NCBI RefSeq assembly: GCF_011043775.1
Contig: NZ_JAAKXY010000007.1
Coordinates: forward strand, 62,001-126,000
DNA: 64,000 nucleotides
Origin: Natronolimnobius sp. AArcel1
GTDB taxonomy: Archaea; Halobacteriota; Halobacteria; Halobacteriales; Natrialbaceae
Direction of reading: 5' to 3'
Within the stretch, counting starts at the first letter, position 1, and every line of letters begins with the position of its first letter. Of this stretch, positions 1-64,000 are shown piece by piece. The position numbers were made by a program, and so were the translations under genes. The notes below the pieces were generated by a model. The model did not search any database. It was not told where the DNA came from and worked only from the letters and a program-made list of their open reading frames with translations.

Positions 1-1044
1 GTGCTGCAGGGTGCAGGGGCGCTATCTGTTGCCGGTTTAACCGGTATTGCGGGATGCCTCGGTGATGATGATGATGGAAATGGAAACGGCAACGGAACCG
101 GGAATGGTGACGGTAGTGGAAATGGTGACTCCACTGATTACCCATCTGAAGACATTCGCTTCATTGTCCCATTCGGTGAAGGTGGTGGGACAGATGTCTA
201 CGCACGCGAGATGGTTCCACTGATGGATGACCGCCTTGACGACGTCAATATCGCTATCGAAAACATCTCGGGTGCGGCATCGATGCGAGGGACGGGTGAG
301 ATGATGTACTCCGAACCTGATGGCCACACTGTCGCTGCATACAATCCGCCATCAACCCCTGTTTCCGAGATGGTCAATCCGCAGGATTTCGACCTCGAGG
401 ATGCGACCGGTGTGTGTACCTACGCAAGTACGCCGTTCGTTATCGTTGCAAATTCTGAACACGAGATTGAGGGCTACGAAGACCTCATGGATCGATATGA
501 AGACGGTGAGTTCGACAACTTCAGCGGAAAGGAACGTGGTGGTGTTGACCACGTGATGGCAATCCTCATGCAGAATCTTCACGGGTTCGAGTGGGACCAG
601 TACGTCGGCTACGATGGAACTGGACCAGCCGTTCAGGCAACAATATCCAATGAGGTCCCTGCCTGTATTGCGACTGATACTGGTGCTGAAGCAGGTGTCG
701 AGAGCGGAGATCTTGATCTAGTCGTTGGCCTTGTTAGCGATGGAACGGATGTCTTCCCAGATATTGAGACGGTTACTGATCTTGGGTACGACAACATCGA
801 TTTTATTTCGCAACTAAGCCGGGGGATCTACGCTCCACCGGATACGCCAAATGAGTACACCGAAGTTCTTGCTGATGTCGTTGAGGAGGTTCTCGAGACA
901 GACCACATGCAGGAATGGTCCGAAGAGACAGGGAACATCATCCAGTACGGTGATGGTGAACATGCCGAAGAGGTTGTGGACGAAGCTTACGAGGTCATCC
1001 CGGAGAACGTTGACCTCGAGGAAGTTCGTGACGCAGCCAACTAG
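1..1044 (+). CDS. tctC: TctC/Bug-family solute-binding lipoprotein (5' partial)
   Basis: Extracellular binding subunit of a tripartite tricarboxylate transporter, presenting a citrate-like carboxylate to TctAB. The visible N-terminus is the hydrophobic part of a Tat signal ending in the lipobox LTGIAGC, followed by a Gly/Asn/Asp-rich linker (about residues 20-48) and a Bug-type domain of about 300 residues. The first codon is GTG, but the phrase VLQGAGALSVAG normally follows an RR motif (RRTxLQGAGAL). The true start therefore probably lies before the window, and the first base is an internal codon. TctB and TctA follow at once. Substrate specificity within the Bug family cannot be read from sequence. 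Confidence 0.88.
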   Translation: MLQGAGALSVAGLTGIAGCLGDDDDGNGNGNGTGNGDGSGNGDSTDYPSEDIRFIVPFGEGGGTDVYAREMVPLMDDRLDDVNIAIENISGAASMRGTGEMMYSEPDGHTVAAYNPPSTPVSEMVNPQDFDLEDATGVCTYASTPFVIVANSEHEIEGYEDLMDRYEDGEFDNFSGKERGGVDHVMAILMQNLHGFEWDQYVGYDGTGPAVQATISNEVPACIATDTGAEAGVESGDLDLVVGLVSDGTDVFPDIETVTDLGYDNIDFISQLSRGIYAPPDTPNEYTEVLADVVEEVLETDHMQEWSEETGNIIQYGDGEHAEEVVDEAYEVIPENVDLEEVRDAAN

Positions 1045-1083
1045 TTGAATCGTATCGATCGCCATTCGCGGGGCGGTCAACAA

Positions 1084-1094
1084 TATTTATATAG
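1084..1094 (+). promoter_or_regulatory. TATA box of tctBA
   Basis: TATTTATATAG is centred about 27 nt before the tctB ATG, the spacing of a leaderless haloarchaeal transcript. It lies between the tctC stop and tctB, so tctBA may be transcribed separately from the binding protein. Confidence 0.6.
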
Positions 1095-1116
1095 AATACA
1101 TCGCAAAGCATAAATC

Positions 1117-1713
1117 ATGAAGTTCCAATCAGCGTACCGTGAGATAGTTTCCCGGATCAATTTGGAGTACGTGCTCCTTTTAGTGATGCTAGCCTCTTCT
1201 GCGTACATGATCTGGGAGTCGTACAACTTTTCAATTAGTGCTGCCGCAACATTTCCTCGACTGACAGCAGGATTTGTATTAATTGGAACGGTGTTACTCC
1301 TGTTCAGGCCGTATCTTCCAGAGCCGCTATACTCGTTCGTCGCTGAATCTGCTGATCTCATCGATGTTGATGACCAGCAGATGGGTGGCGATGAATCGAA
1401 TGATGTAGAACAAGAGGAAGATGAGATAGAGAGAAGTGACGAGAGCAACGAGGTTTCGACGGTTGGTCGACCGATTCACGATGCTGTCTTTACCAGTGGA
1501 GCCGCTCTGGGATATGGTGTTTTAGCGTATGCAATGGGGATTATGTGGGCGAGCCCAGTGTTCGTATTGATGTACGGAATCTGGTTCAAACTGTCATGGC
1601 AAACGATACTCCTCCTTATCGTACTATCGCTTGCCGTCTGCTTTGGCTTCTATGAGGCACTCAACCTTCGTGTTGATGTCGGCAACATTGTCTTCACGGA
1701 GGGGGTATTCTAA
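1117..1713 (+). CDS. tctB: TctB-family small membrane subunit
   Basis: Small integral-membrane subunit of the tripartite tricarboxylate transporter. It has hydrophobic segments at about residues 11-30 and 42-65, then an unusually acidic loop (about 78-125, rich in Asp/Glu) and a second hydrophobic half (about 125-190). TctB proteins are usually about 150 residues. The extra length here (198) is mostly the acidic loop, a common haloarchaeal expansion. The stop overlaps the next start (TAATG), so translation is probably coupled to tctA. Confidence 0.85.
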   Translation: MKFQSAYREIVSRINLEYVLLLVMLASSAYMIWESYNFSISAAATFPRLTAGFVLIGTVLLLFRPYLPEPLYSFVAESADLIDVDDQQMGGDESNDVEQEEDEIERSDESNEVSTVGRPIHDAVFTSGAALGYGVLAYAMGIMWASPVFVLMYGIWFKLSWQTILLLIVLSLAVCFGFYEALNLRVDVGNIVFTEGVF

Positions 1714-3215
1714 TGAGTACTGTAGCAGCATTGGCAGAAGCGTTACAGGTTCTTTTCACTGGTGAGACATTCCTATGGGTTGTTATCGGTATCATCTTGG
1801 GGATGATTGCTGGTGCACTTCCGGGTGTTGGGAGTGCAATGGGAATGGCGATTATCCTACCGCTGACTCTTCCACTGGAACCAGTTACCGCAATCATTCT
1901 GCTAGTTAGTATGTATAGTGGATCGATGTACGGCGGATCCATTGCAGCAATTCTAGTTAATGTCCCAGGAACTGGTGGTGCGGCAGCTACGACCCTTGAT
2001 GGCTATCCAATGTCACAGAAGGGTCAAGCTGTCCAGGCTCTCTCAATGTCGGCGACTTCGTCGGCAATTGGTGGGTTCCTGACAGTAGCCGTACTTATTC
2101 TGTTCTCTCCGGTTCTGATCGAAATCGTTCTTATGTTCGGTTCACCGGAGTTCTTCCTGATGGCGGCATTTGGATTAGCGATGATCACCGTCGTTGTCCA
2201 AGGGTCAATCGTAAAGGGTCTCGTTGCAGGCGCGTTTGGACTTATGCTGACGTCGATTGGTATCGCACCGAATTCGCCAGAACTTCGGTATACGTTCGAC
2301 TCTCTTGCGCTATACGATGGGCTTGATTTCATCGCTGCGCTGATTGGGATGTTCGCTATCGCGGAAATGATCAAGCTCTCGGCGAAGAAAGGCGGAATTG
2401 CTGACCAGTCAATCACAATGGCTGGAAGTGCAATCCAAGGTGTTCGAACGTCAGTGAGTTATCCCATTACGATTGTGAAGTCTAGCTTCATGGGAATGCT
2501 GATCGGCGCTATTCCTGGCGCCGGCGCGACTGTCTCAAATTTCTTTGCCTACGGCGAGGCCATGCGTTCCTCAAAAGACTCTGAGACCTTCGGTAAAGGA
2601 AATCCATTAGGCGTCATCTCAGCAGAATCGTCGAATAATGGCACAATCGGTGGTTCGCTTATTCCTACACTTGCGTTTGGAATCCCAGGTAGTGGATCGA
2701 CTGCGGTGTTGCTGGGCGGTCTCTTGATGCATGGGCTTCGACCAGGTCCTGACTTGTTTGAGGGAGAACTCGCGACGACGTATGCGTTCCTTCTCGCATT
2801 GCTAGTTGGGAACGTGTTCATCCTGCTTGCTGGCGTCTTCCTCGTTACCAGAGCAGGTCGCATCACCCAGATTGACACGCACGTAATTATCCCAGTGATT
2901 ATTGTGCTGTCTGTGGTTGGTGGGTACTCGCTGCGAAACAATTGGATCGATGTCGCAACCGTTCTCCTCCTCGGTGTGCTCGGTTACATCATGGTGAAAC
3001 ATGATTATTCCATCATCGCGTTCGTCTTGGGGGTGGTGTTAGGCCCAATCGCCGAAGAGAACCTCATGCGTTCGTTACAGATCTCAGATGGCTCGTATCT
3101 CATCTTTGTCCATCCGACTGAACAGCCCATCTCGTTGTTGATTACGACATTGATCTTTGTGGTCATCTTTGGGCCTTTCATTAAGCCTTGGATCTCGCAA
3201 AAACTCTCAGGATAG
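1713..3215 (+). CDS. tctA: TctA-family large permease subunit
   Basis: Transport channel of the tripartite tricarboxylate transporter. The 500 residues form about a dozen hydrophobic segments and carry the repeated TctA signature of Gly/Pro-rich loops: GALPGVGSAMGMAIILPLT near residue 32, GAIPGAGATVSNFF near 270 and GIPGSGSTAVLLGG near 325. Length and order tctC-tctB-tctA match bacterial tct operons. The gene overlaps the tctB stop. The transporter is probably driven by an ion gradient, as in the family. Confidence 0.93.
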   Translation: MSTVAALAEALQVLFTGETFLWVVIGIILGMIAGALPGVGSAMGMAIILPLTLPLEPVTAIILLVSMYSGSMYGGSIAAILVNVPGTGGAAATTLDGYPMSQKGQAVQALSMSATSSAIGGFLTVAVLILFSPVLIEIVLMFGSPEFFLMAAFGLAMITVVVQGSIVKGLVAGAFGLMLTSIGIAPNSPELRYTFDSLALYDGLDFIAALIGMFAIAEMIKLSAKKGGIADQSITMAGSAIQGVRTSVSYPITIVKSSFMGMLIGAIPGAGATVSNFFAYGEAMRSSKDSETFGKGNPLGVISAESSNNGTIGGSLIPTLAFGIPGSGSTAVLLGGLLMHGLRPGPDLFEGELATTYAFLLALLVGNVFILLAGVFLVTRAGRITQIDTHVIIPVIIVLSVVGGYSLRNNWIDVATVLLLGVLGYIMVKHDYSIIAFVLGVVLGPIAEENLMRSLQISDGSYLIFVHPTEQPISLLITTLIFVVIFGPFIKPWISQKLSG

Positions 3216-3666
3216 AGCAGATCACTCTGTGAGCATTTTTCTTTCTTACGTATCTTCGTTTGTTTTCTGTTGTGGCATAGTCTCTCTTATCACTCAGACA
3301 CTAGCTGGTGTGATCTCGAACGGAGTTCGCACAGAAATCTAAGGAGATACCACGACTTGCTGTAGGAAGTATTCGAGTACGAGGTACAACAGTTGTGTTT
3401 GGTTGTGAACTTCCGGCCATATGCCTCGGAACCATTTGGGACGGCATTCCTTTGGAACCACAGTAACAGGTAAAACAGTTCACATACTAATCGCACAGCT
3501 GTCCTACGATTGGATGTGCACTAACTTTCAGTGCCTGTTATAACAGACGCCGCGGTTGCAAAGTGTGTTGGCAGTAATTTGATGCAGTGTTAAAGAATCC
3601 CCCATCCTTGTAGCCAGGATTGTTCACGGATCGTAGCTCTCAATCGTCAAAAAAGCCGAATCGGAT
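3216..3666. other. intergenic, no gene supported
   Basis: This is a 451-bp stretch between tctA and a convergent gene. Short open frames exist on the minus strand (60-68 codons at about 3290-3496), but they lack a promoter, family resemblance or haloarchaeal acidic composition. A pyrimidine-rich run just after tctA (about 3235-3262) could serve as a U-rich transcription stop. Nothing else is recognisable. Confidence 0.5.
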
Positions 3667-4644
3667 TTAAAAGAACGTAAACTCGCCATCCTCGATGACA
3701 ACTTCGCCATCGAGTTCGAGTGTCGGTTCGGCCATCATCGCGTCAAAGTGGACCGGTGCACGGGTCGTTCCGCCAAGGTTACTGCTGGTACCGATACCAA
3801 AGTGAACGTTACCGTAACGCCCGTGGTCGTTCGAGAACCAGCCGTTGAATTCTGGGCACTCAGGATTCATGCCAACTGCGAGCTGGGCGATGTTGTAGAC
3901 TGCCGGGTCGTCATGTTCCTCCCAGACACGCTGGATCGTTTCGGCCTCCTTGCCACCTTCAACCGAAGTTACTGCGCCGTCTTCGATCTCCATTTCGACA
4001 GGCTCTTCGAGGACACCAATATCCAAGTTTGGAATTGCTCCGTCGAAGACCACTGTCCCTTCAGTCGTTCCTTCAACGGGAGCTATGTTGGATTCGATAT
4101 GGACTAATGCAGTGAACTCTCCCGATTCGTCGGCAATACCGGGGTGAGCGTTGCCACCGCGCCCCTCAAGACCAACAGTGACGTCGGTTCCTTGTGGAGA
4201 AGTGACTCGTGCCTCGCTCGCTTCGGAGAATTTTTCGGCCATCTCCTCACAATGAGGTCGCATTCCTTCGTAGTCAGCATAAAGGCCGCCTCGAACGAGC
4301 TGTTCGTCTGTGAATTTCACCATACTAATCAGCCTAGCACCATTCTCCTTGGCTTTCGCAGCGGCTTCGGAGTGGGTAATCGAGCGATGGACTGGTGTGA
4401 TGATAACATCTGCCTTGAGCATTGCAGCGGCAACTGTCTCTTCGGGCTCGTTGCCGTCGTACTCTCGCGGGTCCATCAGCGTCATGGTTACGTTGGCGTC
4501 GCGTTCCTTTGCGGCAGCTGCAACTCGCTCGGCGACATCTGCAACCTTCCAGTCGCTGACGACGAGGACATCCTCATCGGGTTCAATCGCTGCACAGGTT
4601 TCAATGACGATACTCGCACCTTTCATCTCCTGAACGGAGTCCAT
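3667..4644 (-). CDS. M29/NicX-like metalloenzyme
   Basis: Member of the peptidase M29 fold, which includes aminopeptidase T and the iron dioxygenase NicX (2,5-dihydroxypyridine 5,6-dioxygenase). It has 325 residues with an N-terminal Rossmann-like half and a C-terminal catalytic half. Near the end it has His281 (in VHFGIG) and His299-x-Asp301 (in VHFDAM), the pattern of the His, His, Asp metal ligands known in NicX. A paralogue lies at 6122-7096, and a PrpF gene sits between them. The short length and ligand pattern favour the NicX-like branch over true M29 aminopeptidases (about 400 residues). The reaction is unknown. Confidence 0.75.
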   Translation of the reverse strand: MDSVQEMKGASIVIETCAAIEPDEDVLVVSDWKVADVAERVAAAAKERDANVTMTLMDPREYDGNEPEETVAAAMLKADVIITPVHRSITHSEAAAKAKENGARLISMVKFTDEQLVRGGLYADYEGMRPHCEEMAEKFSEASEARVTSPQGTDVTVGLEGRGGNAHPGIADESGEFTALVHIESNIAPVEGTTEGTVVFDGAIPNLDIGVLEEPVEMEIEDGAVTSVEGGKEAETIQRVWEEHDDPAVYNIAQLAVGMNPECPEFNGWFSNDHGRYGNVHFGIGTSSNLGGTTRAPVHFDAMMAEPTLELDGEVVIEDGEFTFF

Positions 4645-4905
4645 GCTGCATGTTCGAACACCGCGATACTAATACGTTCCTGATGCGGTCAGTTCTTGTC
4701 TAGCATTATTGTAATAAAAAATCAATTGGGGCATTTGGAAGAGATAGCTACACACTGGCATCACCAGGGTACCATTTGATAACTTCTTTTTCAACAACAC
4801 CATTAAAATAGTGATATAATTCGTGTGTAAAGAGGTGATTGCTAGGCTGAATTTGCGAGAAACGATACTATCAATTAGTCCCCCCTCTAACTCACTGATA
4901 GACTG

Positions 4906-6033
4906 ATGGATCAACAGCAATTAGCGTGTGCAGTCGTTCGTGGTGGTACAAGTAAGGGTGTCTATATTCGCGAGGAAGAACTCCCTGCCGAGAACCGAGA
5001 TGAAGCCATCCTTTCCTTGTTTGGAAGTCCGGATGACCGTCAGATTGACGGACTCGGTGGTGCGACTTCGACGACTTCGAAGGTAATGCTCGTTACGGAC
5101 AGTGACCGGGATAACATTGATGTCGACTACACCTTTGGTCAAGTCGCGATCGAAGAGTCTGTTATTGACTGGGGTGGGAATTGTGGAAACCTTACATGTG
5201 CAATCGGTGCCTTCGCTGTTGACGAGCGTGTCGTTCCGATTGACGAGAGCGCTGATGAAGTAACGCTGCGCCTGTATAATACAAATACAGACTCAATTAT
5301 CGATCAGACCGTCCCGCTTGCTGATGGCCATGCCGCCACACAGGGCAATTTTAAGGTCCATGGTGTTCCTGGAACAAGTGCACGTGTTGATACAACGTTT
5401 ACTGATCCAGCGGGGGCAGTCACTGATGAGTTACTCCCTCTAGGTGAACCAACAACTGAACTTGAAGTCGATGGTGAGGTGCTCGAGGTTAGTGTTGTTG
5501 ATGTCACAACACCTTCCGCGTTTGTCCGGGCAGCAGATATCGGCCTTACCGCCACGGAACTACCCGAGGAGATTGACAGTGACCCCGAACTTCTCGAGAA
5601 ACTTGAGCGTATCCGGGCCGAAGTCTGTGCTGAACTCGGATTAGTCAGTGACCCAGAACGGGCCGAAATCGAATCCCCTGGCTATCCAAAACTTGCCTTT
5701 GTTACCGAACCAACAACATATGAAGGTACGGCGGGGAACACGGTTCCAGCTGACGACCAGTCAATTACCTCACGGATCATGAGTATGCAGAAACTTCACC
5801 CAGTCTACGCTGTGACTGGTGCATCAGTGACGGCTGCTGCGGCGCTTATTCCCGGCACAATCCCTAACGAAGTAGTTGAGGATGGCGGTGACGAGGTCAG
5901 TATTGGCCATCCAAAGGGAACGATGACGGTCCGTGCCAATGTTGACCGGAGTGAACCCTCTGTTGATGGCGTTACAATCTATCGGACCCAACGTCGTCTC
6001 ATGGACGGGACTGGATACTATACTCTCGATTGA
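4906..6033 (+). CDS. PrpF-family isomerase
   Basis: Diaminopimelate-epimerase-fold isomerase of the PrpF family. Known members isomerise 2-methylaconitate, 3-methylitaconate or 4-oxalomesaconate by proton shift. Diagnostic stretches are [10 protein letters not shown] at residue 9, a cysteine-containing loop [13 protein letters not shown] around residue 90, and IGHPKGTM near 335. The length of 375 fits the family. It is divergent from the upstream M29 gene and followed by a second M29 gene. A second PrpF is at 18127-19284. Together with TctABC and aconitase this points to aconitate-like tricarboxylates. Confidence 0.85.
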
Positions 6034-6079
6034 TATGTCCTTGCAATAACTGAACTTTCATTGACGGAACTATCTCCGG

Positions 6080-6112
6080 TATTTTTATTTTGTGTGAGAC
6101 TATGTTTCACAC
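6080..6112 (+). promoter_or_regulatory. TATA region with overlapping GTGTGA/TCACAC palindrome
   Basis: A T-rich TATA-like segment (TATTTTTATTTTG, 6080-6092) is followed by an inverted repeat GTGTGA (6092-6097), 9-nt spacer, TCACAC (6107-6112), just before the start at 6122. A dyad between the TATA element and the start is where a repressor would block a leaderless promoter. The binding protein is unknown. Confidence 0.45.
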
Positions 6113-6121
6113 GAACGACGC

Positions 6122-7096
6122 ATGCTTGACGTAGAAATGGCAGCAGCAGCACGAGGTATTGTAGACGACTGTCTCGACGTCCAACCCGGTGAGGAAGTGT
6201 TGATTATCGCAGACGCAAAAAAAGAAGAGGTCGGACGCGCCGTCGCCCGGGCCGCAACCGGCGCGGGGGCCGATGCAATCACGATGACAATGCCGTTGCT
6301 CGAGAGCCACGGAAACGAGCCCCCGGAGACGGTCGCAGAGGCGATGAAAGCCGCAGATGTCGCCTTTACGTGTACGACCCACGCGATCACGCACACGCGA
6401 TCGAGGCTTGAGGCAGCCGAGGCCGGTACACGGTTTGGTATTCTCCGTAGCGTCACCGAGGAGATGATGGTCGAGGGTGCGATGAGCGTCGACTTCGAAG
6501 AACTGCGCCGCCGGACAGAGGCAGTCCGTGACGTATTCGACGCCGCCTCTGAGGTCCACGTGACCAGCGACAAGGGTACCGATATTACGTTCAGCGTCGA
6601 TGGCTGTTCGGCTTTCTCGCTCGATGGCTACTTTCACGAGAACTACGGCTTCGCGACACTCCCACCGGGCGAGTCACCGACCCATCCAGCAGAGGACACG
6701 GCCAACGGAACCATCGTAATCGATGTCTCGATGGACAACCTCGGCCAACTGACGGAATCAATCTCACTCAAACTCGAGGACGGGTTCGTTACTGAGGTTT
6801 CGGGTGGTGACCAGGCCGATGAACTCCGACAGTTGATCAAGGAGAGCGACGAGAATGCCAGCAACCTCGCAGAGTTTGCTATTGGTACAAACCCAAAGGC
6901 GAAGCTGATTGGAAACCTCGCAGAGGACAAGAAACGCGCTGGTACGGTCCATTTTGCTATTGGTGACAACGAGTCACTCGGTGGTAGCCGTGAGAGCGAA
7001 ATCCACCTTGATGGCGTTGTTCGTACTCCGACGGTTCAACTTGACGATCAGGTTGTCGTCAAAGATGGACAGCTGGTTGACGACCTGTTCCAGTAA
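6122..7096 (+). CDS. M29/NicX-like metalloenzyme, second copy
   Basis: 324-residue paralogue of the product of 3667-4644, sharing the pattern of an N-terminal PxEEVLIIAD region, GNEPPETV near residue 60, THAITH near 83, and C-terminal His277 (VHFAIG) plus His295-x-Asp297 (IHLDGV). These conserved positions match the metal ligands of NicX-type enzymes. Codon use is visibly richer in G/C at third positions than in the flanking PrpF and CapA genes, so the two M29 copies may have different histories. Start ATG follows the TATA/palindrome region at 6080-6112. The reaction is not known. Confidence 0.75.
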   Translation: MLDVEMAAAARGIVDDCLDVQPGEEVLIIADAKKEEVGRAVARAATGAGADAITMTMPLLESHGNEPPETVAEAMKAADVAFTCTTHAITHTRSRLEAAEAGTRFGILRSVTEEMMVEGAMSVDFEELRRRTEAVRDVFDAASEVHVTSDKGTDITFSVDGCSAFSLDGYFHENYGFATLPPGESPTHPAEDTANGTIVIDVSMDNLGQLTESISLKLEDGFVTEVSGGDQADELRQLIKESDENASNLAEFAIGTNPKAKLIGNLAEDKKRAGTVHFAIGDNESLGGSRESEIHLDGVVRTPTVQLDDQVVVKDGQLVDDLFQ

Positions 7097-7291
7097 TCAA
7101 TTTGGTCGCAAAAAGCGCTATCAAGTGTGGTACGGCCTGTTGAATACACTGGTTTCGACCAAGGAATAGCCACCGTCGCCAAAACAAATTTTCTGTATTT
7201 TCCTGAGATAACCAACTAACGCGGACGACCGCTCGACAATCAGACCTCACTTGGGGTATTACTGGATACGCCTATATGTACCCTCATCGAT

Positions 7292-8686
7292 ATGGCTTGT
7301 ATGAACGATCTTTCCCCGTCTACGTGTACAATTGCAGCGACTGGTGATTCGATCATCACTCGCCGCGTAAGTCACCTCATCGATCGCACCGAGGGTTTCG
7401 CAGAGCTCCGATCTGTGCTATCCGCTGCAGACACGACGGTAACGAATCTTGAGGTGCTCGTTCCCAATGAGGACGCTTCTGCGACGCCCTCGGTCCCTGT
7501 TCCGAGCCAGTACCAGTATCTCAGTCCTCTGTCTGGAGTTCTCATGCGAGCCGATCCGTACGTTCTCGATGAACTCGATGCGTTAGGGATTGATATCTTT
7601 ACGACGACATCGAACCACTCATTCGATTACGGTCGTTCAGGGATTTGTTCCACTGCTGCCGCGTTGAATGAGCGCAGACTCCCGTTTGCAGGGATGGGAG
7701 AGACTCTCGTTGAGGCCCGCCGACCAACCTATTGCGAGACATCAGGTGGTCGCGCCGGTCTTGTAGCAGCCACGACAAGCGTTCCCCCCGGGAGCGAAGC
7801 AGGAAACGCGTCATCAATCCACCCTGGCCGTCCCGGAATTAATCCGCTTCACCTCCGATGGGTGTACGGCGCGACGGCCGAGCAACTCGAACAACTCCGA
7901 CATCTTGCCGATACGTTAGGGGTCGAGGAAATGAAGTCGACGTGGCTCGATCGCTCTGAGCCTGGCTGGGATGACGGACCATACTTCTGGTTCATGCACA
8001 TGCCCTTCGAAGAGGTCGACAGCGCGGCTGATGTTGGAGTTCGGTATGAACCGCTTGGGGACGACCGTCGTGCTTACCTCGGTTCGGTAGCCGATGCAGC
8101 GAAGAACGCTGACAGGACCATTGCAACTCTCCACAGCCATCAGTCAGCCGGTGGCGTCCGGAACACGTCGGAGACGCCAGACTTCTTACGGGCGTTTGCT
8201 CGAGAGTGCATCGATGAGGGGGCCGATATCTTCGTCGTAACCGGTCCGCATGTACTCCGTGGAATGGAAATCTACGATGGGTGCCCGATTTTCTACTCAC
8301 TTGGAAACCTCTTCTACCAGACGGAGACAATCGAACGGCTCCCACCAGAGAGCTTCGAGTTCTACGGGGTCGACGACCCCACGGCCGTCACAGACCTGTT
8401 CGATTCGCGTTACACCGACATTGACGGCAACCCGATTGGCAGTCTTGCACGCGAAGAGTACTGGGAAACGATTGTCCCAGTTTGTGAATTTAGTGAGGAC
8501 GGTCTCGAGTCGGTTCGAGTTTATCCCTGTACCCTCGGACAGAACCGCGACCGTCCTCAGCGTGGGACTCCCGTCGTCGCCAGTGGCGAATATGCAACAG
8601 AGATTCTCGAGCGGTTCGAATCGCTCTCTAGCCCGGCGAGTATTGATCTCCATATTGAGGATAATATCGGGGTTGTCGAGCCGTAG
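7292..8686 (+). CDS. CapA-family (poly-gamma-glutamate synthesis-like) phosphoesterase
   Basis: CapA/PgsA family protein with a calcineurin-like metallophosphoesterase fold. It shows ATGDSII near residue 15, TNLEVLV near 50, TTSNHSFDYG near 105, LHSHQSAGG near 278 and FVVTGPHVLRGMEIYDG near 315, ending in the YSLGNLFYQ motif typical of the family. Metal-binding Asp, Asn and His residues are present. There is no signal peptide, unlike capsule-linked CapA. CapA homologues without capsule genes are often found in catabolic clusters, and this one lies between M29 and SDR genes. An alternative start is the ATG at 7301. Confidence 0.78.
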   Translation: MACMNDLSPSTCTIAATGDSIITRRVSHLIDRTEGFAELRSVLSAADTTVTNLEVLVPNEDASATPSVPVPSQYQYLSPLSGVLMRADPYVLDELDALGIDIFTTTSNHSFDYGRSGICSTAAALNERRLPFAGMGETLVEARRPTYCETSGGRAGLVAATTSVPPGSEAGNASSIHPGRPGINPLHLRWVYGATAEQLEQLRHLADTLGVEEMKSTWLDRSEPGWDDGPYFWFMHMPFEEVDSAADVGVRYEPLGDDRRAYLGSVADAAKNADRTIATLHSHQSAGGVRNTSETPDFLRAFARECIDEGADIFVVTGPHVLRGMEIYDGCPIFYSLGNLFYQTETIERLPPESFEFYGVDDPTAVTDLFDSRYTDIDGNPIGSLAREEYWETIVPVCEFSEDGLESVRVYPCTLGQNRDRPQRGTPVVASGEYATEILERFESLSSPASIDLHIEDNIGVVEP

Positions 8687-8719
8687 CATCCTCACTTCTG
8701 GCTTCCGATGTCCGAACGC

Positions 8720-8727
8720 TTATTTAG
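8720..8727 (+). promoter_or_regulatory. TATA box for the SDR gene at 8751
   Basis: TTATTTAG is centred about 28 nt before the ATG. A perfect 8-bp palindrome ACACGTGT (8742-8749) lies immediately before the start codon and could be an operator. Confidence 0.5.
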
Positions 8728-8750
8728 AGTGGTATTGATTCACACGTGTC

Positions 8751-9512
8751 ATGGAGTTCGATGATCAAACAGTTCTTGTTACCGGTGCCAGTCGAAACAT
8801 TGGTGAAGAAATTGCTGTTGAGATTGCAGCACGCGGCGGTGATGTCGGTATTACCTCGAGGACAGACAAACAAGCGTGTCTCGAGACAGCCAAACGAGTC
8901 GAGAACGCCGGTGGATCTACGACCGTTGTTACTGGCGACCTAGGTGACCCCGATGATGTCGAACGGATCGTCTCATGCGTTCGGGAGGACCTCGGACCGA
9001 TTGATGTGCTTATAAACAATGCAACCTACCGACCGAAGAAGCCGTTTTTAGATGTCGAAGAGAAGGATCTCAATAAGGTTCTCGACGTGAATATCAAAGG
9101 ACTATTTCTGACAACTCAACACGTTGTCCCCGATATGATCGAGTCTGGTGGCGGAGCTGTCGTGAACCTTATTGGTGCGATGGTGTATCTCGGGCGGTCA
9201 GGGAAATCCCATTCCTATGCGAGCAAAATGGGAATTGAAGGACAGGTTCGTCAACTTGCATCGGAACTTGGTTCCTATGGTATCCGTGTTAATGGGCTTT
9301 CTCCAGGTTTGATTGATACGGAACGTGACGGGTCGTTTGATGGAGCGGACGAACTCCGTGAAGCTATTCCACTGGGTCGATCGGGTTCACCAGAAGAAGT
9401 CGCTGCTGCCTGCTGTTTCTTAGCATCAGACGAAGCGTCGTTCATTACCGGTCAGGTCCTGCACGTCAACGGCGGTCTCTACCCCACACCGAATGTGATA
9501 TCACCAGAGTGA
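8751..9512 (+). CDS. SDR-family NAD(P)-dependent oxidoreductase
   Basis: Classical short-chain dehydrogenase of 253 residues. The cofactor-binding motif is TGASRNIGEEIA (about residues 11-22), the NNAT-type motif is near 90, and the C-terminal glycine-rich end is FITGQVLHVNGGLYPTPN. The catalytic area has NLIGAMVYLGRSGKSHSYASKMG: the Tyr-x3-Lys pair appears as YASKM, while the position of the catalytic Ser is less obvious. Probably oxidises or reduces a hydroxy-acid intermediate of the surrounding cluster. A leaderless promoter precedes it. Confidence 0.85.
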   Translation: MEFDDQTVLVTGASRNIGEEIAVEIAARGGDVGITSRTDKQACLETAKRVENAGGSTTVVTGDLGDPDDVERIVSCVREDLGPIDVLINNATYRPKKPFLDVEEKDLNKVLDVNIKGLFLTTQHVVPDMIESGGGAVVNLIGAMVYLGRSGKSHSYASKMGIEGQVRQLASELGSYGIRVNGLSPGLIDTERDGSFDGADELREAIPLGRSGSPEEVAAACCFLASDEASFITGQVLHVNGGLYPTPNVISPE

Positions 9513-9669
9513 TTGGGGTACCGGTTTGATTCCGACAAACTTTCCCCTATATCCGAACCGATTGATTGGTCTCTCTCACTCTTTTGGTGTTTTGCTCGTC
9601 TGTTGGGAGCAGACTCGGATCTTATTACACACGGCCCAGTTAATTCAGGCACTCGGAGACAGTCTTTAA

Positions 9670-10075
9670 ATGAGAGATGGGAAATCGTACAACACTGTTG
9701 TTGGCTGTGGTATCGCTGGTCTGTGTGCTGGGCTTCGCGCTGCAGAACGGGATCTTTCGGTTGCCGTCCTCGAGAAGGCACCGAAGGAGAATCGAGGTGG
9801 CTATACTCAATTCACTGAATCGTTCCGAATTCCAACCACAGACATCGATCTTGACGTCGAGTTCAATATCGAAGACTACGCTGCTTTGGACTTTTACCGA
9901 GACATTATGAACGTTACAAACTATCTGGGGTACCGGTCTCACTAATCCCACTGTCTTCGGTAAAGTCGCGTCCGAAAGCACAGCAGAATACGTCGACGAG
10001 TCACTTACGCATCGAGAGACAGGAATTGGGTTTCTCTTGCAGATGGTTTTCGACTCCCTCCAGAGAGTGGGTGAT
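9670..10075 (+). pseudogene. broken FAD-dependent dehydrogenase (fumarate reductase/tricarballylate dehydrogenase-like)
   Basis: The first frame encodes an N-terminal FAD-binding segment: TVVGCGIAGLCAGLRAAE, then AVLEKAPKENRGGYTQFT, the dinucleotide fold and GG(x)TxxT stretch of FrdA/TcuA-type flavoproteins. It stops at 9945. A compatible continuation (TNPTVFGKVASESTAEYVDE) resumes at 9941 in the +1 frame and soon decays. A family member has about 450-560 residues, so most of the gene is deleted. In a tct cluster the natural candidate for the ancestor is a tricarballylate dehydrogenase, but the fragment is too short to be certain. Confidence 0.65.
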
Positions 10076-10091
10076 AAATCGCTTTTAGTGG

Positions 10092-11192
10092 TTAGTTCAA
10101 TACCAGTTGCGCTGGCCCGAGTGCGTCATAGTCACTCTTTTCAAGCGTAATATCGACAGCTGTTTCGAATTCCTCGAGGCCATCTAATTCGTGGGTAATG
10201 AACGACTCAATCGGCACATCACCGTCAGCAACGAACTGTCCCGCAAGTTCACCTGTCGTCGTACCTGGCGTAACAGACTTAGTCCCTTTCTCTGGATTGA
10301 CCCACCTGGCACACTTTGATCGGGCCGTTCGGGGTGTCATTTCCATGTCTCCAGTGATGTGGCCTACCTGGACAACGGTTCCACCGCGCCTGATGGCGTC
10401 AAACGACTGGGCCAGAGGGTCATCACCGGTGGTCGCATGAGATTGGTCACCACCGACGGCTTCGAAGGCAATATCTGCACCAAGACCATCAGTACCCTCG
10501 CGAACGGTTTTGATCGGGTCTCTCTTCCTAGCGTCAATTGGGATCAACCCATTTTCCTCAGCAATCTCAAGCGGACGGCTACGTACGTCGACTGAATAGA
10601 CGTCACCTGCACCGAGACGTTTCGCTGAGAGCGCACACTGGAACCCCATGACACCAGTCCCAAACACCACAACGGTATCGCCAGGATCGATATCGGCATC
10701 AACTGCACAAAGGAGCGAACTGGCCATCGGTTGGAGTGCAGCCCCAGCAGCGTTCGAAACCCCGTCAGGGAGTGTACAAAGTGGATCTGCTGGAATAGAG
10801 ACGTACTCAGCTAGCGCACCGGGTCGATTGTAACCAATGCCAACTGTGTCGGTACATAAGTTCGCGTAGCCCGATCTACAGTACATACACGATCCACAGT
10901 GGATCTTCCCCGGTGCGTAGACGCGCTCGCCTTCTTCAACCGTTGTAACGTCGTCACCAACTTCAACAGCACGACCACAAAACTCGTGGCCGAATAGACG
11001 TGCGGGCCCGTCTTGGAGACGTCTAGCGACCGAATTATGGTGGATGATGTCGGCACCACGGTAGAGCAAACATTCGGTGACACTCAGCTGAACGCGGGAA
11101 ACGTCCACAAGAACTTCGTTTGATCCAGGACTCGGCGTTTCAACAGTAGCAACTCGAGACGACTCGAAGTCGTCAAAGAGTATAGCGTCCAT
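10092..11192 (-). CDS. zinc-dependent MDR alcohol/sugar-type dehydrogenase
   Basis: 366-residue medium-chain dehydrogenase. The GHEFCG motif (about residues 67-72) carries the catalytic zinc site, the structural-zinc loop is CGSCMYCRSGYANLC (about 97-111), and the NAD(P)-binding turn is VFGTGVMGFQCALSAKRLGA (about 174-193). The order matches threonine dehydrogenase, sorbitol dehydrogenase and related enzymes. Substrate is unknown. It is transcribed away from the metabolic genes upstream, with a cupin gene behind it on the same strand. Confidence 0.87.
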   Translation of the reverse strand: MDAILFDDFESSRVATVETPSPGSNEVLVDVSRVQLSVTECLLYRGADIIHHNSVARRLQDGPARLFGHEFCGRAVEVGDDVTTVEEGERVYAPGKIHCGSCMYCRSGYANLCTDTVGIGYNRPGALAEYVSIPADPLCTLPDGVSNAAGAALQPMASSLLCAVDADIDPGDTVVVFGTGVMGFQCALSAKRLGAGDVYSVDVRSRPLEIAEENGLIPIDARKRDPIKTVREGTDGLGADIAFEAVGGDQSHATTGDDPLAQSFDAIRRGGTVVQVGHITGDMEMTPRTARSKCARWVNPEKGTKSVTPGTTTGELAGQFVADGDVPIESFITHELDGLEEFETAVDITLEKSDYDALGPAQLVLN

Positions 11193-11283
11193 ACTGTGGG
11201 AGATTCCCTAGCATGACATAGCCCCTGTGATGGCCGCCGTTTTTACCCCTTCTTCTGTCAACAAAGTTGACACCCCCGTGGTG

Positions 11284-11676
11284 TTACTCTGTCTGAAATT
11301 CACGTTGATACTCGGTTGCCGATAGTCGATCTTCCCGTAGCGGCCAGAACGCAAGCAGTTTCGCCGGTTCGTCAGAGACTGCCCGTGAAGTGTGCTTGAC
11401 GCCTGGAGGGATTGCAATGATATCGTAGGGTTGGAGTGAGATTTGTTCATCACCAACGATGAAGTCCAGTTCTCCTTCGATTAGGAGGTTCAGTTGTTCG
11501 TAAGGATGTGTATGAGGGTCTGCATCGGGTTTATCCGGTTCGATTACCGAGAATCCGACCATCTGATCGAGTCCTCTGAAAATTGATTGCGTCATACTCC
11601 CATCATCGCGATGTGGTGGAACGTCCATCAAATTGTAGACTGCTGGCATCTCTGACTCATCGAAGTCTCGTACCAT
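11284..11676 (-). CDS. single-domain cupin protein
   Basis: 130 residues forming one cupin_2 barrel. The first metal motif is HTHPYEQLNLLIEGELDF (His-x-His-x4-Glu-type, about residues 63-80) and the second is PPGVKHTSRA (about 97-106). Small cupins of this kind act as metal-dependent isomerases, decarboxylases or dioxygenases, or as sensors. It is on the same strand as, and upstream of, the MDR dehydrogenase. A second cupin lies at 21741-22091 next to an SDR gene, so cupin plus dehydrogenase occurs twice in this region. Confidence 0.8.
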   Translation of the reverse strand: MVRDFDESEMPAVYNLMDVPPHRDDGSMTQSIFRGLDQMVGFSVIEPDKPDADPHTHPYEQLNLLIEGELDFIVGDEQISLQPYDIIAIPPGVKHTSRAVSDEPAKLLAFWPLREDRLSATEYQREFQTE

Positions 11677-11771
11677 ACAACTCTATCAGGCTGTACCAGC
11701 ATAATTGTTTGTGAATGTCATACACTGTTTGATGCAAATATTACACCAACCAGATTAATGATTATGAAGGT

Positions 11772-11900
11772 ATGGGTATTCCACGTATGGCTGATTGCAC
11801 AGCAAACCGATTTGAGCGTTGCCCGAGCTGTGAGTTCGTACACAAAATTGCAGTTGATGATCCTATCGAGCAGTGTCGAATCTGTGGGTCGCTTTGGTAA
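11772..11900 (+). CDS. zinc-finger microprotein (42 aa, or 37 aa from 11787)
   Basis: Short open frame ending one base before the convergent chemoreceptor gene. It encodes two CxxC knuckles, CPSCEFVH and CRICGSLW, spaced 16 residues apart, the pattern of haloarchaeal small CPxCG-related zinc-finger proteins. Two in-frame ATG codons (11772 and 11787) are possible starts. The paired cysteines and the position in an otherwise empty gap make it more than chance. Members of this group have been linked to regulation, but nothing here tells which process. Confidence 0.6.
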   Translation: MGIPRMADCTANRFERCPSCEFVHKIAVDDPIEQCRICGSLW

Positions 11901-14447
11901 CTACGTTTCGCGCTTAGTTGACTCTCCGCCTTGATTCTCCATCAGTTCTTCACCAGTGGAAGCTCTCTCCCCGATCGAGTCATATCTCGCATCTCGGACA
12001 TCGACCTCTGACTGGCATGCCAACTCTGTCTCACCGTCGACCGTGAATACACCAAGCGACTCGGTTAGATCTTGTGCTGACTCTGTCAATGACTGTGTGC
12101 TCGAGGATACCGCTGTTACCGTTGCTGTCTGTTCTTCAGCAGCAACGGCGACACTCTCAGCTTCTCCGTTAGTCTGCTCGCTAATCTCCGTTGCCTCATC
12201 TACCATCATGACGACTCGTTGGTTCGCAACTGCCTGCTCATCGGTTGCCTCGTTAATTTCGTGAATCCCACTATTTACGTCGGCAACCTGCTCGGAGATG
12301 TCCTCAATCGCGGTCATACCGTCACCGACAGCGTCAATGCTATCTGTAACTTGTTCTCTCATCTCCTCAATTTCATTGACGGTCTTGCCTGTCGCTCGCT
12401 GCACATCGGTAATGAGGTTATCGACACGTTCGGTGGCCTCATTTGTTTCCTCAGCAAGTGCCTTGACTTCGTTCGCGACGACTGCAAATCCCTGTCCCGA
12501 CTCACCGGAACCTGCAGCCTCAATTGATGCATTAAGCGCGAGCAGGTTCGTCTGTGCGGCGATATCGTCGATTAGGTCCACTACCGCACTGATACGACTC
12601 ATTTCGTCATCCAACGCAACGATTTGTTTTGATATCGTTTCAGTACGATGTTCAAGTTGATCCATCTCCTCGAGGACATTGCTTGTCACCTCGTTAGCAT
12701 CGTCAGCACGGTCTGCTGCGTGATCTGAGATGGAAGTTACATCCTCTGCAGTAGAGGCAATTTCCTCGACTGTTGCAGAGAGACTGTTCATCTCTGAGAG
12801 TACCTCCTGAAATTGCTCTTTTTGAGTTGTCGTTCCCATGGAAATTGCGTCAGCAGAAGCACTCACATTTTCACTGGCTTGCTCAATTTCATCGATGTTG
12901 GAGGCTACATTGGCGCTTGCACGATCCATCTCGTCTGCCAACTGTTGAATCGTAATGATCGTCTCTTCAAGATCAGAAACCATCGCATTGAACGCTCGAG
13001 CGATTTCCCTCATCGACTTGTCGTCGACATCCTCACTAAGTCGCTGGGTAAGGTCTCCATCTGCCGCTGCCGCCATTGTTACTCCCACATTCTCTGCTTG
13101 CTCTTGAAGTCGAGTTGCAAGAGATTCTGCCTCTGTTCGGGCAGCGGCCGCTTGTTTTTGAGACCGTTCCGCCTTTGCCTTCGATGCTTCAAGCTCTTCA
13201 ATGAACTCTTCAAGATCCGTCTGCATGGTTTCGAGTGCAACGCCCAGATCACCAGGGACATGTTGCTCAAGAATCGGATCATCAAAACCCTGTTGAGCAA
13301 TTGCGTCCGCATGGCCAGCAACCGTCTGGAGGTACTCTTGAATGTCAACGAACGCATTTTGGACCCGACCAAGTTCATCCGAACGATCGGTTGACGTGAC
13401 ATCAACATCGAGATCACCTCTGGCTAACGTATTCGCGTTTTTAGCAAGATCGTCGAGCGCATTGGCAGTCGGTCGACCGATCGCAACGCCGACGATCATC
13501 AATCCCAAGATTGCGACCGTAATGAGCGCGAGTAGTGACGTAGCTACATCATCGACGAGAGCGTATGCATTCTCTTGAGGTGCATGAGAAATTAGCGTCC
13601 AATCTGTTCCTTCGATTGGTGCATACGCGACACTTTCATCACTGCTTGTGTATTCGGTGTACCCTGCTTCGGTTGTATCTGTTCGTAGAACCGACTCATT
13701 GTCGTCTTCTCGGTAAGTTTCTAAAACCTCAGTCTCGTTCTCTGCAAACATGACTTCTCCACTACCTCGGTCAATAACTTGCGTGTAGCCGTTCTCAATC
13801 GGGTTGTGGAACATGGATGCACGATCCTCAACATCAACAGTTATCATCACCATGCCAACAGCGTCACCGTCGCTATAGATTGGACTGAGAAAACCAACTA
13901 AGGATTGGCCATTGTGTTCGAACGTGTCTGTATACGTTGGCTCAAAGTCATCCTCGAGGTCACCTATATCGATCTCGTGGACCTCATCGTCCTCCTCAAT
14001 GTGAACGCTTGCGAGGCCAACTAACATCCGAACGTCATCTCCGACTGCATCGTCGTTGCTGCTCGCTGCAATTCTGGCACCTGACGACCCAAGACCGTAT
14101 TCAAAATAGTGAATTGCTTGGGTTGTTTCTGGAAGCTGATCATGTTCCTCACTTAGCGCCTGCCCAACGGCGTCCTCGTCACCACTTCTGACTGTTTCGT
14201 GGGAGGCAAGTAGTCGCGTTTTTTGTCTGTGATCTTCGACCCAGTGGCCAACCTCAACGGCTTCCGTTTCGGTTGCAAGATGCATATCGTCCTGAACATC
14301 ATTGGTCAAGGTTCTGGATATATCGAAGTAAAAAAAGAGCGCAACGCACGCGGTGAGGACGAGAATTATAATGAGTACGATTCCAAATTTCGCCAGATAG
14401 CTCCGCTGAATCCACTTTGGCACAGCTGATGATAGTCGCAAACTCAT
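11901..14447 (-). CDS. methyl-accepting chemotaxis transducer (Htr type)
   Basis: Membrane chemoreceptor of 848 residues from the ATG at 14447, chosen because the first transmembrane helix ([20 protein letters not shown]) follows directly, whereas the upstream 40 codons are non-acidic and lack a signal. An extracellular double-Cache-like domain (about residues 45-295) is followed by a second helix (about 300-325), HAMP domain, long coiled coil, and the cytoplasmic tip [20 protein letters not shown]. It ends in a Glu-rich tail. It probably senses a small carboxylate or amino acid outside the cell and signals to CheA/CheW encoded elsewhere. Its place inside a carboxylate cluster suggests ligand relevance. 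Confidence 0.92.
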
Positions 14448-14717
14448 AGTTGTGTGAATTGTTGTCTGTCTGTGAACGAGAAGTATATTGTGGCCAATTG
14501 AATATGAGAAATGTGCCAGGAGCCGAAATTCGTGATGTTCACAGTACAACCGAGCAGGACAATCCATGCATTTGGTAGAGAGTGCCAGAAGATTACGACT
14601 TCACTAGTGTCCTCCATCTCGTCGTGATACAGTGAGGCCTAATTCATATCTATAATATTATGGGTAGATTCCCTCCGAGAGGCCGATGATTCAATCGCAA
14701 AATTCGGGTTTAGTCAT

Positions 14718-14727
14718 CTTTTTAATG
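14718..14727 (+). promoter_or_regulatory. TATA box of the aconitase gene
   Basis: CTTTTTAATG is centred about 28 nt upstream of the ATG at 14751, supporting that start over the in-frame TTG at 14739 and ATG at 14745. The rest of the 300-bp divergent gap (14448-14750) is AT-rich and shows no further gene. Confidence 0.55.
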
Positions 14728-14750
14728 ATCGTTCCATATTGTTCATGTGC

Positions 14751-16724
14751 ATGGGACAAACACTCACTGAGAAGGTACTAGATAATCATCTCGTCGAGGG
14801 CGACCTCGAGACGGGCGAGGAAATCGGGATCGAGATCGATCAGGTCCTTACACAGGACACGACTGGGACGATGGTCTGGCTTCAGTTCGAAGCAATGGGA
14901 CTGGACGAAGTCCAGACCGAGATCGCAGCCCAGTACTGCGACCACCAGACGTATCAGTTCGACTTTAAGAATACAGACGACCACCGTTTCCTGCGCTCTG
15001 CAGCGGGTACCTACGGGGCACACTTCTCTCGCCCTGGTAACGGCATTTGTCACAACGTCCACCGCGAGAACTTCGCCGCGCCCGGCAAGACTCTGCTTGG
15101 CTCCGACAGCCACACGCCAACCCCCGGCGGCCTCGGCCAGCTCGCAATCGGTGCGGGCGGGATCGACGTCACCGTCGCCATGGGCGGCGCACCGTACTAC
15201 ATCGAGATGCCGGAAGTTGTTAACGTCCGCCTCGAGGGCGAACTCCCCGAGTGGGCCACGGCGAAAGACATCATCCTCGAGATGCTCCGTCGCCTCTCCG
15301 TCAAAGGCGGCGTCGGCAAAATCCTCGAGTACACCGGCCCTGGCGTCGAGACGCTCACCGCACCCGAGCGGATGACGATCACGAACATGGGCACCGAACT
15401 CGGTGCGACCTCGTCGATCTTCCCGACCGACGAGCAGACCAAAGACTACCTCGAGCGCGTCGGCCGCGAAGAGGAATACGAAGAGATCCAGCCGGACGAT
15501 GACGCCGAGTACGACGACGAAATCGTCGTCGACCTCTCGGATCTCGAGCCGCTGATCGCGACGCCCTCGATGCCGGACAACGTCGTCCCCGTCAGCGAAG
15601 TCGAGGGCGAGTCCGTTGAGCAGGTCATTGTCGGCTCCTGTACGAACGGTGGCTACGAGGACATCCTCCCCGCCGCGAAGATGCTCGAGGGCCGCGAGGT
15701 CGACAAGAAGACCGAGATGATCGTCGCGCCCGGCTCCAAGCAAGCAAGCGAAATCCTCGCCCGTGAGGGCTGGGTCGCCGAGATGATGGCCGCTGGCGTC
15801 AACTTCTCTGAGGCGACCTGCGGGGCCTGTATCGGGATTGGCCACGTGCCTGCCTCCGATTCAGTCTCGCTGCGAACGTTTAACCGCAACTTCGAGGGCC
15901 GTTCGGGCATCGAAGACGACAACGTTTACCTCTGTTCGCCAGAGGTTGCCGCCGCCGCGGCGATCAAAGGCGAAATAATCGATCCACGCACCCTCGCCGA
16001 CGAACTCGGCGACTTAGAGGATCCAGGTATCGAGCTGCCCGACGAGTACGACGGTTCGAAGACGGACCTCATCACGCCCGACGAGGCCGTTGACGACGAT
16101 CTTGTGAAGGGGCCGAACATCGGCGACGTGCCGCTGAAAGACCAGCTTGGCTCCGATATCGAGGGTGATGCGCTCCTCAAGATGGCAGACAACATCACGA
16201 CCGACCACATCATCCCTGCAACGCAGGATATCCTGATGTACCGGTCGAACATCGACAAACTCTCCGAGTTTACCCTCTCCCGTGTCGACGACACCTTCGC
16301 CGAGCGCGCGAAAAACGCCGACGGCGGCTTCCTCGTCGCTGGCGAGAACTACGGGCAGGGCTCCTCTCGAGAACACGCCGCAATGTGTCCGATGTATCTC
16401 GGAATCGAGGGCGTCCTCGCACAGAGCTTCGCACGGATCCACCGCGCGAACCTCTTTAACTTCGGAATCATCCCGCTGACAATCGACGAAGACACCTACG
16501 ACGACATCGATCAGGGCGACGAAATCGAAATCGTCGACGATGTCTACGAGGGCGTCATCTCCGGCCAGGAGGAGTTCACGGTCGAAGTCAACGGTGAGGA
16601 GTACACCGCGACGCTCGACGCCTCCGAGCGCGAACGCGACATCCTCGCCGCCGGTGGCAAACTCTCTTGGACGAAAGCACAGGCTGAAGAAAGCGGCAGC
16701 GGCGCTGCGCCGGCTGACGACTGA
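14751..16724 (+). CDS. acn: aconitate hydratase
   Basis: Aconitase, interconverting citrate, cis-aconitate and isocitrate in the cytoplasm. It has 657 residues from the MGQTLTEKV start, with the 4Fe-4S cysteines in GSCTNG (about residue 295) and CGACIGIG (about 357), and the swivel-domain motif GSSREHAAM (about 537). The sequence follows the usual haloarchaeal aconitase closely. Third codon positions are strongly G/C, in contrast with the flanking genes, so it looks like a well-expressed gene of different compositional history from the rest of the cluster. It could be the only housekeeping copy or a cluster-dedicated one. Confidence 0.95.
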   Translation: MGQTLTEKVLDNHLVEGDLETGEEIGIEIDQVLTQDTTGTMVWLQFEAMGLDEVQTEIAAQYCDHQTYQFDFKNTDDHRFLRSAAGTYGAHFSRPGNGICHNVHRENFAAPGKTLLGSDSHTPTPGGLGQLAIGAGGIDVTVAMGGAPYYIEMPEVVNVRLEGELPEWATAKDIILEMLRRLSVKGGVGKILEYTGPGVETLTAPERMTITNMGTELGATSSIFPTDEQTKDYLERVGREEEYEEIQPDDDAEYDDEIVVDLSDLEPLIATPSMPDNVVPVSEVEGESVEQVIVGSCTNGGYEDILPAAKMLEGREVDKKTEMIVAPGSKQASEILAREGWVAEMMAAGVNFSEATCGACIGIGHVPASDSVSLRTFNRNFEGRSGIEDDNVYLCSPEVAAAAAIKGEIIDPRTLADELGDLEDPGIELPDEYDGSKTDLITPDEAVDDDLVKGPNIGDVPLKDQLGSDIEGDALLKMADNITTDHIIPATQDILMYRSNIDKLSEFTLSRVDDTFAERAKNADGGFLVAGENYGQGSSREHAAMCPMYLGIEGVLAQSFARIHRANLFNFGIIPLTIDEDTYDDIDQGDEIEIVDDVYEGVISGQEEFTVEVNGEEYTATLDASERERDILAAGGKLSWTKAQAEESGSGAAPADD

Positions 16725-16793
16725 GAACGAACCATTTTATTTTTCGGATACAGAATAGAACGACTCGGCTCAACTGTTTGTTGATGGATTTGA

Positions 16794-18044
16794 CTAGTTG
16801 ATCTCAGCACGAGGTGGTAGCGCAATACAGAGAAGGAACATAATACCACTCACGCCTGAGAGCATCCAGAACGCATGGTCGAAGAAGCCAGCTTCACCAA
16901 GGACTCCGATAATTACTGGACTTGTTGAACCGATCAAAATATAGCAAGTCCGCAAAACACCAAGTCCTGTTCCACGGATGTCTTCTTCTAATGCTTCAGT
17001 AAGATAAGTAAGTGCGAGTACCGCTCGAGCGAGGAGGCTACTCAGCGCAATCGTAATTGCCAGAAGTGGCCAGATTCCCTCAACAAATGGGAGGACAGCT
17101 AGTACGCCAGTGATGACCACTAGGACACCAAACAGAGTTTGGCGCTCTCCAAGTCTGTCACCAATCATCCCAATGATTGGTTGAATAAGGATACCGCCAG
17201 CAAAGAAGACGCTAAATAGCAGTGAAGCTTGACTGGCGGACAATCCCTTCTCTTCGATGAGATACGTTGGGTAGAAACCAGTAAACCCTTGATAAGTAAA
17301 TGAACCCAGCATCTGAATAATTGCAATGACGATCACAGATCGGACTGCAAGTTGGGAAACCACGTACCGGATAGACTTTATAGAGAGTTCGATGGATGCT
17401 GACTCTTCACCTGTGTCATCACTGTTTGAATCTGTCTGTCGGGGAATGGCCAACCAAATGGCGATTGAAACCACTGCAAACAATGGAACGAATAGTAGGG
17501 TTCCAAATTGCCATGCAGCAACCCCAGCGACTGTACCGACAGTGAGCGGTAGAACCGTATTCCCAAGGTTTCCGGTTGCTTGGGTCAGTCCAATTGCTGT
17601 CCCTGGCCGCTCGGAAAACACACTCGAGAGCACAGGGAATCGTGCTGGACCGTACATTGCAGTACTGAAACCGAGCAGCGCTGTCGTTGCAAACAGCATG
17701 GCTGCATAGGGCGAGACTGAGACAAAGAGGATTGACACTCCAGAGAGGCTGGTACTTGCGAGTAACACAATTCCGGCACCCCACCGATCAGCGAGAACAC
17801 CCCCGGGAAACTGGCCAATTGCATACGCTGTCCAGAGAACTGTTAATAACAGCCCAGCGATCGACAGATCTAGTGTGAGATCTGTCCGAATGTGTGGTAA
17901 GGCCACAGGGTAACTGAGCCGAATTCCCATAGAGAGAAACCATCCAAATGCAACCGCAATCAAAATCCAGCCACGGCCGTCGCTGCGGAGATACTGGAAC
18001 GTCTCCTGTAACTCTTGGACATACCGCTCAACAAACCACTGCAT
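16794..18044 (-). CDS. MFS transporter
   Basis: 416-residue major facilitator with 12 hydrophobic helices. The loop 2-3 motif GGVLADRWGAG (about residues 80-90) and its repeat MIGDRLGERQ in the second half are diagnostic. There is a central cytoplasmic loop rich in Ser, Asp and Glu (about residues 200-215). It lies beside a PrpF gene on the same strand, about 80 bp downstream of it, so it probably moves the substrate or product of that enzyme. Substrate is not deducible. Confidence 0.88.
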   Translation of the reverse strand: MQWFVERYVQELQETFQYLRSDGRGWILIAVAFGWFLSMGIRLSYPVALPHIRTDLTLDLSIAGLLLTVLWTAYAIGQFPGGVLADRWGAGIVLLASTSLSGVSILFVSVSPYAAMLFATTALLGFSTAMYGPARFPVLSSVFSERPGTAIGLTQATGNLGNTVLPLTVGTVAGVAAWQFGTLLFVPLFAVVSIAIWLAIPRQTDSNSDDTGEESASIELSIKSIRYVVSQLAVRSVIVIAIIQMLGSFTYQGFTGFYPTYLIEEKGLSASQASLLFSVFFAGGILIQPIIGMIGDRLGERQTLFGVLVVITGVLAVLPFVEGIWPLLAITIALSSLLARAVLALTYLTEALEEDIRGTGLGVLRTCYILIGSTSPVIIGVLGEAGFFDHAFWMLSGVSGIMFLLCIALPPRAEIN

Positions 18045-18126
18045 TAGGTTTGACCACTCGCATCAGATCGTGAAAAGATATGTCCTCCGGCAAGACGGTC
18101 CGCCTATCGGTTGGCTTGCCAAGTAA

Positions 18127-19284
18127 TTACTTGAGTCGATCGAGATCTCGATAGAAGGCTTTTCCACTCATGAGTTGTCGTGCTGTGCGTCCAATAGAAA
18201 CGTGACGTATCTGTTCTGTCACAGAATCGGCATCAACACCGATTGTCATAGTGCCCTTGGGATGGCCTATACGAACAGCATCACCAGTTCCTCTTGCCGC
18301 CTCTGCAGGGATCGTCCCGTGGATTCGCGTTGCAGCCGCTAGGCACATCGCCCCAGTTGTAGCGTAGGCATGGTGTGGTTGTTGGGTTGAAACCATCCGG
18401 GCAGTAACGTCGATCTCGTCACGTGCAACCGATGAACCAACAGTGGTCTCGTATGCCTGTGGCTTGGTGATGAGTGCCACGAACGGCATTGTTGGCCGTT
18501 GATCAATTGCGTCTGCCGCGTTATCAACCAGTCCAAGTTCAACACAGGCGGCCCCGCGAATCTGCTCGAGTTCCGTTAGCAACCCCTCAGTAGCATTGAG
18601 TTCTGCGGGCAACTCTGTTCCAGTGCAATTCAGTGCATCAGCACGGAGGAAGACAGTCACGTTTGTCGCATCGACGATTGAGACTTTGTAGGAATTCTCA
18701 CCGACCTCAAGTTCATCAATAGTGTTCCCGGTTGGGAGCGTGTCTCCAAGCATTCCACCACCAGGCTCAAGATACCGTGACTGAATGCGTGCACCGGCCC
18801 CGGGTACACCATCAATTCGGTAGCTTCCATATGGTGTCGGTTCCCCGTTCTCGATCGGGATATCTTGTTCGATGATTGAATTGGTGTTCTTGCTGTAGAT
18901 CCGTACTGTTGTTTTCGGTTCGTCTGGTTGAATAATACTCTCGAGCAATCCGAAGACACCGACAGCACTCAACAGATTTCCGCAGTTCCCGCTCCAGTCT
19001 ACTGTAGGGTTTTCAATTCCGACTTGGGCATATTCGTAGGAGAGATCCACGTCAGGGCGATTTGAATCGTCAATAAGCATTAGTTTACTCGTATGCGTGT
19101 GCGAGCCACCAAGGCCGTCGACCTGTAATGAATCAGGTGTTCCGAATAACTCAAGGATTATCTCGTCTCGACGATCTGGATCATCTGGAAACGCATCTCG
19201 TCGACTAAAGAATCCCTTGCTGGTTCCACCGCGGATTAGCCGTCCCTCAAGACCGTACTGGAGAGTCGAATCGTCACATACCAT
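18127..19284 (-). CDS. PrpF-family isomerase, second copy
   Basis: 385-residue PrpF homologue starting at the ATG at 19284, directly before conserved sequence (LIRGGTSKGFFS). The upstream in-frame codons are basic and unlike a haloarchaeal protein. Features match the copy at 4906-6033: DGLGGSHTHTSK near residue 55, the cysteine loop DWSGNCGNLLSAVG near 97, and [11 protein letters not shown] near 345. The two copies differ considerably, so they probably act on different substrates or on successive isomers. It is upstream of an MFS gene on the same strand. Confidence 0.85.
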   Translation of the reverse strand: MVCDDSTLQYGLEGRLIRGGTSKGFFSRRDAFPDDPDRRDEIILELFGTPDSLQVDGLGGSHTHTSKLMLIDDSNRPDVDLSYEYAQVGIENPTVDWSGNCGNLLSAVGVFGLLESIIQPDEPKTTVRIYSKNTNSIIEQDIPIENGEPTPYGSYRIDGVPGAGARIQSRYLEPGGGMLGDTLPTGNTIDELEVGENSYKVSIVDATNVTVFLRADALNCTGTELPAELNATEGLLTELEQIRGAACVELGLVDNAADAIDQRPTMPFVALITKPQAYETTVGSSVARDEIDVTARMVSTQQPHHAYATTGAMCLAAATRIHGTIPAEAARGTGDAVRIGHPKGTMTIGVDADSVTEQIRHVSIGRTARQLMSGKAFYRDLDRLK

Positions 19285-19518
19285 ATCTTGAGTTCGGCGA
19301 CGAGCATGTAAAGACTGGTGTCCAACTTGTGAGCTTTCACCCCATCTGATTGAAGTTAATCGGAAGAAACCACGGAGCTTCACCTCGAGCACTCGTATTG
19401 GCTATTGTAGATTCCCGGAACTAGTTGCCAGGAATCCCTACACTCATTGTGCCGTGGGATCAAACACCACCAATAATGCGGATACGACAGCGTGTCGCAC
19501 AATCGATGAGGGGAACCA

Positions 19519-20877
19519 ATGCGTGAATTGATTAACGACTACAGAGATATTGAGCGGCCTCGAAATGTCGGCCTTGTCAGCTTCTCTCATGGGATCAATG
19601 AATTTTATGGGCTTGTTATTCCACCGATCATTCCATTATTGGTGACTGATCTTGAGATTACGTATGCAGCGGCTGGGTTGCTGTTGACTGTCTTCTATGC
19701 TATGTATTCAATCTTTCAACTCCCTGCGGGGATGATCGCAGACCGAATCGGGAAGAAGCGACTTCTCGTATGGGGGCTGGTCGGAATGGCAATTGGCCTT
19801 TTCGTTGCTAGCACGGCCCAGAACTATGAGATGCTCTTGCTCGCGAAAGTCCTGATGGGGATCTCTGGAAGCACGTACCACCCTGCAGGGATGGCAATGA
19901 TCAGTGACAGCGAGTCATCGGAAACGGAGGGCAAAGCAATGGGGGTGTTTGGACTCGGTGGCCAGATTGGTGTCGCAAGTGCACCGATAATAATCGGTGG
20001 TATTGCAGCGATAGCTGATTGGCGAACGGCGTTATTAGCCGCAGCTGTAGTTGGTATCGTCTTTACCGTTGTTTTCCAGTTCCTGTACCGGACCCCGCCC
20101 ACGGTGGCGACCGACGGTGGAACTGGTACCGAGTCGAGTGAGCCTCATGACAATTCAACTGACAGAACTGATGATTTGGACGACAGCGATGGTGACTCAA
20201 ACTCAAATGTGCCCCACGAATCGGTACGGATAGATGAAGCTGGGAGCATAGCATTGCGACTTCAAACACAGTTCAAGCGTGCACTGCGGTTCGAACTCAC
20301 CGTTGGACTTGTTCTCGTCTCGCTTGTCACACTGCTCGTTTCACTCCAGATTCGGTCAATCCAGACGTTTGCAACTGGCTTTGTCGCAGACGGGATTGGT
20401 CAGACAACCTCAATGGCAAATGGCGTTTTCTTCGTGATGCTTGCAGCGAGTGCAGTCTCATCAATCTGGGTTGGCAGTTTAGCCGATCGATTCGACCGCG
20501 GGCGGCTGGGGGCTCTTGCAGCGATCACGACATCGTTACTCTTGCTTTCTACAATTCTTGTCGTCGCAGTTCAAGGAGCCTTAGTAGACTGGTTAGTGAC
20601 TGGAACGCTCATTGTTGTGTTCGGGTTGCTCGGTTTGGCGGTCTATGGCTGTACGCCGATCAAGAACGCACTGATTTCGGAATATGCGACGACTGAGGCT
20701 AGTGGGAGTATTTTCGGTGTTACACAAACGGCATCATCGGCAGGCAGTGCAGCAGGACCGGCGATATTCGGCTATATCGCCACTGAGTTTTCCATTGCTG
20801 TTGCGTTCCCTATGATTGCAGTTGTTGGCGGAATAATCGCTATTGGATTCTATTCGCTTTCCCATCAGACTGGCTGA
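19519..20877 (+). CDS. MFS transporter
   Basis: 452 residues, 12 helices. The signature ADRIGKKRLLVWGL is near residue 74 and ADRFDRGRLG is its second-half counterpart near 320. A long acidic Thr/Ser/Asp-rich cytoplasmic loop (about residues 195-235) splits the halves. It resembles the sugar/organic-acid and fosmidomycin-type efflux MFS groups. It is divergent from the PrpF gene and followed by an SDR-cupin pair with its own promoter. Confidence 0.87.
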   Translation: MRELINDYRDIERPRNVGLVSFSHGINEFYGLVIPPIIPLLVTDLEITYAAAGLLLTVFYAMYSIFQLPAGMIADRIGKKRLLVWGLVGMAIGLFVASTAQNYEMLLLAKVLMGISGSTYHPAGMAMISDSESSETEGKAMGVFGLGGQIGVASAPIIIGGIAAIADWRTALLAAAVVGIVFTVVFQFLYRTPPTVATDGGTGTESSEPHDNSTDRTDDLDDSDGDSNSNVPHESVRIDEAGSIALRLQTQFKRALRFELTVGLVLVSLVTLLVSLQIRSIQTFATGFVADGIGQTTSMANGVFFVMLAASAVSSIWVGSLADRFDRGRLGALAAITTSLLLLSTILVVAVQGALVDWLVTGTLIVVFGLLGLAVYGCTPIKNALISEYATTEASGSIFGVTQTASSAGSAAGPAIFGYIATEFSIAVAFPMIAVVGGIIAIGFYSLSHQTG

Positions 20878-20920
20878 GGGTAGTCAATCATATTGAATAG
20901 AGGTTACCGCAACGAAAATC

Positions 20921-20928
20921 TTTTTATC
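20921..20928 (+). promoter_or_regulatory. TATA box for the SDR-cupin operon
   Basis: TTTTTATC is centred about 28 nt before the ATG at 20953. It fixes the SDR start there rather than at the earlier in-frame codon at 20893. Confidence 0.55.
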
Positions 20929-20952
20929 TCTTTCGCGTTCCAGTACGAACGA

Positions 20953-21744
20953 ATGGATCTACAGATAAGTGATAACACGGCACTAGTAACAGCATCGTCG
21001 AGCGGTCTCGGGAAAGCCTCGGCAACGGCGCTGGCCCGCGAGGGTGCAAATGTCGTAATTAACGGTCGTAATGAGGATCGATTGGCTGAAACGAAAACAG
21101 AAATCGAACAGGTAGCGACGGGCGAAGTCGTTGCTGAACCGGGTGATCTAACGGACAAGGACGACATTCAGCGACTGATCAAAACTACTGTTGATGAGTT
21201 TGGCAGCCTTGATCACCTTGTTACCAGTGCCGGAGGTCCGCCATCTGGTCCCTTTTTGGAGACAGACGACCAAGACTGGTATCATGCTTATGACCTCCTT
21301 GTGATGAGTGTGGTTCGACTTGCACGTGAGGCGGAGCCTTATCTCAAGGAAGGCGGGGAGACGGGTACAATCGTTAATATTGCATCTAGAAGTGTCAAAG
21401 AGGCACTCGACTCGTTGGTACTCTCAAACTCGGTTCGGATGAGCGTCATCGGGCTCGAGAAAACTCTTTCAAAGGAATTTGCACCTGGTATTCGTGCAAA
21501 CGCGGTCCTGCCTGGTCCACACGAAACCTCGCGTATTCAGGATCTCGTTGAACAAGCTGTTGATAGAGGAGAATACGATTCCTATGAAGACGGTTTAGAT
21601 GATTGGGCTGGTAATCCACTTGAGCAAGTCGGAGATCCGATGGAATTGGGTAATACTGTTGCCTACCTTTCCTCACCAGTCTCTGGATTCATTAATGGAC
21701 AAAGCATTGTTATTGATGGCGGTTCCACGGGGGCAAATCTATGA
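20953..21744 (+). CDS. SDR-family oxidoreductase
   Basis: 263-residue short-chain dehydrogenase: cofactor motif TASSSGLGKASA (about residues 12-23), NGRNEDR after strand 2, SAGGPPSGPF near 87-96, and C-terminal FINGQSIVIDGGS. The catalytic tetrad is atypical: after IVNIASRSVKE there is no clear Tyr-x3-Lys (the sequence reads LSNSVRMSVIGLEK), as in the divergent group that includes 3-oxoacyl-ACP reductase-like proteins with altered sites. It overlaps the cupin gene by 4 bp (ATGA), so both are translated as a unit. Confidence 0.82.
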   Translation: MDLQISDNTALVTASSSGLGKASATALAREGANVVINGRNEDRLAETKTEIEQVATGEVVAEPGDLTDKDDIQRLIKTTVDEFGSLDHLVTSAGGPPSGPFLETDDQDWYHAYDLLVMSVVRLAREAEPYLKEGGETGTIVNIASRSVKEALDSLVLSNSVRMSVIGLEKTLSKEFAPGIRANAVLPGPHETSRIQDLVEQAVDRGEYDSYEDGLDDWAGNPLEQVGDPMELGNTVAYLSSPVSGFINGQSIVIDGGSTGANL

Positions 21745-22091
21745 AACCTGTAGACTTTGATGAAGCAGAGACCTACGAACCGGATGAAGGTTGGCAACGC
21801 CGTTCACTGGCTGGTAGCGACCGGTTCAGTTTCGAATGGTTTGAGAAACCTCCGGGACACAGCTCTCCGATGCACCATCATGAGAACGAACAGGTGTGTC
21901 TCTGTCTTGAGGGCGAATTGACCGTTACAAATGAGGATGGTGAGTCAGTTGTACTCGAGAAATATGACTCTGTTTGGCTTGGTCCGGATGAACCCCATAA
22001 AGTCGAAAACACTGGAGATGAACTTGCCGCTGGGCTTGATGTCTTTGCACCTGGGCGTTCATTCGACTTTTGGACTGATCGTGAAGAGTAG
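21741..22091 (+). CDS. single-domain cupin protein
   Basis: 116-residue cupin. Motif 1 is HHHENEQVCLCLEGELTV (about residues 38-55) and motif 2 is GPDEPHKVENTGDE (about 80-93), supplying the usual His/Glu metal ligands. It is the second gene of an operon with the SDR protein. Probably a small-molecule-binding or isomerising partner of that dehydrogenase. Confidence 0.8.
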   Translation: MKPVDFDEAETYEPDEGWQRRSLAGSDRFSFEWFEKPPGHSSPMHHHENEQVCLCLEGELTVTNEDGESVVLEKYDSVWLGPDEPHKVENTGDELAAGLDVFAPGRSFDFWTDREE

Positions 22092-22149
22092 GAGGTAGTC
22101 AATAGAGCCGAACAGTAGTTTTACTAGCTCAAAGCTACCAATACAATAG

Positions 22150-23328
22150 GTGAACAATCAAATCCACTGCTACAGCTGTGGTAATCACTACGAGCTTGCA
22201 GAACGTACGCATTGTACGTGTGGTGAGACCCTTTGGCTTGACATTGACAGTAGCGGATTCGAGTGGCCTTCTGGTGGCATCGATAACATTTGGAGATACG
22301 CAGATGTTCTCCCAACTATTGATCACATTGGAGTAAACCCTGGTGGAACACCACTTGTCCGTTCAAAACAGGTTGATGAATTTGCTGGGTGTTGCCTTTC
22401 TCTCAAGGTAGAGGGCTGCAACCCCACTGGCAGCTTTAAAGACCGGGGTAGTGCAATCGGTGTGGGTTACGCAGCGAGTGCCGGCTACGATTGGGTTGGT
22501 ACTGTTTCACATGGGAACATGGCATTGAGTACAAGCGCCTATGCCGCTGCAGCGGATCTCAACTGTGCCGTCTTTGTGCCTGCGGAAACACCACCCGAAC
22601 GCCTCGAGTTAATTTCGCGCCACGATCCGAATATCTATCGTGTGGAAGGAGACTATAGTCGGTTGTATACCGACACCCTTTCACTCGAGACAAACATTTG
22701 CTTTGTTAATTCTGACACACCATTGCGCGTTGCTGGGCAGAAGACAACCGCTTACGAAATTCTCGAGTCGTTCGCTCCCTCCGTTCCTGATGCAATTGTT
22801 CTCCCGACAAGCAGCGGTGGACATGTTAGCGGCGTCTGGAAGGCATTGTGTGAACTCGAGGATGCAGATGTTATCGATGAGGTCCCCCAAATATACGTCG
22901 CGCAGGCGGCTTCTTGTGACCCAATTGTATCTGCATATCGCAAGACGCAGGAAACAGTTACTGCTATTGATCCTGATGAGACAATTGCGGTCTCGATCGC
23001 CAACAGCAACCCCCCGAGTGGGACACGAGCACTCACAGCGGTTCGGGATACCAATGGGGGAGCCGTTGCAGTAACTGACGACGAAACCCGAACAGCAATG
23101 GACAAACTGGCAACGGTGACCGGAATCTCCGTTGAGCCTTCAAGCGCTGTCGCCGTAGCCGGTATCCGGAAATTGAGTCGTGAGGGTATTTTTGCATCCG
23201 ATGACGAGGTTGCAGCGATTCTCACTGGAACAGGATACACAGAACGGTTCGATTCCGGTAGGGACGTTGAATCTGATTTAATTGATGTTAGCACTCTCGA
23301 ATCAAAACTTGAGCAGATTACGAAGTAA
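22150..23328 (+). CDS. threonine-synthase-like PLP enzyme with zinc-ribbon N-terminus
   Basis: 392-residue fold-type II PLP enzyme starting with GTG. An N-terminal zinc ribbon (CYSCG...CTCGE, residues about 7-25) precedes the catalytic domain. The PLP lysine lies in NPTGSFKDRGS (about residue 97), an asparagine/serine loop follows at VSHGNMALS, and the phosphate-binding glycines at PTSSGGHVSG. This matches archaeal threonine synthase and its relatives (threonine dehydratase, diaminopropionate-type lyases). It lies in a catabolic cluster and without other threonine genes, so a side role as a beta-eliminating or replacing enzyme is plausible. Confidence 0.8.
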   Translation: MNNQIHCYSCGNHYELAERTHCTCGETLWLDIDSSGFEWPSGGIDNIWRYADVLPTIDHIGVNPGGTPLVRSKQVDEFAGCCLSLKVEGCNPTGSFKDRGSAIGVGYAASAGYDWVGTVSHGNMALSTSAYAAAADLNCAVFVPAETPPERLELISRHDPNIYRVEGDYSRLYTDTLSLETNICFVNSDTPLRVAGQKTTAYEILESFAPSVPDAIVLPTSSGGHVSGVWKALCELEDADVIDEVPQIYVAQAASCDPIVSAYRKTQETVTAIDPDETIAVSIANSNPPSGTRALTAVRDTNGGAVAVTDDETRTAMDKLATVTGISVEPSSAVAVAGIRKLSREGIFASDDEVAAILTGTGYTERFDSGRDVESDLIDVSTLESKLEQITK

Positions 23329-23591
23329 AATTCAGCCAGTTACTGCCATCATCTCTATGTCCTTGTTCTCGGAGGTTAAGACATACAGGTGACGTCCTCC
23401 ACACGGCTGAAACCATGTATTTCGCCCGTACGATCTGTAATTGCCATTTCCTCAACGAAATGAACAAATAGGATTAATTTTGCCGAAACCTGTACCGGTA
23501 TCCGACTCCAATACAAATCTAAATCCGAAATTCAAACCTGCGCCCACACTTGCACGTAAGTCCGGGTTCAAACCGTGACTCAAAACATCTT

Positions 23592-26500
23592 ATGACAAAC
23601 ACACCCCGCATACACGACGGTCCAGCAGACGATTCGAACGCCAATTATGACTACCGAAGTGACGATATAGAGTATCCAGCACTTGTTGCTGAACTCGAAC
23701 GTCGTGTTACTGGCGAGGTTCGATTTGATTCGTACTCACGACAGTTGTACGCTACCGACGCAAGCATCTACAAGGTCACTCCAATTGGTATTGTCTTCCC
23801 AAAAACAACTGCTGATGTTGCCCGTGTCATCGATTACTGTTCTGATGAGGGAATTCCCGTCCTTCCACGGGGCGGTGGAACCAGTCTTGCAGGACAGACA
23901 ATCAATGAGGCTGTTGTTCTTGATTTCACGAAGTATATGGACGACGTCATTAATGTTGATCCTGATAAACAAGTAGCGACTGCCCAGGCTGGCGTCTATC
24001 TTGGGGCACTTAACGAAGACCTCGAACATCACGGTTTGAAATTTGCACCTGATCCTTCTTGGGGTGATAAGAGCGCCCTTGGTGGGGCAATTGGCAACAA
24101 CTCTACAGGATCTCATTCATTGCAGTATGGGAAGACAGATGCTTATATTGAGGAAGTTGAGGCTGTCCTTGCGGATGGCACCGTCACGACATTCGGCGAG
24201 GTTTCGGTTGCTGATTTACCCAATTTAGCTGACGGTGATGATCTTGAATCGACCATCTATGAGGAGGTTGAACGTATTATCAAAGAGAAAGGTGATTTAG
24301 TCGAAGAGGTATATCCTGATCTCAAACGGAGTGTCTCTGGTTATAATCTTGACTGGCTGATTGAGGACGCTCGCGGAGCTGTTCGCGGTATCGGCGAGCC
24401 AGATTCAAAAGGTGGCACGGTCAATATTGCGAAATTGCTTTGTGGAAGCGAAGGGACACTTGCAGTCGTTACTGAAGCAACAATCTCTCTCGAGCCAATT
24501 CCAGAGGAAAAGAGTATGGCACTGCTGGCTTACGATACAGTGCTTGATGCAATGGATGATGTCAAGCCAATCACCGAACATAATCCCGCTGCAGTCGAGG
24601 TTTTAGACGATGTTTTAATTGATCTTGCACGACAGACGCCTGAGTTCACGTCAGTTACGGAAATGCTCCCTGACGGAACAAATGCTGTTCTGATTGTCGA
24701 ATTCTACGCTGATGATGTTGAGAGTGGCAAACAGAAGGTCGCTAACCTGCTTGCTGATCGTTGTCCAAGTATTACCCCAGAACGTGAGGCTACCAATGAG
24801 GAGAATCGGGTAGTGACTGAAGCAGGCATACTGGCGTTTGATGCACTTGAAGCCTACAGTGCTGAAAGCCGGGCAAAGATTTGGAAGCTTCGGAAATCTG
24901 GTCTTCCGATCTTACTCTCACGGACCACTGATGAGAAACACATTGCCTTCCTTGAAGATACGGGGATTCCACCAGAGAACCTCCGTGACTTTGTAGCTGA
25001 TTTCCAGGAGGTGCTCGAGGATCACGATACCTACGCTAGTTTTTACGCTCATGCTGGACCTGGAGTCTTACATATTCGCCCGTTGGTGAACACAAAGACA
25101 CAAGCGGGACTTGATGCAATGGAATCGATCACCGACAACGTAACCGATCTTGTGGTAGAGTATGAGGGTTCCATCTCCGGCGAACATGGTGATGGTCGTG
25201 CACGCACCCAGTGGAATCAAAAGTTATACGGAGATGAACTGTGGGAGACCTTTCAGAAACTTAAGACTGCCTTTGATCCAGACTGGCTTCTCAACCCTGG
25301 CCAAGTAGTATTCCGTGAGGATAACCCAACCAATATGAAAGAAAACCATCGGTTTGGTCCCGACTACACCTTTGATGCGGAATTTGAACCTGTTCTTGAG
25401 TGGCCCAATGAGAATGGATTTCAAGGAATGGTCGAACTTTGTCACGGGTGCGGCGGGTGCCGAGGTGAGCAGTCGACGACTGGTGGTGTGATGTGTCCAA
25501 CGTTCCGTGCTGAAGATGAGGAAATCCTCTCAACACGGGGACGTGCAAATGCATTACGACAAGCAATGAGCGGCGACCTTGATCCCGAAGAGCAATTTAG
25601 TGATGAGTTTGTTGAAGAGGTATTAGATCTTTGTATTGGTTGTAAGGGATGCAAGCACGACTGCCCAAGTGGGGTCGATATGGCAAAGATGAAAGCTGAG
25701 CTCACCCATGAACATCACAAGCGACATGGGACCTCTCTTCGAGACCGGTTGTTTGCGAACTTTGCAACAATTGCAAAGCTAGGATCAGCGACTGCACCCG
25801 TCTCTAATTGGTTTGCAACTCTGCCTAAAAGTGGGCTATTAGCAGAGAAGCTTTTGGGAATTTCGAAAAAACGAGATATCCCAACTTTCCAGCGCAACAC
25901 CTTTGCAAAGCGAGTAGCAAATCATCAACCTGCGGTTCCTGTCCATGAGACGGACTACAAGGTTGTTCTGCTACCAGACATCTATACCAATCACGAGTAT
26001 CCTGAGGCTGGAGAAGCGGCGCTCAAAGTGTTGGAGGCCGCTGGCATACACGTTGAGATTGCCCAACCCCAAGATGTAGGCCGTCCGGCGTATTCGAAGG
26101 GGATGGTCAACAAGGCTGCCGAGAATGCAAACGATACAATCCAAGCATTGCTTCCATACGTTGAAGACAACTACGACGTGGTGCTGATCGAACCCTCTGA
26201 CGCTGTCATGGTGCAGTCGGACTACCTTGACCTTTTCAACCACGATGAGGTCAAGATGGTTGCGGAAAACGCCTACGGTATCTGTGAGTATCTAGATCGG
26301 TTCGATCTCGACCGTGAACTCGAGTTCGTCACGCCCGACGATCATCTTACATACCATGGTCATTGCCACCAGAAAGCCCACGCAAAAGATCATCACGCGG
26401 TCGGAATTCTCCGTCGAGTTGGCTACGCCGTTGATCCGCTGGATTCAACCTGTTGTGGAATGGCTGGCTCGTTCGGTTACGAGGCCGAACACTATTCCAT

Positions 26501-26681
26501 GAGCAAGGCGATCGGCGACGTGTTATACGATCAGGTTGACGAAAGCGATGGCAATCGCGTCGTCGCACCCGGAGCCTCTTGCCGTACGCAACTTGCTGAC
26601 TGCCCCGACACAACCGAGGAACCACCGACGCCGATCGAAGTTGTCGCCGAGGTACTCAAGGACAATAGTAGCGTCAGATAG
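23592..26681 (+). CDS. FAD/4Fe-4S D-lactate dehydrogenase-like (GlcD-GlpC fusion)
   Basis: 1029-residue fusion that oxidises a 2-hydroxy acid (D-lactate, glycolate or D-2-hydroxyglutarate type) and passes electrons on. In order: FAD-binding_4 domain (about residues 60-245, with PRGGGTSLAGQ), FAD-oxidase C domain (to about 560), two 4Fe-4S clusters (CHGCGGCRG near 617; CIGCKGCKHDCP near 680) and a cysteine-rich CCG domain (YHGHCHQKAH near 922; CCGMAGSFG near 951). The ATG at 23592 is preferred to an upstream TTG. The fusion is common in haloarchaea. It likely supplies the oxidative step in this region. Confidence 0.9.
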   Translation: MTNTPRIHDGPADDSNANYDYRSDDIEYPALVAELERRVTGEVRFDSYSRQLYATDASIYKVTPIGIVFPKTTADVARVIDYCSDEGIPVLPRGGGTSLAGQTINEAVVLDFTKYMDDVINVDPDKQVATAQAGVYLGALNEDLEHHGLKFAPDPSWGDKSALGGAIGNNSTGSHSLQYGKTDAYIEEVEAVLADGTVTTFGEVSVADLPNLADGDDLESTIYEEVERIIKEKGDLVEEVYPDLKRSVSGYNLDWLIEDARGAVRGIGEPDSKGGTVNIAKLLCGSEGTLAVVTEATISLEPIPEEKSMALLAYDTVLDAMDDVKPITEHNPAAVEVLDDVLIDLARQTPEFTSVTEMLPDGTNAVLIVEFYADDVESGKQKVANLLADRCPSITPEREATNEENRVVTEAGILAFDALEAYSAESRAKIWKLRKSGLPILLSRTTDEKHIAFLEDTGIPPENLRDFVADFQEVLEDHDTYASFYAHAGPGVLHIRPLVNTKTQAGLDAMESITDNVTDLVVEYEGSISGEHGDGRARTQWNQKLYGDELWETFQKLKTAFDPDWLLNPGQVVFREDNPTNMKENHRFGPDYTFDAEFEPVLEWPNENGFQGMVELCHGCGGCRGEQSTTGGVMCPTFRAEDEEILSTRGRANALRQAMSGDLDPEEQFSDEFVEEVLDLCIGCKGCKHDCPSGVDMAKMKAELTHEHHKRHGTSLRDRLFANFATIAKLGSATAPVSNWFATLPKSGLLAEKLLGISKKRDIPTFQRNTFAKRVANHQPAVPVHETDYKVVLLPDIYTNHEYPEAGEAALKVLEAAGIHVEIAQPQDVGRPAYSKGMVNKAAENANDTIQALLPYVEDNYDVVLIEPSDAVMVQSDYLDLFNHDEVKMVAENAYGICEYLDRFDLDRELEFVTPDDHLTYHGHCHQKAHAKDHHAVGILRRVGYAVDPLDSTCCGMAGSFGYEAEHYSMSKAIGDVLYDQVDESDGNRVVAPGASCRTQLADCPDTTEEPPTPIEVVAEVLKDNSSVR

Positions 26682-26711
26682 CTCCCAGACCAGGGATCTG
26701 CAGACGGCGTT

Positions 26712-28706
26712 TCAGATATTCATGATCTGGCCATGGTTATCGTCGATTGCGCCTGCATCCTCGGGGAGCAAGGCAACGACGAGGAAGTCAGTGTACTCTC
26801 GGAAGTACTCGACCAGATCTGCGATCCGATCCGAGTCGACTGCCTCGAGCGAGTCAAGCAGCATGAACGGCACTTCCTCGTACACTTCGTGGACGAGATA
26901 GCCCGCAAGCGCGAAGATCAGGCCGGTCACTTCGCGTTCACTCTCACTCAAGTGGTCGATCGTATCCTCGTACGTGCTACCATCAGCCGTGCTGCGGACG
27001 ATGTGCAGATCGAACGTCGTTCGTTCAACCTTTCGTCGCCCCTCACGGACCGTCTGTCCGAGGCGCTCGATCCAGATCCGCTCGATGTTTTCGTACTCGA
27101 GGACCTCGAGAACGGCGTCCATGTGCTCGTTGAACGACTCGACGGCCTCGCGCTCGATCCGGTCGATCCGGGTGCGCAGTTCCTCGAGTTCGTCACGAAT
27201 CTCTTCGCGACGGGATTCGAGGTCAGCCTGTTCTTTGAGTGCAGCCTCGATATCTTCGATTTCCTCGGTCGTCGTCTCGAGGTCGCGCTCTAAGCGTCCA
27301 AGCGAAAACTCGAGTTCGTTGGCGCGGCGATTGAGATCGAGCAGGCTCTCTTCGTCATCGTCGTCCTCTGCGTCCGGTTCAGCCTCGGCTTCGAGTTCCG
27401 CGGCTTCGTCCTCGAGGGTATCGATCTCCGCTTCGAGGTCCTCACGGTCGCCCGTCAACTCCTCGAGACGGGACTCGCGGCGCTCGATTTCGCCTGTGAT
27501 ATCGGCCAGTCGGTCCTCGAGGCGTTCGTGCTGGCGTTTGGTCTGATCGATCTCGCGGCGTTCGGTCCGCAGTGATTCGATGCGGTCGTCGAGGTCATCA
27601 CGTTCGCTCAGTTTCTCCTCTTGGAGCGAGCGCAGTCGATCGATCGTCTCCTCGATTTCGGTTCGCTGGACCTCGCTGCCACAGGTCCAACACTGGACGG
27701 TCTCCTCATCGGCGAGCAACTGATCCGTGACCGCTCCGTCGGCGCTCGAGTCGGCTTCTTCGCCGGCGAGCAGGGCTCTGATCTCGGGATGGGAGCCCTC
27801 GAGCATCTCTTCGTTGAACTGGACGATGCTTTGGAGTTGGCTGACGACGCTGTCGATCGACTGCGAGCGCTGCTGGAGGCTATCGATTTCGTCGTCAACG
27901 GCTTCTCGGTTCAGTGAGTCCGTCTCCGGCAGCTCATCGCGTTCTTCTTCGAGTTCCTCGCGTTCGTTTCGAAGCGCAGCCAGACTCTCGCGTTCGGTCT
28001 CGAGGTCGAAGCGAACGTCCTCGAGTTCAGAGCGCTGTTCGCGTAGTTCGGTGAGCTTTTCCTCGAGTTCAGCAGAGGCATCGTCGCCATCTTGCTCGCT
28101 GGCTTCTGCTTCGGCTTCCTCGATTGCCGTTTTGACCTCCTCGAGTTCGTCGCGTTTGTCCTCGATCTGATCTTTGATGTTGGTGCGCTGGCGCTCGAGT
28201 TCGGGGAGGTCGCCTTTGAGCGACTCGAGCCGGTCAAGTTCGTCTGCCAGTTGATCCTTCTCTGCTGTGAGCCGAGAAATCTCGGCCTCGATTTCGTCGG
28301 TGTCAACCGGCCGAAGGATGATTTCACGGAGATCAGCACCGGTCGTCACCGCCCGGCGGGCGGGATTCGACTCGAGCAAAAACGCGAACAGTTCAGCGAG
28401 TTCCGGATCCTCGAGATAGGGGTCGCCCTCGGTGACAATGGAGTTGCCGGCACGCCGAAGCGTGCGTGTGTAGGTCTCATTGTCGAGTTTGAGTTCGACT
28501 TCGCCCTCATCGGCATCTGCCTTGAGCGAGGCAGATTCGCCGCCAAGACCGGCCATAAACGCCTGTAGAAGAGACGTTCGGTTCGTCGCATTCCGACCAG
28601 CGAGAACGGTGATCCCGTCGTCGAGTTCGACTGTCGTTTCATCGATCCCGCCGATATTACGGGCCCGTAAGTTCATACCTTGGGCCACAGATTTTTGGGT
28701 AGCCAT
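26712..28706 (-). CDS. archaea-specific SMC-related protein
   Basis: 664-residue Rad50/SMC-like ATPase: globular head, long heptad coiled coil (about residues 130-580), a zinc-hook-like CWTCG near residue 338, and a returning arm with the ABC signature-like LSESEREVTGL and Walker B FMLLDSLEAVDSD. The P-loop is degenerate: GRNATNRTSLLQA lacks the Gly-Lys pair of a Walker A motif. Family members in haloarchaea share this, so it may bind but not hydrolyse ATP in the usual way, or act as a structural partner. It is strongly G/C-rich and probably chromosomal core DNA beside the accessory region. Confidence 0.83.
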   Translation of the reverse strand: MATQKSVAQGMNLRARNIGGIDETTVELDDGITVLAGRNATNRTSLLQAFMAGLGGESASLKADADEGEVELKLDNETYTRTLRRAGNSIVTEGDPYLEDPELAELFAFLLESNPARRAVTTGADLREIILRPVDTDEIEAEISRLTAEKDQLADELDRLESLKGDLPELERQRTNIKDQIEDKRDELEEVKTAIEEAEAEASEQDGDDASAELEEKLTELREQRSELEDVRFDLETERESLAALRNEREELEEERDELPETDSLNREAVDDEIDSLQQRSQSIDSVVSQLQSIVQFNEEMLEGSHPEIRALLAGEEADSSADGAVTDQLLADEETVQCWTCGSEVQRTEIEETIDRLRSLQEEKLSERDDLDDRIESLRTERREIDQTKRQHERLEDRLADITGEIERRESRLEELTGDREDLEAEIDTLEDEAAELEAEAEPDAEDDDDEESLLDLNRRANELEFSLGRLERDLETTTEEIEDIEAALKEQADLESRREEIRDELEELRTRIDRIEREAVESFNEHMDAVLEVLEYENIERIWIERLGQTVREGRRKVERTTFDLHIVRSTADGSTYEDTIDHLSESEREVTGLIFALAGYLVHEVYEEVPFMLLDSLEAVDSDRIADLVEYFREYTDFLVVALLPEDAGAIDDNHGQIMNI

Positions 28707-28969
28707 TATACTATTGAGTCCTTTTTGTGTATTAAAATTTGGTACTAAAAAGGAGGGGGGTCTAGGTAAGGATTAGAGAATGAGCCATAGCGTTTTCTTG
28801 ATGAGCACTGTTGGCTGTACGCCTTTGTCGATCTATTCGATGCAGGACTTGAACTGACGATAACAAAGATTCTCGCTCATTCGTTTCTAACTGAACTCTC
28901 CAAAAATAACACGTCGATGGCGACGTATCTCCCGTCGATAGATCGCACTCGTTACAAAATGCATTCTTC

Positions 28970-29714
28970 GGCACTGTCTAGTTTAGAACCTCCTCAACCG
29001 GCGTTCGTCCATCGAGCGATTGATGTGGGCACTGGTGGTTGTAATAATGTACAAAATGTTCAATCCATTTGCGAGCGCTCCACCGACTCCCCACCCACGA
29101 GTTATGGAAACGGTCAACACGCATTTTGAATGTGTGAAACCACTTTTCGATGAGGTTTCGGTTGGTGTGGTCAACCCGACCGTTCAGTCCTAATCGGGCA
29201 AGGGCAGTCCGGTAGCCAAACTGATCGACGAGAAACACCGTCTCGGAGAGATCATGTTTCTCGCTGAGTCTATGCAGGAACGCAGCTGCCGGATCGGTGC
29301 CGTGGCGACCGAACAACTGAGCATCGAGAATCAACTTTGTCTCGAGGTATATTGCAGCGTACAACCAAGACCATGCGCCGTTAATTTTGACAGCAGTTTC
29401 ATCAACCGCGACCCGAAATGGCTTCGCCACCGGCGGGTCTGGTACGCTGTTAGCCAGCTGATGTACTCAGTTCCGGATTGCTTTATGAGAGCGTTCAACG
29501 CCCATCAAGCGAAGAATTGCTTGTGTTTCTCGAAGCGAACAACCGGTCGCGTGGAGCCGGACGGCGAACACCCTGACGGGCGTCGCCGTCCGCTCACGCT
29601 CCCAAGCTTCATCAAATTCCGCCGCGTAGGACTCGCTGAGTAGGTCTGAGAGCTTCATGCTAAAGTAACTCTACGGCCTGCTCGCTTCTCAAACTGGGCT
29701 AACTAGACACTGCC
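28970..29714 (-). mobile_element. IS6-family element (ISH14/ISH15-like), inactivated
   Basis: 745-bp insertion sequence bounded by 14-bp terminal inverted repeats GGCACTGTCTAGTT (28970-28983) and AACTAGACACTGCC (29701-29714), 13 of 14 matching. It encloses a single transposase gene on the minus strand. The 8 bp on either side (cattcttc and actctcgc) do not match, so no target duplication remains, which suggests recombination or decay after insertion. Confidence 0.85.
28978..29658 (-). pseudogene. IS6-family transposase with in-frame stop
   Basis: The N-terminal half encodes a short leader and helix-turn-helix (CSLRETQAILRLMGVERSH). The C-terminal half is the DDE domain (RVAVDETAVKING first Asp; second Asp region FLVDQFGYRT; third acidic residue ERNLIEKWF-type, here NRNLIEKWFHTFK). 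The two halves are joined by a TGA at about 29467-29469, where the family normally has Trp in the sequence KAIRN-W-V. Other changes (FLVDQFGYRTAL instead of the usual VDGYGYLTAL) show further drift. Total length (about 226 codons) is that of an intact transposase, so a single nonsense change killed it. Confidence 0.85.
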
Positions 29715-29809
29715 ACTCTCGCTTAAGTGCTTCTGGCCACAAAGTACAGCTATGACGGGAAGTCAAGTTCTCCGGATTCTCTATCAAGGCCAAAGAGAGA
29801 TATTGTCGT

Positions 29810-30442
29810 TCATGGGCCAACCCTCGAGAACTTCCGGTTCATCCGTTTCCATCGGCGGAAGGCCGTTTTTGCAGATTTGATCCCTGCGAGCACTTCCGTG
29901 AGTGTCGAGGGTTCGGCTTCGGCGTCCGTAATCGCCGTCGGTGCGACCGCGTTCCTCGAGTGAACGGCGTCGTGACATGGTTTACACACCGTAACGAGGT
30001 TCTCAAGGCGGTGAACCCCACCGCGTGACTTTGGAACGATATGGTGGGCGTGCAATTCGACATCACCATACGGGCCGCCTCGGCGACGGCAGTTTTGACA
30101 CTGATGGTCATCACGGGCGTACACTTGCCGTCGACGGCGGTCCCAATCAGGTGGGTAATCCTGTGTCGATTGACGAACAACCCCCGCTGGAGTCTGGTTC
30201 TCTTCAACGGTGACAGGGGCATTGAGGACATTCTCCAGATCGACGTCGTCGGGATCAACTGTCTCACCCTCGGTAGAGAGATCCAACTCGACGACCTCCT
30301 GCAGGCCCTCAACACTCTCGAGGTCGACAGGATCGACACCGACCTGTTTGAGTAACTCACGAACTGTGGTGGAATCGTCGCCGCCAACTGGTTCATCCTC
30401 GGAGAGAGCGTCGGTGGAACCGCTAGACGGTTCGTCAGTCAT
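29810..30442 (-). CDS. HNH endonuclease domain protein
   Basis: 210 residues: an acidic N-terminal region (1-95) of unknown function, then an HNH nuclease domain (about 98-165). The domain is introduced by DWDRRRRQVYARDDHQCQNC, continues with HAHHIVPKSRGGVHRLENLVTVCKPCH, and ends with H. The zinc cysteines (CQNC and CKPC) and the catalytic HH are present. It overlaps the stop of the small zinc gene upstream (ATGA). Probably a DNA nuclease of a mobile region or a repair/restriction-type enzyme. Confidence 0.88.
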   Translation of the reverse strand: MTDEPSSGSTDALSEDEPVGGDDSTTVRELLKQVGVDPVDLESVEGLQEVVELDLSTEGETVDPDDVDLENVLNAPVTVEENQTPAGVVRQSTQDYPPDWDRRRRQVYARDDHQCQNCRRRGGPYGDVELHAHHIVPKSRGGVHRLENLVTVCKPCHDAVHSRNAVAPTAITDAEAEPSTLTEVLAGIKSAKTAFRRWKRMNRKFSRVGP

Positions 30443-30582
30443 GCTCCCCGAGTCGCCTCACCGTTTACTATTTCAGTTGTCTTCATACACTCCCGGCATC
30501 CGTGTACGTCGCCATCGTTATCGCCGAAAACTCGCTCAAACCGTGCCGTGACGTGTGATCCACAGTTTTGACATTCAGGCAT
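30439..30582 (-). CDS. 47-aa zinc-finger protein (DUF7563-like)
   Basis: Short gene directly upstream of, and overlapping by 4 bp, the HNH nuclease gene. It starts MPECQNCGSHVTARF and has a second pair CRECM after 21 residues, giving two CxxC knuckles of a zinc ribbon. The opening MPECQNCGxxVT is that of a small haloarchaeal family I recall as DUF7563. Translational coupling suggests it is co-expressed with the nuclease. Function unknown. Confidence 0.72.
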   Translation of the reverse strand: MPECQNCGSHVTARFERVFGDNDGDVHGCRECMKTTEIVNGEATRGA

Positions 30583-31259
30583 GTTGTCCCTCCAGGCACT
30601 CGCAGTGTCCGCTTGTTCGAGTCGGTCGTCCTCGTCATCGAGTTATTGTGATTGCTTGTACATACAACTATCCCATCACAAATGGCTACGCCAGCGTCTC
30701 GAGGCGTTCGAAGAAAGTCTAGACAATTCGACATCCTTGAGTAGCACTTGGCTTCACGTTTACAGCAGAAATGAGGTGTCCCCCCTTTTGCTGCCACTCG
30801 CCCGCAAGAGGTATCCGAAGTAATTGGTGTGTATAGACCATCTTGACAAGGGATGCTACGTATTCGTCTGTGGAGTCTCTAGTCTCGTACACCAGATGAA
30901 GTAGCAATCTTCGCCGGAGATCCCCAGTAGTTATGGAATCTTAACCAACTCTCCAAGGGCGACACGGTCACATGCTATCTTGATGTGTCCAGTCCGCTGC
31001 ACTATACCCCCGCCCTGCTGAGTGATAAACTCTCCCGAGTGTGATCACGATAGACGGCTCGGTGTCGAGCTAATCTGAACTTCAGGAGGATCGGCACAAC
31101 CTCAGAGGATTGATTTGATGTGCGACTTATTTACAGCGCTGGGAAGGGAGAACCAGCTGATCAATAGAAGTGGTTGAGTTGCCGCACGAGATGGAGACTC
31201 ACCTTTCAGACAGGGGTTTGGATTCGTTGAATCAAACTCAGTGACTAATCTTACGCGGG
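30583..31259. other. gene-poor stretch
   Basis: About 680 bp with no open frame that looks like a haloarchaeal protein; the frames present are short and basic or Ser/Arg-rich. No tRNA-like cloverleaf or repeat was found. It separates the HNH locus from the start of the secretion-like gene run and may include decayed sequence at the edge of an integrated element. Confidence 0.45.
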
Positions 31260-31511
31260 TTAGGAATTTGATTCTGCCCCTGCACATCCCCCTTCTATGT
31301 CAGGAATGTTGTCACAGTCTGAAGAGGCGATCAGTGTGAATTCTTCCACGTCACGCCATGTGTACCAGACATCAATTACCACACACTCAGTACCGTCATC
31401 GACTTCCTTGTTCAGGAAATACTCTTCCCACTCATCGTCAACTGTCCCCTCGAGAGTTGACCTGCCCCATCTGCATACACAGTACTCATCTCCGTTTAAT
31501 GATTCAATCAC
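31260..31511 (-). CDS. hypothetical acidic protein (83 aa)
   Basis: The frame starts with GTG at 31511 and encodes an acidic protein rich in Asp, Glu, Trp and Cys (for example CVCRWGRSTLEG and VIDVWYTWRDVEEF). The composition is that of a real haloarchaeal protein, while the opposite frame is Ser/Thr-rich and unlikely. An AT-rich element (TTATAA) lies about 17 nt upstream. It is divergent from the secretion-like cluster. I do not recognise a family. Confidence 0.5.
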   Translation of the reverse strand: MIESLNGDEYCVCRWGRSTLEGTVDDEWEEYFLNKEVDDGTECVVIDVWYTWRDVEEFTLIASSDCDNIPDIEGGCAGAESNS

Positions 31512-31597
31512 TAACTTAGAAAAATTTATAACCCATATGTGAACATTCTATGGTGAGGTATCGTGGTTCACCCACTACCACTCCCTCCAGATGACCC

Positions 31598-31870
31598 ATG
31601 CAATCACGATCAGTAACCCTCGAGGAGATAGATGAACTGTTCCTGCAGTGGAACGGTCACATCAATGCGTCCGCGCTCTTTCGCCGAGCGCTCAAAGACG
31701 AAATGCAAATTCGTGACATCAATCCACACGAATTTCGCACCCTGTTTGAACAGGCAGTTGAACAGGGCTATGAATTTGATGACATCCTCGAGCAGACCAG
31801 TCGAATCGATGATTTAGAGCACTTAGTTGCAGAACAAGCAGAGTCAACGCAGCCGTCCACAACGGAATGA
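31598..31870 (+). CDS. hypothetical protein, first gene of the T4SS-like cluster
   Basis: 90 residues, mostly helical, no membrane segment. Contains LFRRALKDEMQIRDINPHEFRTLF and a Glu-rich end. It lies about 30 bp before the next gene and is on the strand of the whole cluster. An AT-rich TATA-like element is found at 31524-31533. Family not recognised. It could be a small regulator or a cytoplasmic accessory factor. Confidence 0.6.
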   Translation: MQSRSVTLEEIDELFLQWNGHINASALFRRALKDEMQIRDINPHEFRTLFEQAVEQGYEFDDILEQTSRIDDLEHLVAEQAESTQPSTTE

Positions 31871-31900
31871 CGCAGATAACTTCCCTCAACGTGACCAAAG

Positions 31901-32323
31901 ATGGCAACACCTTTCGATGAAAATATAGAGTCGGTAGAATCGCAGACGAACGCTGAGCGCGTGCCGTGGCGGCTTGTTCGGCAGCTATCTCTCTCGATAG
32001 TTCTGTTTAGCCTCGTTCTGATCAAACCGGTCGTCGCGCAGGACGGCGTAGTCTGCGAAGCAGAGCAACTTCCGGACATGATTTCGGGCTTCTTCCAGAT
32101 CACAACTGCCCTTGGAATCATCGGTTTGGTTGTTGTCTGGCAAGCGGATTCGCTAGCTGAGATGTTTACCGTGAACCCTGAACAGAAAAAGGGACTCAAG
32201 CAGCACAAGCGAACTGCCCTCAAGTCTGCCATAATTCTGGTCGTCCTCGGGCCGCTGTATACTGTGGCAGGATCGACGATGGGACTCCCGCTCGCTGAAT
32301 GTGTTGACTTGGTGCCGTGGTGA
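31901..32323 (+). CDS. small two-helix membrane protein (pilin/VirB2-like position)
   Basis: 140 residues: a cytoplasmic start, a signal-like hydrophobic helix (LSLSIVLFSLVLIKPVVAQ, about 27-46) with an AxA-like end, a Cys pair (VCEAEQ...AECVD), a second helix (about 60-78) and a third (about 102-120). Its size, signal and two helices, and its position before secreted and polytopic proteins, recall VirB2/TrbC-type pilin subunits or small channel components, but no sequence signature proves it. It overlaps the next start. Confidence 0.55.
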   Translation: MATPFDENIESVESQTNAERVPWRLVRQLSLSIVLFSLVLIKPVVAQDGVVCEAEQLPDMISGFFQITTALGIIGLVVVWQADSLAEMFTVNPEQKKGLKQHKRTALKSAIILVVLGPLYTVAGSTMGLPLAECVDLVPW

Positions 32324-34092
32324 TCCAGACCCCCAACCGAATACGCAATTCCATGGTCCTCCAAATACGCCAGTTGGTACTCTCCATCGGGATCGTCCTC
32401 CTCGCTGGGAGTCTTATTACGGTCCCCAGTACAGCGAGTACTGATTATCCGCCACGACCCGACCCCGGAGAGAGTGGGCTCGACGAAAACGAGACGGCAA
32501 CGCTGTGGTCGAAGTTGCCAAATGAGTGTCGCAGCGACGAAGAGTACTATGAGCAACATGGCGAGAATCGAACCGACATGCAAGAGCTTGGAGAGTGCAC
32601 TGACATCTCGTTTGCTGAACCCCCGGATACAGCGGCAATCTGGACTGCAGCAGACTTTGACACACTCGAGGCCGGTGATCGAAACACATCGGTGTACCCG
32701 GCGAGTGCTGAGACGCAGAACTCGAGTGTGATAGCAGAGGCTCATGCAACATCTTTTGCGGTTCAGCCGTCGACAATCGTTCATCAGGATGAGATGGACA
32801 CACCACAGTATGTCGCACCTGACGGTGAGTTCCGCGGGTTTGTGGATTATCGTGTCCGTGCTCCCGGCAGCGACAATAGTACGTTCTCCAGCGATTGGTC
32901 TGTACTCGAGCACGGAATTGATGAGGTTCGATTGAAACAGGACGGAGAAACAATTTCAACACAGGATGGAACGCATACCCCGGTACTCGAGTACGCTCTC
33001 GACGGGAACGGACCATCAACGTTGACGTTTGAAGCAGATATCGAGGTGTGGCTCGAGCGAGAACTCACTGACGGAAATCAGACTGAAACGGAGGTCGATA
33101 ACCTCATCATCTCGAATGATCTCGAGGTCGAGGTCTATGATCTGTCGGCGTCAATCTACTATGCTGAGTATCCAGATGGAGACACAGGCATTGCGATCTA
33201 CCAGGCACAGCCGTGGCATGGATACATCCTTTCAGAAGATGGGGACGCAGCCGTTCGTGGTAACTGGCGCTATTACACTGCTCGAGACACGGACTGGGAT
33301 CACTTCGTAGAGTCCTCAGCAACAGATAGTGTTGAGCGTCACTCGGAGGCGCTGCCAGTGTTTGTGAGGGCGTATCCGTCCGAGGCTGGTCCGCGTGCAG
33401 ACCCCATCTACGACGGACCAGACATCGTGGATGTGTGGGGCAGCGACCGTCCGTCCCCAAATGAGACGATCCACGAACACGTCGATATCGATGTTCTCGA
33501 GGAACCGTATACGCGCTCGTATGGGCTTGCTGTACGGTACGATGAGTTCGACCGTGATCACCTCGAGGTACAGGGCATCGTCCGTGGGACTACTGCTGAG
33601 CTCGTCGAACCAGAGGGCGGCGCAGAGCGAGAAATTCGTGAGAGTGAGTTATCTGTCGACATCCTCGATCAGGATGAGTCAACGATGACGATCGAGGTGT
33701 CACTTCACGACGCCGAAACTGGGAACCCGATTATGCTCGAGGATCCGTTCGAGAACGATCCGCGGTTTGAACCAATCGGCGGTTCCTCGCGTGATGGCTA
33801 CATCTCGATCGCCGGTGAACGTCTCGAGACAAACATAACCGGACAGGCAACGGCCACCCTCACGCAGCCTGGTATTCACACTGCAGAGTACCACCCTGAT
33901 TCGTGGCGGACGAACGACCCAGCGTACGTTGGTGACACAGCAAGTGTGTCCTGGCATCCGCTGACGACTGCCAGTGGCTGGTTTACACTCTTTGTCGATC
34001 TTGTCTGGCTCTCGATTCCGTTTCTCGTGGCTCTGTATGCGGGTCTGAAACTCGGCTCGTTCCTTCGAATCCCCGACGAACACAACCCATGA
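32317..34092 (+). CDS. large secreted, membrane-anchored protein
   Basis: 591 residues from GTG 32317, or 579 from ATG 32353, which places the Sec signal (LVLSIGIVLLAGSLITVPSTAS) at the very N-terminus. The long body is acidic and beta-rich with no Cys-based motif apart from two cysteines near residue 68-90. A C-terminal transmembrane helix (about 555-577: FTLFVDLVWLSIPFLVALYAGL) and a short basic tail follow. This is a surface protein held by a C-terminal anchor, possibly an adhesin or an external part of the transfer channel. It overlaps both neighbours. Confidence 0.62.
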   Translation: MVIQTPNRIRNSMVLQIRQLVLSIGIVLLAGSLITVPSTASTDYPPRPDPGESGLDENETATLWSKLPNECRSDEEYYEQHGENRTDMQELGECTDISFAEPPDTAAIWTAADFDTLEAGDRNTSVYPASAETQNSSVIAEAHATSFAVQPSTIVHQDEMDTPQYVAPDGEFRGFVDYRVRAPGSDNSTFSSDWSVLEHGIDEVRLKQDGETISTQDGTHTPVLEYALDGNGPSTLTFEADIEVWLERELTDGNQTETEVDNLIISNDLEVEVYDLSASIYYAEYPDGDTGIAIYQAQPWHGYILSEDGDAAVRGNWRYYTARDTDWDHFVESSATDSVERHSEALPVFVRAYPSEAGPRADPIYDGPDIVDVWGSDRPSPNETIHEHVDIDVLEEPYTRSYGLAVRYDEFDRDHLEVQGIVRGTTAELVEPEGGAEREIRESELSVDILDQDESTMTIEVSLHDAETGNPIMLEDPFENDPRFEPIGGSSRDGYISIAGERLETNITGQATATLTQPGIHTAEYHPDSWRTNDPAYVGDTASVSWHPLTTASGWFTLFVDLVWLSIPFLVALYAGLKLGSFLRIPDEHNP

Positions 34093-34922
34093 CACAGAAC
34101 TTTCCAACCCGACGAACCGTCCTCAGTGGAATCGTAGCTGGCGCTGCTGTCGCCGTGAGTGGGTGCTCCAGTAGCTCAGATAGTGGATCTGATAATGGAG
34201 CTGGTGACTTCGACGGTGACGATGTCTTTACCGACATCTTTGTCGAGGACACGGACCTCATCCTCGAGTTCACTGACGAGTCATCAATTGACCAGATAAA
34301 CGTCATCGATCCCAGCGGTGAGTTGTTCGACGAGCTGCTGATTCCATCCGGTATTAGTCGCGATACGGTTGCGATTGGAACCGACTACGATCCCGGTGTG
34401 TACGAGATCATTGCACTCGAGGACGGCGATGAAAAGTCCTCACAGTCCGTGACGATTGAGCCCGATATCCGTATTACCGACCTCCGGCTCGGTCGAAACC
34501 ATCCGGATGAGATGTTCGAGGGGGCAAGTGACCGTGAAATTGAGACAGAGGTTATTTTGACGTTACACAATAGGGGTAATGGCCCAGATGAGATACGGCG
34601 TCTGGTGTTTGATGGCGATGTGCCGCGGCCAACCTCTGATGAGTTCGATGAGAGCGGTATCTACGACACAGATAGTGACATCCGTAGCTATGCAGACGCT
34701 GTTGAACTATCGTCTGATGATGAGATAACGATCTATAGCCGGCAAATGCCTTTCCATTCCGCGGATCCGGATGTTTCGTGTTCGCCGGATACTACGGAAG
34801 GAGAGTTTCAGGTTTACCTCGAGACGATTGTTCAGGACCCATATCCAAATGATGAGTTTGAGGTGACGTATTCTGGTGAAAACCTAGTTGACTGTGATAT
34901 CCACGTGGAGGTAACCTCATGA
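34089..34922 (+). CDS. Tat-exported lipoprotein
   Basis: 277 residues with a twin-arginine signal (TRRTVLSGIVAGAAVAVSGC). The Cys within VSGCSS is a lipobox, followed by a Ser/Asp/Gly linker. The body is beta-rich and acidic, with later cysteines (VSCSPD, DCDIHVEV). Start overlaps the stop of the preceding gene (ATGA), and its own stop overlaps the next start, so it is fully embedded in the operon. It is probably an extracellular component near the channel, analogous in position to a VirB7-type lipoprotein, though no homology is claimed. Confidence 0.7.
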   Translation: MTQNFPTRRTVLSGIVAGAAVAVSGCSSSSDSGSDNGAGDFDGDDVFTDIFVEDTDLILEFTDESSIDQINVIDPSGELFDELLIPSGISRDTVAIGTDYDPGVYEIIALEDGDEKSSQSVTIEPDIRITDLRLGRNHPDEMFEGASDREIETEVILTLHNRGNGPDEIRRLVFDGDVPRPTSDEFDESGIYDTDSDIRSYADAVELSSDDEITIYSRQMPFHSADPDVSCSPDTTEGEFQVYLETIVQDPYPNDEFEVTYSGENLVDCDIHVEVTS

Positions 34923-36064
34923 GTTCACTCACTGAATTTGGTCGTCGATGGTTCGAGGATATAATTGAAACCATCATCGAATGGTTTCAGGATGGGTTGG
35001 TGGAAGGATACGATTCAATCACAGAGGAATTGTTCGGGACTCCAGTTCCAGAAACGAGTGGCAGTTTCGTCTTTAGTGCCCCGACAAATGATCCATGGAT
35101 TGACTTGCATGACTCTCTCGTTGCTGGTGAAATCATGCTCCTTTCCTTACTTCTTCTTGTCATTTTTGTTCAGGGGCGGCACACTATTCGAATTTTCAAT
35201 TTCAGCAGCAATTATGAAGCACGCAAAGCTCGAAGAACTGCGTGGACTGGTGCCATTTTAATTGTAACTTGGTATTGGGTAGCCGTCTTGATCCTGTATC
35301 TAGTGAATGGTTTTGCAATCGCTCTTGTACCTGGTATAGATGCCCTCATACGTGGCATGGTCGATTTTTTGACGGTATCGATATCGAACCCTGCGCTTTC
35401 GTTGTTTATGGCAGCGATTGGCGGCATTGCCATGTGGATTCTGCAGGCACTCTTTTTCATTCGAGAAATATTGCTCTATGTCTACCTTTATGCGATGCCA
35501 ATCGGGATTGCAGTTGCATTTGGTCACCTCCCAATCGTCTCACAGATTGCAAAACAGATTTGTATCAAATTTGTACCGCTGGCCATCATGCCTCTCCCAC
35601 TTGCGATTTTGTTCAGAGGCTATGATCTTCTTTTCGGGGCAGGAACGAACTCTGCTATTGCTCCGGAGAGCGCATTTCTGAGCTATCTTGTCGGCGCATC
35701 GCTTCCGATCTTCGCGCTTGTTCTCATCTGGAAACTCTTCGCGTATGCGAGTCCACTGACGGCGAAAGTCATCGGTGGTGCAACGAAAGGAGCGGTCACA
35801 GTTGGAGCGACACTCGGGGCTGCGAAAGTCGCTGGCCCACTCGCTGCCACAACGGCTGCTCGGTGGGGGCCGAAAGCTGCGGCATGGCAAGTCGCCGGTC
35901 AGCAGATCAGTGGCCGCCGGCGTGGTTCTAACGCTAACTCGAGCGGTGCTCCATCGAATGCTGCGGCTGGAGGCACAACGCACGACAACGTCGTCGCGGA
36001 CGCCTACGGGCAACGAGGCGTTCCACAGTATCGACGCACCGAAAACGATCCTGGATACTACTGA
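34919..36064 (+). CDS. polytopic membrane protein (VirB6/TrbL-like)
   Basis: 381 residues: extracellular-facing amphipathic N-terminus, then about 7 hydrophobic segments between residues 60 and 285, with Gly/Ala-rich helices near 280-320 and a hydrophilic Arg/Ser/Asn/Gly tail ending YRRTENDPGYY. A Gly/Ala-rich multi-helix protein just before a VirB4-like ATPase is the usual arrangement of VirB6/TrbL channel proteins. Third positions are more A/T-rich in the first half than in neighbouring genes. Confidence 0.62.
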   Translation: MSSLTEFGRRWFEDIIETIIEWFQDGLVEGYDSITEELFGTPVPETSGSFVFSAPTNDPWIDLHDSLVAGEIMLLSLLLLVIFVQGRHTIRIFNFSSNYEARKARRTAWTGAILIVTWYWVAVLILYLVNGFAIALVPGIDALIRGMVDFLTVSISNPALSLFMAAIGGIAMWILQALFFIREILLYVYLYAMPIGIAVAFGHLPIVSQIAKQICIKFVPLAIMPLPLAILFRGYDLLFGAGTNSAIAPESAFLSYLVGASLPIFALVLIWKLFAYASPLTAKVIGGATKGAVTVGATLGAAKVAGPLAATTAARWGPKAAAWQVAGQQISGRRRGSNANSSGAPSNAAAGGTTHDNVVADAYGQRGVPQYRRTENDPGYY

Positions 36065-36066
36065 CC

Positions 36067-37182
36067 ATGGCTGATCAAGACGCTGCTTCCCGACGAATTA
36101 TGGATGAACTGGGCGAAGAGAACCGTGTCCCGATCGTCAACGTTGACGAGGGGGATGTTTACGTACTCCTTGGGTTCCCGATCGGCGGCTTACTCATCGG
36201 TGGCTTCAGCGGTGTGGATGCGCTTGTCTTTCCGCTGGTGCTCGTTGGCCTCGCGCTCGGCGTCGCCGCCGTCTATGCAAGCCCGTCGCACCTCTCGGCT
36301 GCAACGTGGCTCACCGATGTCTATCGTCACTACTGCAAACGTCCTCGAGTGACCTACAGCGTTTCAGCGAAAGATGAACACACCCACGCCCACTCGAATA
36401 CCGCCCGGAACGAAGGCGGGTTGATCAACTACACGCCCTTTGCACCGGATGAGCGAACGCAAGATCTGACTAATATCGAGCGAGCGTGGCCTGGTGCTAG
36501 AACCGTCCAGCGAACGGATGGCACGATGGAGGCATTTCTCCAGGTCGATCCGGGGAACATGGATTTCGCAATGAGCGGAGACTGGGCGCACATCCAAGAC
36601 GTCGCCAGCGAGTTTGCGAACAAGGAACTCGATTACAACCTGAAGTTCTACACGACGACGCGAACCTTTCCAGTAGAGGAACTCATCACACAGATCGACG
36701 AGCGACTCGAGGACGACGATGTCTCTGATAACCCGGTCTTCGAGGAGTTACTCGCGGAGTATCGCGAACAGCGCCCTCGAGACCTCGACGAAGCCCAACA
36801 AATTCGCTACTATATTGGCGTCCAGGTCAATCCGCTCGAGGTCTACAGCCGCTACCGTGATGAACAATCGCCTGCTGAGAAACTCACGTCGCTTCCGGTG
36901 ATTGGATTTCTGTTCAATCCGTTTGTCACCCGCCGTGAGGACTTAGCGGATATCGAAGTCCGATCACGGATGTTCGATAAACTTGATCGACGCTGTCGAG
37001 CCGTTCAGACTGAGTTGGTCCAGAAAGCGCCAGGGTGGTCGGCACGCCGATTGAGCACAGTCGAACTGTTCGTGCTTGCAATGGACTTCTGGAACGGCGA
37101 AGAGCACACCTACGACGACGCTGCTGATGCGGTTCGCGAACAGTCGGCTGTTCGTCGCCAGCGGAGGGAAAGCGATGAGTAG
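36067..37182 (+). CDS. PrgI-like helices joined to a VirB4 N-domain-like protein
   Basis: 371 residues. Two adjacent transmembrane helices (about residues 29-50 and 53-72: VYVLLGFPIGGLLIGGF and ALVFPLVLVGLALGVAAVY) recall the PrgI/VirB3 small membrane partner. The soluble part (about 120-360) with FLQVDPGNMDFAMSGDW, ELDYNLKFYTTTRTFP and RYYIGVQVNPLEVY resembles the N-terminal, non-ATPase domain of VirB4 proteins. The true VirB4-like ATPase follows with an overlapping start. It is therefore either a fusion of the PrgI/VirB3 and VirB4-N functions or a separate scaffold. Confidence 0.58.
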   Translation: MADQDAASRRIMDELGEENRVPIVNVDEGDVYVLLGFPIGGLLIGGFSGVDALVFPLVLVGLALGVAAVYASPSHLSAATWLTDVYRHYCKRPRVTYSVSAKDEHTHAHSNTARNEGGLINYTPFAPDERTQDLTNIERAWPGARTVQRTDGTMEAFLQVDPGNMDFAMSGDWAHIQDVASEFANKELDYNLKFYTTTRTFPVEELITQIDERLEDDDVSDNPVFEELLAEYREQRPRDLDEAQQIRYYIGVQVNPLEVYSRYRDEQSPAEKLTSLPVIGFLFNPFVTRREDLADIEVRSRMFDKLDRRCRAVQTELVQKAPGWSARRLSTVELFVLAMDFWNGEEHTYDDAADAVREQSAVRRQRRESDE

Positions 37183-39346
37183 CACTATCTTTGCCGTCTC
37201 CGCGCTCGGGCAGTATCTGGCTGGACTCGAGACGCCTCACATCATCGCCGGCATCGTCGTATTCGCTGTCTTTCTTGGCGTTGGCGTGAAGATTTATCAG
37301 GCTCGGACACGCGAGGAAACGGAAGTCAACCTTTCGGAGTTTCTCGACGAAGACACGCTCGAGGAAGGCGCTGTTGAAGAGACGATTCTCGAGGAGATTC
37401 CGGAACGTCACAAGAGCGCTGTTGCACCGTCGGCAATCACGTGGGAAACACGCGCTGCACAGGTTGGTGAACAGTGGACGTCGACGCTCTACATTGCAGA
37501 TTACCCGGACTACCCGAAAGATGGCTATCTGAACGAACTGTTCGAACTGACCGATATCGAGTTCGATTTGACCGTCCACATCACGCCGAAAAATCAGCAG
37601 AAAGCTCGCGACGAACTCCAGCGAGTCGCAGACGACCTGCAGGTCGACGCTGATCTCGAGCAAAGCGTTCGTGGGGCCTATCTCCAGGAGCGAGCAAACG
37701 AGGCAGTGTCGACGTACAAGGCAGTCGAGAACGGCAGCCGTGTGTTCGCTCAGGGAATGTTCATCACTGTCCGTGCAGAGCGGAAAGACGAACTTCGGGA
37801 GGCAGTCCGGACGATTCGGAGCCGGCTTCGCGAACAGCCCGCTGGCCTCTCACCGAAAACAGCGATCTGCAAGCAGGATCTTGCCCTTCAGGCCGCTGCA
37901 CCAATCGGTTCGAACCCGTTCGGTCGCGAAGCAATCTCGCTCGGTGGGGCTGTCGGTGCACTCCTTGCCTCGCCACACAATGCGACGATTCTCGAGGATG
38001 ACGGCGTCGAGTTTGGGACTCACTGGAAAAACGAGAGCCCCGTCGTGATCGATCCATTCGCCCGAGAAAATGGCTATGCGATGTTCACGATTGGAGATCC
38101 CGGTTCTGGAAAATCGTTCGGTGCAAAACAGAACTTCATCCGCTCGATTGAGCAAAGCGAGGATCGAATCGGGATCATCCTCGAGCCGTTGAATAACTGG
38201 GCCGGCGTCGCCGAAGCACTCGGTGGCACACGGATTACAGTCGGCGGTGATATGGGGTTGAACCCGCTCGAGATCAAGCCAACGCCCGAACGGATCCAGC
38301 GAGCAATGGGTGAAGACGCGAGTCCATATCGCGAAAAGCTCGACAGCGTGATGAGCTTCCTCTCGAACTACTTTGCGCTCCGTGGGATCCAACTCGGCGA
38401 CAAGCGCACAACGCTCGAGACAGCCATCGAAGAGGCATATGCTACGAAGGGCATTACGGACGATATTGCGACCCACGACAACGAGAGTCCGACGATGCGA
38501 GACGTTCTCGATATCCTCGAGGATATGGTCGACAAGCCGGGCGGCTTCGTCGTCCGAACAGACGAGGAAACCCAGAAGATCGAGTCGGATGCGACATGGC
38601 TGATCGACCAGTTGCGATCCTTTGCAGCGGATGGTCGCTACGAGAACCTCGGGCGACCGACCGAGTTCGATCTTCGCGACGAGAAGGTGTTCTACCTGGA
38701 TTTGGCCCAGCAGGAAGGCAGCCTCGGTGGAAGTACGAGTCTCATCATGCAGTTGTTGATCACGCTGGTCTATGAGCGAGCAAAGGAGACGGACAAGGAG
38801 GTCGTGTTCGTCATCGACGAAGCCCGCTATCTGATGCAAGATGCAGCGAGTCTCGAGTATCTCGAGATCGTGTTCCGTCACCACCGCCACCATGATCTTT
38901 CGATCCGGATGATCACCCAGACCGTCGACGAGTTCTTCCAGCATGCCGAGTCCGAGGCCATCTTGGATCAATGTGCGATCAAACAGTTCCACCATCTCGA
39001 TGGGATGGACCAACACTGGGCGAACGAGTTTGGATTGAATTCTGCGCAGATGCGCTTCGTCCAAGACGCCGTTCCAGGGAGTGAGGATATCGGCTACTCG
39101 GAAGCCCTTGTCGGCGTCGACGGCGACTGGCGCGGTATCGAGGTTCATGCACTCGAGAAAGAGAAGGCTGTGATCGATTTCGACGCCAAAGAACAGTCTC
39201 GAGGCGATCTTCCCGGCGTTCCTGATCGAAGTGATACACGCTCTGTAGACGACTCCCGAAACGAGGAAATCGATTCTGAAGAACCGCAGTCGGAGGGTCA
39301 CGAGGTGCTAACGTGGGCTGACGGGGGTGATCACACGGATGAGTGA
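37175..39346 (+). CDS. VirB4-like type IV secretion ATPase
   Basis: 723 residues from the ATG at 37175, which overlaps the preceding stop. A single N-terminal membrane helix (HIIAGIVVFAVFLGVGVKIY, about 20-40) is followed by a VirB4 N-domain. The P-loop is GDPGSGKSFGAK (residues about 307-318), a conserved region TLETAIEEAY near 412, and the Walker B is VVFVIDEARYLM (about 543-554). A glutamine-rich sensor loop (MITQTVDEFFQ) follows. This is the energising ATPase of a transfer apparatus, close to AAA ATPases of the HerA-FtsK class. The stop is overlapped by the next gene. Confidence 0.83.
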   Translation: MSSTIFAVSALGQYLAGLETPHIIAGIVVFAVFLGVGVKIYQARTREETEVNLSEFLDEDTLEEGAVEETILEEIPERHKSAVAPSAITWETRAAQVGEQWTSTLYIADYPDYPKDGYLNELFELTDIEFDLTVHITPKNQQKARDELQRVADDLQVDADLEQSVRGAYLQERANEAVSTYKAVENGSRVFAQGMFITVRAERKDELREAVRTIRSRLREQPAGLSPKTAICKQDLALQAAAPIGSNPFGREAISLGGAVGALLASPHNATILEDDGVEFGTHWKNESPVVIDPFARENGYAMFTIGDPGSGKSFGAKQNFIRSIEQSEDRIGIILEPLNNWAGVAEALGGTRITVGGDMGLNPLEIKPTPERIQRAMGEDASPYREKLDSVMSFLSNYFALRGIQLGDKRTTLETAIEEAYATKGITDDIATHDNESPTMRDVLDILEDMVDKPGGFVVRTDEETQKIESDATWLIDQLRSFAADGRYENLGRPTEFDLRDEKVFYLDLAQQEGSLGGSTSLIMQLLITLVYERAKETDKEVVFVIDEARYLMQDAASLEYLEIVFRHHRHHDLSIRMITQTVDEFFQHAESEAILDQCAIKQFHHLDGMDQHWANEFGLNSAQMRFVQDAVPGSEDIGYSEALVGVDGDWRGIEVHALEKEKAVIDFDAKEQSRGDLPGVPDRSDTRSVDDSRNEEIDSEEPQSEGHEVLTWADGGDHTDE

Positions 39347-42300
39347 GTACATCCGTGTCACGCCGACCTCTGAGAAACTACGTACTGCTGAGGTCCCGGC
39401 CGCACTCGAGAGTCTGCACAAACTCACGAATCCTGCTGCTCGAAACGTGTCTGACCGTCTCAATCCATTTGCTGATACGGCCCCGCCGACGTTCGAATTT
39501 CTTGCTATCAGCGAAGGTGAAGACGACCCAGTCGAGTTCTACTACGGCATTGATCACTCGGCACACCTCGAGACACTCGAGAAGCAACTCAGAACGATCT
39601 ATCCGCAGACGTTCGACATCACCCGGAGTGAGTTGGATCTCGAGCAGAAACTCGTCCAGCCAGTCGACTACACCAGAGACGAGTATCGCGAACGCCTCGA
39701 GGATGGGAGACTGCTGGATCCGCCACTGGCTGATGAACGGGATGAGTTCAGAGAGGATGAGCAAACCGACGGTGGTCGTTCAATCCTCGAGGATGAGGTC
39801 GATGACACCGCTGCTACCATCGGTTCGTCTCTTGAGGTAGAAGCGGCATCTTCAGACTCAGCGACGGTTTCCGCTCGGCCACCACTCGAGGACGTCGACC
39901 CAATTGGCGTTCAGTGGTACGGGCGGGCACAGCGCAAGCGCGACTGGATGACGACGATCAAATCATTTGCTGGCCGAGACCCAGATCCAACCGAGTACAA
40001 TACCGACCAACCGCCACTCGCGACGCTGATCGATCATCTCACCGAACTCGAGTACCCGATTGCGTTCCAGGTGGTCTGGCAGCGCAAAGACGAGTGGACA
40101 GCTGATGCAGAGTTACGCGTTGAGGATCTTCGAGATGGACGAGATACGTTCGGCCAGCGCTATATCGGCCCCCTGTTCGAGACGAGTGATCTTGATGCAG
40201 ACGAACGTGAGCCGACCCTTGGAAATGAAGCCCAGAATCGAATCGACCGGATCCAGGCTAAGCATCCAAAACGGACTTTCTCCGTAAACGCTCGAGCAGT
40301 CGCGATTCCGCCCACTGCTGATGGGGATTTAGATGAGAAGGTGGAGACGCAATTCGATCAACTCGCACAATCACTGAACGCCTTAGATGGGCCGTTCTAC
40401 GAACTCGAAGGACAGCGACTTCGTTCGAAAGGTGTACTAACCAGAACGAAACGAAAACGCGCTCGAGCAGTTCTCAACAATATACTTCACTCGGACCTCA
40501 CGACGGGACGGGGGAAACGGCGTCCCGATCTCGTATTAAACGCCGATGAACTCGCGAATCTTACTGTCGTCCCCTCCTCACAGGACCTCACTGTCGAAGG
40601 GAGCCGTGGAACACGCTCCGAGCAACGCTCTCGAAATCCATTGCCTCGCCCACATCCAGACCTCATGGACGAGTTCCGAGAGGGCATGGCAATCGGCTAC
40701 GCCATCGATGAGAACGGTGAGACAGAACAACAGCCGGTTCGGATCCCACCGTCGTTGCTTCCAACGCACTACGTTCGAGCGGCTACAACAGGCGGTGGTA
40801 AGTCGAAGTCACTGACCAACGACAAACTCTCCCTGTACGACCAGACTGACGGCCCGATTATCCTGATCGACGCCAAAGGCGATGGACTCTGTGAGGATTA
40901 TATGCGAGCCCACGCCCATCGGTTCGGCGTTGACGATCTCGAGGAGAACGTCCTTCACTTCCCGATTCCGGAGGTCCTTCCTGGATTTGCGTTCTTCAAT
41001 ATCGAGCGCCAGCTCGAGAACGGGGTTCGGCGTGTCGATGCAGTCCAGAACAAGGCAGACCACTACGAGGAGATTCTGAAGATGGTGATGGGTGAAGACC
41101 GCTACGAGCGAGCAGTCGTTGCTCCTACGCTCATCAAATACCTCATCAAGGCACTCTACGACGAGGAGCATGGCCGCGAGAACGGCCGCTACCGCGAGAG
41201 TGTCGATTACTTCGCTCACGATCAACTCGAGTACGTTGTCGACCAACTCTGGCAAGCTGGTCCACCCAATCCCGTGGAGGATGCAGCACCACGCTCGAGC
41301 AATGCACAGGTCCAGCGACGACTCGACCGCCAACTACAGCTCGACCCAAACACGTTCGCGACTGTGATGGGCGGAGTCAGTAACCGTCTCGATTACATCT
41401 CGCAGGACGAGCATCTGAGACGTGTCTTCAATAATACCGAGTCGCAGTTCGACTTCCGCGATGTCCTCGATGATCGCAACGTGATCCTATTCGATCTCGG
41501 CGGTCTTCGAGATGAATCTGCGAAGGCGATGACCGGCGTCATACTGACGGAGCTCTACAACGCGTTGCGAGAGCGTGGTGACGATATTCAACAGAAACCG
41601 GACGACTACGTGGTCAACCTGATCATCGACGAGGCCTCGAGTCTGGCCGTCTCTGACGTAATGAACACGCTGTTGGAGAAGGGGCGGAGTTTCCGGCTCT
41701 CTGTTGGCCTCTCGTTGCAGTTCCCCGAGCAACTCGATGTTAAGGGCGGTCGCGAGGTCTACCTGAACGTTCTCAACGACGTCGGCAGTCCGATCATCGG
41801 CAAGATCGCCGTCGACAACGAGATCGCGAAGGTAATGGCCCACGAGGATATGGATCCCGTCGAGTTCGCCAATCGGATTCGGTCACTCCCTCGGGGTGAG
41901 TGGATCGTTCGACTTCCGAGTCCAACATTCGGTGAGACTGGACCAGAGCCGTTCAGCCTTGCGCCGCTTCCGATTCCGTCTGGCCACCCCGAGAGCGCTA
42001 CTCCACTGACTGCCAGTGAGGAACAGGCGTTTCAGAGCGCACTCGAGCGAATTCACGAACGAGCAGATTCCGAGTACGGTGTGGTGACAGACTCACCGCC
42101 AACCGGTCAAACACCGTCTACTGTTCGCGAGACGTTCGAGTTAGGGTCCGACGACCTCGATGTTGCGCTCGCAAACGCTGTCCGAACGGTTCAACACCAA
42201 CAGGGTGTTCGCGAAGCGAACGGATGGGTTCCTGTCCAGTTGGTGGATCAGACGCTTCGAACACGATACGAGGCAGCCGATGCATCACCACCATCAATCG

Positions 42301-43646
42301 AAGAGCTTGGAGAAATCCGAGACCGATCCCGATTGCTCGAGGTCACACTTGATCAGGATACTGGTGAGATTGTCGTCCGGTTGACCGACGACGGTGAAGC
42401 GGTGACTGAGCCGGATACGGGTGATGTGCGGTCCTCGGGAAGCGAGTTGCACGATGAACTGTTGATCGCTACCAAGAGAGAACTCTCACAGGAGGGATTC
42501 GATGTGACGATATTTACGCAGGATGGGAGCGAAAAACCGGATGGACGAGCGGTTCACCCCGACTGTGAGGCTATTTTCGATATCGAGGTTGAGTCTACGA
42601 CAGTCGATAAACCGGTGAAAGTCCTTCGGAACTTCCAACGGGCTCGAGAGGCCGAACACGTTCCATTGTTCGTCGTTACCACCACTGAGGACGGTGACAA
42701 TGAACTACAGACTGCAGCCCGTCTCGAGGATATCCTCGCCTCGCCAGTCAACGAACTCGAATCCGGGGAGGTGCGATTATACACGACTGATTCTCACATC
42801 ACGTTCGATGGTGGTGCAAACGTTCGAGATGGTGTGACTGCAGTTCGACCGGCGACTGGTGACTCGAGGCGGTCTGTATGGACGCAAGACAAGAGTGAGT
42901 ATCGGTTGAGCGATGGACTAGGCACTGAATTTGTGACCGTCTCATCGCTTGACTCGCTTTCACGAAGCGATGTGCCTGCCGTGTATAGCTATGATCGAGC
43001 CACCGATGAGTACGTTGTCTACGAGCCGACCAAACGCCACCGCTACGACAGCAAATCCGCGTTCGAACAAGAGTGGGTGCCGATCCGAGAGCCGTTCGTT
43101 CCTGAGACAGTCACATCGACACCTGACGATCCTCTCGAGTCGTCTGTGATTGCTGTCCTCGAGAAAGACAGTAACTCCATGCAGATCTACCGTGATGGAC
43201 AGCGACGTCCTCTCGATTCTCTCGTCGATGTGATGAACTCGCAACCCGCTGAATCTTGTCCCGGCCCTGCTGAAGGTAACAAGTCTGAGGCATCTGTCCT
43301 GCCTGTTCTTTCAGAAAGTGACCGGGAGCAATCCACTGCTTCTTCTCCGACGGAGCACCCCGAACAGAATCAATCAAATGATTCACAAGATGTCGATTTC
43401 GGGACCTTCGTCGAGGACTGCCTTCTTCAACAGGAAGGTGCCGAGATTGCAAAGGCTGACCTCTACACCGTCTACGAAGCCTGGACAGACACACACGACC
43501 ATGAGGCGTATGCAAGGTCCTGGTTTGGTCGGAAACTGAGCGAGCATGTATCGTATGATGAATACCGTCCGACACGGGACGGTGAGCGTGTACGTCACTA
43601 TACTGGTATTACGCTCTCATCCTACGGGCGCAACTTCTTCGACTAA
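39339..43646 (+). CDS. VirD4/TraG-like coupling ATPase with extra C-terminal domains
   Basis: 1435 residues from the ATG at 39339. The N-terminal half (1-450) has no clear family; the central HerA/FtsK-type ATPase (about 465-880) has the P-loop ATTGGGKSKSLTN (about 482-494) and Walker B NLIIDEASSL (about 760-769), plus LSLQFPEQL after it. Two further domains follow. About 1030-1120 looks like a PD-(D/E)xK-type fold (KPDGRAVHPDCEAIFDIEVE). The last 80 residues (EDCLLQQEGAEIAKADLYTV to the end) resemble the winged-helix C-domain of phage/plasmid P4-type primases. It probably recruits DNA to the VirB4-type channel. Confidence 0.72.
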   Translation: MSEYIRVTPTSEKLRTAEVPAALESLHKLTNPAARNVSDRLNPFADTAPPTFEFLAISEGEDDPVEFYYGIDHSAHLETLEKQLRTIYPQTFDITRSELDLEQKLVQPVDYTRDEYRERLEDGRLLDPPLADERDEFREDEQTDGGRSILEDEVDDTAATIGSSLEVEAASSDSATVSARPPLEDVDPIGVQWYGRAQRKRDWMTTIKSFAGRDPDPTEYNTDQPPLATLIDHLTELEYPIAFQVVWQRKDEWTADAELRVEDLRDGRDTFGQRYIGPLFETSDLDADEREPTLGNEAQNRIDRIQAKHPKRTFSVNARAVAIPPTADGDLDEKVETQFDQLAQSLNALDGPFYELEGQRLRSKGVLTRTKRKRARAVLNNILHSDLTTGRGKRRPDLVLNADELANLTVVPSSQDLTVEGSRGTRSEQRSRNPLPRPHPDLMDEFREGMAIGYAIDENGETEQQPVRIPPSLLPTHYVRAATTGGGKSKSLTNDKLSLYDQTDGPIILIDAKGDGLCEDYMRAHAHRFGVDDLEENVLHFPIPEVLPGFAFFNIERQLENGVRRVDAVQNKADHYEEILKMVMGEDRYERAVVAPTLIKYLIKALYDEEHGRENGRYRESVDYFAHDQLEYVVDQLWQAGPPNPVEDAAPRSSNAQVQRRLDRQLQLDPNTFATVMGGVSNRLDYISQDEHLRRVFNNTESQFDFRDVLDDRNVILFDLGGLRDESAKAMTGVILTELYNALRERGDDIQQKPDDYVVNLIIDEASSLAVSDVMNTLLEKGRSFRLSVGLSLQFPEQLDVKGGREVYLNVLNDVGSPIIGKIAVDNEIAKVMAHEDMDPVEFANRIRSLPRGEWIVRLPSPTFGETGPEPFSLAPLPIPSGHPESATPLTASEEQAFQSALERIHERADSEYGVVTDSPPTGQTPSTVRETFELGSDDLDVALANAVRTVQHQQGVREANGWVPVQLVDQTLRTRYEAADASPPSIEELGEIRDRSRLLEVTLDQDTGEIVVRLTDDGEAVTEPDTGDVRSSGSELHDELLIATKRELSQEGFDVTIFTQDGSEKPDGRAVHPDCEAIFDIEVESTTVDKPVKVLRNFQRAREAEHVPLFVVTTTEDGDNELQTAARLEDILASPVNELESGEVRLYTTDSHITFDGGANVRDGVTAVRPATGDSRRSVWTQDKSEYRLSDGLGTEFVTVSSLDSLSRSDVPAVYSYDRATDEYVVYEPTKRHRYDSKSAFEQEWVPIREPFVPETVTSTPDDPLESSVIAVLEKDSNSMQIYRDGQRRPLDSLVDVMNSQPAESCPGPAEGNKSEASVLPVLSESDREQSTASSPTEHPEQNQSNDSQDVDFGTFVEDCLLQQEGAEIAKADLYTVYEAWTDTHDHEAYARSWFGRKLSEHVSYDEYRPTRDGERVRHYTGITLSSYGRNFFD

Positions 43647-43698
43647 TCTATGTCAGCAAACACCATGAGCCCACGACACTCCCTCCGTGATCAGTGTC

Positions 43699-43781
43699 GT
43701 CCAGGCACTCTGGGGGCCGGGAAAATGCCTGGACAGGTATGTCCAGGGAAAAACCGCAATACTGCGTCGAATGTCCAGGCA
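43699..43781. repeat. GTCCAGG(C/G)A repeat cluster
   Basis: Short motif GTCCAGGCA at 43699-43707 and 43773-43781, its inverse TGCCTGGAC at 43726-43734, and the variant GTCCAGGGA at 43741-43749: four copies in about 80 bp in a 275-bp non-coding gap just before a replication-like gene. This is the appearance of an iteron or regulatory cluster. A palindromic GGGGGTTACCCC follows at about 43812. Confidence 0.5.
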
Positions 43782-43922
43782 AATTCGTGGGCAAAACCGA
43801 CTAGTATAGAAGGGGGTTACCCCGTCGGTCAGGGCAGTCGATATCGCGTAAGAAAGTTCGATGCCCCGAGGGGTTTCTCGACTCCGTCAAAGTCGGAGAG
43901 TCAATGCAGGTGGTGACTAAAT

Positions 43923-45200
43923 ATGAATAATCAGAATGAAGATAAATTCGACATCGAAGCGATCCCAGACGAACTAGCCGAACGCCCACAGTGGATCTGT
44001 TGGAGAGCCGAAGACAGAGATGGAAAGACGACAAAGGTACCAGTGGATCCAACAACTGGAAGCTTTGCGTCGACGACTGACGACCGAACGTGGACGACGC
44101 TGGACCAGGCACTCGAGTACGTGGTGACTGGTGCTGATGGAATCGGCTTCGTCTTCACCGCGACGGATCCGTTGGTCGGTGTGGACCTAGACGACTGCCG
44201 CGATCCCGAGACAGGCAAGCCACTCGAGCCAGCGCCGTCGATCATCGATCAACTGGATTCATTCACCGAGGTCTCTCCGTCGGGAACCGGATATCACGTT
44301 CTCCTCGAGGGTGACCTTCCTGATGGGCGGAACCGACATGGGTCGCTCGAGATGTACGATCACGCTCGCTTTTTTACGGTGACTGCAGACCACGTTAGTG
44401 GAACGCCGACGTCGGTCAACGAGCGACAGGAGGCACTCGAGGCGGTTCACGAGGAGTGTATCGCCTCCGAGGTGAGTGGTGCGGCTGACACTGTCGAAGC
44501 CAACCCACCGGCCACTGAGAGCCGTGAACAGTCATTGGGCCTTGAGGATGAGGAACTCCTCGAGAAAGCACGGAACGCGTCGAACGGGGAGAAGTTCGAC
44601 CGGTTGTGGCGTGGCTCAACGGCTGGGTACGACAGCCAGTCAGAAGCGGATATGGCGCTGTGCTGTTTGCTGGCGTTCTGGACGGGTGGTGACGCTGCTC
44701 GAGTCGATCAACTCTTTCGGCAGTCGGGACTGCTTCGAGACAAGTGGGACGAGGTCCATTACAGCGACGGTTCGACGTACGGTGAGAAGACAGTCGAACG
44801 AGCAATCGCGAGTACGGAGGATGTCTACACTCCCTCGAGTGGAAACGAGACAAGCACTGGAGGAGCGCAGACGACGGCTGCACAGGGTACCAGCCAGGAT
44901 GGACCCACATCGACGACTGAGCGGACTGTGAGTGGAACTGACGGTGCACGGGCAGCCTATCTGGCCGAGAAGAATCAACTCTTGAATGAGCGGGTGTCTG
45001 CTCTCGAGGCGACGCTCGAACAGAAAGACGAGCGTATCGAGGAACTCGAGGACGAGAATACAGCGCTTCGTGAGTCACTTGAGACGTGTACAGAACAACT
45101 CGAGGACCCTGATCAACTGTCGGCGCTCGAGGACGCTGGGACTGATAATCCAGTCTCGGTCTGGAACCGAACAAAGCGCTTCTTTGAGAGAAGCAAATAG
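43923..45200 (+). CDS. primase-like / NrS-1 polymerase-type protein
   Basis: 425 residues. The first 150 form a prim-pol-like N-terminal domain seen in plasmid and phage replication proteins (ERPQWICWRAEDRDGKTTKV, GIGFVFTATDPLVGVDLDDC, SGTGYHVLLEG). Residues about 215-290 fit the HBD-type helical module of NrS-1-like polymerases (SQSEADMALCCLLAFWTGGD). A flexible Thr/Ser region and a C-terminal coiled coil (about 340-395) follow. The conserved Asp-Leu-Asp-Asp is consistent with metal binding. It is preceded by the repeat cluster at 43699-43781, so it could be the replication gene of the element. Confidence 0.68.
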   Translation: MNNQNEDKFDIEAIPDELAERPQWICWRAEDRDGKTTKVPVDPTTGSFASTTDDRTWTTLDQALEYVVTGADGIGFVFTATDPLVGVDLDDCRDPETGKPLEPAPSIIDQLDSFTEVSPSGTGYHVLLEGDLPDGRNRHGSLEMYDHARFFTVTADHVSGTPTSVNERQEALEAVHEECIASEVSGAADTVEANPPATESREQSLGLEDEELLEKARNASNGEKFDRLWRGSTAGYDSQSEADMALCCLLAFWTGGDAARVDQLFRQSGLLRDKWDEVHYSDGSTYGEKTVERAIASTEDVYTPSSGNETSTGGAQTTAAQGTSQDGPTSTTERTVSGTDGARAAYLAEKNQLLNERVSALEATLEQKDERIEELEDENTALRESLETCTEQLEDPDQLSALEDAGTDNPVSVWNRTKRFFERSK

Positions 45201-45213
45201 CTCTTGGGATAAT

Positions 45214-45834
45214 TCAGCAGTGACCGGTATCGTTCTCACAGACGATCCGTATCGTATCTGTCTTGCAGTCGACTTTAAATTCGTTAATTGCGCAGTTTCC
45301 CTGTGACTGCTCCATGATTGTTTTGACGATGTCGAGGTTCTTCAGGTGCCCAAGAAGCAGGCGAATGGGGCCACCATGAGTCACAATGAGAATGGTCTCT
45401 CCTGGTTCACACTCTGTCAGTGTTGTCTCCCACCTTTCAAGAACACGTTTGCGAACATCCACGAGACTTTCACCGCTTTCTGGTCGTCTGTGCGCTGCTT
45501 CTGGGCCGGCTTCCTCGAGATCGTACTGAGGGAACCGCTTTGACATCTGAGTGACCGGTAAACCCTGATAGAGACCCATGTCACGTTCACGCCATGCCGA
45601 TTCAAATGTGACGGGCGCGTCGATATGTTCAAGCAGGATTTCTACCGTCTCCTCTGTCCGATAAAGGTCCGACGACAAAATACGGTCGATACTGTATTCC
45701 TCTGTGAGTGTTGTGCCAAGTTGGCTAACTTGTTCCTGGCCGAGATCGGTGAGTGGGGCAGGTGCCCAGCCTTGCAATCGTTGTGTCTGGTTCCACGTTG
45801 TCTCACCGTGTCGGACTACAACTATCGTTGTCAT
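45214..45834 (-). CDS. histidine phosphatase (phosphoglycerate-mutase-like)
   Basis: 206 residues from the ATG at 45834, chosen because the catalytic motif VVVRHGETTWNQTQRLQGW begins at once (the upstream in-frame codons are unrelated). The second His region (THGGPIRLLLGHL) is near residue 155, and SDLYRTEETVEI near 55. This is the cobC/GpmB-type two-His branch, active as a phosphomonoesterase. Transcribed against the primase-like gene and separated by only 13 bp, it is a boundary of the T4SS-like cluster. Confidence 0.88.
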   Translation of the reverse strand: MTTIVVVRHGETTWNQTQRLQGWAPAPLTDLGQEQVSQLGTTLTEEYSIDRILSSDLYRTEETVEILLEHIDAPVTFESAWRERDMGLYQGLPVTQMSKRFPQYDLEEAGPEAAHRRPESGESLVDVRKRVLERWETTLTECEPGETILIVTHGGPIRLLLGHLKNLDIVKTIMEQSQGNCAINEFKVDCKTDTIRIVCENDTGHC

Positions 45835-46045
45835 TTTTAGACATTCGAATGACGATACATGGATTCTATGATTTTCCTTTGCTCCCCTGAATTTCAACAG
45901 AAATCAGTTTTCAGGGTTAGTTGTTGAGTACATACACGTAGTCATCGAATCGTCTGCCCCAGGCCGGGAGTGAATAAGGAACTCATGCCAGTGTCTACTC
46001 TTAACCCACGAATCTCGACCACCATCGCTTGTTGGTTAACATCTG

Positions 46046-46144
46046 GATCTAGAGGCGAATGTTGATTTTGTTGCTGAGGTCCGTGAATTGCGCAAGCGGG
46101 CGAGAGCTAGCCTTCAAGAGTATTTTCATTGCATGGTTTATTGA
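46046..46144 (+). pseudogene. relict gene end in a gene-free gap
   Basis: A 32-codon open segment that ends in TGA and reads DLEANVDFVAEVRELRKRAR near its start looks like the C-terminal end of a real protein, but it lacks a start and a long body. It is the only coding-like piece in the gap 45835-46301, which otherwise shows a TATA-like ACATATTTA at about 46205-46213 and nothing else. Confidence 0.3.
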
Positions 46145-46301
46145 CTCCAACAAGTGAGTGTGGATTTCATAGCAATTGCTCACAAGAATTTATGTGAACT
46201 AAAAACATATTTATGCACAATGGCTACTGAAAATCCCGAAGGAGCTAGCCTGAGCAGGAATTAATAAGACTGCAGTGAAACACTATACCGAGACATAACT
46301 G

Positions 46302-46931
46302 ATGGAGTTTTTAGACAGTGGTGACATCCGGATAAACCGAGATTTGAACGCGCTCGACGTCTTAGCGGGTGATGTGAGCGCGGCATTATCTGAGCAAGGA
46401 ATTGAGCACGTCCTTGTCAGTGGCTATATGGTTGTTTTAATGGGTCGATCTCGAGGGACAGAAGATATTGACACTCTGATCGGGATAAGTGACATCTCAA
46501 CAGAGACGATTGAAGCCTTGGCTGATGAACTCGAGAACCGTGGCTATTGGGGATCAGCAATGCCTCTCTCGAGTATGAACGAGATGTTCCAGCACGGGGA
46601 TCCGATTCGAGTCGCTCGTGACGGCAAGCGAATTCCATCTGTCGAATTGAAACCGACGGATCTTAGTCACGTATCGTTTCAAAACCAGCGGAGAGCAATC
46701 ATTGGATTAGATGACGGTGACCAAATCCATCTCCCGATAGTAGCCCCTGAGGTGCAGATTGCCTACAAACTCGATATGGGAGGGAACGTGGATTTCGAGG
46801 ATGCATACTATCTGTTCAAAATCTGTAAAGGCGAATTGAATAGCGAACTTTTAGAAGGAATGGTCTCTAAGTATGAGGTAGAAGGTGAATTCCATGAGCT
46901 CAAACGCCAAGCAGAAAACGGATCGGTCTGA
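46302..46931 (+). CDS. nucleotidyltransferase-like protein (AbiEii/DUF6036-like)
   Basis: 209 residues with the nucleotidyltransferase core: HVLVSGYMVVLMGRSRGTEDIDTLIG (glycine/serine motif followed by Asp-x-Asp) near residue 43-68, then KPTDLSHVSF, HLPIVAPEVQIAYKLDMGG, and a helical tail. This is the arrangement of AbiEii/MNT-type nucleotidyltransferases, which act in toxin-antitoxin or abortive-infection pairs. The gene downstream overlaps it by 38 bp and would be the partner. Confidence 0.72.
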   Translation: MEFLDSGDIRINRDLNALDVLAGDVSAALSEQGIEHVLVSGYMVVLMGRSRGTEDIDTLIGISDISTETIEALADELENRGYWGSAMPLSSMNEMFQHGDPIRVARDGKRIPSVELKPTDLSHVSFQNQRRAIIGLDDGDQIHLPIVAPEVQIAYKLDMGGNVDFEDAYYLFKICKGELNSELLEGMVSKYEVEGEFHELKRQAENGSV

Positions 46932-47160
46932 CAGACATATCGATCCTGACCGCATGGCGCGACGGCTCGACGCGATTGATCAGTGGGTAGCGCATATCAA
47001 TTCGACCCCTGCCCCAGAATGGGGTGCAGAACTGAACAGTTTAATAAACTCACAAGTTAGCGGGGCAGAAGCACTCTCAGAGGGTCGAGGAGAGGATATC
47101 CCACAATTTGATCACTTCGATCCAGACGCAATTCGCGCAGCGGGTCAGTCAACTGATTGA
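46894..47160 (+). CDS. small partner of the nucleotidyltransferase
   Basis: 88 residues from the ATG at 46894 (MSSNAKQKTDRSDRH). The start overlaps the end of the nucleotidyltransferase gene, indicating coupled translation. The protein is hydrophilic, with helical stretches RMARRLDAIDQWVAHINS and FDHFDPDAIRAAG. No DNA-binding motif is evident. It is a likely antitoxin or cofactor by position alone. Confidence 0.6.
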   Translation: MSSNAKQKTDRSDRHIDPDRMARRLDAIDQWVAHINSTPAPEWGAELNSLINSQVSGAEALSEGRGEDIPQFDHFDPDAIRAAGQSTD

Positions 47161-47226
47161 TCTGCAGATTTTATCGCTGCGTTTTGGGGTGCAGGGCTGT
47201 ACTTCGTAGGAAAGACGACCCAACGA

Positions 47227-47430
47227 ATGGTTGCAACCGATATCGACGTTCGTGAGACCGAAGCCATGATGATTATCTACGCGCTCGAACCAGCGCTGAC
47301 TGTTGGTCGGACGCATGATCCGTTCTTCGAGCATCTGTTTCCAGATGTCCACGATCAGATGGATCTTTCTTCGCTTCAAGACATGGAAGACCTGGAAAAC
47401 GAGGTCAATACAGTACGTGACATTGAATGA
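47227..47430 (+). CDS. hypothetical acidic protein (67 aa)
   Basis: Acidic short protein (VATDIDVRETEAMMIIYALE near the start, PALTVGRTHDPFFEHLFPDV in the middle) with haloarchaeal composition, 66 bp after the preceding gene on the same strand. No family recognised. It might be a decayed remnant of a longer gene, since it ends close to an IS200/605-like hairpin. Confidence 0.45.
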   Translation: MVATDIDVRETEAMMIIYALEPALTVGRTHDPFFEHLFPDVHDQMDLSSLQDMEDLENEVNTVRDIE

Positions 47431-47438
47431 GTCAGTAA

Positions 47439-47458
47439 CCTACGACTGAAGTCGTGGG
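47439..47458. other. hairpin resembling an IS200/IS605-type end
   Basis: CCTACGACT and AGTCGTGGG form a 9-bp stem (one G-T pair) separated by two bases, followed by CTTCCTCC. In haloarchaea a hairpin of this type with CCCACGACTTCAGTCGTGGG is often seen at the right end of tnpB-carrying IS200/IS605 elements. No tnpA or tnpB is present nearby, so this is at most a solo end. Confidence 0.4.
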
Positions 47459-47588
47459 CTTCCTCCTTGTATTTCTGTGAGTCGATTTCCTGCCAGGTCT
47501 TTCTTGACGCAGTAGTATGCGGCGCTGTCACAAGTAGGGATAGGAATTATAATTCTGTGGGTACAACGTATGTACGAGTGAGTGACCA

Positions 47589-47894
47589 ATGGGAACAACG
47601 CGAGTCAACTTTCGGCTTCCAGAGGAACTACTCGAGAAGGCCGATGTTGCGGCTGAAATAACACATACAAACCGTACAGAAGTCATCAAGAAGGCACTAC
47701 AGCAGTATTTCGAAGAGGTTGAAGATGACGAGCGGTTTAATGAAGCACTCATTGAACTCTATCTTGATGAGAAAATCGGCTTCGAAACCCTGAAAGAGTT
47801 CGTCGGTCGGCAAGATGCTGAAGCCGTTCAGGCTTCGAAAGCTGTTCTTGAGCAGGGAGATGACCTAGCAGACGAACTTGCAGATCTCGAGTGA
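47589..47894 (+). CDS. VapB-like ribbon-helix-helix antitoxin
   Basis: 101 residues starting with a ribbon-helix-helix domain (TTRVNFRLPEELLEKADVAA, residues 3-22, then helix VIKKALQQYFEEVEDD). The C-terminal half is a helical tail that would bind the toxin. Stop and next start overlap (GTGA), so it is coupled to the PIN protein. RHH antitoxins of this kind repress their own promoter as a toxin-antitoxin complex. Confidence 0.83.
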   Translation: MGTTRVNFRLPEELLEKADVAAEITHTNRTEVIKKALQQYFEEVEDDERFNEALIELYLDEKIGFETLKEFVGRQDAEAVQASKAVLEQGDDLADELADLE

Positions 47895-48397
47895 CAGGGC
47901 CAGGAATGATCATTATCGATACAAGCGCGTTCATCTCTTTAGCCACAGCAGACTCGGTAGAGATGGTTCTCGAGGAATACGATGTCCAGACAACCGAGAC
48001 GATACTCGAGGAATTAGTGGAAACAGCAGAGTATGACGATGTTCACGGTCGCGCAGCAACGGCTGTTCTCGAATTGAAGCATGAGTATACTATTCATGCC
48101 ACCTCCGAGCCAGCACTCGAGACGTCTCGAGTCGATAGTGGTGAGGCGAGTTGCGTCACCCTCTGTCGAGAACTTTCAGCGGATTTTTTGATTATTGATG
48201 ATCTCAGAGCGTTACCTGAACTCCAGAACCTGACCGATGCACAGGTGGCGATTTCACCGATTATGTTGAACGCATTGGTTAAACGGAACCGGCTCACAGA
48301 AAGAGAGGCAAAGAGGAGGGTCGAAACACTGGCTGAAAATCGTGACTGGCTAGAATCGCCGATTTACCGGCGAGCACAAGATTTGTTTTCTGCGTAG
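47891..48397 (+). CDS. VapC-like PIN-domain toxin
   Basis: 168 residues from the GTG overlapping the antitoxin stop (an internal ATG at 47906 gives the alternative start MIIIDTSAF). PIN acidic residues: Asp in MIIIDTSAFISL, Glu in ETILEELVE near 42, Asp/Glu in DSGEASCVTLCRELSADFLIIDD near 83-105. VapC proteins cleave tRNA or rRNA. The C-terminal half (ISPIMLNALVKRNRLTEREA) is longer than in minimal VapC and resembles the archaeal PIN proteins of about 160 residues. Confidence 0.8.
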   Translation: MTGPGMIIIDTSAFISLATADSVEMVLEEYDVQTTETILEELVETAEYDDVHGRAATAVLELKHEYTIHATSEPALETSRVDSGEASCVTLCRELSADFLIIDDLRALPELQNLTDAQVAISPIMLNALVKRNRLTEREAKRRVETLAENRDWLESPIYRRAQDLFSA

Positions 48398-48475
48398 TTC
48401 ATATCTCGGTCCTTGTTTGTGAGGTAGTCTCATTGCACCCTTGTCTTCAACACAGGAGCGCCCTTTTATGCGGTT

Positions 48476-48832
48476 ATGGACTGCCCTTCATGTGGTGGGT
48501 CGGTCACGCTCGAGACTGGACCGGGCCGGCCGCTTTCGACATCAGTTGCCAGCGCTATTCTTGCGGCCGATGAAGATGAGCAAATCGTGATTACACAGAA
48601 TTGTTGGAACTGTGGATGGTACGAAGAACGCTACATTCGAGTTGAGTCACTCGAGACGACCGAGGGAGATGATGTGGCCATCAAGCGAGCTGCCCTCATT
48701 GACGAGATCACCGATGAACTCACAACAATTGATAGTCTGGCGACGCTTGAAGATGCTCGTGCTGAAATCCGCCGACAGCGCCGGCTCGAACCATCTTCGA
48801 AGGAATCTACGGACAAGACACGCGATAAGTAG
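48476..48832 (+). CDS. zinc-ribbon protein
   Basis: 118 residues opening with MDCPSCGGSVTLETGPGRP and carrying a second pair in NCWNCGWYEERY near residue 42-46, so a two-knuckle zinc ribbon. A helical C-terminal part follows (about 62-118). I do not recognise a specific family. It is in the same direction as the VapBC pair but separated by about 80 bp. Confidence 0.65.
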   Translation: MDCPSCGGSVTLETGPGRPLSTSVASAILAADEDEQIVITQNCWNCGWYEERYIRVESLETTEGDDVAIKRAALIDEITDELTTIDSLATLEDARAEIRRQRRLEPSSKESTDKTRDK

Positions 48833-48834
48833 GT

Positions 48835-48957
48835 ATGACCGATAGTGACGCCCTCTACAACGTTCGTGAACGAACTGGGAATCCCACCATGGGATTTCAG
48901 GCCGAGCGGTTCGACTCTACGGTTTTAAGGCGCATATGTTCCACACGTCTTCAGTGA
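48835..48957 (+). CDS. 40-aa open frame, possibly a gene fragment
   Basis: ATG just after the preceding stop; reads MTDSDALYNVRERTGNPTMG and continues to LRRICSTRLQ before TGA. The first 30 codons look protein-like, the end does not, so it is probably the N-terminal part of a truncated gene. Below this, 48958-49114 is AT-rich without a gene. Confidence 0.35.
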   Translation: MTDSDALYNVRERTGNPTMGFQAERFDSTVLRRICSTRLQ

Positions 48958-49114
48958 GCATATTGTTGCATAGTAGCGAATCGATATATAAATCACTCCG
49001 GTATATTGCAACATATTCTGTTCACCCAAGACAAGTAATTTACACGGCGAAGTCACGACTGTTCGGCATTCCACGACTTGCTCTCTCGTGATAACAAGGA
49101 GTGAGAGGTCATCG

Positions 49115-49408
49115 ATGCCTACAACGAATCGTATCCTCAATACTGAGAGGCAACTTGATCCTCTGGTTCATTGTCATGGATCATGGAAAGCAGTCAAACG
49201 ATCTGACTTGTGGCGAACTGTTTTACCGATGGAAGGCTATTACTCAAGTATGGGAGTCTACGCTGACGACGTAGACGAATTTGCTCGTACCGACGACGAG
49301 GACGAAGACAACGATAAGCCATCACTTGGTGAACGACTTCAGGGACTAGCCAGCGAACTTGATATTGATTCAGTCGTTGAGGTCCGGGACCTTCGTGAAC
49401 GGACATGA
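49115..49408 (+). CDS. putative antitoxin of a broken VapC pair
   Basis: 97 residues from the ATG at 49115. No RHH motif is visible in the first half. The last third is acidic (DDEDEDNDKPSLGERL) and ends VVEVRDLRERT. Its stop overlaps the ATG of a PIN-domain fragment by 4 bp, as antitoxin-toxin pairs do. Identified by position only, since the sequence is not a known antitoxin to me. Confidence 0.45.
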   Translation: MPTTNRILNTERQLDPLVHCHGSWKAVKRSDLWRTVLPMEGYYSSMGVYADDVDEFARTDDEDEDNDKPSLGERLQGLASELDIDSVVEVRDLRERT

Positions 49409-49488
49409 AGCTCTTTCTCGAGACCAATATATTCACCGCAGCAGTACTGATGAACGAGGATGTCAGTCACTTCGCGAATCCGGATTGA
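49405..49488 (+). pseudogene. VapC PIN-domain fragment
   Basis: 27 codons reading MKLFLETNIFTAAVLMNEDV and then stopping after a few unrelated residues. The opening MKLFLxTNIFxAA is the first PIN strand, with the catalytic position occupied by Glu rather than Asp. The rest of the gene is missing, and the fragment runs into the 3' end of the convergent metallo-hydrolase gene (overlap 49463-49488), which marks a rearrangement junction. Confidence 0.6.
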
Positions 49489-51112
49489 ACGATAGCTCGA
49501 TAACCTCTCCAGCCTCGAGTTCTGTTTGATCCAGCAATTGGAGGAACTGCTCACCCTCTCCGCCGCTCAGTACACGAGCCTTGACCGTCTCCTCGGACTG
49601 CTCGAGTTTTGCATCGATAGCGTCGAGTCGAGCGAGGAGTTCGGCCTCGAGCGACTGTTCTTCGAGTGAATCAGTCTCAGTCACCGACTCTTGTTCGCCA
49701 GCTGTGACGGCATCGGAACTCGTGGATACATATGGGTCTGCCGCAGTCCGGGCAAACGTCGCCTTGAGGGCGTCGAGGTTAACGCCTTCGGCCTCGAGAG
49801 TGATCGGTTCGCGTCGGGTGACATCCAGTGTGGTATCAGCCTCGAGAGCGTGTTCCTGTAGCGCTTCCCACTGGCGTCTTCGAATCCGAGTTGCAGTTTC
49901 CTCCGCGATCCACCCTGGGGCATTCCAGCGTCCATCTTCGTAGAGTCGGTGGACATCCTGGTCGTTTGTTCCCCAGGTGAAACACCGATCGAAGCGACGT
50001 TGAAACCGATTGAGTGTACCACCTCTCGCGTGCTTGATCACGACTTCGATTGGAGCAAGTGAACGGACGACGTCATCAATCGTCTCGAGTGACGGATGGT
50101 TGGACAGTCGAACCGACTGTGTTGTACACTGGGTGTTCGGGACGCCGTCGTTGTTGTCTGTCGCGAGTTGGATGAACAGTGCCCCTGGATCGGCGCCAAT
50201 CGCCTCGAGCAGTCGGCGGGAACTCCCGGTCGTCGGCGCCTCTGGACCGGTGATCGTCACGCCTCCGTCTTCAAGCACCTCATTAGGTCGTTCGAACACT
50301 TCGTGGGTCGTAACGCCTGGGTCGTCGTACTCGAGTGCATTGTACAGTTTAGCAGCCTGCCCGACGAGGGTGATGGGCAACTCACGGTCGAGTTCCGCGA
50401 CGACCTGGGCGAGTATCGTCGCGTAGTGGACCCCCGTGAGCGAACTCGTTGCGACTACGACTTGCGACCCAGCAAACGCACGCTCGAGTACCGTCTCGAG
50501 TGACTCGTTGAGGGCGGTCGTATACTCGTCGTCGCTCGAGACGTTCAACAATACACAGTCGATATCGAACGGGTAGGATGTCTCGAGTCCGGGATGCCCG
50601 GCACACGGTCGCGTCGTGAAATCACCGGTGATGAGGAGGTGTTGGTCACCAGTAAAGGGGTCGTCACTCGAGTTCTCGTCGCGAAATCTGAGTACGAACC
50701 CAGCTGCACCAGGCGTGTGTCCGGCCGGGATAGGTCGAACCTCGAGCGTGGGAAGGATCGACATCCACTCATTGATTGGATTGAGCGCCTCGAGTGCTAC
50801 CGAGATATCGCCAAGGTCGTTGTCCTTCTGGGCTTCGGGGAGTGCCTGCTCGAGAACCGATGCTGTTGCTGGTGGGGTGTAAATTGGGGCGCTGTGGTGA
50901 ACGTTTCTCGCGAGCGTTCGGTAGTGATCGATGTGGGCGTGAGTAAGCAAAATGGCGTTCAGATACTCGTCGTCAGCGAGCATTGATTCGACATCGACAT
51001 TGTCGCCAGCATCGACGAGAACACACGCACGCGTTCCATCCTCGGCAGTAAAACGCAGGAGCGTCGACTCGTTGCCGCTGTGAACGTTCGCATGTTGGTA
51101 GGAGACACGCAT
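49463..51112 (-). CDS. metallo-beta-lactamase-fold hydrolase
   Basis: 549 residues. The first 190 form an MBL domain with the zinc motif LLTHAHIDHYRTLA (near residue 55-68), AGHTPGAAGFVL near 128 and LLITGDFTTRPCAG near 155-168. The middle (about 200-370) resembles the beta-CASP/KH-like extension of RNA-processing MBL enzymes in length but lacks a clear motif. A coiled, Glu-rich C-terminus follows (about 470-549). Such enzymes are nucleases or hydrolases of unknown substrate. Confidence 0.75.
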   Translation of the reverse strand: MRVSYQHANVHSGNESTLLRFTAEDGTRACVLVDAGDNVDVESMLADDEYLNAILLTHAHIDHYRTLARNVHHSAPIYTPPATASVLEQALPEAQKDNDLGDISVALEALNPINEWMSILPTLEVRPIPAGHTPGAAGFVLRFRDENSSDDPFTGDQHLLITGDFTTRPCAGHPGLETSYPFDIDCVLLNVSSDDEYTTALNESLETVLERAFAGSQVVVATSSLTGVHYATILAQVVAELDRELPITLVGQAAKLYNALEYDDPGVTTHEVFERPNEVLEDGGVTITGPEAPTTGSSRRLLEAIGADPGALFIQLATDNNDGVPNTQCTTQSVRLSNHPSLETIDDVVRSLAPIEVVIKHARGGTLNRFQRRFDRCFTWGTNDQDVHRLYEDGRWNAPGWIAEETATRIRRRQWEALQEHALEADTTLDVTRREPITLEAEGVNLDALKATFARTAADPYVSTSSDAVTAGEQESVTETDSLEEQSLEAELLARLDAIDAKLEQSEETVKARVLSGGEGEQFLQLLDQTELEAGEVIELSFNPDSRSD

Positions 51113-51346
51113 ACGTGGAGATAGCTTCTATTCAGAGTTGCAGGAAGTTCAGCTTTTAGGTTGGATGGGTTAGATATATGGGACTGTCAATCGCTTTCTG
51201 GCAACCAGTGCTTCAGTAGTGCGTTTAGTGTGGAGGGGCTCTGTTGAAACCCTCTCCTTTAGAGACTTATTCACATGAATCTACTGCACACTACACGCGC
51301 AAACTGAACATGAAGGGTTATACACAATTGCCATCTCTCTGTTCAT

Positions 51347-51658
51347 ATGAGAAGGCGGGAGTTCGTTGCAGTTGGCTGCTGTTCTGTTTGTGGAATTAGT
51401 GCCGGCTGTCTCGATGAGGACGACTCTGATTCTGTCCCCGAGATTGTTAGCTTAGAAGTTCGAAACGATCAACGGGAAGAGAATCACGAGTTTATCGTTC
51501 AAATTGAGGACGAAGAGGGAACCGTGTTCGAAGAGATATATCATCTTGAAGCAGCCGATCCGGGCGAATCCGCCATCGCGCTCGAAGATCCCGTCGAGCC
51601 GGGAGCATATACCGTCCGGGTTGAGGCTGATGAGCACTCCGTGACTGTTGATACGTAA
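51347..51658 (+). CDS. Tat lipoprotein, passenger inside the IS
   Basis: 103 residues: MRRREFVAVG with twin arginines, hydrophobic stretch, and a lipobox ending in ISAGCLDED. The acidic beta-rich remainder (IVSLEVRNDQREENHEFIVQ; LEDPVEPGAYTVRVEA) resembles the product of 52730-53128, so the two form one family of small haloarchaeal lipoproteins. The gene starts 110 bp inside the left inverted repeat, within the duplicated-target boundaries of the IS. Confidence 0.75.
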   Translation: MRRREFVAVGCCSVCGISAGCLDEDDSDSVPEIVSLEVRNDQREENHEFIVQIEDEEGTVFEEIYHLEAADPGESAIALEDPVEPGAYTVRVEADEHSVTVDT

Positions 51659-51828
51659 GACCGTGTCACAGACGATCAAACGTGTATCCGTTTGCAATTC
51701 TATCTAAGTTCTGAAACCCTCCATAGTGAATATCAATTGTACGACCAATGTGAGTGACACTTGAAATGTAGACGGATTCACAGGGTGTTACTGTTCATCC
51801 GAACGTTAGGTGTACTATGTACTGGTCG

Positions 51829-52628
51829 TTAGATGGCTCGGTCAAGATTGTGGACGATACACGCAAGGGCGAGTTCACGAAACTGCTTCCACCAGCGTCG
51901 TGAACGAACGAACGCAACGTATTTTCGCTTGAGTCGAGAGTTCACCGTTTCACTCTGGCTCTGTTGGCCGCAGAGTTCAGTCTCCAACCGAGCGTTCCAC
52001 GCTTTCTGCAGTGAGGAAAACTCACGGTGTTTGATCAGCGGACGAACTCCGTTCTCGCGGGCCATCCGCCGAATTTGCTGATCATCGTATCCCTTGTCTC
52101 CAAGCAGAACTTCGATTTCAGATGCGTTTCGGTTGATGAGTGATGGGGTGATGTGGATATCGAGGATAGCGTTCGCTCTGGTATCGACTAAGAGCGTGAC
52201 TTTCAGTTGCTGAATCGTCAGCTTCGTCCGTTTCGTGTAGTGTTTCGAGGCGTGACTGCGGTCAAACCCTGAGGCGTCGATCCCCGTAACACCGTTAGTT
52301 GGGAGCAGTGACACAGAGAGGTTGAGAAGCACTCGCCAGACGGCCATATCGAGCCGGTCAAACGCTTTGCATAGCGTTGACGGCGCAGGGAGTTCGGTGA
52401 GGTTGATCGCACTTCGAATGCGGGGCATTTCGATGAGTTCGTCGAGGAGTGTATGATACGTTGTGTTCTTCCGAACTTTGAGACAAAGGAGAACGATGTG
52501 CTGATGGAGCGTGTAGCGTTGTTTCGAGAATTTCGAAGAGTATCGAGCTACAGCACGTTGTGCTAGCTGAAATGCTTCCTCGACAAATCGGAGCAGTCGT
52601 GACTTCGGGAGAGTCTGAATTCGGTCAC
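51829..52628 (-). pseudogene. IS5-family (ISH1/ISH11-like) transposase, probably frameshifted near its start
   Basis: The main frame (51829-52428 from ATG) encodes the DDE core: VTGIDASGFDRSHASKHYTKR (first Asp), EVLLGDKGYDDQQIRRMARE (second Asp), ETVNSRLKRKYVAFVRSRRW (Glu). Conserved N-terminal sequence (TLPKSRLLRFVEEAFQLAQR and the following helix) continues upstream in the same frame to about 52629, but there is no start codon in that frame. A GTG (rc of 52626-52628) lies one base out of frame, so loss of a single A at GAATT would explain it. Full length would be about 266 residues, typical of the family. Confidence 0.72.
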
Positions 52629-52729
52629 ACTACTGGCCAAACGTGTATCTTCTCAAGGATTTCAACAGAGCCTGTGGAGGTAGAACTGAGTGATGAATCG
52701 AAGAGAAGGGGGCTAATCTGTCTCTCAGG

Positions 52730-53128
52730 TCAGCAATCTTGATACGAATTGATCGATGGCGGATTGAATCCTCCAGAACTGCCAATTTCGAAGCGAACGA
52801 TGACACACAGTTCATCACCGTCCGCATGTTCTGTCGTGTCGATTTCCTGTTCACCGTCAGTGGTGACGGCTCTGACGAGATAGCGACCGGAACTATCGAC
52901 AGGGGATTTCTCGCTGATCTCCGATCCAGGCTCAACAGTATACGTCTCCGAAAAACGAGTTTCTTCGCTCTCAACGACGATTACGTCGATTTCTTGCCTC
53001 TCACTGTGGCGGTTCCGAACAGAAATTGCATCCAACATCGGCTCTGCTGGTTCGTCGTAAGGAGACATACAACCAGCCATACCGAGAAAAGAACCGCCAA
53101 CCATCGCCAAGAGGGCACGTCTCTGCAT
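52730..53128 (-). CDS. Tat lipoprotein, relative of the IS passenger
   Basis: 132 residues: MQRRALLAMVGGSFLGMAGC (twin arginines, lipobox GMAGC), then an acidic beta-rich domain (AISVRNRHSERQEIDVIVV; TVEPGSEISEKSPVDSSGR) parallel to that of 51347-51658, and a C-terminal extension ending in NSYQDC. It sits between the right end of the IS and a solo inverted repeat at 53316-53332, reading away from that repeat as the passenger reads away from the left end of the IS. Confidence 0.7.
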   Translation of the reverse strand: MQRRALLAMVGGSFLGMAGCMSPYDEPAEPMLDAISVRNRHSERQEIDVIVVESEETRFSETYTVEPGSEISEKSPVDSSGRYLVRAVTTDGEQEIDTTEHADGDELCVIVRFEIGSSGGFNPPSINSYQDC

Positions 53129-53315
53129 ACAGGTTCTTCTCTTTCTTTAACCAATACTTTTCTGATGATTGATCTGAGTTCTAACAAAGAATTTCCGTTC
53201 GCGACAGACAGTTGCTGAGCGGCATAACTTAGCAGAAGTCGAGTTCCACAAACGAACTGTCATGCTGCACTGACCCTCTGTATGCAGCACGACACGCGAA
53301 ACTTATCACGACTTG

Positions 53316-53332
53316 AGGATTTCAACAGAGTC
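53316..53332. repeat. solo terminal repeat of the IS5-like element
   Basis: AGGATTTCAACAGAGTC matches the right inverted repeat of the IS (AGGATTTCAACAGAGCC) at 16 of 17 positions. No second end or duplicated target is found for it. It marks the remnant of another copy, with a lipoprotein gene on its inner side. Confidence 0.7.
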
Positions 53333-53340
53333 GGGTGAGA

Positions 53341-53652
53341 CTACCAATCCCGATCTGACAACTTCGTCGACAGACGTTCAAGCCGTTCCTGTGCAGACTC
53401 TTTGCGAGATTGCGTCTCATCAGGACAATATTCGGCTTCACAGAACTCGCCTGCTTCAACAGCAATCTCGAGAGCGGCCCCTTCGTGTTGAGGCTCTGGT
53501 GGCAGCTTCGTTACGTCGACGTCGAACTGGTCGACGGTCTCGCCGTTCTCCTCGAGTAAAAGCACTGCTGTTTGTCGCCCCCGGGAGGGGAGCGGGGGTT
53601 CGACTGAAACCACCGCAGAAACCCATGCGAACAAACAACGTAGCACCAGCAT
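53341..53652 (-). CDS. DUF3006-like small protein
   Basis: Recognisable core TAVLLLEENGETVDQFDVDV, KLPPEPQHEGAALEIAVE and ETQSRKESAQERLERLSTKL, the pattern of DUF3006-type proteins of haloarchaea and bacilli (about 70-90 residues). The first 25 codons are unusual (hydrophobic, then Pro/Arg-rich), so the true start may be internal or altered. It ends 8 bp from the solo IS end. Function unknown. Confidence 0.6.
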   Translation of the reverse strand: MLVLRCLFAWVSAVVSVEPPLPSRGRQTAVLLLEENGETVDQFDVDVTKLPPEPQHEGAALEIAVEAGEFCEAEYCPDETQSRKESAQERLERLSTKLSDRDW

Positions 53653-53698
53653 CGCCAGACGCTGAGACGACTCGGTTACTGAAGCGAGGTATCGCTAG

Positions 53699-53854
53699 AT
53701 AACCAATCGCAACGAGTGTCGACTACCGACCTGTACGAGACTTACCCGCAGTCAAGCGGGATATGCTGGCCGGTTCTGTTCGGACAGCTGTGAAGTCCGT
53801 TATGAGCATCTGCAGGCAGACGCCCGAGATGTGTCTCAGGAGGATGCGTACTGA
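53699..53854 (+). CDS. 51-aa zinc-finger protein with apparent ATA start
   Basis: Open frame reading TNRNECRLPTCTRLTRSQAG then AGRFCSDSCEVRYEHLQADA, ending with the stop overlapping the next ATG (TGATG). The Cys pairs and CSDSCEVRYEHL are those of small haloarchaeal zinc-finger proteins. The first in-frame codons after the upstream stop are ATA ACC AAT CGC, where ATG ACC AAT CGC would be a normal start, so the start codon appears mutated. It may be translated poorly or not at all, though its coupling position suggests a real gene. Confidence 0.5.
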   Translation: MTNRNECRLPTCTRLTRSQAGYAGRFCSDSCEVRYEHLQADARDVSQEDAY

Positions 53855-54054
53855 TGCTCGAACAGATTGATCATCGAGGCAAGCGCTTCACGATCAAAGA
53901 TGACGACATCGGCGACGAACAGAGAATTGAGCGCCGTCGACGGGAAGATACCCTCGAACGACAGGCCCAGCGAGAACTCCGCGAACTTGAGCGTGCGAAA
54001 ACGGTCGCTGGGCCAGCCGGTGCAAATCCCGACGTCGAGGTACTCAACCGATGA
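53854..54054 (+). CDS. hypothetical 66-aa charged protein
   Basis: Starts at the ATG overlapping the preceding stop and is itself overlapped by the next ATG (ATGA). A highly charged helical protein (RIERRRREDTLERQAQRELR) with a short folded-looking start (EQIDHRGKRFTIKDDDIG). It is the middle of a three-gene overlapping run of micro-genes. Family not recognised. Confidence 0.55.
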   Translation: MLEQIDHRGKRFTIKDDDIGDEQRIERRRREDTLERQAQRELRELERAKTVAGPAGANPDVEVLNR

Positions 54055-54140
54055 CGCTGAGCAGTTCGCTCACTGAACTGGGTGCCACCGCAGATGCGTA
54101 TGCTCGGCTCGATCCTGAGCACCGCAACAGCGGGGAGTAA
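54051..54140 (+). CDS. 29-aa microprotein
   Basis: ATG overlaps the previous stop by 4 bp and it reads MTLSSSLTELGATADAYARL followed by DPEHRNSGE, ending TAA. The coupling to a plausible gene is its only support. No motif. Confidence 0.35.
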   Translation: MTLSSSLTELGATADAYARLDPEHRNSGE

Positions 54141-54236
54141 GCCAAGTACTCAACCTAGCCGCTCGTCGGAGGTAGACTCTTTGTATCTACCTTTGAGTTG
54201 GGCATCTTCTGCAGTTCTGAAGAAGAGAGACTGATC

Positions 54237-54291
54237 TTAACCAACAGCTCCGAGTGGTATCCCCAACTTGTTGGTTAACACTCGCGGAGCT
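54237..54291. other. interleaved inverted repeats (pseudoknot-like arrangement)
   Basis: Arm A TTAACCAAC (54237-54245), arm B AGCTCCGAGTG (54246-54256), 13-nt loop, A' GTTGGTTAA (54270-54278), B' CACTCGCGGAGCT (54279-54291). A pairs with A' at 9 of 9 positions and B pairs with B' over 11 bp with a 2-nt bulge. The order A-B-A'-B' is an H-type pseudoknot, not a simple palindrome. It lies in the otherwise gene-free stretch 54141-54384, ahead of a zinc-protein gene. Confidence 0.55.
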
Positions 54292-54384
54292 AGACCTTGT
54301 TCTACCACTTCATCTGCTACCAACATACCTGTCTTCCAGCGCGGGTGGACGGCCGCTCGCGACGCCTGTGAGGAGGGAACGTAA

Positions 54385-54720
54385 ATGCAGCAGATCCTCT
54401 CCGGATGTGACTTCTGCGATGCACTCCCCAACTCTGATCTGGGCGAAGCCCATACTTGAGGGACGGACGAACGGGTCACTCACCCGATCTGCGTCGATTG
54501 TGAGATCCAGACACAGCCAGATCCCGACGAGCACAACCACCACGCCTGTGACGAGTGCAGACTCATCGTCGACACACTCGCAGCACTCACGCGGTTTCGA
54601 GTGGAACTCGGTCACTTGGGAGGACCACTGCAACTGTGTGCGCAGTGTAGTCCCGGTGGACCAGCCACGTACTGGACTCGCGACCTCGAGGAGAATCTCG
54701 TCGCGTCGCCGGAGGAGTGA
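54385..54720 (+). pseudogene. zinc-finger protein (DUF7558-like) interrupted by TGA
   Basis: The frame from ATG 54385 reads MQQILSGCDFCDALPNSDLG, then EAHT, TGA (54457-54459), then GTDERVTHPICVDCE in the same frame up to LEENLVASPEE. Four zinc knuckles (CDFC, CVDC, CDEC, CAQC) are present over about 111 codons, matching a haloarchaeal family I recall as DUF7558, whose members seem to have Trp at the stop position (AHTWG). So one TGG-to-TGA change. The downstream part has no better start. Confidence 0.62.
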
Positions 54721-54771
54721 CCCCAAACACTCTTTACTGTTTCACTGTAAACTGTAATCAAGACCAAAGTC

Positions 54772-55374
54772 ATGTCACGTACCTCAAACCGATCCAACGG
54801 CGACGTCATCCGCGACTTCCTCTCGGTCGCGGACCTGCTTGAGGAGCCGCAACTCGCTCAGCTGTATGCGTATATCGATCAAGAGGAGGAAGTGACCGTC
54901 CAAGAGATGATGGACGCTCTTGGCCTCGCGCAGGGGACAGCATACACCTACGTCAACCGGCTGGTTGACGCTGGCGTCCTCGAGGCGACGACTGACGAGC
55001 AACCACGGACGTATGTCGCGAGCGATATCGACCTGACCGTCACAGTTTCCGATGGGACTCGAGAATACACGATCACGCCAGCGCTCATCGATGCCGTCGG
55101 ACGTCGCACGACCGACGATGATATCGATACATACATCGATCGGCACGGAATCGCGGGCCTCGCGACGGCACTCACCTATACTGTCGACCGGGAGCAGGGG
55201 GAGGTCACCCATCGGCTGATGGCTCGTGATCTCGATATCTCGCCGCTCGCCGCCGAAATCATCCTGCAGGCACTTCGACCGATCGTCCACGAACACTTCG
55301 ATATCGAGGAGGCAGGCGCGTCGGTCGCGGATATCGAGGATGCTGACCGGGACATCGCCGGCGACGACGCGTGA
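54772..55374 (+). CDS. winged-helix regulator paired with a PIN-like protein
   Basis: 200 residues. An N-terminal winged helix-turn-helix (about 15-80: FLSVADLLEEPQLAQLYAYI, VTVQEMMDALGLAQGTAYTY) resembles TrmB/ArsR-like domains. The second half (about 95-185) with an HRLMARDLDISPLAAEIIL segment could bind the partner. Its stop overlaps the PIN-like gene start (GTGA). It would act as a repressor or antitoxin. I recall similar proteins labelled DUF7437. Confidence 0.75.
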   Translation: MSRTSNRSNGDVIRDFLSVADLLEEPQLAQLYAYIDQEEEVTVQEMMDALGLAQGTAYTYVNRLVDAGVLEATTDEQPRTYVASDIDLTVTVSDGTREYTITPALIDAVGRRTTDDDIDTYIDRHGIAGLATALTYTVDREQGEVTHRLMARDLDISPLAAEIILQALRPIVHEHFDIEEAGASVADIEDADRDIAGDDA

Positions 55375-55871
55375 ACGCCATCCATATAGCTGATACCGGT
55401 CTGTTCGTCGCGATGGGGAAACCGTCGAACCGTCGGTATCAGGTCGTCCGAACGTTTGCACGCCGGAACGACATGACGTTCGTCCTCCCGGAACGTGTCT
55501 ACGACGAACTGACCGTCAACGCGCCCGACGTCGAGACACCGCCGGTCGACACGGCAATCGACGAAGGGTGGGCACGAGTCGCGGAGCCGTTGGAGTATAC
55601 GAACGCGCTCGTGTCACGGACGATGGACGGTGTCCAGCGGTACATCGCGAACGCTGATGACCGCCCTGCCGACGAGATCGAACGTGCAGATCCAGCGCTC
55701 GCCGGGGTCGCCGCCCAAGCGTTCGTCGACGAGACCGCTGGCCACGCTTACATCTACACGACGGATACCCTCGCTGGAGAAGGGGCTGAAAATGTCTTCG
55801 CCAGTGAGGGCTACGGTGATTCGGTCACGTACGTGAACGGCTTCCGCTTCGTCGAAGATCTTCTCGAGTAA
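55371..55871 (+). CDS. PIN-like domain protein
   Basis: 166 residues. Acidic PIN residues are visible at HIADTGLFVAMGKP (Asp near residue 8), LPERVYDELTV (Glu near 44), DPALAGVAAQ (near 104) and YTTDTLAGEGAENVF (Asp near 127), in the PIN order. Starts on the GTG overlapping the upstream regulator gene. Together they look like a two-gene toxin-antitoxin-type unit in which the antitoxin carries a wHTH rather than an RHH domain. Confidence 0.68.
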   Translation: MNAIHIADTGLFVAMGKPSNRRYQVVRTFARRNDMTFVLPERVYDELTVNAPDVETPPVDTAIDEGWARVAEPLEYTNALVSRTMDGVQRYIANADDRPADEIERADPALAGVAAQAFVDETAGHAYIYTTDTLAGEGAENVFASEGYGDSVTYVNGFRFVEDLLE

Positions 55872-56594
55872 GCCACTCCTCGTTGGGTCCGCACACCGGT
55901 CACTGCGGAGCAAAATTCGATATCAGCCCGCCAGCGATGGCCGTTACCGTCTCGAAAGCCCTCGGCCGTTAGCTCGGGAGAGTTTGCTCTCCCGTTGCTC
56001 GACATCCCGCGACCCACGCTGCGCTCCTCGTACCTGCGGTGCTTGCGGAGTCGGGGGACGACCGAGACAGCCTCGCCCTTTCTGATTCCACCAGGATCTC
56101 GGCTGTGTCACTGAGCGTCGAACCCGGTTGAACAGGTTCTTTGTTACGGCACGCCCCGCTCGTCGCTTCCGCCCTCCGCGTGCTCACGGCTCACTGCGTT
56201 TGCCGTTCGCCTCGAGGCGCTCCCTTTGGTCGCGCCTCGCTTCGCTCGCGACCGACCATTCCGGGCGGGCTTCCGCTCCAGTAGGTGCGGTTCCTGCCGG
56301 GCATCTGGTTTCGACGCCAGCACCAAGCTCGCTTTCGGTTGCGTCTCGCGTCGCCAAGTGCTCGCTCGACGGACACGAAACCGGCTTGTGTGCTGGCCGC
56401 TCGCTTCGGGCGGGTCGAACGCGCGGTGCTGGTTGAGTACTGTCCAGAGGCGCTCTCGCTCGCGCCCCAGGGGACGCGAGCGAAGGCGCGAGCGAGAGCG
56501 CACAGATAGATGAGTCGGCCGATGTCGAGAGCCACGGCTGGAGGGTCATGGTGTCGAAAGAAGACGCCGAGTGAGCGCCTTCGGTGTAACTACA
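55872..56594. other. GC-rich non-coding region before the RPA-like gene
   Basis: About 720 bp with no credible gene: open frames occur in five or six overlapping frames because stop codons are rare in GC-rich DNA, but all encode Arg/Ala/Ser-rich, non-acidic peptides. Short words such as CGCTCGCG, CTTCGCTC and GCGAGCG recur in both orientations. The last part holds a strong stem-loop. Probably a structured leader or an origin-like region. Confidence 0.55.
56451..56500. other. perfect 16-bp inverted repeat (stem-loop)
   Basis: CGCTCTCGCTCGCGCC (56451-56466) and GGCGCGAGCGAGAGCG (56485-56500) are exact complements separated by 18 nt, about 95 bp before the RPA-like start codon. The G+C-rich stem would be very stable as RNA. 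Confidence 0.7.
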
Positions 56595-57446
56595 ATGTCT
56601 AGTACAAACTCAACCAGTAAGGTCGTTTCGGTGGATGAACAGGCATACGAACAGGCGGGGGCTCAAGAGAGCGAGAAAGACGTCGTCGACGAGACCCCGG
56701 AGTTCCGGGCGACGGTCGAGATGGAGATTCAGGCGAAGGTCGATGCAAACCACCCTGACGGGATCGCCGATACGAGTGAAGAACGGATCTACGGTGCAAC
56801 CCTAGCTCAAGAAGAGCGCATTCGGGCTCGAGAGGAGGAACTCGAGCGAATCAGTGCCCAGGCCGAGTTCGGTCAGCAGAAGGGGCGGGCGTGGCGAACC
56901 CGGAAGGAAATTGAAACGATGCGTCGTGAGCAGCGACGGTCGGAACAGCAGATCGATCCCCGTGAAACACTCGAGTGTGAGCAGTTGGCGAAAGTTAATC
57001 GGCAGGCACAACGGTTGGCCGACGACGTCTGTGGTGGGTACAGTCGAGCAGTCATCGCGAAGCGAATTGCGAGTCGCATCCTCGAGGGATCGGCGCTGTT
57101 TGAGGCCGTGATGGAGACGAAAGAGGAGTTATTGCACGAGGCAGGAACGGTCGTTCCAATCGGGAAACTCGAGGAGGTCAATCGCGGCGAGGTCAGCGTC
57201 GAAGGTCGTGTGATCGAACTGTGGGAGCCAGCCTGCTCGAGTCAACAACAAGTTGGTCTGCTCGAGGATGAGACGGGGCGGACGAAGTTCACGATTTGGA
57301 AGGCAAGTCGGCAGACGAAGGTTCGAGAGGGTGAGCGAGTTTGGTTCAGGGCGGCGGCGAAGAACTGGTTCAATGGTCGGTGTTCGATTGCGCTCACTCG
57401 ATGGTCAGAGATCCAGTTCCCAGAGCGCGGTCAGTGGTGGGAATAG
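56595..57446 (+). CDS. RPA-like single-stranded DNA-binding protein
   Basis: 283 residues from the ATG at 56595 (an upstream in-frame codon at 56571 is not preferred). The N-terminal 150 residues are helical and charged. The C-terminal OB-fold (about 190-275) includes VEGRVIELWEPACSSQQQVG, LLEDETGRTKFTIWKAS and GERVWFRAAAKNWFNGR, the pattern of archaeal RPA/SSB OB folds. Plasmid-type RPA-like proteins of this size recur in haloarchaeal elements. It probably protects single-stranded DNA during replication or transfer. Confidence 0.8.
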   Translation: MSSTNSTSKVVSVDEQAYEQAGAQESEKDVVDETPEFRATVEMEIQAKVDANHPDGIADTSEERIYGATLAQEERIRAREEELERISAQAEFGQQKGRAWRTRKEIETMRREQRRSEQQIDPRETLECEQLAKVNRQAQRLADDVCGGYSRAVIAKRIASRILEGSALFEAVMETKEELLHEAGTVVPIGKLEEVNRGEVSVEGRVIELWEPACSSQQQVGLLEDETGRTKFTIWKASRQTKVREGERVWFRAAAKNWFNGRCSIALTRWSEIQFPERGQWWE

Positions 57447-57459
57447 CCGGTTAAGACCC

Positions 57460-57465
57460 TTTTTT
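57460..57465 (+). terminator. T-tract after the RPA-like gene
   Basis: TTTTTT follows the stop codon by about 13 nt. Archaeal transcription often ends at such tracts. The gap 57466-57652 also contains a short GGCGCC-centred palindrome and no gene. Confidence 0.35.
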
Positions 57466-57652
57466 GCTGGTGAAAAGTCACCGCCACCTCCCACCACCTC
57501 CACGGTCCGGGCTGCTCACGGCGCCAAGGCGCCGTTGTGCTGCCGGGCTTTCGCTACTTGAAGTTCGAAGTGGCGGTCGGATAGTAGTTGTATCGTCACG
57601 AGGGGAGCGTGGCGAGTAACCTAAGTAATCGACGTGAGTTTTGCTGAACAGA

Positions 57653-59191
57653 ATGCCTCCGGATTGGATTGCTGAGCTACGGCCGTTACTCAAAGACGGG
57701 GTCCAGAATATTATTGAACGAAATGGAGGTGCCATTGTTGACCCGCCACTGCAAACACTCCACGAACTTGGCTCAGGTGGACTTTTTGAGAGTACAACAG
57801 AAATCGCTGTCCCAGTCTCGGGTCGTGATTTTGACCAACAACGTATTTTTGAGAGCTGTTATAACGGCGAGTTTGAGCACGTTGCACGTCGTATCTATAC
57901 CCACCTTCCTGAGCCACCAGCGGACAGTGGACACTCAAACGCAGCATATATTGAGTCGATAGAACGTGGATTGTTCGAATTTGTCGGCATCGTACTGAAC
58001 TATGCTGGCACCACAGGCTTTGACGAGGCCGCGTTTGATGCTGCGTTCACCGAACAGTTCGAACCTCGAGTCACAGACCGGGAATACGCCCGGTATCTGC
58101 TTTGCTTGAAAAATACGACTATCGAACCAGACGTCAAGGTCGACCTCAACACCGCTATTCAGGGGGAACCAGATTACCTCGGACCCTATGGTGTCGACTC
58201 TCTTCGGATTCGATCGCTCGATGAACTGGAAGAGTCCGGTATCGCAACGTATGAGTCTCCCAATACGGATGTCTTTGAGCCGATTGAATCACTTGATACC
58301 AGTCGACCGAATGCTGCAGTCGAGATCGTCCTCCGGCGTCGTCGTCCCTATGCTGAGATCACTCGAGAGTTCGACAACAACCACGTTACACCATGGGATA
58401 ATCTTGAGTTCAATGCGAGCCCGATCGATGTCCGATCGTGGCAACAACTACTAGCCGTTGTGAGATACATTGCAACAGGTGTCCGTCGGTGTCTGCGACT
58501 CCTGTACCCGGAAGGGACTGTGGGTTTTGAGACTGGCTACCATGTTGTCCCAGGGTGGGAGACATATCGTGGCTTCTCCACACCAGTTACCTTCTCGATT
58601 GACTTTGATTGTCCGCGTTCGACAGTTGGAACGCATCTCACGGCAGATCGTGGAGCCGCGATAGCGCAGTTTTGGCAGAAGTACAAAGACCAGTTGACAC
58701 CCCAAGACGACAAGTTCCAGAATCCACTCACTCGGTTCGAGCGAATGTTTAGTCGAGATACTCTCGAGGATCAAGTGGTCGACTGTGCTGTTGGCTACGA
58801 AACAACGCTACTGAAAGGTGGATCCCCAGGAGGCAACAAGTATCGGCTCGGCGTCCGAGCTGCAGTTCTTCTTGGAGAGCAGAACTCTCAGGGGTGGACA
58901 CCCGACCGTATTGGACAATTCTTCCGAACGGTGTATGAGTATCGCAATGTCGTAGTCCACGAAGACAAGCCATTACCCGATGAACCAAGTGAAGGTGAGC
59001 GTATTACGGTTGGTGACGATGAATTGTTGGCATCAACGTTCCTCGTTTATGCCCGCGAACTCTATGCTGATGTGATACGGACCTATCTCGAGATCGTGGC
59101 TACGCATGATGAGTCAATTGATGGCGTCAACAAACGTATCGACAATGCTGTTCTTTGTTCTGGAGATGAGTTACGTGAAACACTCTTTTAG
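57653..59191 (+). CDS. HEPN-domain (Apea-like) protein
   Basis: 512 residues from the ATG at 57653. No membrane segment. The first 370 residues have no known domain. The C-terminal part (about 360-480: LTRFERMFSRDTLEDQVVDC to LASTFLVYARELYADVIRTY) resembles the Apea-like HEPN domain, with the RNase-type motif R-x4-H as RNVVVH (Arg431, His436). HEPN proteins cut RNA in antiviral and toxin systems. It stands alone, 200 bp after the RPA-like gene, so self-regulation or an unrecognised partner is likely. Confidence 0.62.
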   Translation: MPPDWIAELRPLLKDGVQNIIERNGGAIVDPPLQTLHELGSGGLFESTTEIAVPVSGRDFDQQRIFESCYNGEFEHVARRIYTHLPEPPADSGHSNAAYIESIERGLFEFVGIVLNYAGTTGFDEAAFDAAFTEQFEPRVTDREYARYLLCLKNTTIEPDVKVDLNTAIQGEPDYLGPYGVDSLRIRSLDELEESGIATYESPNTDVFEPIESLDTSRPNAAVEIVLRRRRPYAEITREFDNNHVTPWDNLEFNASPIDVRSWQQLLAVVRYIATGVRRCLRLLYPEGTVGFETGYHVVPGWETYRGFSTPVTFSIDFDCPRSTVGTHLTADRGAAIAQFWQKYKDQLTPQDDKFQNPLTRFERMFSRDTLEDQVVDCAVGYETTLLKGGSPGGNKYRLGVRAAVLLGEQNSQGWTPDRIGQFFRTVYEYRNVVVHEDKPLPDEPSEGERITVGDDELLASTFLVYARELYADVIRTYLEIVATHDESIDGVNKRIDNAVLCSGDELRETLF

Positions 59192-59280
59192 AAGGCAGGA
59201 ATTGGTTTCGAAATTTCTCGAGTGTGGTTGCTAAAATGTCCTCGAATGCGGCACAGTCAATGATTACATGTGGTGTAATG

Positions 59281-59337
59281 CGTTATATTGAGTATACCAA
59301 TCGATTTTGAAGTACGATTGCCGCTATCGGACGAACG
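59281..59337. repeat. repeat A, copy 1
   Basis: CGTTATATTGAGTATACCAA at 59281 matches CGTTATATGCAGTATTCCAA at 60878, and the similarity continues for about 57 bp (through CCGCTATCGG versus CCGCTACTGG). Both are non-coding. Its nature, end of a mobile unit or duplicated regulatory segment, is unknown. Confidence 0.5.
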
Positions 59338-59426
59338 CTTGTTGGATTGAATCCTTTGAAAGGATCGCGAAATGTACTGTGTTCGGGTTTCTGACTTGTT
59401 TGGTTGAAGAATCAGCCCAAGTCTTT

Positions 59427-59600
59427 GATGAAACGCGTGTAGTTAACTCGAGAATGGGCGATATCACGTCTTTAATCCTAAAACGACTCGTCCGTTCTCA
59501 GTGTAGTTTCAACCGTGAACGCCGTAGTACATTCCCCACGTTCAAAATTCCAAATCTAATTTGTTTCCTTAGGTGTTTTCGGGACTCGAGGCCGAGTCCT
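59427..59600 (-). pseudogene. decayed zinc-ribbon gene copy
   Basis: The region 59427-59564 aligns base by base with 61595-61731. Read on the minus strand it gives a phrase ERGECTTAFTVETTLRTDES like the intact copy (ECGECTTAFKVESTLRTDES), but it has in-frame stops (TGESF-stop-D-stop type changes) and the first CxxC is lost. So one copy has decayed. Confidence 0.6.
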
Positions 59601-59678
59601 GAACAGTATAGCAGTCACTGCAAGTCAATACACACCTAATCCCACGACAGCTATGTGATCAGTGTGTAACTAGTAGTG

Positions 59679-60227
59679 TCACGGGAGATCTTCAGTCACA
59701 TCGATAAGATCATCCTCGGTTTGCCAGCGATACAGCCGACTGTTTGTGTCGAACAATTCGAAGACACCGTCTTGCATCCAACCAAATGGGTGGGTTTCAT
59801 CCTCATACTCCCGCTTGAGGACGTGACTCTTCGAGTAATACTCAGTCGTACCGACAAGAAGTCCCTGTTCGACGAGAAAATCACTTGGTTCTTTCTCAGC
59901 GATGCCGACGAGGTAGGTCACGATATCAGCAATTAGACAGAATTTCTGGATGCTGTTGTCCCACTCCCCACGAATGTCGACCATTCGGAAGGCATACGCA
60001 TCTTGACGGCGGTTGAGACGGTCAACTACCAAGTTCAGTCGACGAATTGGCTCTCGATCATAGTTTCCGAGCACAAAGTACGATCGGTCGTTCTCGTAGA
60101 CCGGTGTCAACTCGCTCAAAGCATGGAGAATTTCCTCGTTGTTAGCCAGGGAGATTTCATCCTTATCGAGTTGATCCTTCGCATTTATAAGAACCTCTTC
60201 AGGGACAGGCGACTCTTCGTCGGACAT
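59679..60227 (-). CDS. uncharacterised protein, possible DUF7509-type
   Basis: 182 residues, soluble. Core RSYFVLGNYDREPIRRLNLV, AFRMVDIRGEWDNSIQKFC, LIADIVTYLVGIAEKEPSD and FLVEQGLLVG form an alternating strand-helix pattern like the nucleoside deoxyribosyltransferase or TIR-like Rossmann folds, where Asp and Glu positions are catalytic. I recall haloarchaeal DUF7509 proteins with a similar layout. The C-terminus has GWMQDGVFELFDTNSRLYRW. Adjacent to the HEPN gene and a winged-helix regulator, so a stress or defence role is conceivable. Confidence 0.55.
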   Translation of the reverse strand: MSDEESPVPEEVLINAKDQLDKDEISLANNEEILHALSELTPVYENDRSYFVLGNYDREPIRRLNLVVDRLNRRQDAYAFRMVDIRGEWDNSIQKFCLIADIVTYLVGIAEKEPSDFLVEQGLLVGTTEYYSKSHVLKREYEDETHPFGWMQDGVFELFDTNSRLYRWQTEDDLIDVTEDLP

Positions 60228-60265
60228 GTACGCCCCTTCTCAATAGGATGAGATATGTTTTAGGA

Positions 60266-60330
60266 AGTAATTTACTGGGTTAGTCATATCCTTGTTTATC
60301 TGCGAGTAATTTACCTGGGGGTAAACTACT
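60266..60330. promoter_or_regulatory. operator cluster of the winged-helix gene
   Basis: AGTAATTTACTGGG (60266-60279) recurs as AGTAATTTACCTGGGG (60305-60320). The latter is half of a near-perfect dyad: AGTAATTTACC (60305-60315), TGGG, GGTAAACTACT (60320-60330), 10 of 11 pairs. It lies 27-52 nt before the ATG at 60357, across the expected promoter, as for an autorepressor site. Confidence 0.6.
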
Positions 60331-60356
60331 TACACTCAGAACGCGTCCCCTTCCAT

Positions 60357-60770
60357 ATGAGCACTGACCTTGGGGCTGCAAAAGGGGCCAAACCTCGAGA
60401 ACTAATCCACTTTGTGACCCAGCAGACGCGGTTTGCACTCATCAACAACATCCTCCAGCACCCCAAGCAACTCCCCTCGATGTACGAACTCGAGGAACTC
60501 AACCCCAGCGTGAGCGATGCGACTGTCTATAAACACACCCAGAAACTCATCGATGCTGGTATTGTCAACGAAGTCGCGCTAGAAGACGACCAGCGCCGGC
60601 AAGGGTATCCCTGGAAGTTCTACGGCCTTACCGAAGAGGGACGAGACTTCCTTGAGGAGCACAACCTGCTCGCTGCCGAGGAGACCCTCCAGCAGATCTA
60701 CGAGACTATCTCCGACAAACCAGAGAAAATGGTCAAATACGAGAACGTACCACGTCCCGACGAAACGTAG
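60357..60770 (+). CDS. winged-helix transcription regulator
   Basis: 137 residues, PadR/ArsR-like wHTH: helices FVTQQTRFALINNILQHPKQ, ELEELNPSVSDATVYKHTQK (recognition helix) and a wing at RQGYPWKFYGLTEEGRDFLE, then a short helical C-terminus. Such regulators in haloarchaeal accessory regions repress their own gene. The dyad just upstream (60305-60330) is the natural target. Confidence 0.85.
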   Translation: MSTDLGAAKGAKPRELIHFVTQQTRFALINNILQHPKQLPSMYELEELNPSVSDATVYKHTQKLIDAGIVNEVALEDDQRRQGYPWKFYGLTEEGRDFLEEHNLLAAEETLQQIYETISDKPEKMVKYENVPRPDET

Positions 60771-61080
60771 CTAGTCACACTTTTCGTTCATAGAGGAGAT
60801 GGAGGTCCATTCTGGGACAAAAGACTGAATCGCCTTATTCGCTCTCGAGGACCGTCTCTGGGGCCAGGTCGGTAATCCGTTATATGCAGTATTCCAATCA
60901 ATTTGGAAGTGTGGTTACCGCTACTGGGCAAGCGAGTTCCGGAAGCGCGCTCGCTTGATTGAATCGGTCTGATAAGGTCGTGGAAGGGACCATGTTTCGT
61001 TTTTAAACTTTTTGATAAAGAGCCAGCCCACTTAGTCAGTCAAGAAAGAATTTATCGGATATAGTGACCGAGATTGCTGC
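60771..61080. other. intergenic region with repeat A, copy 2
   Basis: 310 bp without a gene. Repeat A copy 2 is at 60878-60934 (CGTTATATGCAGTATTCCAA start). A short palindromic GCGCGCTCGC-type segment follows. Nothing coding. Confidence 0.5.
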
Positions 61081-61341
61081 TTACTGACGCTCGAGGAATC
61101 CAGGTGCGACGCGACAGCCACATGGGCTGACTCGTGCTTCAGTCGGTCCAGTCACGACTTCCATGGTCACTGGCGAGCCACAGCGTGGGCAGTTGGTCTG
61201 TGAGGTTCTGCTCGAGTCGCCTGTGGAAGTGCCGCTCGAGCGTTCAGTTACTTCTGAATCAGGACCATCATTCCCGTCGCTGTCTGCAGTTGTGGGACCG
61301 GTATCTGTCTCGTTAGCCGCGAGTTCGTCGCTCACATCCAT
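61081..61341 (-). CDS. small zinc-finger protein with disordered N-terminus
   Basis: 86 residues from the ATG at 61341 (MDVSDELAANETDTG). About 45 residues are Ser/Thr/Asp/Gly-rich and probably disordered. A zinc ribbon follows, TNCPRCGSPVTMEVV and SPCGCRVAPGF. Plasmid- and provirus-borne haloarchaeal zinc proteins often look like this. Function unknown. Confidence 0.65.
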   Translation of the reverse strand: MDVSDELAANETDTGPTTADSDGNDGPDSEVTERSSGTSTGDSSRTSQTNCPRCGSPVTMEVVTGPTEARVSPCGCRVAPGFLERQ

Positions 61342-61440
61342 CGCGATCACCGAACACAACCGCTGTCTTCTGTTGGGACAGTCGGTGCAGAGAGCGATGG
61401 CATTGCTGGTGCTAGTCGGTACAACCGTCGTGCGGGATGT

Positions 61441-61560
61441 TTATATCCCGGTAGAATGAACGGAATCATGCTTGCAAATCCCCGGGTAGGGATTTGGAAG
61501 CCCGTCTCGGGTGTCTGAGCACCCGGGGCATTTCGTACCCCCTGGGAGACCGACTTCCAT
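61441..61560 (-). other. 39-codon open frame with three small hairpins
   Basis: Possible microprotein starting MEVGLPGGTKCPGCSDTRDG and ending SVHSTGI, with one CxxC pair and one later Cys. The DNA also folds into short stems: AAATCCC/GGGATTT (61476-61482/61489-61495), CGGGTG/CACCCG (61508-61513/61520-61525) and GGGG/CCCC (61525-61528/61538-61541). Either a structured RNA or a micro-gene; the sequence does not decide. Confidence 0.35.
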
Positions 61561-61561
61561 T

Positions 61562-61774
61562 CTACTTGTTGTGCTGTTGTAACATATATCTACTGATGAA
61601 GTGTGTGTAGTTAACTCGAGAATGGACGATATCACGTCTTTGAACATGAAACGATTCGTCCGTCCTCAGTGTAGATTCAACTTTGAACGCCGTAGTACAT
61701 TCCCCACATTCAAAATGCCAAATTGAATTTATTTCAATTGGTCTCTTGCAAGACATACATCGCGAATGTCGCAC
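61562..61774 (-). CDS. zinc-ribbon protein, intact copy of repeat B
   Basis: 70 residues: CMSCKRPIEINSIWHFECGE gives two CxxC pairs 15 residues apart, then CTTAFKVESTLRTDESFHVQ and RRDIVHSRVNYTHFISRYML. A degenerate second copy is at 59427-59600. Its repeated occurrence and zinc motif support a real gene, possibly of a mobile or multicopy family. Confidence 0.55.
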   Translation of the reverse strand: MRHSRCMSCKRPIEINSIWHFECGECTTAFKVESTLRTDESFHVQRRDIVHSRVNYTHFISRYMLQQHNK

Positions 61775-61879
61775 ACCATCTGACTCGATTTACAAAAGGT
61801 AGTGATCGGCCAGTACAGGGGCTTCTTTGAGCACACAAAAAGCAAAACTGTGATGTGACTCGGATATGCATTATTCCTA

Positions 61880-63172
61880 ATGTCATCACTTCTAATTGCG
61901 GGAGGACATGTTCTGCGTCCCGATATGACGGTCTCTCAGGCAGATGTACTGATTGATCAAGATAGCGGTTTAATTGAGAAGATTGGCTCTGATCTTACAG
62001 CAGAGAACACTCTCCAGGCCTCAAACTCGCTTGTGACTCCTGGTTTTGTTAACGGACATTCTCATGTTCCAATGGTATTGCTTCGAGGGTATGCAGATGA
62101 TAAGTCACTGGACCGCTGGCTTGAAGAGGATATTTGGCCAGCTGAAAGCACAATGACCGCAGACGATGTTCATACTGGAGCAAAACTCGGCTTGTTAGAA
62201 ATGATCAAGTCTGGAACAACTGGATTTGCGGACATGTACTTCCATGTGCCCGAAATTGTTGATGCGGTCAATCAAGCTGGACTGCGAGCTCTACTGGGTC
62301 ACGGAATTGTAACGACTGGGAAGGACGCTGATAAAGCATTAGCAGATGTCGAGAAAAGCCTTGAGTTCGCACAAGAGTATGATGGTGCGGCAGAAGGGAG
62401 AATCTCAACTGCGTTTATGCCACATTCTTTAGTCACTGTGGGGGGTGAATACCTTAAGGAGTTCGTCCCTCGGGTCCGTGAAGCAGGTATTCCAATTCAC
62501 TATCATGCTAATGAGACTCTGAACGAAGTCACACCAATAGTAAATGATCATGGTATTCGCCCACTCGATTATGCCACAGATCACGGGATGTTGGAACCAC
62601 AAGATTTCGTCGCCCATGGAGTTCATGTTGATGAGCAAGAGATCAACCTCTTAGCTGAGGCGGGAACAAGTGTGATCCATTGTCCGGCATCTAATATGAA
62701 GTTGGCCAGTGGTATGGCTCCAATCCAGCGTATGATGGATGCAGGAGTGACGGTCGGTCTTGGAACAGATGGTGCAGCTGCAAACAATGACCTGTCATTA
62801 TTAGATGAGGGTCGTGATGCTGCAATGCTCGGTAAAATTGCTGCTAATGACGCGAGTGCTGTTCCCGCAGAGACGGTAGTTCAAATGATGACTCAGGGAA
62901 GTGCTTCAGCACTGGGCTTTCATTCAGGAGTGATTGAAGAAGGAGAGCCAGCTGATTTAGCCGTCATTGATCTTGCGAAGCCACACTTGACGCCTCGAAA
63001 TGATTTGGTAAGCCATCTAGCTTACTCGGCAGCTGGAAGCGATGTGAAGCATACGATCTGTGATGGACGAATCCTCATGCGTGACCGTGAAGTGCTAACT
63101 CTCAAAGAGAAATCGATTGTAAAACAAGCACAACAGACTGCCAGTTCAGTAGTCTCTCGCGTTTCAAGCTAA
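61880..63172 (+). CDS. amidohydrolase (MTA/SAH deaminase-like)
   Basis: 430-residue metal-dependent hydrolase of the AtzB/TrzN/MtaD group. Motifs: PGFVNGHSHVPMVLLRG (metal His pair HxH near residue 58-60), HYHANETLNEV near 208, FVAHGVHVDEQEI near 246, VIHCPASNMKLASG near 272, and GLGTDGAAANND (metal Asp near 298). The length matches. Best-known activities are deamination of 5'-methylthioadenosine/S-adenosylhomocysteine or of other aminopurines and triazines. Low G+C relative to neighbours suggests recent acquisition. Confidence 0.85.
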   Translation: MSSLLIAGGHVLRPDMTVSQADVLIDQDSGLIEKIGSDLTAENTLQASNSLVTPGFVNGHSHVPMVLLRGYADDKSLDRWLEEDIWPAESTMTADDVHTGAKLGLLEMIKSGTTGFADMYFHVPEIVDAVNQAGLRALLGHGIVTTGKDADKALADVEKSLEFAQEYDGAAEGRISTAFMPHSLVTVGGEYLKEFVPRVREAGIPIHYHANETLNEVTPIVNDHGIRPLDYATDHGMLEPQDFVAHGVHVDEQEINLLAEAGTSVIHCPASNMKLASGMAPIQRMMDAGVTVGLGTDGAAANNDLSLLDEGRDAAMLGKIAANDASAVPAETVVQMMTQGSASALGFHSGVIEEGEPADLAVIDLAKPHLTPRNDLVSHLAYSAAGSDVKHTICDGRILMRDREVLTLKEKSIVKQAQQTASSVVSRVSS

Positions 63173-63421
63173 TGTTCAGTACGCATCTGTAGTGAATAGA
63201 TGAGCACCGTTTCCAGAGTGGAACAAACTGAATCGTCGTGTTGACTACATCCTCGACATTTTGCACGAGAATTCTGTCAAGATTCGATGCTATCCGCCTA
63301 TTGATGGAGCGCTAAACTCAGAAATAGAGGTCTGAAGCACCGCTCAGCTTGCATGGCGGTTTTTGTGGCCGACACGGGTGACGGCCATCTCGAGTCAGTC
63401 TCGAGAGGCACGAATTCACAT

Positions 63422-64000
63422 ATGGCTGCAAGCACACCGTCCCAAGAGTCGTTCGACGATTCAAAGACTCGCCGTGATGAGATGCATAGTACGATCGAGA
63501 CGTGGGTCCACGATCTCGTAGAGGAGGTCGACGACGCCGCCTCGAGTGACCAGTTCAAAGACTGGCTCGACGTCCAGAGTCGGTTCCATGACTACTCCTA
63601 CCGGAATACACTCCTGATCAAACTCCAGTGTCCGAAAGCGAGTCGCGTCGCCGGCTACCGAACGTGGCAAGACGAGTTCGACCGACACGTGAAAGAAGGT
63701 GAGAACGCGCTCTGGATCTGGGCACCGATCATCGCGAGACAGTGCCCTGAATGCGAGAACGCCCCATCTTACCACGAACAAATCGGCTGTGAATACGATG
63801 AGACAGACCCAGGGGAGTGGGACAAGGGTCTCGTTGGGTTCCGGCCAGCACCTGTGTTCGATATTTCCCAGACTGACGGCGAACCATTGCCGGATCTCGA
63901 GACCGAAGCGTACGGAGCAGGCGAGGAGTTAGCTCCAGCGCTCCTTGAAGCGGCTGAGTTGCTCGATGTAGAGGTGACGGTCGTGTCTCCTCGAAACTGG
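63422..64000 (+). CDS. ArdC-like ssDNA-binding protein (3' partial)
   Basis: Open from the ATG at 63422 to the window end (193 codons shown, no stop). The N-terminal region has the ArdC ssDNA-binding-domain pattern: FKDWLDVQSRFHDYSYRNTL, LIKLQCPKASRVAGYRTWQD, ENALWIWAPI, then CPECEN (a CxxC), KGLVGFRPAPVFDISQTDGE. ArdC family proteins on plasmids protect incoming DNA from restriction and bind single strands. The metallopeptidase part would lie beyond the window. Fits a transmissible element nearby. Confidence 0.75.
   Translation, partial: MAASTPSQESFDDSKTRRDEMHSTIETWVHDLVEEVDDAASSDQFKDWLDVQSRFHDYSYRNTLLIKLQCPKASRVAGYRTWQDEFDRHVKEGENALWIWAPIIARQCPECENAPSYHEQIGCEYDETDPGEWDKGLVGFRPAPVFDISQTDGEPLPDLETEAYGAGEELAPALLEAAELLDVEVTVVSPRNW

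Follow-up and report, generated by a model that had tools for sequence, protein, structure and literature searches.

A relaxase-less type IV module of haloarchaeal plasmids whose coupling ATPase is a candidate reader and processor of an adjacent putative transfer origin

No relaxase homologue is known in archaeal conjugative plasmids according to two papers (PMC9905601, PMC12857230), one of which holds that the mechanism may therefore differ. The gene cluster at positions 31598-45200 of the window, a stretch of 64,000 nucleotides from Natronolimnobius sp. AArcel1, raises the question of which protein could process the DNA in such a system. The first-pass annotation had described this cluster as a T4SS-like module of eight plus-strand genes lacking a relaxase, in which either another protein handles the DNA or something else is exported. 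All eight genes were found in the order described, with overlaps or spacings of 2-30 bp as far as the VirD4-like gene (gaps of 30, -7, -4, -4, 2, -8 and -20 bp), but the range begins with a further small gene, and nine plus-strand genes make up the cluster. An 88-aa open reading frame at 43650-43916, between the VirD4-like and primase genes, was judged spurious, as it does not stay open in the relative L036.

The additional gene, g1 (31598..31870, on the plus strand like all genes below), encodes a soluble protein of 90 aa whose homologues occupy the corresponding position in several relatives. The product of g2 (31901..32323), conserved in relatives, has a signal-peptide-like start and two membrane segments separated by a basic loop (hydropathy peaks at 23-41, 61-79 and 106-124); family searches with it gave no match, and its topology makes it a candidate VirB2/CedA1-like pilin. 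Gene g3 (32317..34092; in 54 of 69 loci with sufficient upstream DNA) encodes a large exported protein with a C-terminal membrane anchor (segments 20-38 and 555-573), and g4 (34089..34922; 52 of 70 loci) a lipoprotein whose sequence starts in a twin-arginine-like manner. The VirB6/TrbL assignment of g5 (34919..36064; 61 of 70 loci; six membrane segments) was borne out by a match to PF19590 TrbL_3 (2e-222). The protein read earlier as PrgI/VirB4-N-like, g6 (36067..37182), comprises a VirB3-like hairpin and the N-terminal part of VirB4; this identity is supported because its counterpart is fused to VirB4 in the relatives L044 and L055, where g6 aligns to residues 7-334 of the fusion (blastp 3e-21 and 5e-23), and in 16 loci a single open reading frame carries both parts. 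The VirB4-type ATPase proposed for g7 (37175..39346, most likely starting at the ATG at 37175 rather than at the TTG of the longer frame at 37076) was recovered with NCBIfam CD1110 (4e-42), CagE_TrbE_VirB (5e-6), P-loop_TraG (3e-6) and the solved VirB4 structure 4ag5 (7e-9); hmmscan of this protein gave a weak AAA_10 match, and the AAA_10 profile found nothing in its own genome. In 63 of 71 loci VirB4 precedes virD4.

The gene-order comparison with haloarchaeal plasmids suggested at the outset showed that the same order recurs on them. VirD4-like relatives occur in 188 of 293 genomes of the order, and VirB4 relatives in 360 plasmid records, bacterial ones included; the cluster is thus far beyond chance and common, not rare, on haloarchaeal plasmids. 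The VirB4 and VirB6 matches and the conserved order sustain the T4SS-like reading, and the VirB4 family matches and the recurrent order speak against ATPases that belong solely to unrelated HerA/FtsK pumps or a gene order found nowhere else. Searches of viral contigs yielded no relatives of VirB4 and none of the VirD4 end. Near a chromosomal copy of the module in genome G173, the nearest integrase among the matches listed was about 110 kb away.

The absence of a relaxase from the module also held. TrwC and Rep_trans were found in none of 21 genomes (their positive control matched) and PF03432 in two of the 21, on contigs other than that of the module; the Mob_Pre and Replic_Relax searches were uninformative because their controls were silent. 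A Replic_Relax-type relaxase, considered at first on the basis of motifs, gained no support from Pfam on the nuclease stretch described below, and the Replic_Relax control was silent. Rolling-circle initiators of the Rep-Arvir family (PF25227) occur together with the module in 15 of 21 genomes but are of a different fold and, in most of these genomes, not linked to it: on a module-bearing contig they appear as broken pieces in G122, in G279 an intact copy lies about 51 kb from a second VirD4-like gene, and in G289 the gene is chromosomal, 1.4 Mb away from the module. Rep-Arvir was therefore rejected as a hidden relaxase of general relevance.

A candidate for the missing function is the VirD4-like protein itself. 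The product of g8 (39327..43646), 1439 aa long, appears to be a VirD4/HerA-type coupling ATPase to whose C-terminus putative DNA-processing domains are fused. In agreement with the P-loop noted earlier, it carries a Walker A motif (GGGKS at 489-493) and the sequence LIIDEA at 765-770; its family matches are weak (SXT_TraD 1e-5, TraG-D_C 0.04, HerA 0.055, and TrwB, also weak), and CedB matches it weakly (0.0094). The FtsK/SpoIIIE Pfam family was absent at E <= 1 and FtsK in the PDB reached just 0.6; by these searches g8 does not appear to be an FtsK-type ATPase. Its C-terminus consists of a first winged helix (aa ~925-1020; 42099..42386, plus strand), defined by an AlphaFold2 model and structural matches, a predicted PD-(D/E)XK-type nuclease domain (aa ~1040-1305; 42444..43241, plus strand) and an RFX/D5-type winged helix (aa ~1358-1432; 43398..43622, plus strand; RFX1 Z 11.9, Pox_D5 1.9e-4).

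Because Foldseek matches to the whole C-terminus were filled by winged helices, the nuclease domain was modeled a second time alone (AlphaFold2, pLDDT 85.6). The computed fold has the alpha-beta-beta-beta-alpha-beta core of PD-(D/E)XK enzymes, with an aspartate opening strand 2 and an E-x-E closing strand 3, and D1072, E1087 and E1089 are invariant across 68 aligned rows (VirD4-like proteins of 67 of 80 loci plus the window sequence). Where the classic catalytic center has an aspartate and (D/E)-x-K, this domain has E-x-E in place of E-x-K, with a nearly invariant K1098 further on; such an atypical center counts against a cutting role. Structural matches (VIA) included PaqCI (8.4) and Hjc (Z 8.3, 2.6 A, 101 of 125 residues), and further ones were NucS, FokI and the nickase Nt.BspD6I; nearly all of the matches listed are, judging from their names, presumably PD-(D/E)XK enzymes. 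Foldseek, run on the domain by itself, found nothing at E <= 0.001; its best PD-(D/E)XK hit was Hjc (0.096), and Pfam returned a chance match and nothing else.

Directly behind virD4 and in front of the primase gene lies a non-coding region of 276 bp (43647..43922), mostly 150-415 bp long in relatives, which we regard as a candidate transfer origin. It holds four copies of a family-specific repeat: (C)GTCCAGGCA at 43698..43707 (plus strand), TGTCCAGGCA inverted at 43726..43735 (minus strand), TGTCCAGGGA at 43740..43749 (plus strand) and TGTCCAGGCA at 43772..43781 (plus strand). Exact TGTCCAGGSA sites occur three times in the 141-kb contig, all of them within this region, and at least four repeat copies were counted in 63 of 71 distinct regions as compared with 1 of 90 shuffles. 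The repeats are followed at 43797..43828 (plus strand) by a hairpin, CCGAC-TAGTATAGAA-GGGGGTTACCCC-GTCGG with a bulged TAGTATAG (consensus CCRAC-TAGTATAG-GGGG..CCCC-GTYGG), which has a single match in the whole genome. The hairpin was found in 77 of 86 such regions, and its absence from the other 9 counts against an origin. Its covariation amounted to 24 doubly changed cells versus 8 +/- 2 in shuffles, for a structure that was specified by hand; one hairpin set used 41 of the 56 distinct fragments, 15 near-duplicates having been removed manually. RNAalifold predicted just 2 pairs in the 51-column hairpin alignment, and the hairpin therefore rests on the covariation count and on the single-stranded fold of the window's region, which is better than that of shuffles (z -4.0). 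No Rfam match was obtained within 43500-44050. Also counting against the proposed role, a short type of VirD4-like protein occurs without such a region, and the conserved non-coding element sought in short-type loci gave nothing convincing; a comparison of the long with the short type left homology of their nuclease-like ends unsupported (hhalign E 0.37).

Comparison of closely related loci links the terminal winged helix to the repeats. For pairs whose VirD4 backbones had 85% identity or more, the median identity of the terminal winged helix was 94.4% when the repeats were shared (n = 102) and 37.8% when they were not (n = 62), whereas aa 925-1300 were still 88.7% identical in pairs with different repeats; identities of other genes were computed for the first 25 of the 62 switch pairs. 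Repeat classes, among them the GTCCAGGCA, TTCCACC and TTACGGC types, were assigned by hand in the first test, which was repeated with an automatic rule that left out the 7 of 71 regions with fewer than four copies. Because its identity follows the repeat type, the terminal winged helix is likely to be the repeat reader; against this, recombination could exchange both without functional coupling, since they are adjacent in the DNA. Since a single protein combines a nuclease fold with a DNA-reading domain that goes with the repeats beside its gene, DNA is the likely cargo. Thus, of the two options left by the first-pass annotation, processing by another protein now has a candidate and a non-DNA cargo becomes less likely; its interpretation as a whole stands in part, the C-terminal VirD4 domains and the non-coding element having been absent from it.

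The last gene, g10 (43923..45200), had been called primase-like and encodes an NrS-1-type primase-polymerase (PrimPol) of 425 aa, whose match to 7rr3/6a9w (1e-41; PF22763 4e-31) spans the catalytic and helix-bundle domains. It follows virD4 in 79 of 79 testable loci, and an OB-fold gene lies downstream on the same strand in 35 of 64.

Taken together, we consider it about an even bet (probability roughly 0.5) that this is a relaxase-less conjugative type IV system in which the coupling ATPase recognizes its own origin and probably cuts there and the primase copies the strand. VirB4 (g6 and g7), VirB6 (g5) and the exported g2-g4 products would form the channel, and the VirD4-like ATPase would be the coupling protein and also stand in for the relaxosome. 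The RFX-type winged helix of this ATPase would bind the four repeats that follow its gene, the PD-(D/E)XK-type domain would cut at or near the neighboring hairpin, with the end predicted in or near TAGTATAG, and the motor would push the DNA, presumably single-stranded, into the channel; the primase would then prime either the complement of the transferred strand in recipient cells or a replacement for it in donor cells. Domains and fold, residue conservation, repeats, hairpin and the joint switching of winged helix and repeats are results of the computation; that transfer occurs at all is inferred. A fuller version, in which one polypeptide reads, cuts and pumps as the entire relaxosome while repeats and terminal winged helix are exchanged as a cassette, is put forward tentatively, a little short of even odds; if address and reader are swapped in this way, related plasmids would therefore have different, private transfer addresses.

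The main rival, which we consider unlikely, is that repeats, hairpin, ATPase with D5 winged helix and PrimPol are the origin, initiator, helicase and primase of a replication module that the T4SS merely adjoins. Repeats with a winged-helix initiator and a primase are a classic design of plasmid replication, the ends of phage primase-helicases (phrog_1829, Pox_D5) are similar to the C-terminal winged helix, and the VirD4-site-primase unit persists without an upstream VirB4 in 8 of 71 loci, which also counts against the conjugative reading. However, the module's contig carries, by sequence, an Orc1-like gene and ParA, the annotation of the complete plasmid pAArc1-01 lists orc1/cdc6 and ParA, and the ATPase is VirD4/HerA-like, bears a nuclease fold and sits within the T4SS operon in most loci. 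Similarly unlikely is a pump that reads the repeats and moves uncut double-stranded DNA, its nuclease domain being inactive or acting elsewhere. The E-x-E center would suit such a pump, and there is a precedent in Streptomyces TraB, which binds 8-bp clt repeats and transfers double-stranded DNA without a canonical T4SS (PMC12857230, PMC3218068). Against it stand the invariant D/E/E residues, the primase beside the site in every testable locus and ArdC-like single-stranded DNA-binding proteins on such plasmids, an ArdC-like gene being located 19-66 kb downstream, with the same orientation as VirB4, in 8 of 8 records common to two match lists. It is improbable that the region, although upstream of the primase gene, is just an operator at which the VirD4-like protein or another factor controls that gene: a length of 250-400 bp, four to six spaced repeats and a covarying hairpin are much for an operator, and a coupling ATPase would be an odd repressor. 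Least probable, to the point of being remote, is that the ATPase serves some unrelated system as a HerA/FtsK-type pump, for instance one that packages DNA into plasmid vesicles, for although g8 matches HerA about as well as VirD4, and ORF25 of pR1SE also resembles VirB4/TrwB/HerA (PMC10818511), clear VirB4 and VirB6 genes share its operon.

If the conjugative reading is true, relaxase-based typing misses such plasmids; the four module plasmids looked up, pAArc1-01 and pNRC200 included, are typed 'non-mobilizable'. The module would provide the first DNA-processing enzyme and the first transfer origin proposed for archaeal conjugation in the literature that we found. Since reviews state that no archaeal plasmid relaxase is known and a candidate is now at hand, the question becomes testable: many culturable haloarchaea carry the module, for which an enzyme, an origin of 276 bp and a rule (the terminal winged helix matches the repeats) can now be proposed.

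Among known systems, TraB of Streptomyces reads its clt repeats by a C-terminal winged helix. The likeness to TraB/clt would lie in that one respect, origin recognition by a pump (here predicted) that reads short repeats beside its own gene with no relaxase, whereas the ATPase here is of the VirD4/HerA and not the FtsK type and the module contains a full T4SS, a nuclease fold and a primase. Thermococcus pT33-3 and the Sulfolobus conjugative plasmids are likewise archaeal, with VirB4 and VirD4-like proteins and no recognized relaxase, and are set apart by their descriptions, the available parts of which report no such fused nuclease or repeat reader. The Ced/Ted systems share archaeal VirB4-, VirB6- and VirB2-like parts but are chromosomal DNA import systems, for which we know of no origin or fused nuclease. 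With the NrS-1 phage primase-polymerase g10 shares its core, but it lacks the helicase domain and is linked to a coupling ATPase instead. Bacterial conjugative T4SSs have the same VirB4, VirB6, VirB3/VirB4-N and VirD4/HerA-superfamily ATPase in one operon; in contrast, the module described here has no linked relaxase, its coupling ATPase contains DNA-binding and nuclease-fold domains in the same chain, and a primase adjoins it. Whereas in bacteria a separate enzyme recognizes and cuts the transfer site, here recognition, and maybe cutting, seems to be built into the DNA pump.

The cluster at 31598-45200 is filled by nine genes, all on the plus strand, which encode in order a small, soluble protein (g1), a protein with three hydrophobic stretches (g2), an exported protein with a C-terminal anchor (g3), a lipoprotein (g4), a VirB6/TrbL protein (g5; PF19590, 2e-222), the proteins g6 and g7, a VirD4-like ATPase of 1439 amino acids (g8) and, after 276 non-coding bases, a primase of the NrS-1 phage type (g10; 1e-41). 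To judge from sequence comparison, g6 and g7 are two halves of one VirB4: they form a single protein in the related loci L044 and L055, and one ORF holds both parts in 16 of 80 loci. Among solved structures, only the bacterial VirB4-like protein 4ag5 (E 7e-9) matched g7 at E ≤ 0.1, and family and structure-database matches place g8 between VirD4/TrwB and HerA. The genome is haloarchaeal to judge from its relatives. The window occupies bases 62001-126000 of a contig of 141,499 bases, which is probably a plasmid because it bears Orc1-like and ParA-like genes, recognised by sequence only. Upstream of the cluster, 1-26700 holds catabolic genes, which encode an aconitase, an FAD-oxidase/Fe-S fusion, a set resembling tricarboxylate transporters and two PrpF-like proteins, and an SMC/Rad50-like coiled-coil ATPase (PF13476; 26712-28706) adjoins an HNH protein (29810-30442). 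Transposase remnants (IS240/rve-like and DDE_Tnp_1) are found at 28978-29430 and 51829-52428.

The non-coding bases behind g8 (43647-43922), a candidate transfer origin, contain the repeat (T)GTCCAGGSA four times, three times in direct and once in inverted orientation, and the exact TGTCCAGGSA has three sites on the contig, every one within this region. This layout recurs in relatives with repeats of other types (TTCCACC, TTACGGC, TTACGAC, TCCACGC and TTCAGGG), and a 9-mer present four or more times was found in 63 of 71 distinct regions versus 1 of 90 shuffled ones. A hairpin with a bulged TAGTATAG lies 3' of the repeats and is present in 77 of 86 regions; its exact core, where it occurs, is single per locus. 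A whole-genome search for the hairpin in eight genomes gave one match each in four and none in the other four, the reversed control being without matches. In a covariation test on 41 of 56 distinct hairpin fragments, the stems paired in 87.5% of cells versus at most 50% when slid, and doubly changed stem cells numbered 24 versus 8 ± 2 in shuffles, although kinship of the sequences inflates such counts; stem pair 11/39 was A-T in 24 fragments and G-C in 12. As single-stranded DNA, the window's region gave a folding z of -4.0, with the hairpin in the predicted fold.

The repeats change together with the terminal winged helix of the VirD4-like protein. Among pairs whose VirD4 backbones (residues 1-1300) are at least 85% identical, this domain had a median identity of 94.4% when the repeats were shared (n=102) and of 37.8% when they differed (n=62), while the neighbouring residues 925-1300 stayed at 88.7%. 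In the first 25 switch pairs, VirB4 and VirB6 were about 97% identical and the primase 82%. Backbones 50-70% identical gave a similar trend (42.0% with shared repeats versus 32.8%). With repeat classes assigned by hand, the pair L063/L064 is 92% identical in the backbone and 36% in the winged helix, and the L064 winged helix is closer to that of L099, which has the same repeat type (52%, despite a 55% backbone). The winged helix adjoins the repeats, and therefore recombination could move both together. Two pairs were discordant (L106/L120 and L106/L113), and this scarcity is what a functional match between winged helix and repeats predicts.

An AlphaFold2 model of the VirD4-like C-terminus from 68 sequences (pLDDT 82) gave the order winged helix, helix-strand-strand-strand-helix-strand, beta-rich insert, disordered linker and second winged helix. 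The middle domain, modelled by itself (pLDDT 85.6), matched in VIA-align PaqCI (Z 8.4), Archaeoglobus Hjc (Z 8.3, 2.6 Å, 101 of 125 residues), NucS, FokI, VRR_NUC, DdmD and the nickase Nt.BspD6I; we take nearly all rows of the match list to be PD-(D/E)XK proteins. A Z near 8 may reflect a common arrangement, and Foldseek alone was not significant (Hjc 0.096); it is the uniformity of the match list that lends weight to the predicted nuclease fold. D1072 at the start of strand 2, E1087-x-E1089 at the end of strand 3, and H1042 and D1043 in the first helix are invariant in all 68 alignment rows, and K1098 nearly so; the classic E-x-K is absent from these rows, with E-x-E instead. The terminal winged helix matched RFX DNA-binding domains structurally (Z 11.9) and the D5 primase end by Pfam profile.

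A VirD4-like relative is present in 188 of 293 genomes of the order Halobacteriales, and near-full-length C-terminus matches were confined to that order among 392 phylum genomes sampled, all others being partial. Among 80 loci retrieved using the C-terminus, with neighbours counted only where enough DNA was available, the primase followed the VirD4-like gene in 79 of 79, and VirB4 and VirB6 lay upstream in 63 of 71 and 61 of 70. VirD4, site and primase occurred without upstream VirB4 in 8 of 71 loci (L097, L109, L115 and L116 among such loci), and these units are possibly mobilizable elements. VirD4 endings are of two types: PrimPol accompanies the long type, and a different primase (about 294 residues) with a 'primase-associated protein' the short type, a pair that in our own reading resembles PriS and PriL. 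In L003-L005 and L049-L051, short-type VirD4 is followed by this different pair; primase type and VirD4 ending switch together. A search with VirB4 found relatives in 360 plasmid records, foremost haloarchaeal, bacterial ones among them, and all four plasmids inspected, including pNRC200, were typed as non-mobilizable. Short PF03432 relaxase-like matches (L141, L142) lie in two haloarchaeal genomes on contigs other than the module's, and the contig bearing the module's closest relative (G122, C5) also has a broken Rep-Arvir gene (PF25227; 85139-85691). Downstream of the module, toxin-antitoxin-like pairs, assigned by eye, lie at 47589-48397 (ribbon-helix-helix/PIN-like) and 54772-55871 (HTH/PIN-like), with downstream homologues of the former in 18 of 64 loci and of the latter in 15-24, and a metallo-beta-lactamase-fold protein (49463-51112; 83% identical to an equally long copy on plasmid pAArc1-01) has such homologues in 5 of 64.

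The module probably works by docking, opening, pumping and priming: the tail of the VirD4-like protein would dock on the repeats, its nuclease-fold domain would open the DNA at the hairpin, its motor would feed the DNA to VirB4/VirB6, and the primase would make the second strand. Of 64 loci, 35 have a gene for an OB-fold DNA-binding protein 3' of the module and in its orientation, and none has one on the opposite strand (window copy, 56571-57446). An ArdC-like single-stranded DNA-binding gene lies on the VirB4 strand 19-66 kb downstream in 8 of 8 records, the overlap of the 40 VirB4 and 15 ArdC matches listed, taken irrespective of VirD4 type. Both genes hint at single-stranded entry. The strongest rival is that repeats, hairpin and neighbours constitute a replication origin, which the anatomy of the site and its genes and the resemblance of the VirD4-like tail to a phage primase would fit; however, separate Orc1 genes exist, and both the motor type of the VirD4-like ATPase and the operon context of T4SS genes speak against it.

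A literature search, thin for subscription journals, found no publication on the repeat/hairpin site or the fused VirD4 domains. According to PMC9905601 and PMC12857230, no relaxase has been recognised on archaeal conjugative plasmids. The nearest working analogue of the proposed repeat-reading VirD4-like pump is Streptomyces TraB, which, according to PMC12857230, reads clt repeats; by this analogy, the module could also move double-stranded DNA without cutting.

Follow-up and report, generated by a model that had tools for sequence, protein, structure and literature searches.

In the window analysed here, 64,000 nucleotides of a haloarchaeal genome (G000, positions 62001-126000 of the 141 kb contig C7), a 1439-aa open frame with a GTG start (39327-43646, forward strand) encodes a VirD4-like protein. 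We give about an even chance to the reading that it is a coupling protein of haloarchaeal type IV secretion or conjugation, fused to a MOBC-like DNA-processing module and working together with a primase. This is backed computationally by the predicted folds, by invariant residues of catalytic type, by the generality of the nuclease domain among VirB4-linked VirD4s, by a likeness to MOBC at the profile level, and by the linkage between the C-terminal winged helix and the primase. The frame stays intact in relatives of 44-94% identity, and full-length relatives occur mostly on plasmid-sized contigs of many haloarchaea, with the gene order of the window. The features of the locus are:

31901-34922, forward strand: upstream part of the same transfer operon, three genes (31901-32323, 32317-34092 and 34089-34922) conserved by synteny in relatives
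34919-36064, forward strand: TrbL/VirB6-like membrane protein (PF19590, E 2e-222)
36067-37182, forward strand: membrane protein before VirB4, fused to VirB4 in some relatives
37076-39346, forward strand: VirB4-like ATPase
39327-43646, forward strand: VirD4-like coupling ATPase of 1439 aa carrying a DNA-processing block at its C-terminus, with no transmembrane segment predicted
40734-41966, forward strand: ATPase core with TTGGGKS and LIIDEA motifs, residues about 470-880, from sequence
42141-42419, forward strand: first winged helix, residues about 939-1031, from the AlphaFold model (ORC/Cdc6/MarR-type winged helices, Z 8-9.6)
42432-42755, forward strand: predicted PD-(D/E)xK, MOBC-relaxase-like domain, residues about 1036-1143, with H1042, D1072, E1087 and E1089
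42756-43256, forward strand: beta-rich domain, extending to about residue 1310
43389-43625, forward strand: C-terminal RFX/Pox_D5 winged helix of D5-type primase-helicases, residues about 1358-1433
43650-43916, forward strand: 88-aa open frame between VirD4 and primase, kept in some close relatives only
43923-45200, forward strand: NrS-1-type primase-polymerase with AEP domain, helix-bundle domain and C-terminal coiled coil, no helicase

Since the VirB4-like and TrbL/VirB6-like genes lie directly upstream, the frame stands where a type IV secretion operon has its coupling protein. Its ATPase core is of TraG/TraD type and adjoins VirB4. A TraD-type NCBIfam profile matches the core with E 1e-5, and DUF87 and TraG-D_C match below threshold; relatives pass the curated TraG-D_C cut-off, under which the window protein itself scores. 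Together with the upstream genes, the scores of the relatives back the name "VirD4-like" that the initial annotation had given to the ATPase. The core and the VirB4 and TrbL partner genes are shared with VirD4/TraG coupling proteins. Unlike these, the window protein has a long N-terminal region, a C-terminal DNA-processing block and no hydrophobic segment above threshold that could serve as the N-terminal transmembrane anchor of VirD4. Coupling proteins without a transmembrane domain are a described class (PMC7431656).

The C-terminal block was modelled with AlphaFold from 57 relatives, both as residues 930-1439 (pLDDT 81) and as residues 1034-1310 alone (pLDDT 86). A low-confidence linker separates the beta-rich domain from the C-terminal winged helix, which superposes in the model on the RFX DNA-binding domain (1dp7; Z 12.1, 1.5 A over 75 residues). 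When the C-terminal part was searched, Pox_D5 (PF03288) matched residues 1361-1414 with E 5.5e-5, above its curated cut-off. The PHROG primase family 1829 (772 positions) is divided here between two genes: positions 2-308 match the neighbouring gene (E 3e-94), positions 677-758 match the VirD4 C-terminus (E 8e-7), and positions 308-677, the SF3 helicase part, match nothing on the plasmid. The neighbour (43923-45200) also matches PDB 6a9w (E 8e-59) and PF22763 (E 4e-31). A helix-bundle domain is present, and D88, D90 and H125, the AEP D-x-D and H, are invariant in the NrS-1-type primase, whose HMM was built without the coiled coil.

Judged from sequence, a D5-type primase is found here in two pieces: its tail is the C-terminal winged helix, its body the neighbouring NrS-1-type gene, and the helicase between them is missing. 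A full-length protein with all parts (primase-HBD-D5_N-DUF5906-Pox_D5) was found at locus L043. Compared with such D5/P4-type primase-helicases with an NrS-1-type domain (phrog_1829; L043), both ends are found here, one as the next gene and the other as the VirD4 tail; unlike in them, the SF3 helicase is missing and the tail rides on a DNA pump. The initial annotation had described the last 80 residues as primase-like. The winged-helix likeness stands (Pox_D5, PHROG 1829, 1dp7), but the segment is not a primase, and the priming enzyme is the product of the neighbouring gene.

Winged helix and primase go together in relatives. Among VirB4-selected loci with enough downstream sequence, a primase-type gene adjoins 14/14 VirD4s with the winged helix and 0/12 without it (Fisher p 1e-7, not corrected for kinship; absence judged over fetched stretches of at most about 16 kb), and in a second set all of 77 winged-helix VirD4s (77/77) have a neighbouring primase. 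On a tree of the ATPases the winged helix changes twice independently, and both times the primase changes with it, though an independent-pairs test with only two pairs cannot reach significance. The ATPase cores of L032, L084 and L194 are 73-74% identical to that of L035, a VirD4 with neither winged helix nor primase, and 23% identical to that of the window protein, while their nuclease domains are 48-50% identical to the window's and 30-36% to that of L035. Nuclease, beta domain, winged helix and primase thus appear to travel as one unit between unrelated VirD4 motors.

One lineage has a different protein of 670 aa (type B) in place of the primase. Its gene (L200:7448-9472, L203:3395-5407, L112-L122) lies downstream of a clade of winged-helix VirD4s. 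The N-terminal part of the protein matches nothing in Pfam, PHROG or PDB, and comparing the profiles of the two primase types, A and B, gave no convincing similarity. The name primase comes from AEP-like motifs seen by eye (GDIDL, DSVGGAYVF, NRQYKPPLSIH) and from the architecture of L041, a full-length relative of type B that also ends in D5_N-DUF5906-Pox_D5, with DUF5906 as the SF3 part. On these grounds type B is possibly an unrecognised primase family.

The linkage bears on a further reading, which we consider rather improbable, namely that the C-terminal winged helix and the primase serve vegetative plasmid replication only and that the fusion to VirD4 is incidental to transfer. This reading concerns the primase link and is compatible with any view of the nuclease. 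D5-type primases are common as replication proteins of plasmids and viruses, and the primase also occurs in some elements that have no winged-helix VirD4 beside it: in four of them (L163, L199, L208 and L209) VirB4 lies directly beside an NrS-1-type primase, with no VirD4 in the stretch fetched, so that the primase is not exclusive to winged-helix VirD4s. However, the winged helix sits inside a transfer motor, and the block and the primase have moved together between unrelated motors, which speaks against this reading. Group-2 VirD4-like matches (defined below) were seen 15-30 kb away in some of these genomes (G072, G096).

For the region between the two winged helices, the initial annotation had proposed a PD-(D/E)xK-like pattern. 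The pattern was confirmed at residues 1042-1106 (H1042 ... PD1071-1072 ... E1087-V-E1089 ... K1098) and far exceeds chance expectation. All 57 relatives (57/57) keep H1042, D1072, E1087 and E1089 without change, and D1043 is likewise invariant, in a domain whose other acidic positions have a median conservation of about 0.6 (0.63 over all acidic positions); hence D1072, E1087 and E1089 do not vary freely, while most other acidic residues do. In a wider set of 118 rows, which takes in proteins just 26-39% identical in the nuclease domain, E1087 is kept in 117, E1089 in 116, and the three acidic residues D1072, E1087 and E1089 in 115-117; D1072 was partly selected for because one search seed contained PD, which does not hold for H1042, E1087 and E1089.

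The modelled domain has an alpha-beta-beta-beta-alpha-beta core (model elements: helix 7-22, strands 26-29, 40-44 and 47-55, helix 63-75, strand 79-84). In it, PD and ExE lie on the strands where they are expected, and the first helix carries H1042. The structure matches listed for the isolated region are mostly known or putative PD-(D/E)xK proteins: PaqCI (Z 8.6), Hjc (8.3), AF1548 (8.2), NucS (7.6), FokI (7.3), VRR_NUC (6.9), Can2 (6.6), the N.BspD6I nickase (6.5) and also AgeI. Each score is modest, the best (8-8.6) being near the reach of unrelated folds, and it is the consistency of the list that speaks for the fold. The best Foldseek E for the region is 0.035, and the last helix of the beta-rich domain (about 1298-1305) falls inside the range aligned to nuclease structures. 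A PDB sequence search with the C-terminal part of the protein found no match, a profile search with the nuclease alignment gave only chance-level matches, including a VRR_NUC nuclease at E 1.5, and no nuclease or relaxase family turned up when every member of the two nuclease groups was scanned against Pfam. Taken together, we regard the nuclease-like fold that the structure prediction was expected to reveal as well supported, and likewise the linkage of winged helix and primase.

Among the families compared, the best profile match of the nuclease domain is the MOBC relaxase. MOBC proteins are relaxases of PD-(D/E)xK type that carry a winged helix at the N-terminus and form no covalent intermediate with the DNA (PMC12857230). 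Our comparison set comprised six MobC proteins, three of which share more than 90% identity; they come from related plasmids, since the CloDF13 record has no intact annotated mobC. All six display the winged helix, H, PD and ExE. Aligned by hhalign with the nuclease domain over about 105-120 columns, they keep H, PD and ExE in register and give P values of 6.5e-6 to 1.4e-5 at a probability of 80-85%. None of 60 column-shuffled controls did better than P 0.012 against MOBC, and Hjc, primase and VirB4 profiles reached P 0.04 or worse; the nuclease domain against an archaeal Hjc profile gave P of about 1e-3. With archaeal Hjc and NucS and with type IIS restriction enzymes, the predicted model has the core fold of PD-(D/E)xK nucleases in common, but these enzymes have ExK where ExE is found here.

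The layout agrees as well. Here, too, a winged helix precedes the nuclease domain (residues 939-1031), and the order of winged helix and H..PD..ExE domain is common to MobC of CloDF13-like plasmids, TraX of pAD1 and "replication-relaxation" proteins. In both cases the nuclease is tied genetically to a coupling protein: mobC lies directly 3' of the coupling-protein gene, with a one-base overlap in several records, an arrangement from which a fusion would start. Unlike MOBC proteins, the window nuclease is fused to the coupling ATPase and is accompanied by an extra beta domain and a second winged helix. From the in-register profile match and the shared layout, the archaeal proteins resemble a coupling protein to which a MOBC-like module has been joined. 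We do not file the domain as a member of MOBC, since the MOBC Lys at ExE+4 is unmatched in the window domain and there is no match at the Pfam level.

The nuclease part is not peculiar to this protein. In a sample chosen by VirB4, with the downstream region inspected afterwards to avoid selecting for the nuclease domain, 27/27 complete VirD4s near VirB4 carry one (many VirB4 loci had no VirD4 within the stretch fetched). The window type (group 1) accounts for 22 and a divergent one that keeps the H..D..ExE order (group 2) for 5. Not counted among the 27 is a 541-aa VirD4-like gene (L190) that carries neither type but adjoins a gene that does. The group-2 residues H22, D55, E70 and E72 are invariant in 18 rows, and the two groups align in register but with weak profile similarity (P about 5e-4 to 8e-4). 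Group 1 also occurs beyond the haloarchaeal order, in VirB4-VirD4 pairs from a different family of the phylum (L264-L268). The literature searched, of incomplete coverage, contained no description of a nuclease domain in archaeal VirD4.

According to reviews and surveys, recognisable relaxases are absent from archaeal conjugative elements or very rare in them, and how the DNA is made ready for transfer is treated as an open question (PMC9905601, PMC12857230, PMC3158045, PMC6563490). In the present genome as a whole, the bacterial relaxase families PF03432, PF08751, PF03389 and PF07514, of HUH, HD and other types, have no match; a search for PF01076 (Mob_Pre) matched none of the control genomes and is uninformative. 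No oriT was located for this plasmid, and MOB-suite typed 71/72 plasmid records matching the block as non-mobilizable. The earlier suggestion that the protein might stand in for the missing relaxase gains from the profile likeness, the MOBC-like layout and the lack of matches to the four families. Our tentative view, somewhat short of an even chance, is that the relaxase of archaeal conjugation is a MOBC-like domain fused to the coupling ATPase, so that one protein finds, cuts and pumps the DNA, and that in one large subclass a primase-helicase tail brings a primase to the transferred strand.

We propose a model in which nicking, site specificity, the order of the steps and the roles as relaxase and in transfer are what we infer. 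The winged helices would seat the VirD4-like protein on a plasmid site, where the nuclease domain would nick or cut by metal-dependent chemistry involving D1072, E1087 and E1089 together with H1042. Cutting would leave no lasting covalent bond to the DNA, as reported for MOBC. Freed DNA would be driven by the ATPase into the VirB4/TrbL channel. The NrS-1-type primase, brought in by way of the C-terminal winged helix or next to it, would prime the complementary strand. A conserved nuclease domain inside a coupling protein is a concrete, mutable and testable candidate for the relaxase of archaeal conjugation, and if the model is true, plasmids now typed non-mobilizable become likely self-transmissible.

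It is unlikely, in our estimate, that the domain works instead in the manner of HerA-NurA, as a nuclease that processes or resects ends non-specifically, supplying single-stranded DNA for export but nicking at no particular site. VirD4 does fall within the same wider FtsK-HerA class of pumping ATPases, HerA-NurA has been proposed as a source of single-stranded DNA in archaeal DNA transfer (PMC9905601), and a NurA-like nuclease beside the TdtA ATPase is needed for efficient DNA donation in Thermus (PMC5365140). These systems likewise combine an ATPase of this class with a nuclease in DNA transfer or end processing, but as separate genes, in contrast to the single polypeptide found here. Among the families compared, however, the profile similarity of the nuclease is to MOBC, and the two flanking winged helices suggest recognition of a site.

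We find it less probable still that the plasmid is cut and moved as double-stranded DNA by a terminase-like cut-and-pump mechanism. The lack of relaxases has led to the suggestion that archaeal conjugation transfers double-stranded DNA (PMC6563490), and actinomycete elements use an FtsK-type pump to move DNA in this form (PMC3218068). That a primase is strictly paired with the winged-helix subclass fits single-strand transfer or replication better.

The usual Lys of D/ExK is a Glu in the nuclease domain, which thus departs from the PD-(D/E)xK superfamily at the Lys position; the nearest conserved Lys, K1098, is Gln in 16/118 rows. The Lys position varies among known active members too, and BamHI also has Glu there (ExE). 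That this Glu marks a catalytically dead fold used for DNA binding or assembly only is improbable, because H/D/E/E stays invariant even between groups of low identity, most other acidic positions being variable, and because ExE is present in the MOBC proteins as well as in BamHI.

Several proteins outside the main pattern were also seen. At L190:6407-13035, two VirD4-like ATPases of 541 and 1666 aa lie in tandem, with a nuclease-like domain on the second only. L266:4114-5877 encodes a 587-aa VirD4/HerA-like ATPase with a nuclease domain (QPDM...AVEIETR) at its end; it is far from other VirD4s on the tree and has no VirB4 directly beside it. Proteins of 772-794 aa at L270:7584-9902 and L271:7655-10039, in which no VirD4 core was detected, have a group-1-like nuclease domain and a C-terminus that is winged-helix-like by eye. 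The genome of the window itself encodes a second VirD4-like protein, on contig C8 (L273:8313-12053), of 1246 aa and with a group-2 domain; no VirB4 was seen nearby.

In the window, an SbcC/Rad50-like ATPase (26712-28706; PF13476, PHROG 77) and an HNH endonuclease (29810-30442) are encoded just upstream of the transfer operon. The co-occurrence of Rad50 and HerA-like genes with DNA-transfer genes has been discussed (PMC9905601). Two small overlapping genes at 47589-48397, resembling by eye an antitoxin and a PIN-domain-like toxin, are kept beside the element in L024.

Follow-up and report, generated by a model that had tools for sequence, protein, structure and literature searches.

A decayed transporter-IS-like element of the IS5 family with a lipoprotein gene in its cargo slot in Natronolimnobius sp. 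AArcel1

Does a lipoprotein gene that lies beside an IS5-type transposase gene in Natronolimnobius sp. AArcel1 belong to the mobile element, and if so, is it a fixed part or an exchangeable passenger? Passenger genes in insertion sequences (IS) are usually regarded as rare exceptions. The reading preferred here, with a probability of about 0.8, is that the feature is a copy of a modular haloarchaeal IS5-family transporter IS, whose cargo is reassorted at inner motifs and whose cassettes are moved in trans. The stretch of DNA that was analysed, called the window, is 64,000 nucleotides long.

The element occupies 51237–52672, 1436 bp between its outer tips (Table 1). Its terminal inverted repeats (IRs) are 17 bp long and complementary at 16 of 17 positions, with one mismatch, and the identical octamers directly outside them form a perfect 8-bp target-site duplication (TSD). 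The repeats, the span, the octamers and a lipoprotein ORF at 51347–51658 between them had been reported in a preliminary description, and all were recovered. At one mismatch or fewer, the IR pattern occurs in the 64-kb window only at the two ends of the element and at one solo IR (53316–53332). The IR/TSD structure is not a product of chance, because the pattern has more than 150 matches in 18 further genomes and none with a reversed control pattern, and because 80 TSD-bearing copies were observed in the wider set of relatives against about 0.07 expected by chance. A candidate relic of an old far end inside the element (51706–51721, TGAAACCCTC) was set aside, since these positions code for part of the lipoprotein and are kept in relatives.

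Table 1. Features of the element in the window
Feature	Position	Strand	Remarks
TSD, left copy, TGTGGAGG	51229–51236		same as 52673–52680
Terminal IR, far (cargo-side) end, GGCTCTGTTGAAACCCT	51237–51253	+	
Far-end module: IR and conserved subterminal sequence, type TTTAGAGA..TTATTCACATGAATCTACTGCACACTACACGCGC	51237–51300	+	also found at this end in relatives with different cargos
Passenger gene, Tat-type lipoprotein family	51347–51757	+	136 codons in relatives; here reads only to 51658
Premature stop, passenger codon 104, CAA to TAA	51656–51658	+	
Inner junction motif CGACCAGTACATAG, directly after the transposase stop; boundary of the cargo slot	51815–51828	−	
IS5-family transposase frame, open, ATT for ATG, 30-bp in-frame deletion	51829–52620	−	longest ATG ORF 51829–52428
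Transposase-side end module: IR and about 35 bp	52621–52672	−	52-bp near end kept in TSD-bearing relatives
Terminal IR, transposase-side end, GGCTCTGTTGAAATCCT	52656–52672	−	
TSD, right copy, TGTGGAGG	52673–52680		

The position of the perfect TSD, exactly at the outer IRs, bears out the earlier proposal that the whole segment, with the lipoprotein gene, moved as a single unit. A homologous lipoprotein gene directly adjoins the element (52730–53128) and could suggest that the passenger is a host gene beside a separate IS, with outer repeats and octamers that are coincidental or derive from two insertions. This explanation is hardly credible given the placement of the TSD and the occurrence of the same far-end module before other cargos and before the same gene in Natrialba magadii. 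No empty site, with the flanks of the window element joined, was found among the loci tested.

The transposase is of the DDE, IS5 type. It matches PF01609, and the NF033579 (IS5 family) profile, with a cut-off of 140 bits, scores 145.3 bits on the truncated window ORF and 220.6 bits on an intact paralogue; with the IRs and the TSD, these matches uphold the initial assignment to IS5. Close relatives carry the names ISHla2 and ISHxa2 in annotation. One reading frame stays open over 263 codons, beginning at 52620 and ending in the stop at 51829. The frameshift near the start that had been suggested is absent; the gene has instead lost its ATG, replaced by ATT, and 30 bp in frame, removing ten codons (TTRKHDSQIA region, about 52146/52147) that 273-residue relatives have. 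In cis the window copy seems to be dead, and it is probably immobile by itself because its transposase is without a start codon and ten residues.

Movement would probably depend on intact transposases elsewhere in the genome. Mobilization in trans, as had been suggested, is plausible, with two intact 273-residue transposases of the same clade present (C5 and C7). The C5 copy (L008) has a gene for a 128-residue membrane protein in its slot. The copy at C7:213-2696 carries a BAT/HTH_10-type regulator and a 114-residue protein within a perfect ATTTATTC duplication; an HTH_10/BAT-like regulator is also the cargo of the Haladaptatus copy L031. The genome further contains two transposase-less IR pairs, one of 791 bp at C7:29866-30656 with a 129-residue PAS-like protein and the duplication GAGAATTT (8/8), and one at C1:633385-634081 with a 134-residue lipoprotein and without a duplication.

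The passenger is damaged as well. The full-length gene of Natrialba magadii and three other genomes is cut short in the window, the intact end being equivalent to 51757. Both genes of the window copy are therefore broken, the transposase by the loss of its ATG and ten codons and the lipoprotein by a nonsense mutation. Among five copies of the lipoprotein dN/dS is 0.10–0.30, so the family has been under constraint. The predicted fold is an 8-stranded beta sandwich (structure prediction, pLDDT 85), of which the truncation takes away the last two predicted strands. Comparison of the predicted structure with the PDB gave no match below E 0.001, with TM scores of at most 0.44, so that the fold points to no particular function.

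The lipoprotein of N. magadii is 86% identical, and its spacing from the corresponding end, 110 bp, is also the same. Recurrence of the lipoprotein at the same boundaries, proposed earlier as a check, is thus found as to gene, distance and end, and the transposase is missing from the N. magadii cassette. This cassette, on pNMAG02 (NMAG_RS19905), matches the window element starting at the far tip and continuing across the lipoprotein as far as the inner motif, after which a short end of its own with an IR replaces the transposase; its TSD agrees at 7/8 positions. Homologues of the lipoprotein are also present outside intact elements, with free copies in genomes G037, G047 and G110. These may be decayed cassettes and not true donor loci, because the G037 copy shows a faint decayed end with 5 mismatches, a weak signal given a null expectation of 0.28 for six mismatches or fewer.

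Relatives of the element came from two sources: a scan of 84,980 species genomes, which supplied 80 loci, and a search of the 391 genomes of the class, 151 of which contain a close transposase, which supplied 100 further loci. Each element was delimited by its two IRs. Both ends were found in 125 distinct elements, out of 183 copies in Halobacteria. The transposase of 273 codons is intact in 117 of the 125, and 64 have an 8-bp TSD, every one matching at 8/8 positions. Because the other 61 have both IRs and no TSD, some of their far ends may be mis-assigned; the set restricted to elements with a TSD gives the same result. The clade appears to be active, as read from the TSDs, the intact genes and the elements in multiple copies.

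The slot between the last transposase codon and the far tip measures 289–3148 bp in the 125 elements and is never shorter, and an empty slot was found in none of them. Its contents fall into 98 cargo clusters by blastn grouping, which reflects nucleotide similarity and may split distant homologues. A passenger is the rule in this clade and not an oddity; the view that it is unusual does not hold where all 125 delimited relatives have slot content. The passenger status given to the lipoprotein in the preliminary description stands, as the same far-end module precedes other cargos in relatives. A role of the lipoprotein as an accessory to transposition that helps the element would agree with the presence of DNA in the slot of every delimited copy. 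However, the slot gene lies on either strand, copies hardly ever have related genes in the slot, and this lipoprotein is truncated in the window copy and has its homologues outside intact elements, which makes an accessory role very improbable.

Two known types of element can be compared with these structures. Like a transporter IS (tIS), the window element has a passenger unrelated to transposition inside its IS ends (the lipoprotein here, 98 cargo clusters in the clade); the functional transposase of its own that a tIS has is wanting, ATG and 10 codons having been lost. The window copy is thus a decayed member of a tIS-like clade. Mobile insertion cassettes (MICs) consist of cognate IRs and a gene, with a TSD and no transposase. 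This structure was found at C7:29866-30656, L270, L271, L274 and L275, and the window copy differs from it in that a broken transposase is still present. L273 (N. magadii C1:2117151-2117275) is a 125-bp miniature element, with ends, no cargo and a perfect 8-bp duplication (AATTCAAC).

The ends and the slot of these elements are joined by recurring sequences. On the transposase side, 52 bp are conserved ahead of the ATG, and at the far end the 17-bp IR is joined by about 45 bp whose sequence depends on the end type, of which there are a few. Behind the transposase stop is an inner motif with the variants CGGTCAATACAG, CGACCAGTACAG or TGCTGAATACAG; its core, RRTAHAG, is loose and occurs at 51 of 98 transposase-side junctions versus 31 of 1971 control windows. 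The motif was rejected as an independent genome-wide repeat: there are only three matches in its own genome, and since two of them are close to family IRs, the motif belongs to the element ends. In transposase-less cassettes it is located about 45 bp inside the end, and the autonomous form therefore looks like a cassette with a transposase between end and motif.

The content of the slot turns over faster than the transposase itself. Cargo is common to 4 of 429 pairs of elements with transposases 90–97.5% identical and to 48 of 51 pairs at 97.5% or above; for elements with a TSD, the counts are 0/133 and 6/8, respectively. Elements L061 (Halobaculum saliterrae) and L219 (genome G127) have cargo that is 95% identical with transposases at about 75% (74%) and far subterminal sequences at 50–59%. 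Identity jumps within ~22 nt after the last sense codon and falls again in the far-end module, and the pairs L045/L099 and L151/L160 follow the same trend. In L037 (Haloferax larsenii) and L228 (genome G327), the backbones are identical up to TGCTGAATACAG on both sides and the cargo is unrelated; in L151/L165, the backbones are identical into the inner motif, again with unrelated cargo. Since the same cargo is found on other backbones and the same backbone with other cargo, with junctions at the motif, cargo is exchanged as a bounded module, and these alignments show that cargo and transposase modules reassort between elements. With a different, cleanly exchanged gene in nearly every relative, the family is therefore a swap-in carrier of single genes and not a plain selfish element.

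Most of the main cargo ORFs encode small multi-pass membrane proteins or lipoproteins. These make up 62% of cargos of 50–250 residues versus 13% of flanking ORFs under the same crude scoring; with stricter ORF filters the difference shrinks from 61% versus 17% to 30% versus 15%, and the excess is not significant in the strictest, smallest ORF set. Host genes among the cargos encode archaetidylserine decarboxylase, a PLP enzyme, TrmO, thioredoxin, PHO4, a formate/nitrite transporter, TrmB and BAT regulators, and sensor kinases. Defence genes are not enriched among the cargos and the window copy is truncated, and the selectable or persistence role once suggested for the passenger finds no support. 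No match was found for phage carriage. The family's ends enclose a phosphatidyl/archaetidylserine decarboxylase-type gene in L280 (G176:C1:1380229-1382121), next to a transposase whose C-terminus looks damaged.

Host genes of this diversity (archaetidylserine decarboxylase, TrmO, thioredoxin, phosphate transporter, BAT-type regulators) would be expected from Pack-type capture, in which gap repair or template switching in the course of transposition copies host genes into the space between the ends and each cargo is a new acquisition. Yet the cargos are whole genes and not fragments, and where nearly identical cargos recur on unrelated backbones the junctions are the same, which points to the exchange of existing cassettes. 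Pack-type capture is a rather improbable account of the slot and may explain the first origin of the cassettes.

Exchange could also proceed through a dedicated reaction that is site-specific for the inner motifs and catalyzed by the transposase or another recombinase, in an integron-like manner and not by general recombination. The junctions fall at the inner motif on both sides in the independent pairs L037/L228, L151/L165 and L061/L219, the motif is enriched at the junction and takes the same place in transposase-less cassettes, and the shared stretch is, on some sides, short for ordinary homologous recombination. Such a reaction is nevertheless unlikely, as no candidate recombinase was identified, the motif is loose with several end types, the whole far end can go along (L106/L108), and end modules of 45–64 bp plus the transposase leave some room for homologous recombination. 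We are doubtful of the broader proposal of a haloarchaeal gene-cassette economy, in which one IS5-type transposase family is in charge and single genes framed by inner motifs pass as precise cassettes between autonomous elements and transposase-less carriers, through a reaction specific to those motifs; if true, it would be an integron-like archaeal route that shuffles genes for small surface and membrane proteins across families.

The preferred reading, a modular transporter IS, would work as follows. An element is ordered as IR with ~35 bp, transposase, inner motif, one gene (sometimes two), second inner motif, ~45 bp and IR. The transposase would recognize both outer ends and move all that lies between them, producing the 8-bp duplication, and would presumably also move, in trans, cassettes with ends and a gene. 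Cargo and transposase modules are reassorted between elements at the inner motifs, probably through recombination between copies, so that each lineage soon holds an unrelated gene, in most cases one for a lipoprotein or a small membrane protein. With its lipoprotein, the window copy moved as a unit; later its transposase lost ten residues as well as the start codon, and a stop arose in the passenger gene. Unit movement, modularity, reassortment and the cassette forms are each borne out at the level of sequence comparison.

The clade is best read, by analogy, as an archaeal system of transporter ISs and cassettes resembling IS231-MIC231 of Bacillus in another IS family. In IS231/MIC231 (IS4 family, Bacillus cereus group), DNA with passenger genes lies between one IR and the transposase (De Palmenaer 2004, as cited in PMC2266710, PMC3129680; PMC1196294). 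The likeness extends to passenger DNA beside the transposase, a wide range of sizes, transposase-less cassettes with the same ends and a modular build. IS231 is an IS4-family element of Bacillus with 10–12-bp duplications, whereas the haloarchaeal clade is IS5, has archaeal hosts and makes 8-bp duplications; unlike IS231, it has cargo in every delimited copy, very fast turnover and junctions at inner motifs. As of 2008, modularity of the IS231 type was unseen in other IS families (PMC2266710). The ISsaga paper (PMC3129680), which covers transporter ISs, citing the IS1595 family, and mobile insertion cassettes, describes passenger genes unrelated to transposition and bounded by IS ends, as here; tISs are described as individual elements, whereas the haloarchaeal clade reassorts cargo as a whole.

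Within haloarchaea, ISHla2 (Halorubrum lacusprofundi) and ISHxa2 (Halopiger xanaduensis) belong to the same transposase clade and also have a gene on the slot side; annotation puts the element name on the transposase only and calls the slot gene a hypothetical protein. Hlac_3088 is a transposon passenger gene of Halorubrum lacusprofundi that is highly expressed in virus infection, reported as a single case without a family-wide slot (PMC10544981). It is probably the cargo of L204/L282 (Halorubrum lacusprofundi, G173:C1:341790-343593), matched by description and replicon. That copy has a 273-residue transposase and a 233-residue cargo protein with a PGF-CTERM-like tail, and halophilic archaeon DL31 has an identical cargo gene on one of its replicons. 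In the deletion-coupled insertions of Haloquadratum walsbyi, unrelated sequences are swapped at the exact same position by an unknown mechanism; those are chromosomal and up to 104 kb, whereas the exchanges of the present clade lie inside a small transposable element (PMC3119063). A limited literature search turned up no report of such a slot, exchangeable and common to a whole family, in archaea; an earlier description is possible.

With a slot that is never empty and contents that turn over fast, the clade provides haloarchaea with a route for the transfer of single genes that is ongoing and can be measured. It is also a clear test case for the entry of cargo into small transposons, and many of the small membrane proteins and lipoproteins that stand as orphans in haloarchaeal genomes may be cargo of transposons, unrecognized in annotation.

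A solo terminal repeat, GACTCTGTTGAAATCCT, is located at 53316–53332 (−) with one mismatch, a full end module and an inner motif, upstream of the neighbouring lipoprotein gene (52730–53128, −). A second element around this gene, with its left end near 51175, was rejected because its TSD-like match is within chance. The neighbour may have been carried by another element of the same family, now decayed, with the window element inserted next to its 3′ end. The neighbouring lipoprotein is 34% identical to the passenger.
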